From: a virus
Direction: 5' to 3' (one strand)
Virus record (IMG/VR): IMGVR_UViG_3300013108_000478
Span: 1-30,543 of that record
DNA: 30,543 nucleotides
The notes beneath the pieces are model-generated. The model was not told where the DNA came from. It was given only the letters and a program-made list of their open reading frames with translations, and did no database searches. The position numbers and the translations under genes were made by a program. This document shows, in pieces, positions 1 through 30,543 of this stretch (positions are counted from its first letter, which is position 1; every line of letters starts with the position of its first letter).

Positions 1-887
1 TCCGTTGGAATACCTTTTAATGGTCCATCTTGTAATTTTTCAGCTGCTTTATCTAGTTGATGACGGATCATTCCATATTTATCTTCATTTACTTCTTTAT
101 CCTCAGCTATTTCATCAGCATAATCATCTACATGACCATTTTCTCTCATACCTGGAGCTTTAATCTCACCAAATACTATTTCTTCCAAAGCGTTGGCTAA
201 ATCATCACCATCAATAATACCTTTATCAAAAGAATCTAATTGCATTCTGATTTCTTTTTTCATTTTTAATAGATCATAATCTGCATTTTGCATTTCATCC
301 ATTGGCATATCTTTTTCTTCGTTTTCTTCGTACATTGGTTTTGTTGTTTGAGTTACATTTGATTGTTCTTTACCGCTTTCACTACGTTCAGCATCTACAG
401 CTGATGAATATCCTTTACCTTTAGCACTTGGACTAGCTACTTGATCAATGTTATCAACATTATCTTCACTACCTCCATCTTTACTAAATAAATCTTCCAT
501 AAATCTACCTTTAACAATTTCAAATCGATTATCGCCTCTGAATAAATCCATAGCTAATCTGATATCATTACCTCCAATGCTATAATCATATTCAACATCA
601 ACATGATTAGGATCTCTAGGATCAAAACCAAATTTATAATCATAAACAGTAAATCCTCTTTCTTGCTTATTGCCTCCTGGTACTGCAAATTCTCTGTCTA
701 CAACTTCAAATTCCATATTAACCTTTCCATCACCTGAAGGACCTTGTAATTCTCTAACTACTACTTCTCCTTCTTCCTCTAATTCATCCATTTTATCAAT
801 GATATGTTTAGCTGTAGTTCTTAAAGTACCAATTCGGCCTCCACCTATGTACTCATTTAATATGTCTGATAAGTTATATTTGCTCAT
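1..887 (-). CDS. Acidic hypothetical phage protein, C-terminus outside window
   Basis: Reading from an ATG at 887, the frame stays open for 295 codons to the left edge, so the protein is truncated by the window. It begins MSKYNLSDILNEYIGGG. It is rich in Asp and Glu and has a low-complexity, probably disordered stretch around residues 140-205 (Ser, Asn, Glu, Gln, Met), followed by a helical, acidic C-terminal part. I see no signal peptide, membrane segment or catalytic motif. Its start lies 5 bases after the stop of the two-helix membrane protein upstream, so it is the distal gene of that short run. I do not recognise the family. Coding status is well supported by the long open frame in dense one-strand gene packing. 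Confidence 0.8.
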   Translation of the reverse strand, partial: MSKYNLSDILNEYIGGGRIGTLRTTAKHIIDKMDELEEEGEVVVRELQGPSGDGKVNMEFEVVDREFAVPGGNKQERGFTVYDYKFGFDPRDPNHVDVEYDYSIGGNDIRLAMDLFRGDNRFEIVKGRFMEDLFSKDGGSEDNVDNIDQVASPSAKGKGYSSAVDAERSESGKEQSNVTQTTKPMYEENEEKDMPMDEMQNADYDLLKMKKEIRMQLDSFDKGIIDGDDLANALEEIVFGEIKAPGMRENGHVDDYADEIAEDKEVNEDKYGMIRHQLDKAAEKLQDGPLKGIPT

Positions 888-892
888 TGTTT

Positions 893-1300
893 TTATTTTT
901 TCTTACTAGCGGTTACTTTGCTTTCACCTTTTGTTACTGTAACATCTGTATCTGTAACATCTACTTGCATTGGATCATCTTCTTTATCTGATAATTCCTT
1001 AATTAAGCTCTTAATTATTTCTAATTCAGGTTTTTCTTCTTTTTCAACTGCTCCAACAATGTGTTGTAAAATACCTATCATTGCCATTGCAGCGGTTGAA
1101 ACTAAACCAATAACAGCAGTTAAAGCACCGCCTTCTAGAAATTGAGAACTTACTACACCGATTATTACTAATACTGTAATGTAATTAATAGCATGTTTAC
1201 CTAAATGCTTAGATGCTATTTCTTTAGCTGTGTTTTGAGCTTCAATTTTATTAATCTCAATCTGTGCTAAAATTTCCTCTTTCAATTTTTCTCTACTCAT
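893..1300 (-). CDS. Two-helix membrane protein, holin-like
   Basis: A 135-residue protein with a charged amphipathic N-terminal helix (residues 1-35), two hydrophobic segments (about 38-55 and 58-85) joined by a short FLEGG turn, and a highly charged, Lys-tailed cytoplasmic C-terminus. Two closely spaced helices with charged ends is the topology of class II holins, and a lysozyme-like gene lies 3.3 kb upstream in the same orientation. The size, the very short turn and the long acidic tail also suit a generic phage inner-membrane protein. Holin is a topology-based guess; I see no family signature. The gene starts 3 bases after the stop of the EF-loop membrane protein. Confidence 0.7.
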   Translation of the reverse strand: MSREKLKEEILAQIEINKIEAQNTAKEIASKHLGKHAINYITVLVIIGVVSSQFLEGGALTAVIGLVSTAAMAMIGILQHIVGAVEKEEKPELEIIKSLIKELSDKEDDPMQVDVTDTDVTVTKGESKVTASKKK

Positions 1301-1303
1301 TGA

Positions 1304-1600
1304 TTATTTTTTCTTACGACCTTGTCTTTTTTTACCTTTGACAGCAGCACCAACGTCTCCGATTTGGTTACCTACTTCTTTAGCGGCATCAACAACATCT
1401 TTTAATTCTTTTTTTACGTTTTTGGCTCTTCGTTTTACTTCTTTAACTCCATCTTTAACATCTTCTACTGCGTCTTCGATTTCGTCAGGGATAAAGTCGC
1501 CATCTCTATCATTAATTTTTCCTTTCTTGTAGAAACCGAAATAATAAATTGCTGCTCCGACTGCTACTATTACTACTATAAGACCTATAATTTTTAACAT
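1304..1600 (-). CDS. Single-pass membrane protein with EF-hand-like loop and basic tail
   Basis: A 98-residue protein. Residues 2-23 form one strongly hydrophobic N-terminal helix that could be a signal anchor. Next comes D31-R-D33-G-D35-F-I-P-D39-E-I-E42, whose acidic residues sit at positions 1, 3, 5, 9 and 12 of a 12-residue loop, the spacing of EF-hand or thrombospondin type-3 calcium loops. Residues 43-85 are a long amphipathic, probably coiled-coil helix rich in Lys, Asp and Val, ending in a basic tail (KGKKRQGRKKK). The layout suggests membrane anchoring with a helical rod outside or inside the membrane. Function unknown. The start is preceded by a TATATTTATAAT stretch at about 1637-1645 that may be a promoter element. 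Confidence 0.75.
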   Translation of the reverse strand: MLKIIGLIVVIVAVGAAIYYFGFYKKGKINDRDGDFIPDEIEDAVEDVKDGVKEVKRRAKNVKKELKDVVDAAKEVGNQIGDVGAAVKGKKRQGRKKK

Positions 1601-1650
1601 AATTAATTGTATTGATTAAACTTTTTTTGTTTATTATAAATATATAAAGG

Positions 1651-2028
1651 TTAAGTTAAGTTATATTTTTGTTTCCATTTATCAATGAATGACTTACCAA
1701 CTCCTACTTCTAATATTTCAGCTATTTCAGGTACACCAGGTAACTTTTTAGCTGTTAATACATAGTCAATATTTTTTCTAAATACCTTTATTTTTGTTTT
1801 AGCATTTGAACGATTAGATGTTTTAAATACCATTACAACAGGTGATTTACCATACATTCGCTGTTCAATTTTAGGTTTAGGATACTTAGTAGTATCATTA
1901 TTAACTACTTTCCAACAACCATTTGGGCTTTTATTTCTATCAAAATAATAAACAGTATTACCAGTATCTAGTTTCCATTTATCTAATCTAACTGTTTGTT
2001 CGCTTGGTCTACCTCTATTTTCTGCCAT
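1651..2028 (-). CDS. Hypothetical phage protein
   Basis: A 125-residue basic protein beginning MAENRGRPSEQTVRLDKW. The RGRPS tract resembles an AT-hook core and recurs near the N-terminus of the RadA-like ATPase in this window (RGRPSKK), so DNA contact is possible. The middle is probably beta-rich (NTVYYFDRNKSPNGCWKVV), and the last 30 residues look like two short helices (PEIAEILEVGVGKSF, then KWKQKYNL). I do not recognise a family. The start follows an AAATAGTTAATATG leader with no Shine-Dalgarno sequence; the upstream gene ends 1 base before the start codon. Confidence 0.7.
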   Translation of the reverse strand: MAENRGRPSEQTVRLDKWKLDTGNTVYYFDRNKSPNGCWKVVNNDTTKYPKPKIEQRMYGKSPVVMVFKTSNRSNAKTKIKVFRKNIDYVLTAKKLPGVPEIAEILEVGVGKSFIDKWKQKYNLT

Positions 2029-2029
2029 A

Positions 2030-2356
2030 TTAACTATTTAAAATAAAACTAATAGTTGGTCTGTATGATCTATCATTATCAAACTCAACCTCATAATCAT
2101 CAATACCTTTACATTTATATCCTTTTTTCTTTAAGGTTTCTCTAATTAATTTTTTTTCTTTATTAGACCAATTTTGATTATCATTTTTAGTAAAATACCA
2201 TCCTTGTATTCCATTATAAGTACCTGATCCTAATCTTGGTTGGTCAGTATATTTTATACCACCACCAACTGATTCAGACCAATCAACTTGATAATCAATT
2301 TGAATGCCTACTTTTTCTAATGCTTTAGCTAGCGTTTTAAATTTATTCTTGTTCAT
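2030..2356 (-). CDS. Hypothetical phage protein
   Basis: A 108-residue protein. Its N-terminal helix (NKFKTLAKALEKVGIQI) is followed by a likely beta-rich, Gly- and Tyr-containing core (GSGTYNGIQGWYFTKND), a Lys-rich helix (NKEKKLIRETLKKKG) and a final strand region. There are no Cys pairs, membrane segments or catalytic motifs that I recognise. The start overlaps the last codons of the upstream UVR-like gene by 14 bases, implying translational coupling. Function unknown. Confidence 0.7.
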   Translation of the reverse strand: MNKNKFKTLAKALEKVGIQIDYQVDWSESVGGGIKYTDQPRLGSGTYNGIQGWYFTKNDNQNWSNKEKKLIRETLKKKGYKCKGIDDYEVEFDNDRSYRPTISFILNS

Positions 2357-2603
2357 ATAACCTATTTATTGTTTTCTTTAATATAATAATATCTCTAATA
2401 TTAGCACACTTTTCATATTCTTCTTCTTCAGTAAAATATTCAAGTAAATCTTCAGCTAATTCCATTTCACTTATTGTTGGGTCTGGTATAAAAACCATAT
2501 CTTCTACCTCATCACTATCATTAGGTTCATAAGTAATTTCTTCACCTAATAACATTCTATAACCAACATTCATTGCTTTATCTACTAATTCGTATCCTTC
2601 CAT
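2343..2603 (-). CDS. Small acidic protein with UVR-like motif
   Basis: An 86-residue acidic protein. I choose the ATG at 2603 rather than an in-frame ATG at 2657, because 2603 lies 1 base after the stop of the upstream gene while 2657 would give an 18-codon extension inside it. Residues 62-71 (EYEKCANIRD) sit in a helical, Glu-rich C-terminal half and match the UVR-motif pattern found in UvrB/UvrC and in ClpC-type adaptors (acidic-hydrophobic-Glu-x-Ala-x-x-Arg-Asp). In UvrB that helix pair mediates UvrC contact. A UVR-like protein-protein contact is plausible here; the rest of the protein is unknown. Confidence 0.65.
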   Translation of the reverse strand: MEGYELVDKAMNVGYRMLLGEEITYEPNDSDEVEDMVFIPDPTISEMELAEDLLEYFTEEEEYEKCANIRDIIILKKTINRLYEQE

Positions 2604-2604
2604 A

Positions 2605-2844
2605 TTAAAACGGTAAGGGTTTATCTTCGTCTTTAGATACTGGTTTAGAAATATCATCTAATTTTCTATTACCTAGAGTACCAAATGGTTGCTCAACAAT
2701 ATCTGTTACTTCAGAATCTTGAACATTCATTATTGCATTAATCGAATCATTAACTGCATGTGACTTTTTTCTAGCCATATAATCATTATCAGCATAAACA
2801 TATGCTTCAAATGTAACAACGTATCTATTTTCCTTCTTGCTCAT
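2605..2844 (-). CDS. Hypothetical phage protein
   Basis: A 79-residue protein starting MSKKENRYVVTFEAYVYADND. The first half reads as two beta strands followed by a helix with Ala and His (ARKKSHAVNDSINAIMN). The C-terminal third is polar and probably disordered, ending KPLPF. This layout resembles small phage proteins of unknown role that carry a strand-helix-strand domain, but I recognise no named family. Its start overlaps the 3' end of the SWIM-domain gene by 20 bases. Confidence 0.65.
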   Translation of the reverse strand: MSKKENRYVVTFEAYVYADNDYMARKKSHAVNDSINAIMNVQDSEVTDIVEQPFGTLGNRKLDDISKPVSKDEDKPLPF

Positions 2845-3268
2845 TTCTTAATTTTTTAATGTGTTTACAATTACCAAAACTTCTCCAAGCACCAGGACAA
2901 GTACAAGTATATTTACCTGAATCTGGGTAGAATCTCGTTTTATAAATAGTATCACTTCCTGAAGCCGGAGTTTCTACTACTACAGTTTCAAATTTTCTTT
3001 TAGGTTTTGGTTTAATCCATTCTATATCATTTACAGTAGTACCTTTAACTACTTCTTTCCATAATGGCATTAAATATGTTTTACCATTTAATTCTAGTAT
3101 TGTTGGAGGCATAACAGAATGTGTATATTCATATCTGAATCTCCTAACAAATATAGATGGGCCAAATCCTTTAGGATTAAAACCAAATGCTTCACCATCT
3201 GGCCTATGCATAATTCTAGTCCTAAAATTTCCGTATTTATTTAAATTTTTAAATTCCCAAAGTGCCAT
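2825..3268 (-). CDS. SWIM zinc-finger protein
   Basis: A 147-residue protein whose C-terminus carries C122-x-C124-x9-C134-x-H136, the CxCx(n)CxH pattern of SWIM zinc fingers, with the usual hydrophobic lead-in (GKYTCTCPGAWRSFGNCKH). SWIM domains bind DNA or proteins and are found in bacterial SWI2/SNF2 ATPases, MuDR-type transposases and recombination-associated Shu-type proteins. The first about 90 residues are Pro-, Arg- and Trp-rich and not assigned. No helicase or nuclease domain is attached, so this is a stand-alone SWIM protein. It starts 2 bases after the stop of the 46-codon gene upstream, behind an AAATAGTT leader. Confidence 0.75.
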   Translation of the reverse strand: MALWEFKNLNKYGNFRTRIMHRPDGEAFGFNPKGFGPSIFVRRFRYEYTHSVMPPTILELNGKTYLMPLWKEVVKGTTVNDIEWIKPKPKRKFETVVVETPASGSDTIYKTRFYPDSGKYTCTCPGAWRSFGNCKHIKKLRNEQEGK

Positions 3269-3270
3269 AA

Positions 3271-3411
3271 CTATTTATTTTTAGTTACCATCACATTATC
3301 TCTACCCCATAAAGCAATAGCTTTATTTTCGTACTTATTCATTTCTTCTTGATCATCTGATTTGAAAATTAACTCCATTTTCTCACCATTGTCTACCTTT
3401 AAATATAACAT
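3271..3411 (-). CDS. Small hypothetical protein, first gene after promoter cassette A
   Basis: A 46-codon ORF beginning MLYLKVDNGEKMELIF and ending VMVTKNK. It is the first gene downstream of the repeated promoter cassette at 3409-3486, and its ATG is joined to the same ATAAAGGTT leader that precedes the RadA-like gene. Position, compact junctions on both sides (2 bases to the SWIM gene) and composition support translation. The sequence suggests two strands and a helix. Function unknown. Confidence 0.6.
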   Translation of the reverse strand: MLYLKVDNGEKMELIFKSDDQEEMNKYENKAIALWGRDNVMVTKNK

Positions 3412-3486
3412 AACCTTTATTATTTTTCTTATTTACCCTGTAAATATACGAACCCTCTCTCGGGTAACCAAATTTTCCCGCAGGGA
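3409..3486 (-). repeat. Repeated intergenic hairpin-promoter-leader cassette, copy A
   Basis: This stretch is nearly identical to 8789-8873. Reading the minus strand, both contain a small hairpin, the block AAATTTGGTTACCCG, a GAGAGGGTTCGTATATTTAC block and a leader ending ATAAAGGTTATG. Here the hairpin is TCCC-TGC-GGGA (3476-3486); in copy B it is TTCC-CGC-GGAA. The second pair changes from C-G to T-A on both arms, which preserves pairing. The hairpin follows the dioxygenase stop codon, so it could end the upstream transcript. Copy B has a leader about 7 bases longer. Confidence 0.75.
3441..3471 (-). promoter_or_regulatory. Bacteroidetes-type promoter driving the 3411-to-893 gene run
   Basis: On the minus strand a TTG (3471-3469) is followed after 20 bases by TATATTTA (3448-3441). 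This fits the Bacteroidetes -33 TTG / -7 TAnnTTTG promoter in spacing and in most of the -7 box. The spacer contains an ACCC-GAGAGA-GGGT inverted repeat that could be an operator. The start codon at 3411 lies about 30 bases downstream of the -7 box. The promoter class is an inference from sequence resemblance. Confidence 0.6.
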
Positions 3487-3487
3487 T

Positions 3488-4117
3488 TTAAAATATTTCC
3501 TGATAAAAGCCTTCCCAAGGCATTAACCTACTAGAATAAATACAAGCATACATTGCTCTAATTCTATCAGTTTTATTATAACCAGAACGGTGGTAAGTGT
3601 TTCCATCAAGAGCAATAATATCTCCTGCCTTAGTTTCAACTAAATCCCAATTACCAGTTTCTTTATTTTTCATTTCTAAGGCACCTGATTCTTTTGTTGA
3701 ACTAGTTAGCGCCCACATAAAATTAATAGTTTGAAAATCCCCATTTAAAGCACCTTCAGGATCAGGACCATATTGGTTATCATAATGCTCATCAAATTTT
3801 AATTCTTCATCAGGCATTTTAACTACAACTTGATCATTAAATAAATAAATTTGTTTAGTATCAAATAATGTTGGAACAACTTTACGCATAAAAGGATGTA
3901 AATAACTGGATAATAGTCTTTTTTCTAATTTAGAAGCCATTTCAAGACCCCTCCAGTAAGTACCAGTTCCCCATTCTCTAGGTTTACCTATCTCACTAAT
4001 TTTATCCTTTTTAAGATTAATAGCTAATTTTCTAGTTGTAGCTAAAGTATCTGAGGGTATTATATTTTTAATTAGTAAATAACCTTGTTTATCAAAAACT
4101 TTTTTATTTATTTTCAT
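3488..4117 (-). CDS. PhyH-family 2-oxoglutarate/Fe(II) dioxygenase
   Basis: A 209-residue protein with the double-stranded beta-helix iron site of the phytanoyl-CoA dioxygenase family: H111-Y-D113 as the HxD pair, distal H176 in DGNTYHRSGYN, and Arg185 or Arg187 as candidate 2-oxoglutarate carboxylate binder. The length and the N-terminal FDKQGYLLIKN element (a new-residue helix then strand) are typical of PhyH proteins. These enzymes hydroxylate small molecules or other targets using 2-oxoglutarate and O2; homologues are common in marine T4-like phages with unknown substrate. Its start overlaps a 49-codon gene by 14 bases, and it ends at the hairpin of promoter cassette A, so it is the last gene of its transcript. 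Confidence 0.85.
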   Translation of the reverse strand: MKINKKVFDKQGYLLIKNIIPSDTLATTRKLAINLKKDKISEIGKPREWGTGTYWRGLEMASKLEKRLLSSYLHPFMRKVVPTLFDTKQIYLFNDQVVVKMPDEELKFDEHYDNQYGPDPEGALNGDFQTINFMWALTSSTKESGALEMKNKETGNWDLVETKAGDIIALDGNTYHRSGYNKTDRIRAMYACIYSSRLMPWEGFYQEIF

Positions 4118-4253
4118 CTAAATTTTTCAATCGATGTTTTTGTTTCCTTGTATATGTTTTTTTACTTTTATATACATTAGGTCTAGTAGCATCCCATATT
4201 TCTTGTTGTGTTACTTGTATTGTTTCTAATTTAACAGAATGCTTCTTCATCAT
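4104..4253 (-). CDS. Small basic hypothetical protein
   Basis: A 49-codon ORF from the ATG at 4253 (a second ATG follows immediately at 4250). The N-terminal half (VKLETIQVTQQEIWDATRPN) is a likely strand plus helix; the C-terminal half is very basic (YKSKKTYTRKQKHRLK), suggesting nucleic-acid binding. It overlaps the dioxygenase start by 14 bases and the gene upstream by 23 bases, the packing seen throughout the window. No family recognised. Confidence 0.55.
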   Translation of the reverse strand: MMKKHSVKLETIQVTQQEIWDATRPNVYKSKKTYTRKQKHRLKNLDENK

Positions 4254-4401
4254 TATCTATTTTAGGCTGAATTTCAAGAGATAAAAGTGTACATAATTCT
4301 TTCAGTTTACCTGATTCATGTACAAATATGAAGTCTTCATCAGTCATATTATTAAATAATTGTACAGTACTTATTTGCATGTTTTTATTAATGTTTATCA
4401 T
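4231..4401 (-). CDS. Small acidic hypothetical protein
   Basis: A 56-codon ORF starting MINI and containing TDEDFIFVHESGKLKELCTLL. It is acidic, predicted to be mostly helical, and has no recognised motif. An alternative start is Met8 at 4380. It overlaps the following 49-codon gene by 23 bases. Support comes from gene packing and the absence of any other candidate gene in 4118-4436. Function unknown. Confidence 0.5.
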   Translation of the reverse strand: MININKNMQISTVQLFNNMTDEDFIFVHESGKLKELCTLLSLEIQPKIDNDEEAFC

Positions 4402-4436
4402 TTTAAAGTACTTATAGGATTAAATGTAACCGTGAA

Positions 4437-4562
4437 CTATCTACCTTGTCCTCTATAAGCTTTTTTATATCCATTTTGTCCTCTAGAACTATTTTTGGAG
4501 TGAACCCCAGGTCTTTTAGTTCTTTTAGGTTTGGAATAAGTGCCTAACTGTAATCTTGCCAT
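4437..4562 (-). CDS. Tiny very basic protein (RPGVHSK type)
   Basis: A 41-codon ORF: MARLQLGTYSKPKRTKRPGV at the start and NGYKKAYRGQGR at the end, about one third Lys plus Arg with several Gly and Ser. I have a memory of similar short KRPG-containing proteins in T4-like phages, but cannot name a family. The charge and extended composition suggest binding to DNA, RNA or an acidic protein surface. A TATATTTATGG box lies just upstream of the start (about 4570-4578), so it may have its own short-leader transcript. It ends 35 bases before the next start. Confidence 0.6.
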   Translation of the reverse strand: MARLQLGTYSKPKRTKRPGVHSKNSSRGQNGYKKAYRGQGR

Positions 4563-4585
4563 TGTATTTTACCATAAATATACAA

Positions 4586-5173
4586 TTAAATGATTAAAGT
4601 GTAACCCCCAAATTGCTTCATATAAGAAGTCATTTTGGTACCATACCCATCTTTAAATTCATATCCTTTCCTAAAGAATTTACGAACATTTCCTTGCCCA
4701 GCCAAATGAGCTGCAGCAAGTACTCCTGATTCTGTAATTAATACTCCATGTATTACTTGTCCTTCATATTTGTCAATGAATCGTTTTAATTTTTTCTTAT
4801 TATGTTTTAATAACTCATACATTGCCTGTTCTTGTAATTCAGGGCTATTTAAAAATTCATCTTGAGTTACTTTAAATCCTAATCCCTTAAGAGTTGATTT
4901 ACCAAATTGATATTTACCCATGTAACCATAGCTATTTACTATATCATATCTGTTACCTGATTCTCTAAACCCAATTGCATCTAAAAATTGTTGGTGTGAT
5001 GTTGGTTTAATTTCAATCTTTTCTATTACTAATGGTTCAACTGGTATATTAACTATTTCTTTAATTGGTAAATTTACTAATTGTTCTGCTTTTATGTTTT
5101 TCTTATACGCCTTAAACGCAGTCATAAACAACACTGCTATTAAGCAGATAAATAATCTTAATAAAGTTTTCAT
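4586..5173 (-). CDS. Exported lysozyme-like peptidoglycan hydrolase
   Basis: A 195-residue protein. Residues 1-20 are a Lys/Arg-started hydrophobic segment (a signal peptide or signal-anchor helix), followed by a linker rich in Pro, Val and Ile. The catalytic domain begins near residue 61: FLDAIGFRESGN carries the probable catalytic Glu71 in the E-S-G-N context of lysozyme/transglycosylase folds, followed by GYMGKYQFGKSTLKGLG (84-100) and a helix GVLAAAHLAGQGNV (150-163). These enzymes cut the glycan backbone of peptidoglycan. It could be the endolysin, exported by the host Sec system or released from the membrane, or a virion-associated or superinfection-related hydrolase. The start is 1 base after the stop of the upstream 56-codon gene. 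Confidence 0.8.
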   Translation of the reverse strand: MKTLLRLFICLIAVLFMTAFKAYKKNIKAEQLVNLPIKEIVNIPVEPLVIEKIEIKPTSHQQFLDAIGFRESGNRYDIVNSYGYMGKYQFGKSTLKGLGFKVTQDEFLNSPELQEQAMYELLKHNKKKLKRFIDKYEGQVIHGVLITESGVLAAAHLAGQGNVRKFFRKGYEFKDGYGTKMTSYMKQFGGYTLII

Positions 5174-5174
5174 G

Positions 5175-5345
5175 TTAAAAGTTTTTAAGAAAGTCGCCTT
5201 TAATTGTTTTGGACTTTAGTTGTTGTGCTTTTTCATCATTCTTGAGCATTTTATCTGTTAATCGCTCTAAATGTTTGCTTTTTTGTTTATCATAATCTTG
5301 AGTTATCTTATGATGTTTTTTATTTAATGATTTAATTTTTCTCAT
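5175..5345 (-). CDS. Small basic coiled-coil protein
   Basis: A 56-codon ORF beginning MRKIKSLNKKHHKITQDYDK. It is dominated by Lys, Asp, Gln and Leu with no Pro and only one Gly, so a single long charged helix or coiled coil is likely. The start overlaps the stop of the HNH-like gene by 4 bases, and the stop is 1 base before the lysozyme start, so it sits tightly between the two. Function unknown; a helper of the neighbouring hydrolase is possible but not shown. Confidence 0.55.
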   Translation of the reverse strand: MRKIKSLNKKHHKITQDYDKQKSKHLERLTDKMLKNDEKAQQLKSKTIKGDFLKNF

Positions 5346-5962
5346 ATTCTACTTACATATTGGTTAGGGTCATCAGATTCATCATCATCTAGTCCTAATT
5401 CCTTTAAGCGTTGTAAATGGTAGTCATCTACCTCCCACTCCACTTTTTCAGACGTTCCATAATGCTCCTGCTTACTTTCAATCTGCTTAATATCTTTAGA
5501 ATTAAAAATGTCCCCAACTGTTAAAAAATAGTGATTATAGCATAACAATTCAATGTTATCTAAGCTATAGTTATTGGAATTATTATCTTTGAAGTGCAAC
5601 AATAGTGGTACTTTATAATCAAGTACTCTTCGTTCTTTAAATTTACATACAGAACATTCCTCTAATAAATATCCCTGTTCTATAAGAGCATACTTAAGTT
5701 TAGCAGGAGAAAATGAATTTGAATCAATTCTACCTTCAATTATTTCAAGCATGTGAGGCATCTTTTTAGGTCCTCTCAAAAATTTGGGAATACCTTTACC
5801 AGCTTGGTTTTTATGTTGCTCAAACAAGTTATACATTTTAGCATACTTCTTATAATGTTGATAAGAAACATGCAAGTATCTAGCAGCAGCCATATTTGAT
5901 TTGGTTACGCCTTGAGCTGCTACTATCTGTTCCTTGCTTAAGAATTTCTTCTTATTCGCCAT
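5342..5962 (-). CDS. HNH-type endonuclease-like protein with N-terminal helix-turn-helix
   Basis: A 206-residue protein. Residues 10-45 (EQIVAAQGVTKSNMAAARYL, then HVSYQHYKKYAK) look like a helix-turn-helix. Residues 100-150 resemble an HNH zinc-finger nuclease: C103-x2-C106, then LLLHFKDNNSNN (H123), LDNIELLC (N136, C141) and H144. In canonical HNH domains the first motif is often HH and the last CxxCH; here they read HF and CYNH, so activity may be altered or lost. The acidic tail (residues 165-206) is unassigned. In T4-like phages such genes are often free-standing homing endonucleases or helpers of packaging. It overlaps the zinc-finger gene upstream by 11 bases. Confidence 0.7.
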   Translation of the reverse strand: MANKKKFLSKEQIVAAQGVTKSNMAAARYLHVSYQHYKKYAKMYNLFEQHKNQAGKGIPKFLRGPKKMPHMLEIIEGRIDSNSFSPAKLKYALIEQGYLLEECSVCKFKERRVLDYKVPLLLHFKDNNSNNYSLDNIELLCYNHYFLTVGDIFNSKDIKQIESKQEHYGTSEKVEWEVDDYHLQRLKELGLDDDESDDPNQYVSRI

Positions 5963-6293
5963 CTGTATTTTTTATAACCATGGGGCCGATCAGATTTCTA
6001 TCTTCATCCATGTTTTGCATTTCGGCCTTACCTGTTTTAGGGAGATCTTTTAATGCTTTCTCATTACGCTGATAAGCTTCAAATTGTGAATCATCCATAA
6101 TTACAGTTTCAATCCAAGTATGATCACCTTCACCCATCATAACAGGGATTCCGTGTTTCTTACCTTGGCCTTTACCATTTTCAGAACAAGTAATACAATA
6201 ATCATATCCATACTGCAATAATCTTAATTCTGGCATTGGCTCGCCACAACTTTTACAAGGTATCATTTTTAGTTTCATATTGGGTTTTTTCAT
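5952..6293 (-). CDS. C4 zinc-finger protein (DksA/TraR-like finger)
   Basis: I start this gene at the ATG at 6293 (113 residues). An in-frame ATG at 6305 lies inside a TATATTTATG promoter-like box, which argues against it. Near the N-terminus C13-x2-C16-x16-C33-x2-C36 (IPCKSCGEPMP and YDYCITCSE) forms a C4 zinc finger similar in spacing to DksA/TraR fingers. The body contains GEGDHTWIETVIMDD and an acidic, Met-rich tail. DksA-type proteins act in the RNA-polymerase secondary channel, but the paired acidic coiled-coil tip is not evident, so a different zinc-binding role is equally possible. The 3' end overlaps the HNH-like start by 11 bases. Confidence 0.65.
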   Translation of the reverse strand: MKKPNMKLKMIPCKSCGEPMPELRLLQYGYDYCITCSENGKGQGKKHGIPVMMGEGDHTWIETVIMDDSQFEAYQRNEKALKDLPKTGKAEMQNMDEDRNLIGPMVIKNTDGE

Positions 6294-6328
6294 AGTCTGT
6301 AACATAAATATATTAATTTAATTTAAAT

Positions 6329-6709
6329 TTAAGTAAGCCATAAGGATTCCTTATACTTATTTTTTAATAATTTCTCCATAATGTATAGATTTGCTGAATA
6401 AACAATGCCATCTATTACTTTGTTTTCTGGTGCTTTTTTAAATCTAACTTCTACTTCATCGCCAACTTCTAATCTTTCATTTAAGACTTTCATTGTCTTA
6501 TAACTACCATTTCCTGGTTTTAAATGTTTACCTGAACTTCTATAGCCAGCAAATCTTTTTCTACTATTTGAATTTACACCTTCACCAAATATACCTACTT
6601 TTCTTATTTTTCCCTTAACAATCATAATGTATATTCCTCTTTGAATATTATCTTCTGATGATATTATAGGAACATCAATATAACCTTCTCTAATTTTTTT
6701 AATTATCAT
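6329..6709 (-). CDS. GIY-YIG-like protein, divergent
   Basis: A 126-residue protein. Residues 25-27 read GIY within RGIYIMIVKGK and are followed at 38-40 by VGI in KVGIFGE, matching the two strands of the GIY-YIG nuclease core. A conserved-type Arg (R52 in SRKRFAGYR) and a Glu near the C-terminal helix (E112 in YIMEKLLKN) occupy suitable positions for the catalytic Arg and the metal-binding Glu. The second motif is VGI rather than YIG, so I treat the assignment as likely but divergent. GIY-YIG proteins in phages include homing and restriction-type nucleases. The start overlaps the ligase stop codon (ATGA), so it is translated with the ligase. Confidence 0.55.
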   Translation of the reverse strand: MIIKKIREGYIDVPIISSEDNIQRGIYIMIVKGKIRKVGIFGEGVNSNSRKRFAGYRSSGKHLKPGNGSYKTMKVLNERLEVGDEVEVRFKKAPENKVIDGIVYSANLYIMEKLLKNKYKESLWLT

Positions 6710-7971
6710 ACTTCTCTTTTATTACCGTGAACAACTTTTACTGTTGGGAATCTTAAACTAATCCCACCTTTATCATTTTTAGTTTCCTCAAAATATTGAA
6801 CTGTAATCGTTTTACCTACAATTGAACCATCCATGTATTGCAATCTTTGGTCTTGAGTCCAACCACTACCAACTTTTACTTTATGTCCTTTATGTTCAAT
6901 CCATACTTGAGATAACATTTTAATTGTTTCTGATCTACCGTCTCTAACTACCTCATGATCATCAATATCAAAATCGATTACTTCATACTCAGCATCATAG
7001 AATTTTTTTACTTTAAGTAAGTTTTTAGTACGCTTACCTTCATAACTAACATCTTTACGTAGCATAAATCCTTCCCATTTATTATCAGTTGCTATTTGAC
7101 CCCATTTATCAAAGTGTCTACCATCTGTGATAATAAATTGATCTGTATAACGTAAAATATTAGTTGTAATATATCTACCTGTTAGGAATCCTCTTAATGC
7201 TCTTAATCTTTCACTCAATATAGGACCACCTCCTTGATTATCAAAATTAGGTTTATGAATCATATCAAATATCATGAATATAGGATTTTCGATTTGATGA
7301 TCTTTACGTCTAAGTTCTTTCATTACACCTTGAAAATCTTCATTACCATTTTCATCCATTAAACAAATCTCACCATCAAATACAGTATTAATAATACCTG
7401 TAGCTTCAATAGCTTCTTTTACTTTATTTAATGTAGTTAATTCTTTACCCATTCTAGAATAAAGTGTACATTCACCTTCATAGTTAACTACAGCTAAACA
7501 TCTAACACCATCTAATTTTCTTGATGCATACCAATTGTCATTTTTCCAATCACATTTACCATCATATTCTTTAGCCAATGCAACCGAGAATTCAGGTACT
7601 AGACCAGGAACTGCTTTGTTGATTATTTTAGCACTAGCTCTGATGCCTAAATCTTTGTCAATGATTTTGTAAATAAGAGGGTCATATTTAGACTGAGCGT
7701 GAGCGTTAATTAAGGAAATAGCTTTATGTCCTGTAACTTCCCTACTAGTAAGTTTATCTAGTAGCTCGTACAGAGCTAAATCCTCAGTTTTATCGACTTT
7801 ATCTTTATTCTTAATACAAGTTTTACTTGTAACGTAATATTGTTTAAATGGATTATAAGTATATTCTAGTAATCTATGAACATCTGAACTTGCGTTCTTA
7901 ATTATTTCCACTTTTTGCGTGCTACTACTTGTAGCACGCATTTCTTCTATAAATTTAAAATATTCTAACAT
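6706..7971 (-). CDS. ATP-dependent DNA ligase (T4 gp30-like)
   Basis: A 421-residue ligase that seals nicks in DNA using ATP. The adenylation motif I is K152-L-D-G-V-R, with K152 as the lysine that carries AMP. Downstream are FDGEICLMD (motif III), FMIFDMI (IIIa), EGFMLRKD (IV) and LLKVKKFYDAEYEV (V), followed by an OB-fold region with VGSGWTQDQR. An N-terminal helical region of about 145 residues precedes it, as in T4 gp30 (487 residues); this protein is somewhat shorter. It lies 10 bases after the RadA-like gene and overlaps the next gene by 4 bases, consistent with a replication-repair transcription unit. Confidence 0.93.
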   Translation of the reverse strand: MLEYFKFIEEMRATSSSTQKVEIIKNASSDVHRLLEYTYNPFKQYYVTSKTCIKNKDKVDKTEDLALYELLDKLTSREVTGHKAISLINAHAQSKYDPLIYKIIDKDLGIRASAKIINKAVPGLVPEFSVALAKEYDGKCDWKNDNWYASRKLDGVRCLAVVNYEGECTLYSRMGKELTTLNKVKEAIEATGIINTVFDGEICLMDENGNEDFQGVMKELRRKDHQIENPIFMIFDMIHKPNFDNQGGGPILSERLRALRGFLTGRYITTNILRYTDQFIITDGRHFDKWGQIATDNKWEGFMLRKDVSYEGKRTKNLLKVKKFYDAEYEVIDFDIDDHEVVRDGRSETIKMLSQVWIEHKGHKVKVGSGWTQDQRLQYMDGSIVGKTITVQYFEETKNDKGGISLRFPTVKVVHGNKREV

Positions 7972-7981
7972 AAATTTTTAT

Positions 7982-8791
7982 TTAAAATGATGCATTCATT
8001 GGTTCAGTAAACAACCATCCAACATGATTTGCTTGATCTAAACTGAAATGCAATTTATTCATTTCACCACCTCTACGGTTCTTACTAAACCATACAGCTC
8101 TACTACCTTCAGGAGTAAATTTAATATGAGCCATTGCAGTAATCATATGTTTAAATCTATTACTACCAGCAAACTCACCACCTTTAGTAACCTGTTGAAT
8201 GATCATAAAATTAGTATTTCTTTTTTCTTGGTTTTCACCTTTATTATGCTTCTCAAATAAATTCAACAATTGAGTTTCTGCATTTTTCATAGTACCACCA
8301 TGAAAATCTACTATTGCAACTGCAAGCTCAGCAAATGAATCTACTAAAACTGAATCAAATCCTTCACTAAGAATAGCTTTTAATATTACTAATGGATCTC
8401 TTTCAATCCAATCACCCATAAACAAAATTGGCAATTGACCGAATTTAGGGAATCTTTTAACCATTCCAACCATATCAATCTGATTCATCTCACCAGAAAT
8501 AAACAATACTTTATTACCATTTTTTTTCATATTAGCAAGCATATCTAGTAATATAGTAGTTTTACCAACACCTGGATCTCCAACAAAAGCAACATTAGTA
8601 CCTTTCATCATTCCACCTTCACTTGAAAGCAAAGCATCGATTTTAGTACCAGTTTTCATTGGAACGAACAATTGTGGATCAAATTTAAATGAATCCATTG
8701 TCATTGTTGTTGGTTTGAATCTTTTTGAAACTGTCGATCCTACAAATTGTTTTTTACTTGGACGACCTCTTTTAATTTTAATATTTGACAT
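7982..8791 (-). CDS. RadA/RecA-superfamily ATPase
   Basis: A 269-residue RecA-fold ATPase. Walker A is GDPGVGKTT at 71-79, LFISGEMN (96-103) follows, Walker B is SVLVDS at 147-152, and K237-N-R-R-G-G resembles the KNRFG element of RadA/Sms. FAGSNRFKHM (207-216) is a likely loop 2 or sensor. RadA-type proteins drive branch migration in recombination; in T4 the RecA-fold members are UvsX and the gp41 helicase. This one is shorter than UvsX, and lacks the RadA zinc finger and Lon-like domain. The N-terminal tail (KIKRGRPSKK) is AT-hook-like and basic. It is the first gene after promoter cassette B. Candidate role: phage recombinase or recombination helicase. Confidence 0.8.
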   Translation of the reverse strand: MSNIKIKRGRPSKKQFVGSTVSKRFKPTTMTMDSFKFDPQLFVPMKTGTKIDALLSSEGGMMKGTNVAFVGDPGVGKTTILLDMLANMKKNGNKVLFISGEMNQIDMVGMVKRFPKFGQLPILFMGDWIERDPLVILKAILSEGFDSVLVDSFAELAVAIVDFHGGTMKNAETQLLNLFEKHNKGENQEKRNTNFMIIQQVTKGGEFAGSNRFKHMITAMAHIKFTPEGSRAVWFSKNRRGGEMNKLHFSLDQANHVGWLFTEPMNASF

Positions 8792-8873
8792 AACCTTTAT
8801 TATTAATTATTATTCTTATTTACGTTGTAAATATACGAACCCTCTCCCGGGTAACCAAATTTTTCCGCGGGAA
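8789..8873 (-). repeat. Repeated intergenic hairpin-promoter-leader cassette, copy B
   Basis: Near-identical counterpart of the cassette at 3409-3486. Minus-strand order: hairpin TTCC-CGC-GGAA (8863-8873) just after the stop of the 45-codon gene, then AAATTTGGTTACCCG, then GAGAGGGTTCGTATATTTAC, then a leader ending ATAAAGGTTATG at the RadA-like start. Compared with copy A, the hairpin keeps its pairing while its second base pair differs, and the leader carries a short AATAATTAA-type insertion. The genes on both sides are unrelated between the copies, so the cassette itself has been duplicated or conserved. Confidence 0.75.
8828..8858 (-). promoter_or_regulatory. Bacteroidetes-type promoter driving the RadA-ligase genes
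   Basis: On the minus strand TTG (8858-8856) and TATATTTA (8835-8828) are separated by 20 bases, exactly as in copy A. The spacer holds ACCC-GGGAGA-GGGT, an inverted repeat that again could bind a regulator. The RadA-like start codon lies 37 bases downstream of the -7 box. Likely transcribes the RadA-like, ligase and GIY-YIG-like genes. Confidence 0.6.
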
Positions 8874-8876
8874 TCT

Positions 8877-9014
8877 TTATTCACTTGAATAATGCCATTC
8901 CCAATCTTGGTCAGCAGAACATGCAATTTTATCATATTCTTCATTATACTCTTCAATAGTTACCCATTTATCGATTTCACTATCGTAAATCATTCCATCT
9001 ATAATTTTAGTCAT
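8877..9014 (-). CDS. Small acidic hypothetical protein
   Basis: A 45-codon ORF beginning MTKIIDGMIYDSEIDKWVTI and ending WEWHYSSE. It is acidic and rich in Asp, Glu, Tyr and Trp. A GTATATTGGAC box at 9037-9045 upstream resembles the -7 element of other promoters here, so it may be transcribed from its own promoter. The gene is followed by the cassette B hairpin. Function unknown; support rests on the open frame, promoter and terminator-like flanks. Confidence 0.55.
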   Translation of the reverse strand: MTKIIDGMIYDSEIDKWVTIEEYNEEYDKIACSADQDWEWHYSSE

Positions 9015-9064
9015 ATATTATTTTTTTTAATTTTGTCCAATATACAACCTTTTTTCTGCGTATC

Positions 9065-9406
9065 CTAGTTTTTTTGCATAAGTGTTATTACTTCTTTTTC
9101 AACAAAGCCTTGTTTTTTAAAGAAATCTAATGTAGTAGGTTTACAATAGGCAATTAATTTATAACCATTTAAATGAGTATTTATATAATTCATTCTAGTT
9201 TCAAATAACATTTTATAAACACCTTTACCTCTATAATCAGGATGAACATATGAATCTTCTAATTTTAAAGTATTATCTGGTAGAAAAGTCATATTACACC
9301 AGCCTATTTCTTTACTAGCCGTAACTGCTACCCAACCACAAGACGGATGTCTTGAAGGATCAGGAGTATTAGTCGGCAGTCTAAAACCAATAATTTGGAT
9401 GTCCAT
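9065..9406 (-). CDS. GNAT-family N-acetyltransferase
   Basis: A 113-residue protein with the GNAT core. The acetyl-CoA pyrophosphate loop is V54-H-P-D-Y-R-G-K-G (motif A, RGKG 59-62), followed by a helix (YKMLFETRMNYI) and the C-terminal LDFFKKQGF (93-101), a typical motif B element. GNAT enzymes move an acetyl group from acetyl-CoA to an amine on a protein, sugar or small molecule. The protein is short but covers the main fold. The substrate is unknown; its place next to the sugar island makes an amino-sugar acceptor conceivable. The start lies next to an ATAGGG-N6-CCCTAT inverted repeat. Confidence 0.8.
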   Translation of the reverse strand: MDIQIIGFRLPTNTPDPSRHPSCGWVAVTASKEIGWCNMTFLPDNTLKLEDSYVHPDYRGKGVYKMLFETRMNYINTHLNGYKLIAYCKPTTLDFFKKQGFVEKEVITLMQKN

Positions 9407-9410
9407 AAAA

Positions 9411-9428
9411 ATAGGGGTTATACCCTAT
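9411..9428. promoter_or_regulatory. Inverted repeat between TATATTTAT box and GNAT start
   Basis: ATAGGG-GTTATA-CCCTAT is an inverted repeat with 6-base arms and a 6-base spacer. On the minus strand it directly follows a TATATTTAT promoter-like box (about 9425-9433) and ends 5 bases before the GNAT start codon. Its placement at the expected transcription start would suit an operator or a short 5' hairpin. No binding protein can be named. Confidence 0.4.
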
Positions 9429-9461
9429 AAATATATAAGGAGATATAATAAGTTATGACTA

Positions 9462-10310
9462 TTATATGACAGCTCGCCCTTTCATGTTTTCCCAATCACG
9501 ATTTTGTCTAACTTGCTCATTCTTAGTATTAGTGGAAATTAACATAGTTGGGTGTACACAAAACTCTTCAGCTACTTTAATTAATGCTTTAACATCTTTA
9601 GGAAAACAATGACCACCATAACCAAAATCACCATCTGGACCTGGTACTGCCCAATGTGATTTACCTAAACGTTCATCATAACAAGCATATTCAATTACTT
9701 TATCATAATCAACACCTAGCCCTTCACATATCTGATACATTTCATTTGCAAATGATACTTTAGTAGCTAAGAAGCTATTAGTAATATATTTAACCATTTC
9801 AGCATAAGTTGAATCTGTTTTAATAATAGATGCTTTGGGAAATACTTTAGCAAATAATGGTTTTAATGTAGTAGTTATACTTCTAGGACCACCTAATAAA
9901 ATTCTAGTTTGGTTTTCATAATCTTTAACAGCATTAGCTTCAGTTAAAAATTCAGGATTAAATACAATATTTAATTTTTCAAATTGGTTATTCCATTTTT
10001 GAGTTGTACCTGGTGGTATAGTTGATTTAACAATAACTGTTTTGACTACAACATTAGATTCAGCTGATTCAAATTTACATTTTTCATTTAAATCTCTTAA
10101 TTCTGCTTCTACTATACCAAGATGACAACTACCATCTTCACTCATTGGTGTAGGTAAACAAACAAATATAGTATCACACTTATAAAATATTTCTTCACTT
10201 GTAGAGTTACATAATCGTGCTTGTAAATCGTAAGTTAATACTTCATAATAATTTTTAAATTTTTGATAAACAGCGTTACCAACAAAACCTTGTCCTATTA
10301 TTCCTATCAT
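9462..10310 (-). CDS. Short UDP-glucose/GDP-mannose 6-dehydrogenase family enzyme
   Basis: A 282-residue protein from the ATG at 10310, which overlaps the epimerase stop (ATGA); the in-frame TTG at 10316 is less likely. The N-terminal Rossmann motif is IGIIGQGFVG, followed by FVCLPTPMSEDGS, VKSTIPPGTT and FNPEFLTEANAV, all hallmarks of nucleotide-sugar 6-dehydrogenases. The central helix has MVKYITNSFLATKVSFANE, and the catalytic Cys235 sits in GYGGHCFPKD. These enzymes oxidise UDP-glucose to UDP-glucuronate or related sugars with two NAD. Typical members are 390-450 residues; here only about 47 residues follow the catalytic Cys, so most of the C-terminal UDP-binding domain is missing. It is the last gene of the sugar island. 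Confidence 0.88.
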   Translation of the reverse strand: MIGIIGQGFVGNAVYQKFKNYYEVLTYDLQARLCNSTSEEIFYKCDTIFVCLPTPMSEDGSCHLGIVEAELRDLNEKCKFESAESNVVVKTVIVKSTIPPGTTQKWNNQFEKLNIVFNPEFLTEANAVKDYENQTRILLGGPRSITTTLKPLFAKVFPKASIIKTDSTYAEMVKYITNSFLATKVSFANEMYQICEGLGVDYDKVIEYACYDERLGKSHWAVPGPDGDFGYGGHCFPKDVKALIKVAEEFCVHPTMLISTNTKNEQVRQNRDWENMKGRAVI

Positions 10311-11302
10311 TTCCAAAAACTATAAATTCCTTTATCTAATTCATAACTAGGCCATACAAATCTATCTCTCATAGGTTGTTCTTTAGCCCAATTCCACATT
10401 TCACCTAAACCAGCTTTTAATGATGTTTTATGTTCAAAACCTAATATATCAATTGATTTCTGATATGTTGGTATTGAATGTTTAACTTCATGCCTTGCTT
10501 CTTTAAATACTGTTTCACCACCTCCAATTACTGTTTGAAGTATTTGATTAGCATGTAATATAGAATGTTCAGCTATACCTCCTAAGTTAATAATTTGTTT
10601 ACTAGCTTCATCTCTTACAGCTGCATTCCAAAGTGGTTCTAATGAATCATCTATATAACTAAATGCTCTTGTTTGTTTTCCATCTCCAAATATAGTCATT
10701 GGTTGACCATTTAAATGTTGGAACATCCAAATACCAAGTACATTTCTGTATTTATCCCAAATATTTTGTTTAATACCATAAACATTATGAGGTCTAATTA
10801 TACAATAATCTAATCCATGTTGTTCAGCTGCAATTTGAATATCCATTTCACAAGCATACTTTGCAACTCCATATGGATCAATTGGTGCTTGTTGTTGATC
10901 TTCATCAAAAACTCCACCATAGCCATGACCATACACAGCTAATGTAGACGTAAAAACCAATCTTTTAACGTCATGCTTTATACATTCATTAACTAATCGG
11001 GCTGTTGCCTTTAAATTGTTATCATAATTGTAAGCACGTATAAAAGGCGATAATCCTTCAGCAGCATAAGCAGCAAAATGATATACGTAGTCAATTTTAT
11101 GTGCTTCAAATATATTTTCAATTGGATGATTAACTAAATCCATTTGCCAAAATTTGACTTTAGGATGAATATTTTCTTTAAAACCACCACTTAAATCATC
11201 AACTCCAATTACATCATACTCTGGTTTGTTTTCTATGATCCAATCAGCTAATCTACTACCTAGTAGACCTGCTACACCTGTTATTAATATATTTTTACTC
11301 AT
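10307..11302 (-). CDS. NAD-dependent nucleotide-sugar epimerase/dehydratase (extended SDR)
   Basis: A 331-residue extended short-chain dehydrogenase/reductase. NAD binding is shown by TGVAGLLGSRL (GxxGxxG, 8-18) and VDDLSGG (34-40). The active site has Thr/Ser in VFTSTLAVYG (116-125) and Y144-G-V-A-K148. ICI-type substrate motifs include IIRPHNVYG. The family interconverts nucleotide sugars (for example UDP-glucose 4-epimerase or UDP-glucuronate 4-epimerase). Next to a UDP-sugar dehydrogenase it may act on UDP-glucuronate, but the substrate is not read from sequence. It overlaps the upstream glycosyltransferase by 8 bases and the dehydrogenase by 4. Confidence 0.88.
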   Translation of the reverse strand: MSKNILITGVAGLLGSRLADWIIENKPEYDVIGVDDLSGGFKENIHPKVKFWQMDLVNHPIENIFEAHKIDYVYHFAAYAAEGLSPFIRAYNYDNNLKATARLVNECIKHDVKRLVFTSTLAVYGHGYGGVFDEDQQQAPIDPYGVAKYACEMDIQIAAEQHGLDYCIIRPHNVYGIKQNIWDKYRNVLGIWMFQHLNGQPMTIFGDGKQTRAFSYIDDSLEPLWNAAVRDEASKQIINLGGIAEHSILHANQILQTVIGGGETVFKEARHEVKHSIPTYQKSIDILGFEHKTSLKAGLGEMWNWAKEQPMRDRFVWPSYELDKGIYSFWK

Positions 11303-12092
11303 ATTTTATACCTTTTACTATTTTACCATCTTTAGGATTGTGAGATAAATTATTATACAAAGATGGTGCTATTCCCCATTTATACATAAATAATTGAGCC
11401 GCCGGTCCTTCTGTAGCCCTAAACATTTCACCTTCTTTCCCATTCTTTGTAGCTGAACTACCAAAATGGTATAGGTGCGCTTCGTGTGTTCTAGTAAAGC
11501 CGATACCGTTTAGATCTAATTTCAGAAAGAAATCCCAATCGCATATAAAAGGTGATTGGTACATCACATCAAATCCTCCTACTATCATATAATCTTTTTT
11601 ATACATAGCAAAGGGGAATATACCACCATTTAATGTTAATTTATCTTGTTTTATTGACTCTGCATATTTAATAAACCCTTTATAATCAAATTCTTTAGGG
11701 TTACGTCCAAAGTCTTTTACTGGAAAATCAAATATACCTGGACCTGTTGGTTCAATTTGATTTAATGTTAATACACTATTTTTATTTAATGATTTTTCTA
11801 TTACTGTATCCCATCCTTTACAAAATACATTATCATCGTTTAGTATAAATATAATTTCATTTGAAGCGTTTATAACACCTAAATTAAGTGCTTGCTGCAT
11901 ACCTTGATTATGACCTAAATCTAATACTGAAATATGCTTTTTATATTTTTCTAATACTTCTTTACTTTCATCATAAAAACCATCTACTGCAACTATAATT
12001 TCATTATCATTATCTTGTTGATCAATAGCTGATTGTAAACAAATATCTAAATAATCTGGATTTCTATAAGTTGGGATAATTACACTAATCAT
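11295..12092 (-). CDS. Glycosyltransferase family 2
   Basis: A 265-residue GT-A fold enzyme. The start ISVIIPTYRNPDYL and the strand EIIVAVDG (31-38) are typical GT2 elements, and the metal-binding DxD equivalent is N85-D86-D87-N88 in IFILNDDNVF. Further motifs are the acceptor-side GGFDVMYQSPFICDWDF (aspartate as base) and a C-terminal YHFGSSAT. It transfers a sugar from a nucleotide donor to an unknown acceptor, most likely in the cytoplasm. Overlaps the genes on both sides by 4-8 bases, inside the sugar island. Confidence 0.88.
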   Translation of the reverse strand: MISVIIPTYRNPDYLDICLQSAIDQQDNDNEIIVAVDGFYDESKEVLEKYKKHISVLDLGHNQGMQQALNLGVINASNEIIFILNDDNVFCKGWDTVIEKSLNKNSVLTLNQIEPTGPGIFDFPVKDFGRNPKEFDYKGFIKYAESIKQDKLTLNGGIFPFAMYKKDYMIVGGFDVMYQSPFICDWDFFLKLDLNGIGFTRTHEAHLYHFGSSATKNGKEGEMFRATEGPAAQLFMYKWGIAPSLYNNLSHNPKDGKIVKGIKYE

Positions 12093-12799
12093 ATTTTACT
12101 CCAATCTGTTAAAGGTGATAACCAAGCTGTTTCTCCATGTGTAGCATAACCTGGTATCGGTGTTATTAATAGTTCATTATTTTCTCTTAATTCCAAAAAC
12201 ATTTGAAAGTCATTTGGGTGAACACCTGATGTATGCTTTCTAAGTATTGATTCACACCTTTTTAATGTACTGACCTTAGCTGCAAATGTCATTGTTGTAC
12301 TGTTTGTTATCTTCCAATGTACTGAATCTGTTTTATATACCCTAGTATTTTCAGCTCCTCCTTCACAATATGGATTACCACCTTCATTTGGTGAAATATA
12401 TTTGTCTGGGTGATCATATAATGAGACAAATGATGCTCCTAATGTAAATCCTTCTCGTAATATTTTATAGCTACCAGGTTTATGTAAATAGTCATTTTCT
12501 AAAAAATATATAATATCATCATCTTGATAATATAAAGCTTCATCTAAAGCTATATTAAATGTTTTAGCACCATTACCTACTTGTCTATAATCAATACTTG
12601 ATCTAGTAACATATTTTTGAATCATATCATTAGTTTCTTGACTAATGTTATCAGCTATAATAGTAAAATCAGCTGAAATAGGAGTACCATCTTTACCTGC
12701 AAATGTATTGACAGCATTTGCTAAACATGCTTCATTATTAATATAATCTGGTTTTACTTTATTATAACCAGCATCCGAAATTCGATACATTATTTTCAT
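12089..12799 (-). CDS. Glycosyltransferase-like protein
   Basis: A 236-residue protein whose DDDIIYFLENDYLHKPGS region (93-110) resembles the metal-binding segment of GT-A glycosyltransferases (E101-N-D103-Y in place of DxD). It is preceded by a strand-helix pattern with FTIIADNIS (45-53) and a Gly-Asn-Gly-Ala loop (75-78) as in nucleotide-sugar folds. The C-terminal half contains conserved-looking HPNDFQMFLE and YATHGETAWLSP. It lies between two glycosyltransferases with 4-base overlaps at both ends, which supports a sugar-transfer role. I do not recognise a CAZy family, so the call is moderate. Confidence 0.65.
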   Translation of the reverse strand: MKIMYRISDAGYNKVKPDYINNEACLANAVNTFAGKDGTPISADFTIIADNISQETNDMIQKYVTRSSIDYRQVGNGAKTFNIALDEALYYQDDDIIYFLENDYLHKPGSYKILREGFTLGASFVSLYDHPDKYISPNEGGNPYCEGGAENTRVYKTDSVHWKITNSTTMTFAAKVSTLKRCESILRKHTSGVHPNDFQMFLELRENNELLITPIPGYATHGETAWLSPLTDWSKI

Positions 12800-13422
12800 T
12801 GTAATGTACTATAATAATTGTTTTGTTTTTCTTGTCTTTTTATATCTTTAGGATGATATAAGCAATATTCTTCTTTAGCTGGTAATGTTGAGTAATGGCT
12901 AAATCCTTCTAATACTTCATGTACTTTATTTTTCCAATTAATGTCAGGTACATTTTTCCAAATACGCCATTGATAATCAGGGAAATTAACATGACCTTTT
13001 TCATCAACTCTCCAACCCCATTTTACTATATGATCTTGAGTTAAACCTTCTACTGTATTAATTCTAGGTACTAATACAACTTCAATCTTTTCGTTTGATT
13101 CTAATATTGCAGGTAATTGATTTATTAAATTTTCATTTGGTATTTCATCTGCATCAATTTGAAATATATAATCACCAGAACACATTTCTGTTAGTTGGTT
13201 TTTCCAATCAGCAAAATGATTTTTAAATGTAGCTGCTTTATATACTACATTTTTTTCATCTTTAAGTTCAATAATACGATTCCATACTTCAGCCGTACCA
13301 TTTCCTTTATCAAATAAAATTACAACTTCATCTTCTTTTCTTCTAAACTTTAAAAGAATATTTAATAATTTAGTAACTTCATCTAATTCGTTACAAACAG
13401 TAATTGCATAACTTATTTTCAT
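12796..13422 (-). CDS. Glycosyltransferase family 2 (WaaE-like)
   Basis: A 208-residue GT-A enzyme. Elements: ISYAITVCNELDEV at the start, VVILFDKGNGTAEVW, NHFADWKNQL (69-77, like the F-x-x-R/K-N element of WaaE/KdtX-type enzymes), and the metal motif IFQIDADE with D90-A-D92-E93. The C-terminal part has WRIWKN and the HEVLEG box typical of this subgroup. WaaE-type enzymes add glucose or heptose to lipopolysaccharide core; here the acceptor is unknown. Overlaps the following gene by 4 bases; 2 bases separate it from the gene upstream. Confidence 0.88.
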   Translation of the reverse strand: MKISYAITVCNELDEVTKLLNILLKFRRKEDEVVILFDKGNGTAEVWNRIIELKDEKNVVYKAATFKNHFADWKNQLTEMCSGDYIFQIDADEIPNENLINQLPAILESNEKIEVVLVPRINTVEGLTQDHIVKWGWRVDEKGHVNFPDYQWRIWKNVPDINWKNKVHEVLEGFSHYSTLPAKEEYCLYHPKDIKRQEKQNNYYSTLQ

Positions 13423-13424
13423 AT

Positions 13425-13874
13425 CTATTCTGGTAATAATCCAATATACGATAAAGCATCCATATAATCACGTTCTTTAAAGTGTTTTAATGTTTGCATA
13501 TCAGGTTTATATTCTGTTAATGTTCCATCTTTATTTTCCATTGGCTTATCTAATTTAACAGCTTTAACAGCAGCCCAAGCCCAATCTCCATCTCCATTTC
13601 CATCAGCATAAACCATTCCACTTTCAGGTATATTAATCATATTAGGTAACCATGTTAACCCAGTTTCAACATCTGTCCAAGCTAAATCTTTATACAATTC
13701 AGGTAATACTTCCCATTGTTCTGTATAAAAAGGTTGATCAGGTGTCATTAAACTATTAGTCCAAAAACCACAAGATATACTATAGTAATTAGTTATCTCA
13801 GGTGTTACTTCTATTCTATAACATAAATCACCACCTGATTTAGGGCAATTTATTATTTCATCATATTGTTCCAT
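13425..13874 (-). CDS. Conserved-looking hypothetical protein in sugar island
   Basis: A 149-residue acidic protein rich in Trp, Tyr and Pro, with Cys at 10, 18 and 35. Notable segments are YYSISCGFWTNS (30-41), WEVLPELYKDLAW (54-66) and DGNGDGDWAWAAVK (91-104). The last segment has a DxNxDxDW spacing that could bind metal but may simply be a turn. No membrane segment or catalytic motif is evident. It is wedged between glycosyltransferases (1-base overlap upstream, 2 bases downstream), so a role tied to glycan or its acceptor is plausible but unproven. Confidence 0.75.
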   Translation of the reverse strand: MEQYDEIINCPKSGGDLCYRIEVTPEITNYYSISCGFWTNSLMTPDQPFYTEQWEVLPELYKDLAWTDVETGLTWLPNMINIPESGMVYADGNGDGDWAWAAVKAVKLDKPMENKDGTLTEYKPDMQTLKHFKERDYMDALSYIGLLPE

Positions 13875-15175
13875 TAAATTTTCTTTAAATTAGGAGTTGA
13901 CAATGACGGAGTATCCATTGAAGGTAAATTCAATTTTAATTCCGTAGCAAATTCAGGTAAATTATCACTTAAAATTTTACCAACTAATTCTTTCATTTTA
14001 TCAAAACTAAATTCTGTCTTAATATAATGTCCTTGCTGTTTAGCAGGTCCAAGATATTTTTTATAATTGGTAAATACATTTTTCATTGCATCTTTAGCCT
14101 GTTTAGGATTAACTTGGAACCATTGGTATTCTTTTTTAATCCATTGATTAGCAGCACTTGGATGTACTTGTTCTAATTGTCCACCTAATACAATAGATAA
14201 TCCTGGTTCAATAAAATCCATATGACCAGACCAACCTGATACAATTAATGGTTTTTTAGATAAACAAAATTCTTGTAATGGTCTACCAAACCCTTCACCT
14301 TTAGTTAAACTAATCATAGCTTTTACTTTTTGGTGATTATATAATTCATTTACTTGTTGATCTGTAAGCCCTCCGTTTAATACATAAACATTAGGTAAAT
14401 CATCATTTTTATATTGCTTTTTAATTTTAGTAATTTTATTTACAATAGCTTCTCTACTCATATAGCTATTTCTACCAGTAGATGCTTTTAATATTAAAGC
14501 TGGTCTTTGTTTTTTATTCTTAAATGTTTGGAAGAAATAATCAACCATTAAACCTACATTTTTTCTATCATGACCCATATCACCTTGCATCCAATGTCCT
14601 ACAAACAAATAACAAAATGTTTCTTTAATAGCACTTAAATCTAAACTTACTTCACTATTTGGTAAATACTTGTATACATCTAAATTAGCACCTTCAAATA
14701 CAACTTCAATTGGCTTCTGTGTTTTTAGAACATGACCTGTAGTTCTACCTTGTTGGTCTCTTTGTTCAAAACCAATTTCAGAGAATACTTTTTTACTGTG
14801 TTTTGAAGAAACCCAATTCATATCCATTCTATTTAAACCTTCAACCCAAGTATGATCACAACCTGTACTTTCAATACCAGCTGTACAGCCAATATTATAT
14901 TTTCCTATAGGTTGAAATTCACTTGGAATAGTAATTTGCATCCAAATATCTGGTTTTTGTCCTTGAGCTACACCTTGAACTCTATGTTCATCTAAAAATT
15001 GCCAATCTTCATGATCTTTAGTAAATCCAAATGGTGTATTACCCCATCTTTGGCTTAATAATTTTACATCATATTTATCTAATTCAATAATTGCTTTAAC
15101 AATATCTCTAGATCTAGCCCCATATCCACTGTAGGTATCAAAAGGACAACTTATATAAAAACTTGGTTTTTTCAT
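13874..15175 (-). CDS. GT-B glycosyltransferase (GT4-like)
   Basis: A 433-residue GT-B fold protein. N-terminal domain: FYISCPFDTYSGYGARSRDI, the Gly-rich loop typical of GT4 enzymes. C-terminal donor domain: HDRKNVGLMVDYF (202-214), PALILKAST, and KGEGFGRPLQEFCL (292-305), the E-x7-E type nucleotide-sugar motif with EGFG, then KPLIVSGWSGHMDF. Retaining transfer of a hexose-type sugar from a nucleotide donor is expected. The tail (last 20 residues) is Ser, Thr, Pro and Leu-rich. It directly follows the other GT-B gene with no gap, so the two may act sequentially. Confidence 0.88.
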   Translation of the reverse strand: MKKPSFYISCPFDTYSGYGARSRDIVKAIIELDKYDVKLLSQRWGNTPFGFTKDHEDWQFLDEHRVQGVAQGQKPDIWMQITIPSEFQPIGKYNIGCTAGIESTGCDHTWVEGLNRMDMNWVSSKHSKKVFSEIGFEQRDQQGRTTGHVLKTQKPIEVVFEGANLDVYKYLPNSEVSLDLSAIKETFCYLFVGHWMQGDMGHDRKNVGLMVDYFFQTFKNKKQRPALILKASTGRNSYMSREAIVNKITKIKKQYKNDDLPNVYVLNGGLTDQQVNELYNHQKVKAMISLTKGEGFGRPLQEFCLSKKPLIVSGWSGHMDFIEPGLSIVLGGQLEQVHPSAANQWIKKEYQWFQVNPKQAKDAMKNVFTNYKKYLGPAKQQGHYIKTEFSFDKMKELVGKILSDNLPEFATELKLNLPSMDTPSLSTPNLKKI

Positions 15176-16627
15176 TTAATATATTAATTTATGATTTAAC
15201 ACTTTACTTTTGTCTTCAGTTGCATTTACTATTTCAAAATCTTCTCTTGGTTTCCAAACTTTGAATAATTCATCAAATGCTTCCAATACTCTTTGGCCTT
15301 GATGTTTAGCTGTGAATCCAGCTTCATCACTTATAGCCCATTCTCTACCTGCTAATCCTCTTTCATCACGTTCTTCTTTACTCATCTTGTATAATTCCAT
15401 ATACCTTTCAGCTGCATCTTCCCATCTACATCTATCATCATAGATATAAGGTGTTGGAGGTGATCCTTGAATTGATCTTGAAGTTGGATAAACTGGGAAT
15501 GCCCATTTACCATGCTTTTTATATGTACCTCTATGGTTAGAAGGTACTTCAGGTGTTGGTTCAAACCATTTACCTTCATCATCTACAAATCTCATTTGAT
15601 CTTGCATTCCACCTGTTACATTAGCAATAATAGGAGTACCTGCTAATATTGCTTCAGTAATGGTTAATCCCCAACCTTCGTTAGATGTTAATAATACTTG
15701 TGCATCTGCAATATTATATAAGTAATTTAAGTGTTTTCTATCTAATTTATTAATTGAGAACACACACGCTTTAGGATATTTTTCTTCAAACAAATATTCT
15801 CTTACTTGCTCTAGATCAGTACCATGATCAGTTACTACCTCTGTATGTAATATTAATCTACATCTATCAGCTTGTGTTCGTGGTAATTGATCTAAGAAAT
15901 GTCTAAACGCTAACATTGTATCTGGGATTTGTTTACGTCTAATATTTCTTGAATTAAAGAATAAACAAAAATCAACATCATCACCATTAAAAACACTATT
16001 TCTAAAGATTCTCATGTTTTTATAATCTTCATGATCTTTTCTAATAGGAAAGTAATGTTCATGATTTAAACCATGAGGAATGTATTTAAATACTCTATTA
16101 CTGTTATCACAATCAGCTAATACTAACTCATTAATGTTTTTAGTTTGTTTTGAAATACCCATTAATAAATCACAAGATTCATAAAATGCTTGATTATATC
16201 TTGGTGCTGGGTAATCATCCCAAATGTTAATATAAGCTATAGGACATTTTTTTCTAATATCATCTTCCATATTAAAGATGTGACCAAAATATCTTGGATC
16301 AGTGAATAACATTACAGCATCAGGTTGTTCAATATCTAATACTTGTCTAACTTCTTCTTCCTTTCCATAACCGCTAACACAGTATATTTTAACTTGAGCA
16401 TCATCAATTCCAATTTCTTTACCTGTAGCTTCTGATAGATCTACAACCTTTCCTTGATCAGGATGATTAATAGCTCCACCAATATTAACCCAGTTAAAAT
16501 GATGTGCTGTATGAACAACTATTTCTTTGGCTACTGTTGCTACACCAGAGTGTACTCTAATGTCATCACATACTAGAACAATTTTTTTCCTCTTATTAGG
16601 AGGAAGGTATTTAAAACTTTTATTCAT
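15176..16627 (-). CDS. GT-B glycosyltransferase (GT4-like)
   Basis: A 483-residue GT-B enzyme. The N-terminal domain has KIVLVCDDIRVHSGVATVA (15-33) and the C-terminal domain FFNSRNIRRKQIPDTMLAF (223-241), then VLLTSNEGWGLTITEAILAG (311-330), which is the donor-binding E-x7-E signature, and GTPIIANVTGGMQDQM. This is the first gene of the sugar island. It is preceded only by a 14-base gap after the ribbon-helix-helix gene, so that small DNA-binding protein may be co-transcribed with, or regulate, the sugar genes. Acceptor unknown. Confidence 0.9.
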   Translation of the reverse strand: MNKSFKYLPPNKRKKIVLVCDDIRVHSGVATVAKEIVVHTAHHFNWVNIGGAINHPDQGKVVDLSEATGKEIGIDDAQVKIYCVSGYGKEEEVRQVLDIEQPDAVMLFTDPRYFGHIFNMEDDIRKKCPIAYINIWDDYPAPRYNQAFYESCDLLMGISKQTKNINELVLADCDNSNRVFKYIPHGLNHEHYFPIRKDHEDYKNMRIFRNSVFNGDDVDFCLFFNSRNIRRKQIPDTMLAFRHFLDQLPRTQADRCRLILHTEVVTDHGTDLEQVREYLFEEKYPKACVFSINKLDRKHLNYLYNIADAQVLLTSNEGWGLTITEAILAGTPIIANVTGGMQDQMRFVDDEGKWFEPTPEVPSNHRGTYKKHGKWAFPVYPTSRSIQGSPPTPYIYDDRCRWEDAAERYMELYKMSKEERDERGLAGREWAISDEAGFTAKHQGQRVLEAFDELFKVWKPREDFEIVNATEDKSKVLNHKLIY

Positions 16628-16641
16628 TTGATTTTATTATT

Positions 16642-16830
16642 TTATAGTTCAATATTTGTTTGATTAGTGATTTTCTTTCTAAAATCTTCATCAGTAAGAT
16701 ACAAAAACAGACTACGATCTGCAAGTTTTTGGAACGAGAATTTTCGTCTAACACATTCTACTTTGAAGTCATTGAATAAATCACTTTGGACCTTGACACT
16801 TGTTAATGTCATTTTTTTAGGATTTGCCAT
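16642..16830 (-). CDS. Ribbon-helix-helix (Arc/CopG-like) DNA-binding protein
   Basis: A 62-residue protein: MANPKKMTLTSVKVQSDLFN then a helix FKVECVRRKFSFQKLADRSL and a short C-terminal helix. A short strand (TSVKV) followed by two helices is the ribbon-helix-helix layout of small repressors that dimerise and insert the strand pair into the DNA major groove. Its own leader contains a perfect ATAACGTTAT palindrome (16845-16854) and a GAATATTC/CATATATG pair further upstream, candidate operator sites for autoregulation. Confidence 0.7.
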   Translation of the reverse strand: MANPKKMTLTSVKVQSDLFNDFKVECVRRKFSFQKLADRSLFLYLTDEDFRKKITNQTNIEL

Positions 16831-16844
16831 AATTTTTATTTTTA

Positions 16845-16854
16845 ATAACGTTAT
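16845..16854. promoter_or_regulatory. Palindrome upstream of ribbon-helix-helix gene
   Basis: ATAACGTTAT is a perfect 10-base palindrome 14 bases upstream of the start codon, in an otherwise AT-rich leader. A second and third palindrome, CATATATG and GAATATTC, lie about 15-30 bases further upstream. Their position before a predicted DNA-binding protein makes an autoregulatory operator a reasonable guess. In AT-rich DNA short palindromes arise easily by chance. Confidence 0.3.
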
Positions 16855-16886
16855 ATTTGTCTATACATATATGAATATTCACCAAA

Positions 16887-17882
16887 CTACAAAAAATCTA
16901 AACCAGCTCCACATAATTCTAACTCTTCTTTAAATGGACAAAAACTACAAGTCCATTTTGAAGGTGTTTTTGGATATGTTTTATCTTTCATCTCTCCATC
17001 TGAATTAAAACATTCATTGATAAAATCATTTACTGCCCTTTTTGCTCGGCCTAATTTAATTTTACCACTAGGAGGGGTGAACTGTTGAACCCTATATGCT
17101 TGATGGGGTGACATTATTTTTTCATCATCCCAACTTAATACTTTTCTTTTAAGTATAAAAAATTCAACATCAATTTTATCTAAAGGTATACCATACTGTT
17201 CTGAAAAGAACTGTTTGTATAATAATAATTGAAATTGTTTATCTTCATCTTTTTTATTGTAATCGTTCCAGCCTTTAGTACTGGTTTTTATATCGATTAT
17301 TTTAAATGTATCTGAGTTTTCATTATATGTGACAACATCTAGATACCCCATGTATAATACGTTATTATACATTTTATTTGGTGCAACTATAATTGGTATT
17401 TCACAACCAACTAAATAAGTACCTTTTTTACTAAAATACCTATTTCGTTTTTTCTTAAACCAATCTAAAATAGCAACTCCATCTTCAAAAAATTCTCTCA
17501 TTTCAGCAGCATCTGAAAAATGAGAATTATTGTTCTTTTTATATTCTTTTTGGTATTCACCTATAAATTTTTCTTGGAAAAATTCTTCCATATTAATTTC
17601 TCTATCAGCAGCAGCAAATGATTTTTCATACGCTACATCAAGATACTTTTGCATCGATTCATGTATGGCTGTTCCAAATACAGTATGAATTGATGAGGTA
17701 AATCTCTTTATTTTATCCTTATATTGTAGTTTCCATCTATGAGGGCAACCCCTAAAGATAGACATCTGAGAATATGATATATTTTTCTGATATGCAAAGT
17801 TTATCTCAGAGGGTGGATTATTTCTAATCTCCTTAACAATACTTGGTATTTTTTTAGCCAAACTATTTTTTCCATTTATCAC
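16887..17882 (-). CDS. Cas4/RecB-like PD-(D/E)XK nuclease with Fe-S cysteines
   Basis: A 331-residue nuclease of the PD-(D/E)XK superfamily. The core has H74 (HESMQKYL), G179-Y-L-D182, I-I-D197-I-K199-T, and Q216 in KQFQLLLYKQF, the RecB/Cas4 active-site pattern for metal-dependent DNA cleavage. Cys46 (FRGCPHRW) and C312, C315 and C324 near the C-terminus (WTCSFCPF, LELC) match the four Cys of a 4Fe-4S cluster in Cas4 and AddB. It probably trims or resects DNA ends in phage recombination or replication; no CRISPR genes are nearby. The start codon is GTG (no ATG before Met40); it overlaps the DUF1599-like gene by 20 bases. Confidence 0.88.
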   Translation of the reverse strand: MINGKNSLAKKIPSIVKEIRNNPPSEINFAYQKNISYSQMSIFRGCPHRWKLQYKDKIKRFTSSIHTVFGTAIHESMQKYLDVAYEKSFAAADREINMEEFFQEKFIGEYQKEYKKNNNSHFSDAAEMREFFEDGVAILDWFKKKRNRYFSKKGTYLVGCEIPIIVAPNKMYNNVLYMGYLDVVTYNENSDTFKIIDIKTSTKGWNDYNKKDEDKQFQLLLYKQFFSEQYGIPLDKIDVEFFILKRKVLSWDDEKIMSPHQAYRVQQFTPPSGKIKLGRAKRAVNDFINECFNSDGEMKDKTYPKTPSKWTCSFCPFKEELELCGAGLDFL

Positions 17883-18393
17883 GGCCTACTAATAGACCGA
17901 TTATTCCATAATTAGCAATATCAATGAATGTATCTTCCATACCTTCACCTTTAACAAAATTTTTACCATTAACCAATAAATTTTTTAATCTACTTATTTT
18001 ATCAGTTAATCTAATTGCTAATCCTGTTAATGAAAATTTCTTATCATCTTCATTATTAATAATATCACCACCTAGGGCAATATTGTTTAATCCATAATCC
18101 ATATGTTTTCGAGCAAACATTTCATACATTTCTTTTTGAATTGCTTTAAATTCTCCAGATAAATCAGGATATTCTTCTTCAAAAATAGTAATAGTTTGAT
18201 TTATTTCATCGTCAATATATTCTTCGATTTTTTTCTTTGGATATTTTGAGTTCATTATTTCTCTATCGCTCATATTATTAACTTTTTCTTGTAACATTTC
18301 ATGGTACGCCTTTATTGAGTCACCCATATCTTTTTTATTTAATTCATCTTTACAAAAGTGGTTCCACCAACTTTTAGGATTGTACTTACTCAC
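17863..18393 (-). CDS. DUF1599-like all-alpha (MazG-superfamily-like) protein
   Basis: A 176-residue all-helical protein. The C-terminal half matches the DUF1599 pattern: FARKHMDYGLNNIALGG (93-109), LTGLAIRLTDKISRLKNLL (122-140) and GEGMEDTFIDIANYGIIGLLV (149-169). That family is usually placed with all-alpha NTP pyrophosphohydrolases and nucleotide-modification-associated proteins, so hydrolysis or binding of a nucleotide is the likely role. The N-terminal about 85 residues are an added helical region. The start codon is GTG, overlapping the upstream 75-codon gene by 8 bases. Confidence 0.75.
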   Translation of the reverse strand: MSKYNPKSWWNHFCKDELNKKDMGDSIKAYHEMLQEKVNNMSDREIMNSKYPKKKIEEYIDDEINQTITIFEEEYPDLSGEFKAIQKEMYEMFARKHMDYGLNNIALGGDIINNEDDKKFSLTGLAIRLTDKISRLKNLLVNGKNFVKGEGMEDTFIDIANYGIIGLLVGRDKWKK

Positions 18394-18613
18394 TAATTAC
18401 TGACTTTGTATCAAAGTATCTTTTTAACGTTGATAATCTATCATCTGCATCTACTAAGTTTGTAAGTGCTTCCTCAGCATTTTTATAAAAATCCTCAGTT
18501 GAGTGATCACCAATACCAACTGCTTTATTACCTAATAATTCAAGTGATAGTAAAGCTTTAGCTTTATCTGCTTCAGCAGATGTTTTTAACATTATATATA
18601 ATTCTCTTGTCAT
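18386..18613 (-). CDS. Hypothetical phage protein
   Basis: A 75-residue, mostly helical acidic protein (MTRELYIMLKTSAEADKAKA at the start, then LLSLELLGN and two further helices). No motif recognised. It lies between gp62 and the DUF1599-like gene with a 4-base overlap on the upstream side and an 8-base overlap on the downstream side, implying translational coupling in the clamp-loader transcript. Function unknown. Confidence 0.65.
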   Translation of the reverse strand: MTRELYIMLKTSAEADKAKALLSLELLGNKAVGIGDHSTEDFYKNAEEALTNLVDADDRLSTLKRYFDTKSVISE

Positions 18614-19023
18614 TTTAATAGCGGTTTTATTTCTTTTTTATCTAATCCAATAGACGTTAATATAAGAACAATTTCTATATCATCCAAAAAATCTAAATAT
18701 TCTCTTGCTTCTGTTTTTGAGCATTCCCAATATTTACTTAAATAATCTAATAATTGATTATTTCGTTTTTTAATATTAGATTTTATATATTTGTTCCATC
18801 TTGTGTTCTTAGGAACATATTCTTTATAAATGTTATAAATTTGTTCCTTATCTTGTGGAGGCATTTTCTGTGCCTCATTTACTAGCTCTAAATAGTCAGG
18901 ATTCATAGACATAAATCTGTGAATCATATAGCTGTTCCAGACTTCCCAATCTTTATCAGAAAAGGAGTCTGGATCAGATTTGATTGAATTTATTTGTTTA
19001 AGCCAATCAAATATATTTTTCAT
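18610..19023 (-). CDS. 62: Clamp-loader small subunit, T4 gp62-like
   Basis: A 137-residue helical protein. The N-terminus KNIFDWLKQINSIK and the segment WEVWNSYMIHRFMSMNPDYL (26-45) match the pattern of T4-type gp62 proteins of marine phages (a Phe/Trp helix, then MxxRxxSMxPDY). In T4 one gp62 joins four gp44 subunits to load the gp45 clamp onto primer ends. The location 1.2 kb from gp44 on the same transcript supports this, as T4 also keeps 62 and 44 together. The assignment rests on motif and synteny, since gp62 diverges quickly. Confidence 0.78.
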   Translation of the reverse strand: MKNIFDWLKQINSIKSDPDSFSDKDWEVWNSYMIHRFMSMNPDYLELVNEAQKMPPQDKEQIYNIYKEYVPKNTRWNKYIKSNIKKRNNQLLDYLSKYWECSKTEAREYLDFLDDIEIVLILTSIGLDKKEIKPLLK

Positions 19024-19266
19024 TTATGCTAATTCATCCTTAAGTTCATCTCTTAATTCTACTGGAACTCCTTCACCTAAAATTTTATTAGTTGTTGGAT
19101 CATAGAAAATAGGAATAGGCATAATTGCATCTGAATCTGTACCTGCTACAAATTTAGAGATTCTTCTTAAAATAACTCCTGATTTGAAAATACTTCCACC
19201 TTCAGAGTTTTTCATACCTTCAGTTGATTTTAAATCAATTTGAGGTTGTTGAATTGGTTTTTCCAT
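19024..19266 (-). CDS. Hypothetical phage protein between gp44 and gp62
   Basis: An 80-residue protein starting MEKPIQQPQIDLKSTEGMKN. Middle section KSGVILRRISKFVAGTDSDA looks like a strand-turn-helix; the last part (MPIPIFYDPTTNKILGEGV) is Pro and Ile rich. The N-terminal QxxIDLxxxxxM-type stretch could be a peptide that docks on a clamp or other replisome protein, but this is only a guess. It is 1 base from the gp62 start and 4 bases after gp44. Function unknown. Confidence 0.65.
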   Translation of the reverse strand: MEKPIQQPQIDLKSTEGMKNSEGGSIFKSGVILRRISKFVAGTDSDAIMPIPIFYDPTTNKILGEGVPVELRDELKDELA

Positions 19267-19270
19267 AGTT

Positions 19271-20182
19271 TTACTTATTATTAATTAAATTATTGATTAA
19301 ACTCATTACATTGATCTCTTTATCTATTCTAAAATTAGCTTTATATTGATGCTCATTAATTAAAATAGCCGCTGTACCTGCTTTACCAGGAAGATATTTG
19401 TCAGCATTATCATATAAAAACCTGAATGTTTCTTCAAAATCATCAACGTTTGAGTCCGCAACAATTTGTCTAATAACATTAAATTTAGGTTTATCTTTTT
19501 TTAATTCATCTAAAATAGCAGACAAATAACTAGTACTGACAAGCAAAGAATCATCTAGAGTTAACTTGTTCTTAATATTGCTCGTCTGGATAGTGTTAAG
19601 CATTTTACGTAAGTCCGGATAGAACTTATTTACAATTTTACCAATGGCAGTTGGTTCATAACTTATGCTTTCTTTATCACAAATACTAGCTAAATGTACT
19701 GCAACCTCTTTTTTAGTTGGAGGAACAACTTTAATAGTTTGACACCTTGATTGTAAAGGATCAATAACACGTTCTATATAATTACAAGTTAAAATAAATC
19801 TTGTAGTTCTAGAAAATGTTTCAATTATGTTTCTGAGCGACGCTTGCGCTTGTATCGTAAGAAAATCCGCCTCATCCAAGATAACAACCTTGAGGGGCTT
19901 AAATGATGCAACCGATGCAAAACCAGAGACTTTATCCCTAATAGTTTCGATCCCACGCTCGTCAGAAGCGTTAATATAAATGTAATCACAATCTAGGTTT
20001 TTAGTTATTAATTTGGCTAATGTTGTTTTTCCTGTACCTGCAGGACCATAGAATAGATAATTCTGAATATCATTTTGTTCTAACTGTCTAGCAATTGATT
20101 TTTTTAATTTATCATTGCCAACATAATTATCTAAAACTATTGGTCTGTACTTTTCGTTCAGTAAACTATTAGTATTCTCCAT
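19271..20182 (-). CDS. 44: Clamp-loader large subunit, T4 gp44-like AAA+ ATPase
   Basis: A 303-residue AAA+ protein of the RFC/gp44 family. Walker A is GPAGTGKTT (46-54), Walker B is VVILDEADF (99-107), sensor 1 is in TCNYIERV (132-139) and the arginine-finger SRC motif is SRCQTI (145-150). KYRPIVLDNYVGN near the start is the usual RFC box II. The family couples ATP hydrolysis to opening and loading the sliding clamp gp45. Length is close to T4 gp44 (319). Overlaps a 91-codon gene upstream by 14 bases. A short internal stretch near 19850-19960 has clearly higher GC than its surroundings. Confidence 0.93.
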   Translation of the reverse strand: MENTNSLLNEKYRPIVLDNYVGNDKLKKSIARQLEQNDIQNYLFYGPAGTGKTTLAKLITKNLDCDYIYINASDERGIETIRDKVSGFASVASFKPLKVVILDEADFLTIQAQASLRNIIETFSRTTRFILTCNYIERVIDPLQSRCQTIKVVPPTKKEVAVHLASICDKESISYEPTAIGKIVNKFYPDLRKMLNTIQTSNIKNKLTLDDSLLVSTSYLSAILDELKKDKPKFNVIRQIVADSNVDDFEETFRFLYDNADKYLPGKAGTAAILINEHQYKANFRIDKEINVMSLINNLINNK

Positions 20183-20444
20183 ATATTGAATAACGTTGTT
20201 CTTTAACTGGTTCTATTTCTTTTTCAGTAGTTGAGATAGCATATAACTCACTTTTTAATGGAGCTAATCTATATTCACCTTTAAATCCAGTTCTTACCAT
20301 ATACGCTTCAAGCGTATCAGTCAATGTCTTGTGTACAGGGCCATCTGGTTCATTGGCTACTAATCTCCATTTATCACCTGGTGGTACTCTACGAGCAATG
20401 AGAACTTTGTTCTCTATTACTTCAAATTCTATTTTATTTTTCAT
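20169..20444 (-). CDS. Hypothetical phage protein upstream of gp44
   Basis: A 91-residue, probably beta-rich protein: IEFEVIENKVLIARRVPPGD, KWRLVANEPDGP, then GEYRLAPLKSELYAIST. Strand lengths and Arg/Pro content recall small single-domain binding folds but no named family. A TATATTTAT-like box precedes the start at about 20460. It overlaps gp44 by 14 bases, so the two are translated together. Function unknown. Confidence 0.7.
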   Translation of the reverse strand: MKNKIEFEVIENKVLIARRVPPGDKWRLVANEPDGPVHKTLTDTLEAYMVRTGFKGEYRLAPLKSELYAISTTEKEIEPVKEQRYSIYGEY

Positions 20445-20479
20445 GTCTATAATATAATTAATTTATTATAAATATCCTA

Positions 20480-22135
20480 CTAACTTCCCCAAGTCTGTGC
20501 TTCATTTGCTAAATGACCTGCTGCATTATCCTGTAGTATTCTCATTTTTTCCATTGTACTTTTTTTATCTTGAGTAATAGTACACTCAGTTAATAAAACA
20601 GTACCTGCAATTGAAGCAGCATTTTCAAGTGCTGATCTTGTTACTTTAGTTGGATCAATAATACCAGCTTCTTTCATATCAACTACTTCATCTGTTTCTA
20701 TATTATATCCTGCCCAATGATCATTACCTGAATTAACTAATTTATCAGCTAATATTTGACCTTTAATTTCATCAAATCCAGCATTAGTTAATATCTGATT
20801 AAATGGTTTAGCACAAGCTTCAACTACAATTTGAGCTCCTGTTGATTTAGCTTCTAAACCTGATGAAGCGTATAGTAATGCACATCCACCTCCTGGTACA
20901 ATACCTTCTTCGATAGCAGCTTTAGTTGCATGTAATGCATCATCAACTCTATCTTTCTTCTCCTTCATTTCAGTTTCGGTATTCCCACCAACGTGTACAA
21001 TTGCTACTCCTCCCACGAATTTTGCCAATCTGTTTTGGAGTTGTTCGGTTTCGTACGGGGTTTTCGCTTTTTCGATTTGCGATTGTAACTCTTCAATACG
21101 TGCTTCAATTGATTCAATTTTTCCTTTTCCATCTACTATTGTTGTTTCTTCTTTTCCAATTGTTGCTGTTCTAGCTTCTCCAAACCATTCCCAGCTAAAT
21201 TTATCTAACTTCATACCTTTTTTCTTATCAAATACAACACCACCAGTTGTGATAGCAATATCTTCTAAGATTAAGGATCTCCTATCTCCAAAATCAGGGG
21301 CTTTTACAGCACATACACTTACTGTACCTCTCATTTTGTTAACAATTAAAGTAGCTAAAGCTTCATTATCAATATCTTCAGCAATAATCAATAATGATTT
21401 ACCTTGTGATGATACTGCTTCTAAAATAGGTAATAATTCTTTAACTGAATTTAATTTATGGTCTAAAATCAAAATTGCAGGATTTTCTAAAACACATTGC
21501 ATTGTATTATTATCAGTTACAAAATATGGGGATTTAAATCCTCTATCAAACTGCATACCTTCTACTGTTTCAAGATAAGTATCTCCTGTTTTTGATTCTT
21601 CAATATGCACTACACCTTCTAAACCTACTTTATCAATTGCCTGAGCAATTAATTTTCCAGTTTCTACATCATTGTTAGCTGATATAGTTGCAACTTGTTC
21701 TAATTGTTCCTCTCCTGATATGTCTTCTGATACATTATCTTTAAGATTTGCAATTACTTTTTTAACTGTAGCGTCAATGTCTCTTTTAATTTGAACTGCA
21801 TTTTCATTTCTTTCTAATGCATCTAATCCATTTTTAATAAACTCACGAGCTAATAGTGTTGATGTAGTTGTACCATCACCAGCTTTTTCAGCAGTTTTAA
21901 TGGCTGCTTGTTTAATTAGTAATACACCTAATTCTTCACTAGGGTCGTCTAATAAAATATTTTTAGCTACTGTAACACCATCTTTAGTTGATTGAGGTGC
22001 TTCAGCTACTCCTTTAAAAATAACAACATTTCTACCATTAGGTCCTAGAGTTGATACAACAGCATCTGCTAATTTATCAATACCTCTCATTAGGTTTACT
22101 CTGGCCTGTTTACCGTATTCAATTTTATTTTCCAT
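20480..22135 (-). CDS. groEL: Phage-encoded GroEL chaperonin
   Basis: A 551-residue group I chaperonin, similar in length to cellular GroEL (about 545). ATP site: STLGPNGRNVV (28-38) with D52 in TKDGVTVA, and AGDGTTTSTLL (85-95, D87). Intermediate domain: KKDRVDDALHATKAA with the aspartate equivalent to GroEL D398 and the VPGGGCAL loop. Apical domain: LESPx-type ILILDHKLN and VKAPDFGDRRSLIL. C-terminal VDMKEAGIIDPTKVTRSALENA is also canonical. The usual Gly-Gly-Met tail is absent; it ends EAQTWGS. A patch near 20985-21080 has higher GC and different codon choice. It starts 2 bases after groES, forming a groES-groEL pair. A full phage chaperonin could fold capsid or replisome proteins independently of the host's. 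Confidence 0.96.
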   Translation of the reverse strand: MENKIEYGKQARVNLMRGIDKLADAVVSTLGPNGRNVVIFKGVAEAPQSTKDGVTVAKNILLDDPSEELGVLLIKQAAIKTAEKAGDGTTTSTLLAREFIKNGLDALERNENAVQIKRDIDATVKKVIANLKDNVSEDISGEEQLEQVATISANNDVETGKLIAQAIDKVGLEGVVHIEESKTGDTYLETVEGMQFDRGFKSPYFVTDNNTMQCVLENPAILILDHKLNSVKELLPILEAVSSQGKSLLIIAEDIDNEALATLIVNKMRGTVSVCAVKAPDFGDRRSLILEDIAITTGGVVFDKKKGMKLDKFSWEWFGEARTATIGKEETTIVDGKGKIESIEARIEELQSQIEKAKTPYETEQLQNRLAKFVGGVAIVHVGGNTETEMKEKKDRVDDALHATKAAIEEGIVPGGGCALLYASSGLEAKSTGAQIVVEACAKPFNQILTNAGFDEIKGQILADKLVNSGNDHWAGYNIETDEVVDMKEAGIIDPTKVTRSALENAASIAGTVLLTECTITQDKKSTMEKMRILQDNAAGHLANEAQTWGS

Positions 22136-22137
22136 TT

Positions 22138-22497
22138 TTATAATTCAGTTAAATTTTGTTTATCTTCTTCTGTTAATTCAGTTTCAGCAATAGCGGCTTC
22201 TACTGATTGTTGTACTTTGGCTAGTACTTGATTTTCAGGGCCTACATAATATTCTTCACCATCAAATGGTAATTTAGTAAAACCTTGAGTAGGCAGTACT
22301 ACTAAATCCCCAACTTTTAATTGCATAGGAATTAATTCACCTGTTAGAGTATATCTACCAAATCCTACAGCTACAACTTCACCGTATTCATTTTTTTCTT
22401 TACCCATATCAGGAACAATAATATTCCCATATAATGTTTCTTCGTTTTCTATTGGTTTAACGATAACCGCGTCGAATAATGCTTCAAGCTTTTTCAT
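22138..22497 (-). CDS. groES: Phage-encoded GroES co-chaperonin
   Basis: A 119-residue co-chaperonin. The core KKLEALFDAVIVKPIENEE corresponds to the GroES first strands, followed by a mobile loop (about 18-32, ETLYGNIIVPD) that docks on GroEL, a strand GEVVAVGFGRY, the roof hairpin LTGELIPMQLKVGDLVVLP and DGEEYYVGPENQVLA. Cellular GroES is about 97 residues; here an acidic C-terminal extension of about 20 residues (EAAIAETELTEEDKQNLTEL) is added. T4 instead uses gp31 as a GroES substitute. It overlaps the upstream gene by 14 bases. Confidence 0.92.
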   Translation of the reverse strand: MKKLEALFDAVIVKPIENEETLYGNIIVPDMGKEKNEYGEVVAVGFGRYTLTGELIPMQLKVGDLVVLPTQGFTKLPFDGEEYYVGPENQVLAKVQQSVEAAIAETELTEEDKQNLTEL

Positions 22498-22795
22498 TTA
22501 TGTAATTTTTAATGTTAGATTCAATATTATTATAATGATTTAAAAAATCATTTAGTGACTTAAAATGCTCTTTAGTATGTAATTGTTCTTTAGTAATCCT
22601 TTCTAATGCCGTACCAAAATCTGCATGAAATGTTAGTGCTTTAGAATATGTTTTACTTTTACCTGTTGATCTAAAATGATTAGCATTTGAAGTAATTTTT
22701 TTATTCACTGTATAACAGTGTTCATCTTTCGTAATGAAGAATGGTTCCATACAAGGATCTTCAATAAGTGTTAAGGAGTTCGGTTTTCTTGCCAT
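22484..22795 (-). CDS. Hypothetical phage protein upstream of groES
   Basis: A 103-residue protein from the ATG at 22795, which follows the AAATAGTTAT leader seen at several genes. An in-frame TTG at 22822 lies within a TATATTGA promoter-like box and is unlikely. The protein has EPFFITKDEHCYTVNKK (a strand pair) and HFRSTGKSKTYSKAL followed by ADFGTALERITKEQL, the layout of small phage proteins with a conserved core (strand, strand, helix). I cannot name the family. It overlaps groES by 14 bases, so it belongs to the chaperone transcript. Confidence 0.65.
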   Translation of the reverse strand: MARKPNSLTLIEDPCMEPFFITKDEHCYTVNKKITSNANHFRSTGKSKTYSKALTFHADFGTALERITKEQLHTKEHFKSLNDFLNHYNNIESNIKNYINEKA

Positions 22796-22818
22796 ATAAC
22801 TATTTATTTGTTTAGACG

Positions 22819-22826
22819 TCAATATA
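22819..22826 (-). promoter_or_regulatory. Probable -7 promoter box of the groES-groEL transcript
   Basis: TATATTGA on the minus strand, within TTTTTTTCGTATATTGACG, matches the -7 element of the radical SAM gene promoter base for base (TTTCGTATATTGACG shared). No clear TTG is found at the expected distance upstream, so the box is less secure than the cassette promoters. It would start a transcript for the 103-codon gene, groES and groEL. Confidence 0.45.
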
Positions 22827-22868
22827 CGAAAAAAACACTGCTAGGACACGCTTTTTTACTAAAACTAT

Positions 22869-23291
22869 TTATTGAATTTTAATTGATTTTGGTTTAGCTT
22901 CTTCCGCTAAAGGTATAAAAATATCTAATAATCCATTTTTTAAAGATGCTTCAGTTTGACCTAAATCAAATTTAGGAGCAATTTTATATCTCAAATCAAA
23001 GGATTTTTTAGATAAACCTCGGTGAATAGTTCCTTCATGGAATTTTTCATCTTCAGGTTTTTTATAACTAATTTTTAAAATATCCCCTTCAATATCTAAG
23101 ACTACGTCTTTTTTAGTTAGACCAGTACAGGCAACTTCAAAATAAAGCCCTTTATCGTCAAAGTAAATATTAAGTGGGTGTGGTTGTTTTGTATCTGAAG
23201 CTGGTTGAAATGTGCTATCAGAATTAAAGTGGTTTCTAAAAAGAATGTCGAAAGGACTTAAATGCCTCTCTAATAATTGTAATGTACTCAT
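22869..23291 (-). CDS. hsp20: Small heat-shock protein Hsp20
   Basis: A 140-residue alpha-crystallin-family chaperone. N-terminal arm residues 1-36; alpha-crystallin domain about 37-130 with YFDDKGLYFEVACTGLTKKD, the central loop and the signature ASLKNGLLDIFIP (115-127, A-x3-n-G-x-L-x-I-x-P); the C-terminal I137-K-I139 forms an IxI oligomerisation motif. Hsp20 holds unfolding proteins in a refoldable state without ATP. Phage Hsp20 is common in marine T4-like phages. Together with GroES and GroEL just downstream it makes a complete holdase-plus-foldase set. Its 110-base leader contains structured sequence that may regulate it. Confidence 0.93.
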   Translation of the reverse strand: MSTLQLLERHLSPFDILFRNHFNSDSTFQPASDTKQPHPLNIYFDDKGLYFEVACTGLTKKDVVLDIEGDILKISYKKPEDEKFHEGTIHRGLSKKSFDLRYKIAPKFDLGQTEASLKNGLLDIFIPLAEEAKPKSIKIQ

Positions 23292-23343
23292 ATCATTTTG
23301 TTTTGTGGAGCCGAAGCTTCCGGTTAATTAATTTTTAAAACAT

Positions 23344-23366
23344 AACGCGTGCCCTAGCTACGTGTT
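23344..23366 (+). other. Imperfect hairpin in hsp20 leader
   Basis: Plus-strand AACGCGTG, a 7-base loop, then TACGTGTT can pair over 8 positions (two G-T wobbles), followed by ATTTTATTATAC. It resembles a weak terminator on the plus strand; on the minus strand pairing is poorer. A related sequence in the opposite orientation occurs downstream of hsp20 at 22834-22851 (GCTAGGACACGC versus GCTAGGGCACGC). A second short pairing, CCGGAAGCTTCGG (23311-23323, minus strand), lies 19 bases before the hsp20 start. Confidence 0.4.
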
Positions 23367-23402
23367 ATTTTATTATACATATATAATAATAAAGAAAAGT
23401 CG

Positions 23403-23717
23403 CTAATCCAAGCTATTTTTAAACTTCTCTTCATCTTCTTCACTCATAAATGCCGCCCATTTTCCTATAGGACAACTAGCAGACATTGATCTTACTTTTA
23501 GGTTTAAAATGCAACCACAATCAGCACAACATGGAGCTGTTCCTGGTACTGCACAGCTATAACCTGACATATCAAAGTTGTGACATTGCTCACAAATATT
23601 ACCTCTGATTTTAGCTATTTCTTCAACATCATCTCTAGTGAATATTCGGTTTTTTATGCCCTCTAATATTTGAGGCATATTACCAAATGCACCTATTAAT
23701 TTGTTGAATCTACTCAT
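23403..23717 (-). CDS. Eight-cysteine zinc-binding protein
   Basis: A 104-residue protein. The first about 40 residues are helical (FNKLIGAFGNMPQILEGIKN). The second part has eight Cys at 42, 45, 55, 63, 64, 67, 69 and 82: NICEQCHNF, SGYSCAVPG, APCCADCGCIL and SASCPIGKW. This is enough for two zinc sites, a zinc-ribbon-like layout. The CCxxCGC block followed by CPxGKW recalls phage proteins of unknown function found in marine and gut Bacteroidetes phages. It starts 0 bases after a small membrane protein, on the sliding-clamp transcript. Function unknown. Confidence 0.7.
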   Translation of the reverse strand: MSRFNKLIGAFGNMPQILEGIKNRIFTRDDVEEIAKIRGNICEQCHNFDMSGYSCAVPGTAPCCADCGCILNLKVRSMSASCPIGKWAAFMSEEDEEKFKNSLD

Positions 23718-23918
23718 TTAAACCATTTCTTCTACAATACCTACTAATTCACTAACTACAAGTATAACTGTAGCAGCAATTAGATTGATCGGGATAAAAA
23801 TATATCCAACAATACGTATTGCAGATTTTACAAACGAAACAATTTGGTGTTTCCTTTGATCTGGCATATTAGCCAAATTTTTTCTATCTTTTTCTATTGA
23901 GTTAAATTCTTTATTCAT
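23718..23918 (-). CDS. Small single-pass membrane protein
   Basis: A 66-residue protein with a charged N-terminal half (EKDRKNLANMPDQRKHQ) and one hydrophobic helix of about 25 residues near the C-terminus (IRIVGYIFIPINLIAATVIL). It probably sits in the host inner membrane with the N-terminus inside. It overlaps the sliding-clamp stop by 8 bases. No family recognised; a holin or antiholin role is conceivable but no better supported than other small-membrane-protein roles. Confidence 0.65.
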   Translation of the reverse strand: MNKEFNSIEKDRKNLANMPDQRKHQIVSFVKSAIRIVGYIFIPINLIAATVILVVSELVGIVEEMV

Positions 23919-24633
23919 TTCTTGCTATATAATAGACGCTTTCAATATCGTCTGAGTTAAACATTAATTTCATCATACCTTTTTTAGATAATTGTAATCT
24001 ACCTGTAGGCATGTCCTTATTTGAGTTTAAAATTGATTTGAAAATGTCTGAATCAAATGGTATTGATAGATCACTTTCACTAATTTCACCTCTTAATTGG
24101 TATGTAATTTTATTAGAAAATCCAGTATTATCACCAAATATAAATTCACATACTTTATTACCATCAAAATCCTCAGTTGTTGTAATTAGCATATTATTTA
24201 CATCACTTAATGCATTTTTAGCTTTAATTAAATGGTCAACATCTTCCATCTGTAATTCAACATCAATCTCCCACGTATCAGGATCTTCATACCATGTTGT
24301 TTTACCTAAAATTAAAATATCTGCTAGTGAATAAGTTAAATCAAAATTTAAATCAGCAATATGCATTTTAGTAAATACTGATTTTATTTTTTCTAATGTG
24401 ATGGATAAGTCTCCATTAGTAATAGAGATTAGTTTTGATAATTTATCTGTGTCAAATACACCTAATTCACCATCTTCTAAAGCAAAATCCTTTAGATGTA
24501 CTTTACATACTCTACCTTTTTCACCTGCATAAATTGTGAGGGCATTATCTTTAATTCTCCATTTAACCTGATTATTTAATCCATTTAAATAATACTTTGC
24601 TATAACACTTTGTAAAACATTTTTACTTATCAT
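23911..24633 (-). CDS. 45: Sliding clamp, T4 gp45-like
   Basis: A 240-residue protein, close to T4 gp45 (228). It reads as two repeats of the PCNA-type fold: LGVFDTDKLSKLISIT (57-72) is the typical first-domain element, and the second domain contains LQMEDVDHLIKAKNAL and FDSDIFKSILNSNKD, the helices that line the clamp hole. The clamp encircles DNA, gives the polymerase processivity and, in T4, also activates late transcription. Loaded by the gp44/gp62 complex encoded downstream. Overlaps the radical SAM gene by 4 bases. Confidence 0.88.
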   Translation of the reverse strand: MISKNVLQSVIAKYYLNGLNNQVKWRIKDNALTIYAGEKGRVCKVHLKDFALEDGELGVFDTDKLSKLISITNGDLSITLEKIKSVFTKMHIADLNFDLTYSLADILILGKTTWYEDPDTWEIDVELQMEDVDHLIKAKNALSDVNNMLITTTEDFDGNKVCEFIFGDNTGFSNKITYQLRGEISESDLSIPFDSDIFKSILNSNKDMPTGRLQLSKKGMMKLMFNSDDIESVYYIARNE

Positions 24634-25523
24634 ATAATAATATTTTTATTTCTAATTTTATCACTTGGACTAATACCATTTTCACATCTACCACACATAT
24701 CAAATGTTGATAAAGGTGCTGGCATTATATCATCATATTCGTCAACGAATAAATTACCTAATATTTTTTCTAAACTATAATCCATACAACATAATGAAAC
24801 ATCTCCATTAGGCAAAACAACATTATGATAAAGGTGTTCTATACAACCACAAGTACTAGGACCTTTTTTAGGTGCATGATTTACTCTATCTTTGATTTTA
24901 TCTAATGCTGGTTTAATTGCTGCTTCGCCTATTAAGTTACCTGCTCTATCCCAAAAATTAGGTATAACAGGATCAGGCCATAATTCTTTTACACAGTCAT
25001 GAGGTTCACCCATACTCATTACATAAAATGCTTGAATATCATTTTCATATTCTTTAAATTTTTCAAATACCTTATATAGTCTATCGCTTAAAGGATGTTC
25101 AGCTATTCGTTCAGCATCTGGGATGTGTAAACAAAACCCACCATTTGGTCCTTTAGTCCAAGGTATATCTTTAACTGCTTCAACATCATCTAAGGTCATA
25201 CCTACACCTGTTGAAAATGCTGATAATGGATGTCCTTTATAATGAGCATACTGCATCATTTTACTACACTCCTTATTTAACCAAGGTTCAGTAAAACCAG
25301 AAAATGTAACTCTAACTTCTTTAGGTAATTTATCACATATTTGAATAAACCTAGCTAATGTTAACATTTTAGGTTGCCCTTTATGAGCATGATAAATTTT
25401 TTCTAGTGTTCTTTGAGGACAAAAAGCACAATTAACTACACACCCTTTAGGTGAAATTGAAGTGGTAAATTCCATAGTTGGCCACTTTGTAGTTTTCCAA
25501 TAATCTCTTTTCTTAAAATCCAT
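24630..25523 (-). CDS. Radical SAM enzyme with SPASM-type C-terminus
   Basis: A 297-residue radical S-adenosylmethionine enzyme. C28-x3-C32-x2-C35 (GCVVNCAFC) binds the radical SAM 4Fe-4S cluster; TFSGFTEPWLN (about 93-103) is the GGE-type element. The C-terminal domain has C225-x-C227, C245-C246 (DVSLCCMDY) and C277-x2-C280 (MCGRCEN), the Cys spread of SPASM or twitch domains that hold an auxiliary Fe-S cluster; LPNGDVSLCC is typical. SPASM enzymes modify peptides, proteins, sugars or nucleosides. No partner precursor peptide was found. It has its own promoter and the -7 box is only 5 bases before the start codon, so the mRNA may be leaderless. Confidence 0.85.
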   Translation of the reverse strand: MDFKKRDYWKTTKWPTMEFTTSISPKGCVVNCAFCPQRTLEKIYHAHKGQPKMLTLARFIQICDKLPKEVRVTFSGFTEPWLNKECSKMMQYAHYKGHPLSAFSTGVGMTLDDVEAVKDIPWTKGPNGGFCLHIPDAERIAEHPLSDRLYKVFEKFKEYENDIQAFYVMSMGEPHDCVKELWPDPVIPNFWDRAGNLIGEAAIKPALDKIKDRVNHAPKKGPSTCGCIEHLYHNVVLPNGDVSLCCMDYSLEKILGNLFVDEYDDIMPAPLSTFDMCGRCENGISPSDKIRNKNIII

Positions 25524-25527
25524 ATCG

Positions 25528-25557
25528 TCAATATACGAAATAACTATTATACTTCAA
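25528..25557 (-). promoter_or_regulatory. Promoter of radical SAM - sliding clamp operon
   Basis: Minus strand: TTG (25557-25555, inside the 3' end of the polymerase C-part) and TATATTGA (25535-25528) are 19 bases apart, preceded by TTTCG as in the groES transcript promoter. The start codon at 25523 begins 5 bases after the box, so transcription would start at or within the first codon. This suggests a separately controlled, possibly leaderless transcript for the radical SAM enzyme and clamp. Confidence 0.55.
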
Positions 25558-26482
25558 AGGAAGATAATGCATCTAAATGTGGGTTTAAATCTAAACTCCA
25601 TTCTAAATCATTAAAAAATCCTTCTAATTTATTTAATAAAATTGATTCAAATACTTTTTGTCTATCAGCATATGAATCTAAAAATTGTTTAATTTTATCT
25701 GGCATGTCATAGTCAAAGAATGCTAAACCTTCTATTTTATAAGGATTATCTTTTAAATAAATCCATTTAACTTTATCAGCCATAGTAATTAAATTATGTT
25801 TTCTATCTAATTGCCATAATTTTAACAAATCATTATAACGAATAGCTGCCCTAACAGGTGCAGGAGCACCTTTTAATATTTCAGTAAACATTTCACCTGC
25901 TCTAGCTTTAGTACCTGTATACTTATCTAATTTCTTAACTGAAGTTGGATTACCTAACTTAGCTAAAGGGATGGATCCATCTAAAATTTGTTTTTTAAAT
26001 GATTTAATCTGGTTTAGAATGTTTTGTTTTTCTGCTCCTTTAAGTACTTGTTGTAAAATATCATTAAAGAAATCTCCTAAAATAGGTGGGAAATTTGCTT
26101 TCATAAACTCTAAACCTTTAATGTCTAGTGTTTCTTTTTCAATACCTTCTTGTTTTGTGATCCACTGTGCATAACGTCTAGTAGCCCTAAAATAAGCTGA
26201 TCTGATTACACATTCAGTTTTCATTTCAAGTCTATGAGTAGTAACATTAAAAGCTTCTTTAGCTAATCTATCATAATCCTCATTTATAATATCTTGATAA
26301 GCTAGAGCTACTTTTTCTAATTTATCATCTTTTTCTTTATCAGTAAATTCTTCAAAATTAGGATATAAATGTTTTAATATAGGTTCTGCGTTAAAGTAAT
26401 TAGAATCTGTATCAACATAAGCACAGTAATTCTCATCATCTTTATCACATATCCACCAAGGAGTATCTTCTATGTGTTTCAT
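25547..26482 (-). CDS. 43: DNA polymerase B C-terminal part (split gp43, motif C and thumb)
   Basis: A 311-residue protein that carries the missing C-terminal portion of a family B polymerase. Motif C is A-Y-V-D24-T25-D26-S27, supplying catalytic Asp residues. Downstream, ECVIRSAYFRATRRYAQW (90-107) and KKLDKYTG (183-190) are conserved polymerase-palm and thumb elements, with a helical thumb to the end. The end LDALSSFEV could be a clamp-binding tail. The ATG at 26482 overlaps the DUF6165 stop (ATGA). The first about 20 residues (KHIEDTPWWICDKDDENYC) lead straight into motif C, so no essential residue is lost at the break. It must pair with the product of 27109-28809. Confidence 0.9.
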   Translation of the reverse strand: MKHIEDTPWWICDKDDENYCAYVDTDSNYFNAEPILKHLYPNFEEFTDKEKDDKLEKVALAYQDIINEDYDRLAKEAFNVTTHRLEMKTECVIRSAYFRATRRYAQWITKQEGIEKETLDIKGLEFMKANFPPILGDFFNDILQQVLKGAEKQNILNQIKSFKKQILDGSIPLAKLGNPTSVKKLDKYTGTKARAGEMFTEILKGAPAPVRAAIRYNDLLKLWQLDRKHNLITMADKVKWIYLKDNPYKIEGLAFFDYDMPDKIKQFLDSYADRQKVFESILLNKLEGFFNDLEWSLDLNPHLDALSSFEV

Positions 26483-26847
26483 CTATATTCTTTTATATCT
26501 TTAAATTCAGAACCAGTAATAATATTAATATCATTTTTTAACTGGTTTCTAACTTCATTATATTCAAATATCAATCTAGATGAAGTAATGAAATCTTTAT
26601 CTTTAATTTTTTTATCTCTAACTCTGTTTTCCAGATCCCATAATATACGATTTACTTTTGATAATTCCAAAAATAACACCCTAACTTCTTTACCATTTTT
26701 AGTAAATAAATCTACAACACCTGGATTTAATGTTAAGAATTCCTTCTCAACATTAGCTAGGTTTTCAGGATCCTTCATATTCAATTTTTTGATTTCTAAA
26801 ATTGAAATTCTATCTAATAATTCGCCATTTGAAATTTCTATCTTCAT
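26479..26847 (-). CDS. DUF6165-family protein lodged between polymerase halves
   Basis: A 122-residue protein from the ATG at 26847, 1 base after the previous stop; an in-frame GTG at 26865 is possible but less likely. It matches the DUF6165 pattern: KIEISNGELLDRISILEIKK at the start, then LANVEKEFL, LSKVNRILWDLENRVRDK and FITSSRLIFEYNEVRNQLKN, ending EFKDIKEY. The family is all helical, unknown in function, and in bacteria is often near glycosyltransferases. Here it sits inside the split polymerase gene region and overlaps the C-part by 4 bases. No nuclease motif of the homing type is present. Confidence 0.8.
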   Translation of the reverse strand: MKIEISNGELLDRISILEIKKLNMKDPENLANVEKEFLTLNPGVVDLFTKNGKEVRVLFLELSKVNRILWDLENRVRDKKIKDKDFITSSRLIFEYNEVRNQLKNDINIITGSEFKDIKEYR

Positions 26848-26848
26848 A

Positions 26849-27112
26849 TTAAAATCTTGTATCACCAGGTATTTTTACAATTGGGCCTGGTTTTTCACCT
26901 TGTGAGTTTCTAATTGGACTATCTACTTCTATTTGAAATGTGACATTATTAATTTTAAACCTAAACACTCCTTGTTTTAGAAATTTTTTAAATGCTTTTT
27001 CTTGTTTTTCAGACCATAGTTCACTCATAATAATTAATTCTTCTTTACTTATAGGTTCACCATTTGCTGTTATATGCATATTGCTTCTAATGGATTGTTT
27101 TTTTAATGTCAT
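26849..27112 (-). CDS. Hypothetical protein between polymerase halves
   Basis: An 87-residue protein. MHITANGEPISKEEL (from Met12) begins a helical region with SELWSEKQEKAFKKFLKQGV, followed by FRFKINNVTFQIEVDSP (a strand pair) and PGPIVKIPGDTRF. An alternative start is Met12 at 27079. Its first ATG overlaps the polymerase N-part stop codon (ATGA), so ribosomes ending the N-part can continue into it. No nuclease or intein motif. Function unknown. Confidence 0.7.
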   Translation of the reverse strand: MTLKKQSIRSNMHITANGEPISKEELIIMSELWSEKQEKAFKKFLKQGVFRFKINNVTFQIEVDSPIRNSQGEKPGPIVKIPGDTRF

Positions 27113-28809
27113 ATATTTAATTTTAATTTGTTTTTAATTACTTTATTCATATGCCTATTAGCACATAAAGCTGATTCTTGGATAATTCTTTGACCTGATA
27201 AAGTAATAGCTTCTGATAAAATTACATTACCATATCTAAAACTACCTAATGCTGTTGCTCCATATAAACTATTAAGCAAAATTTTCATTGTATATTGCAT
27301 TAAATAGTTATATTCACCTTTTTCTGTGTCTCCAGCTTTGTAAGCTTTCTTCATACGTCCCTTATAAATAACACGCTCATCAAACCATTTTTTAAGAATT
27401 GTAGATAAAACTGATTCTCTATCTGTCTCAAAAAATACTCCATTAGCTGATATTGCTAGGTTATTTTGTTCAATCATTTGAATCAATTTTTTTACAGGAA
27501 CATAAGCTTGTTTACGGTGTTTATTTTCTACTAATAATTCTTCTTCAGGATCGCGTTCTTTTAAATCGTTAAGAGCCAATCTATTATTACGGTCATCTGC
27601 ATCTATGATACGACCCTTGAGTGTTTCTTTACCAATGTTAATTGACATAATTATAGATGGATACAGCGATGTTAAATCCTCATCAAACATATACTTGTAC
27701 AATCCAGCTTTAGGGCAAAATAAATAACCACCAGCATAATTCTTTTTATGAATTGGATTAGCATCTCTTCTAGGTGGAATTATATTTTGTGATAATAAAT
27801 AAGCTGAAATAGCACCATCTTGTGATACTGTATTGGCATAAACTTCACTATAATTATGTTTACCTTTGTGTGATAAATTTTTAGTTAAAGCAATATACTG
27901 TAGTTTTTCATCTAATTTTTGAAGTATTTCAACATCAACAAAGTTATATTGAATAAATTTAAGTATGTCAGTTTCAAATAATTGATCAAGATTACCTTCA
28001 TATTCAACTTTACCTATACCAGCATATTTCTCTCCAATAGCATTTAATTTCCAGCTTGGTTCATCTTTCCAACTATATTTTTTATGTAAACGCATATAAT
28101 CTAAAGATTCAACTCCCACAATTTCTACAAATTGATTACGTTTATACCAATATTGATTACCTTTTTTACAATTTACTTTACCAATTGGAGATAAATGTCT
28201 AGCAAAATCTTCACCTATTGTATTACACATTCTATAATACAAATAAGGAATATCAAAGAAATCACTATTATAACCAATTAAAATATCTGGATCTATGTCT
28301 CTAATAAATTCAATAAATTTACCTAATAACTCATTTTCAGTTCTACAAGGTATAATTTCTTTATTTTTAGCTTTAGTATGTTTTAATTGATTCTTTTTAT
28401 CAAGAATTAAAATATGCCAAGTATCAGGGGTTTTATCCCACCAAGCAATAGAAGTAATAGGCATAGGAGCACTTTCAATATAATCTTCAGTTAATGCTCC
28501 TCCAATTTCACACTCAATATCAAAAAATACTTCTCTATGTCCTGTAGAAGGTTCATCATTAACACCATACTTTTCAATTAAGAATTTCTGATATGGTTTC
28601 ATATCATGAAAATGTATATTTGAAGTATTTTTATCCCAAGTATAAGTTTTAGATAATTTTTCACCATTAATCCCAGTGAATTTACCATTTGGGTCTTCAA
28701 CATAAGCTGGGTTCCACCATTCTAATTCATCATAACCTGCTTCGTCCCAAAGATGTATTTTGAATTTATTTTTTCCTAAACTTGTAGCATAACATTTTTT
28801 ATAACTCAT
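27109..28809 (-). CDS. 43: DNA polymerase B N-terminal part (split gp43, exonuclease plus motifs A and B)
   Basis: A 566-residue protein with the 3'-5' exonuclease and the first half of the polymerase domain. Exo I: FFDIE (D97, E99); Exo II: GYNSDFFDIP (D186); Exo III: YNFVDV (D292). Motif A: D378-L-T-S-L-Y-P-S-I; motif B: K509-I-L-L-N-S-L-Y-G, followed by SEAITLSGQRIIQESAL. It then stops at residue 566, before motif C, so on its own it lacks the catalytic Asp pair. The complementing part is at 25547-26482. T4 gp43 is 898 residues; the two halves sum to 877. Split gp43 is known in some Aeromonas T4-like phages. Confidence 0.93.
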   Translation of the reverse strand: MSYKKCYATSLGKNKFKIHLWDEAGYDELEWWNPAYVEDPNGKFTGINGEKLSKTYTWDKNTSNIHFHDMKPYQKFLIEKYGVNDEPSTGHREVFFDIECEIGGALTEDYIESAPMPITSIAWWDKTPDTWHILILDKKNQLKHTKAKNKEIIPCRTENELLGKFIEFIRDIDPDILIGYNSDFFDIPYLYYRMCNTIGEDFARHLSPIGKVNCKKGNQYWYKRNQFVEIVGVESLDYMRLHKKYSWKDEPSWKLNAIGEKYAGIGKVEYEGNLDQLFETDILKFIQYNFVDVEILQKLDEKLQYIALTKNLSHKGKHNYSEVYANTVSQDGAISAYLLSQNIIPPRRDANPIHKKNYAGGYLFCPKAGLYKYMFDEDLTSLYPSIIMSINIGKETLKGRIIDADDRNNRLALNDLKERDPEEELLVENKHRKQAYVPVKKLIQMIEQNNLAISANGVFFETDRESVLSTILKKWFDERVIYKGRMKKAYKAGDTEKGEYNYLMQYTMKILLNSLYGATALGSFRYGNVILSEAITLSGQRIIQESALCANRHMNKVIKNKLKLNI

Positions 28810-28993
28810 CTGGTCGTATTGTTGATAATATTTCCATTAAATCTTCAACTTCAAACTTACATAGTTGCCCTTCACATAAATCTTGACAACATTTATCAGT
28901 ATTTAAATAAATGAATTCTAATTTTTCATCTATCTGTTTCCACTGTTCTTTAGATAATTGTTTCACTCTTATGAAATTTTTGTAATTCATCAT
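28799..28993 (-). CDS. Small Cys-rich hypothetical protein
   Basis: A 64-residue protein from the ATG at 28993 (a second ATG follows directly). It has a helix (LSKEQWKQIDEKLEFIYLN) and four Cys in KCCQDLCEGQLC (residues 34-45), which could bind a metal ion. It overlaps the MazG-like gene by 44 bases and the polymerase N-part by 11 bases. The larger overlap is unusual for this window, but there is no other open frame covering 28810-28949. Function unknown. Confidence 0.6.
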   Translation of the reverse strand: MMNYKNFIRVKQLSKEQWKQIDEKLEFIYLNTDKCCQDLCEGQLCKFEVEDLMEILSTIRPDEL

Positions 28994-29513
28994 TAGAGAA
29001 AAACTTGGTTAAATCAGGTCTAAAGTAATTAATACTTTTCATTACTTTTCTATCTCTGGTACGGTAGACAATATACCGTCCTTCCTCGATTTTCTCAAAA
29101 TGACAGGCCTCACCTTGTTCCTTACTTCTCTGGCTGACACTCTGTATGGCTTCTTCTTTAGTTTTACAAGCTTTCGACATATTGCTTGCTTGTACCTCTT
29201 GATATGCAGGCCATATCTTATCTTTAAGGCCGTGTAACATAACACCGTTCCCAAGGGAAACATAAGCAATGTCGCACAAAGCGTCCAAAACCTCCACAAT
29301 GTCTCCGTTTTCGCAAGCTTCTCTATATTCTTCGAGCTCTTCAAGTACGAAATCATATACGAATTGCCATTCTTTTTTCTCTGGGATAGTTGGTTCATAG
29401 TTATTTGGTTTGTTAAATGTTGCGTTAAACGTTTCCACTTCATTTACAAATGGTACATTACCATTTTCCTTTGAATTATAGACCTCAAAGTCTAGTTTTA
29501 ATTGATTACTCAT
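28950..29513 (-). CDS. MazG/HisE-like NTP pyrophosphohydrolase
   Basis: A 187-residue protein with the all-alpha NTP pyrophosphohydrolase core. LEELEEYREACENGD (57-71) carries the first acidic motif and EVLDALCDIAYVSLG (74-88) the second (E74, D77, D81), followed by NMSKACKTKEEA. Such enzymes hydrolyse nucleoside triphosphates or phosphoribosyl-ATP-like substrates to monophosphate and pyrophosphate; phage versions may tune nucleotide or alarmone pools. N-terminal VETFNATFNKPNNYEP (26-41) and the C-terminal TRDRKVMKSINYF tail extend it. Bases 29041-29340 have clearly higher GC (28 of 60 at 29101-29160) than neighbouring genes, suggesting a mosaic origin. Confidence 0.85.
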   Translation of the reverse strand: MSNQLKLDFEVYNSKENGNVPFVNEVETFNATFNKPNNYEPTIPEKKEWQFVYDFVLEELEEYREACENGDIVEVLDALCDIAYVSLGNGVMLHGLKDKIWPAYQEVQASNMSKACKTKEEAIQSVSQRSKEQGEACHFEKIEEGRYIVYRTRDRKVMKSINYFRPDLTKFFSNDELQKFHKSETII

Positions 29514-30054
29514 TATCTTTTTGTTTATTTACGAATTCCATAAATGATCCATCTTTATCATTACTTAATCCACCTATAGTATAGATTTTATTATCTTCTT
29601 CATTTGTCCATACCTTAGAATTATCTTCTCTTTCTGCAAACTCTAAAAATTCATCTGATTGTAAATAATCTTGAATTGGAGCTGCATCAGATCTTTCCCA
29701 AGGATAAACTATCCATTCATCACCAACTTCTTTAGCGTAAAAATTGGGTGTAAATTTAGATGTTGGTTTGTGGTGTAAAACCGCCCAATAAGCACCTGGT
29801 GCTTTACTTAATGTTTCTCCTGTATCATTAATATCATCTACTACTAAAGTATTTTTACCTGGGTGTAATACAAAAGGTAAATCTAATTGGTGAGATATTA
29901 ATACTGCTGGGATTAATCCACCTCTAGGTAATCCCATTACTGAATCAATATTCGGATATTCCGTTATAATCTTTTCACATAATACCTTTACTGTTGTATT
30001 TATGTCATCCCAACTTAAAAATAACTTATTTTCTTCTTCGTTTAATAATGCCAT
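29506..30054 (-). CDS. Purine-type phosphoribosyltransferase
   Basis: A 182-residue type I phosphoribosyltransferase. The PRPP-binding motif is TLVVDDINDTGET (69-81), with two Asp and the Thr-Gly-Glu-Thr loop; MGLPRGGLIPAVL (40-52) is the pyrophosphate loop. These enzymes join a base to PRPP to make a nucleotide; the short length suits xanthine or hypoxanthine-guanine type enzymes. The C-terminal about 70 residues (SDEFLEFAEREDNSKVW onward) extend beyond the standard hood and are acidic. It lies 4 bases after folE and overlaps the MazG-like gene by 8 bases, making a nucleotide-metabolism group. Confidence 0.88.
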   Translation of the reverse strand: MALLNEEENKLFLSWDDINTTVKVLCEKIITEYPNIDSVMGLPRGGLIPAVLISHQLDLPFVLHPGKNTLVVDDINDTGETLSKAPGAYWAVLHHKPTSKFTPNFYAKEVGDEWIVYPWERSDAAPIQDYLQSDEFLEFAEREDNSKVWTNEEDNKIYTIGGLSNDKDGSFMEFVNKQKDNE

Positions 30055-30058
30055 TTAA

Positions 30059-30543
30059 TTATATATTATGTCCTCCGTTATTAATTTTTAAACTATCAAA
30101 GAATTCCTTTCTTGCTAAATTATCATTATCTCTAAATACTCCAGTTGCTTTTGTAGTAACCATAGCAGCACCTTGATGTTTGACACCTCTACAACTTACA
30201 CAATTATGTGTTCCTACTACTGTAACAATTACACCTTTATTATTCTCACAAATTTTATTTACAGCATTATGAATTGCTGATGTTAATTGTTCTTGAATTG
30301 CTCCTCTCCTTCCAAACAATTCTACTATTCTGTTTAGTTTAGATAATCCAATTACTCTACCATTATCTCCAACTACATAACCAATATGAACAACACCTCC
30401 AATTGTTTGGTGGTGATGAGAACACATTGAAGTTAATGGAATATTTCTTTCAATTACAATTCCATCATAACCATCAGATGGGAATGAAGTAATAGGAGAC
30501 ATTTCAGTATATCTACCTGCCCATAAATCATTTACGTAAGCTT
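30059..30543 (-). CDS. folE: GTP cyclohydrolase I, N-terminus beyond right edge
   Basis: The frame is open to the right edge: before the ATG at 30502 lie 13 more codons (AYVNDLWAGRYTE), so that ATG is internal and the gene is partial. Visible C-terminal 160 residues carry the zinc and substrate motifs of FolE: MCSHHHQTIGG (Cys and two His), VIGLSKLNRIVELFGRR, VQE-type IQEQLTSAI, and THNCVSCRGVKHQGAAM with the second zinc Cys. FolE converts GTP to dihydroneopterin triphosphate, the start of folate and of 7-deazaguanine synthesis. No queD, queE or queC genes are in the window, so which pathway it serves here is unknown. Confidence 0.93.
   Translation of the reverse strand, partial: AYVNDLWAGRYTEMSPITSFPSDGYDGIVIERNIPLTSMCSHHHQTIGGVVHIGYVVGDNGRVIGLSKLNRIVELFGRRGAIQEQLTSAIHNAVNKICENNKGVIVTVVGTHNCVSCRGVKHQGAAMVTTKATGVFRDNDNLARKEFFDSLKINNGGHNI

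What the first reader, a model, noticed from the sequence alone, without database searches (positions are those of the whole stretch)
25547..28809. DNA polymerase gp43 split between motifs B and C with two unrelated genes inserted
The N-part ends after motif B (KILLNSLYG) and the C-part begins 20 residues before motif C (YVDTDS). Both halves keep all expected catalytic motifs and sum to 877 residues, close to T4 gp43. Between them are an unknown 87-codon gene and a DUF6165 gene, with every junction a short overlap, so all four are translationally coupled. Split gp43 is known from Aeromonas T4-like phages, but I know of no split that houses a DUF6165 protein. Neither inserted gene has homing-endonuclease or intein motifs, so how the break arose is open.
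Basis: partly seen in the sequence, partly recalled or inferred. Interest (0 to 1): 0.78.

Follow-up and report, generated by a model that had tools for sequence, protein, structure and literature searches.

The report
Split phage polymerase hosting exchangeable genes
In a large group of uncultured marine T4-type phages the replicative DNA polymerase is made as two separate proteins, and the gap between its two genes has become a docking site where small, mostly sugar-metabolism genes are inserted, lost and swapped; this extends a rare, known arrangement in an unexpected way.

Summary
The minus strand encodes a T4-type PolB as two ORFs: 566 aa with exonuclease and motifs A and B, and 311 aa with motif C and thumb. 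An 87-codon gene (X) and a DUF6165 gene lie between them. It is no sequencing artefact: 175 distinct loci share the break point. Both halves are under strong purifying selection (dN/dS about 0.07), and none of 19 larger related contigs (up to 166 kb) has a second PolB. The break is derived: a sister clade with the same flanking genes has an intact ~890-aa PolB, and about 30 split relatives have the halves directly abutting (mostly ATGA), so the split probably preceded the insertions. In the other 145 loci the interval holds 0.2-5.2 kb of variable cargo: X in 137, DUF6165 in 79, then mostly sugar-nucleotide and group-transfer genes, with no recognised homing nuclease, intron or intein. X and DUF6165 are exchanged independently of the polymerase, and X has moved there from beside queC. 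The two chains most likely reassemble non-covalently into one polymerase, as in Aeromonas phages 44RR/25, but at a different, new break point. New variant of a known kind.

The parts
27109..28809 (-). PolB N-part (566 aa): N-terminal domain, 3'-5' exonuclease, palm motif A (DLTSLYPS), fingers and motif B (KILLNSLYG)
   Evidence: RB69 gp43 up to residue 609
26849..27112 (-). X: 87-aa single-copy phage gene (MTLKKQSIR... family) lying in the polymerase break
   Evidence: dN/dS 0.16
26479..26865 (-). DUF6165-family gene (128 aa from GTG, 122 aa from ATG at 26847)
   Evidence: present in 79 of 145 inserts
25547..26482 (-). PolB C-part (311 aa): new 21-residue leader MKHIEDTPWWICDKDDENYCA, motif C YVDTDS, rest of palm, thumb
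   Evidence: RB69 gp43 608-885
27109..27112 (-). ATGA stop/start overlap N-part / X
26479..26482 (-). ATGA stop/start overlap DUF6165 / C-part
28950..29513 (-). PRA-PH (MazG-like) gene, conserved upstream neighbour also in the intact-polymerase sister
23911..24633 (-). gp45-type sliding clamp, conserved downstream neighbour
   Evidence: named by similarity and position; not profile-tested

Best explanation
This is a two-subunit T4-type PolB. In the ancestor of this phage clade the polymerase gene was broken in the loop between the palm helix after motif B and the motif-C strand, giving two adjacent, translationally coupled cistrons (in the simplest form overlapping as ATGA). The two chains fold together non-covalently into one polymerase. 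The N chain carries the motif-A aspartate, fingers and exonuclease; the C chain carries the motif-C aspartates and thumb, so neither chain alone can be catalytic. Because the break left a stop/start junction inside an essential operon, genes could be added there without cost to the enzyme: a resident gene (X) moved in from beside queC, and host-type glycan genes such as DUF6165 followed. Recombination between phages in the conserved polymerase flanks keeps swapping this cargo. Shown here: shared break, intact sister, no-insert forms, purifying selection, cargo exchange, relocation of X. Inferred: co-translation, heterodimer assembly, glycan role of the cargo, recombination mechanism, and the order split first, insertion later.
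For: Halves match complementary parts of PHROG 262 and RB69 gp43 (the C-part AlphaFold model hits RB69 gp43, E 1e-8, TM 0.67). 175 distinct loci with the same break, the halves separated by -4 to +5214 bp. dN/dS 0.076 (N) and 0.072 (C). Motif B 173/175, motif C DTDS 173/175. Intact 893-aa ORF with the same neighbours (PRA-PH, PolB, clamp, HSP20) in L414; the tree puts the 75 split rows in one clade (SH-aLRT 100) with 8 unsplit rows as sister (99). Insert versus none needs at least 6-9 changes on the tree. Pairwise-distance correlations over 61 loci: N-C 0.84, N-clamp 0.87, N-X 0.27, N-DUF6165 0.29; identity steps at the N/X boundary. X is upstream of queC where the polymerase has no X insert, and inside the break (absent near queC) where it does. 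Precedent: split 43A/43B co-purify and have polymerase activity (PMC2988022).
Against: No experiment: neither protein nor transcript evidence. The window is a fragment and no complete genome was available, so an unlinked second polymerase is not strictly excluded. AlphaFold of the C-part alone is weak in parts (residues 91-120 below pLDDT 50), and the complex could not be modelled. X and cargo functions are unknown or by family name only. Whether the insert-free state is ancestral or a reversion is not settled: the deepest split branch in the tree (L077/L079/L081/L082) already carries X.
Confidence: 0.85

Rival explanations
1. The break is a scar of a lost homing endonuclease, intron or intein that once invaded the conserved motif-C region, as in fractured genes of other phages; the present genes came later. 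(This concerns the origin and is compatible with the best explanation of what the thing is now.)
For: Distant phages show such elements close by: L203 is broken exactly at YGDTDS by split-intein-like halves with a nuclease-like ORF between; LR756508 has intein-like segments at motifs B and C plus a split in the same loop. Homing nucleases favour essential genes (PMC2988022; PMC10448857).
Against: No nuclease family among the cargo profiles scanned, no intron by Rfam in nine loci of this clade including the window, nor in L163 and L203, no intein-like residues at either end, and the break lies about 20 residues from the intein site. 27 loci abut with no remnant. Absence now does not exclude a lost founder.
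Confidence: 0.3
2. X and/or DUF6165 are functional parts of the polymerase (bridging or regulatory subunits), which is why they sit between the halves.
For: X is in 137 of 145 inserts, directly coupled to the polymerase genes, single copy and under purifying selection.
Against: About 30 relatives lack them at the break; X and DUF6165 distances are nearly uncoupled from N and C (0.27-0.38) while N, C and clamp agree; X lives beside queC in relatives; DUF6165 relatives lie beside GT9-like heptosyltransferase genes in two Flavobacteriaceae genomes (by eye).
Confidence: 0.1
3. The interval is removed from RNA or protein (intron, trans-splicing, intein) or bypassed by frameshifting, so a single chain is made.
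For: The reading frame of motif regions is intact on both sides.
Against: Interval length is variable and of all three residues modulo 3 (52/40/83), the C frame is open only a median 9 nt upstream of its conserved ATG, 27 loci have bare stop/start overlaps, and Rfam finds no intron.
Confidence: 0.03
4. Sequencing or assembly artefact, or a decaying pseudogene.
For: Metagenomic contig; a few relatives (L043, L382) have extra frame breaks.
Against: 175 distinct loci, dN/dS about 0.07, motifs kept.
Confidence: 0.01

Closest known systems
Split gp43 (43A/43B) of Aeromonas phages 44RR2.8t and 25
   Same: T4-type PolB encoded by two adjacent cistrons; catalytic palm residues divided between chains; phage 25 carries an extra gene between the halves; split product reported to co-purify and be active (PMC2988022).
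   Different: 44RR break lies after residue 498, before motif B, with a short untranslated spacer; phage 25 has a homing endonuclease between the halves and an intron. Here the break is between motifs B and C, with coupled ORFs, glycan-type cargo and no nuclease.
Fractured phage genes with split inteins and free-standing endonucleases (known to the author as Dassa et al. 2009, not read here; example seen here: L203)
   Same: Essential phage replication gene in two ORFs with a gene between.
   Different: No intein halves, no endonuclease, break away from the intein site.
nrdA split by mobE (Aeh1) and T4 topoisomerase gene 39/60 split by mobA (PMC2988022)
   Same: Essential enzyme split into co-assembling chains around an insert.
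   Different: Those inserts are homing endonuclease genes; here the cargo is variable metabolic genes.
LR756508 (uncultured 484-kb phage)
   Same: PolB split in the same loop, with other genes between.
   Different: Carries intein-like segments; on the tree the split needs a separate origin (2 changes).

Membership tests
T4-type PolB (gp43, PHROG 262) | Exonuclease plus palm motifs A, B, C in order, alignable to RB69 gp43 | tested here: met
T4-type PolB (gp43, PHROG 262) | Located with clamp and replication genes | tested here: met
   clamp downstream of the C-part in 167 loci
T4-type PolB (gp43, PHROG 262) | DNA polymerase activity | not testable with these tools
   needs protein
Aeromonas-type split gp43 (43A/43B) | Two cistrons for one PolB | tested here: met
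Aeromonas-type split gp43 (43A/43B) | Same break point (before motif B) | tested here: not met
   alignment columns 675 (44RR) versus 821 (window)
Aeromonas-type split gp43 (43A/43B) | Untranslated intercistronic spacer, homing endonuclease or group I intron | tested here: not met
Aeromonas-type split gp43 (43A/43B) | Chains co-purify and are active | not testable with these tools
   needs protein
Fractured gene with split intein | Intein halves at the break | tested here: not met
   chain ends: N-part ends in a short basic tail, C-part starts MKHxExTPWWICD; no intein profile hit
Fractured gene with split intein | Endonuclease between the halves | tested here: not met
   cargo annotation
DUF6165 (PF19662) | Match over the Pfam gathering cut-off | tested here: met
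   39.3 versus 27 bits

The most novel reading that the evidence does not exclude
The split is adaptive: a conditional two-chain polymerase whose assembly can be regulated, with the new conserved leader of the C chain (TPWWICD) as docking surface and the relocated small protein X as assembly or regulatory factor, so that replication is gated by subunit association.
Probability: 0.08. Interest if true: 0.85.

Novelty: new variant of a known kind. Interest (0 to 1): 0.62.

Why it matters
It appears to be the first case (in the papers held here) of an essential replication gene whose break has become a hot spot for exchangeable metabolic cargo instead of a home for selfish nucleases. The full series survives in nature (intact, abutting split, split with one gene, split with up to 5 kb), so the evolution of a split enzyme and of a cargo site can be followed and tested. 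It also warns that polB surveys of marine phages can misread this group: each half alone looks like a fragment.

Tried and rejected
Assembly error, frameshift, intron, intein: tested and rejected. Functional clue for X: no Pfam, PHROG or PDB relative above noise and the fold search of its model was negative (model pLDDT 77, pTM 0.55). Promoter and terminator scan of the island: no excess over shuffles, so nothing is claimed about internal promoters. PDB search with the single C-part sequence found nothing; only the profile did. Literature: searches for gp43A/gp43B, split DNA polymerase, DUF6165 and flavobacterial T4-like split polymerase found no report of this arrangement; only open-licence papers were searched. 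Recalled Aeromonas details were checked against the records and a review.

Full report
Observation. The four ORFs are present as described. The N-part (27109-28809) and C-part (25547-26482) match complementary stretches of PHROG 262 (77-569 and 565-851 of 856). The C-part profile aligns to RB69 gp43 residues 608-885, and the N-part aligns up to residue 609. The break therefore falls in the loop between the palm helix after motif B and the motif-C strand. In intact relatives this loop is a few residues (NKQMGT-DKDYIITSDTDS); in the split form both new ends are longer (NKVIKNKLKLNI / MKHIEDTPWWICDKDDENYCAYVDTDS), about 20 extra residues in all. P8, C12 and N18 of the C-part leader are invariant in 60 diverse sequences, and H3, E5, T7, W9, I11, D13, D16 and A21 nearly so, so the leader is probably functional.

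The break is shared. Scans of IMG/VR with either half and further scans gave 175 distinct loci with both halves. The two genes keep the same order and are separated by -4 to +5214 bp. Both halves are under strong purifying selection (median dN/dS 0.076 and 0.072), and catalytic motifs are kept. In 19 larger related contigs, up to 166 kb, only these halves match PF00136 (in several only the N half reaches the threshold). This excludes artefact and pseudogene.

The break is derived. Contig G142 (L414) has an intact 893-aa PolB flanked by the same PRA-PH gene, clamp, HSP20 and GroES-like gene, with 39-48% identity to the N-part. In the tree the split loci form one clade (SH-aLRT 100), and eight unsplit rows including this one are its sister (99). 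Microcystis phage Mel-JY01 (848 aa) and other T4-like relatives are also unsplit. LR756508 is split in the same loop but needs a separate origin (2 changes).

What lies in the break. In about 30 loci nothing does: 25 have a 4-nt ATGA overlap, two a 1-nt overlap, three a short spacer. In 145 loci 0.2-5.2 kb is inserted. X is in 137, DUF6165 in 79, a mannose-6-phosphate-isomerase-like cupin in 30 and a cytidylyltransferase in 21. Then follow DegT aminotransferase, FkbM and other methyltransferases, formyltransferase, GNAT, epimerase, PIG-L, glycosyltransferase, PALP, Smr, SET, DUF2452 and tryptophan-halogenase-like genes; several clusters have no profile match (one, in 7 loci, looks like a sulfotransferase by eye only). 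None of the profiles hit is a homing nuclease, and Rfam finds no intron. In two of three Flavobacteriaceae genomes looked at, DUF6165 sits beside a gene that resembles GT9 heptosyltransferase by sequence (by eye), which fits a host-derived glycan role.

The cargo is exchanged. Over 61 loci with all genes, pairwise distances of N agree with those of C (rho 0.84) and the clamp (0.87), but hardly with X (0.27) or DUF6165 (0.29); bootstrap intervals do not overlap. The window's X is 95% identical to that of L241, whose N-part is about 64% identical, yet only 48-61% identical to X of loci whose N-part is 90-95% identical. Identity along the DNA steps at the N/X boundary. Insert presence changes at least 6-9 times on the tree.

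X moved. X is single copy where present in contigs of 30-166 kb. Where the polymerase has no X insert and the region is visible (L071, L354, G133), and in the unsplit G142, X is a 71-74-aa gene directly upstream of queC. In all loci with X in the break and the queC region visible, it is not there. So X relocated into the break, or back, several kilobases along the genome.

How it works. The most likely reading is one polymerase reassembled from two chains, as reported for Aeromonas split gp43 (co-purification and activity, PMC2988022), with the ATGA junctions giving coupled translation and comparable amounts. A stop/start junction in an essential operon is a place where whole genes can be added without harm, and conserved flanks allow homologous replacement of whatever lies between. 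Heterodimer assembly, coupling and recombination are inferred; the remaining points above are computed.

Comparison with what is known. The closest published system is the Aeromonas split gp43. It works alike (two cistrons, divided palm) but this is not that split: 44RR breaks before motif B and has a spacer, and phage 25 has a homing endonuclease and an intron; neither condition is met here. The split-intein fractured genes are excluded by the chain ends and the break position. I therefore file it as a new variant of the split-gp43 kind.

Host. Matching contigs were binned with Flavobacteriaceae MAGs (L397-L399), plus one unclassified bacterial MAG (L396); binning of phage contigs is weak evidence for the host.

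Limits. All contigs are fragments; no expression data; the order 'split first, insert later' is the simplest reading, but the deepest split branch already carries X. Literature coverage is open-licence only.

Noticed in passing
L163 (LR756508.1 257000-269500), ORFs 2364-5417 and 8423-10288: PolB of a 484-kb phage also split in the same loop, with intein-like segments at motif B and at motif C and several genes between the halves.
   Followed up: partly
L203 6001-10084: Huge-phage PolB broken exactly at YGDTDS by apparent split-intein halves, with a nuclease-like ORF (8142-9110) between them.
   Followed up: no
window 9462-16627: Run of glycan genes: UDP-glucose dehydrogenase, NAD epimerase and several glycosyltransferase-like ORFs; the phage carries much sugar metabolism beyond the break.
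   Followed up: partly
L071 1104-4032, L308, L316: X short form sits upstream of queC, followed by thioredoxin-like, queD-like and queE-like genes: 7-deazaguanine pathway, suggesting modified phage DNA (names by eye).
   Followed up: partly
window 28950-29513: The PRA-PH (MazG-like) gene upstream of the polymerase also has distances uncoupled from the polymerase (rho 0.26), and is 79% identical in the unsplit L414 whose clamp is only 34% identical: it is exchanged too.
   Followed up: partly
window 24630-25523: Radical SAM/SPASM gene between C-part and clamp; found there in only 12 of 167 loci, so the C-part/clamp junction is a second, less used insertion site.
   Followed up: partly
window 5342-5962: ORF with Cys pairs and an H-N-H-like pattern (LHFKDNN...LLCYNHY), perhaps an HNH endonuclease; no Pfam match.
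   Followed up: no
L043 9236-10169: C-part itself in two overlapping frames, while the sister contig L042 is intact: sequencing error or a further break.
   Followed up: no
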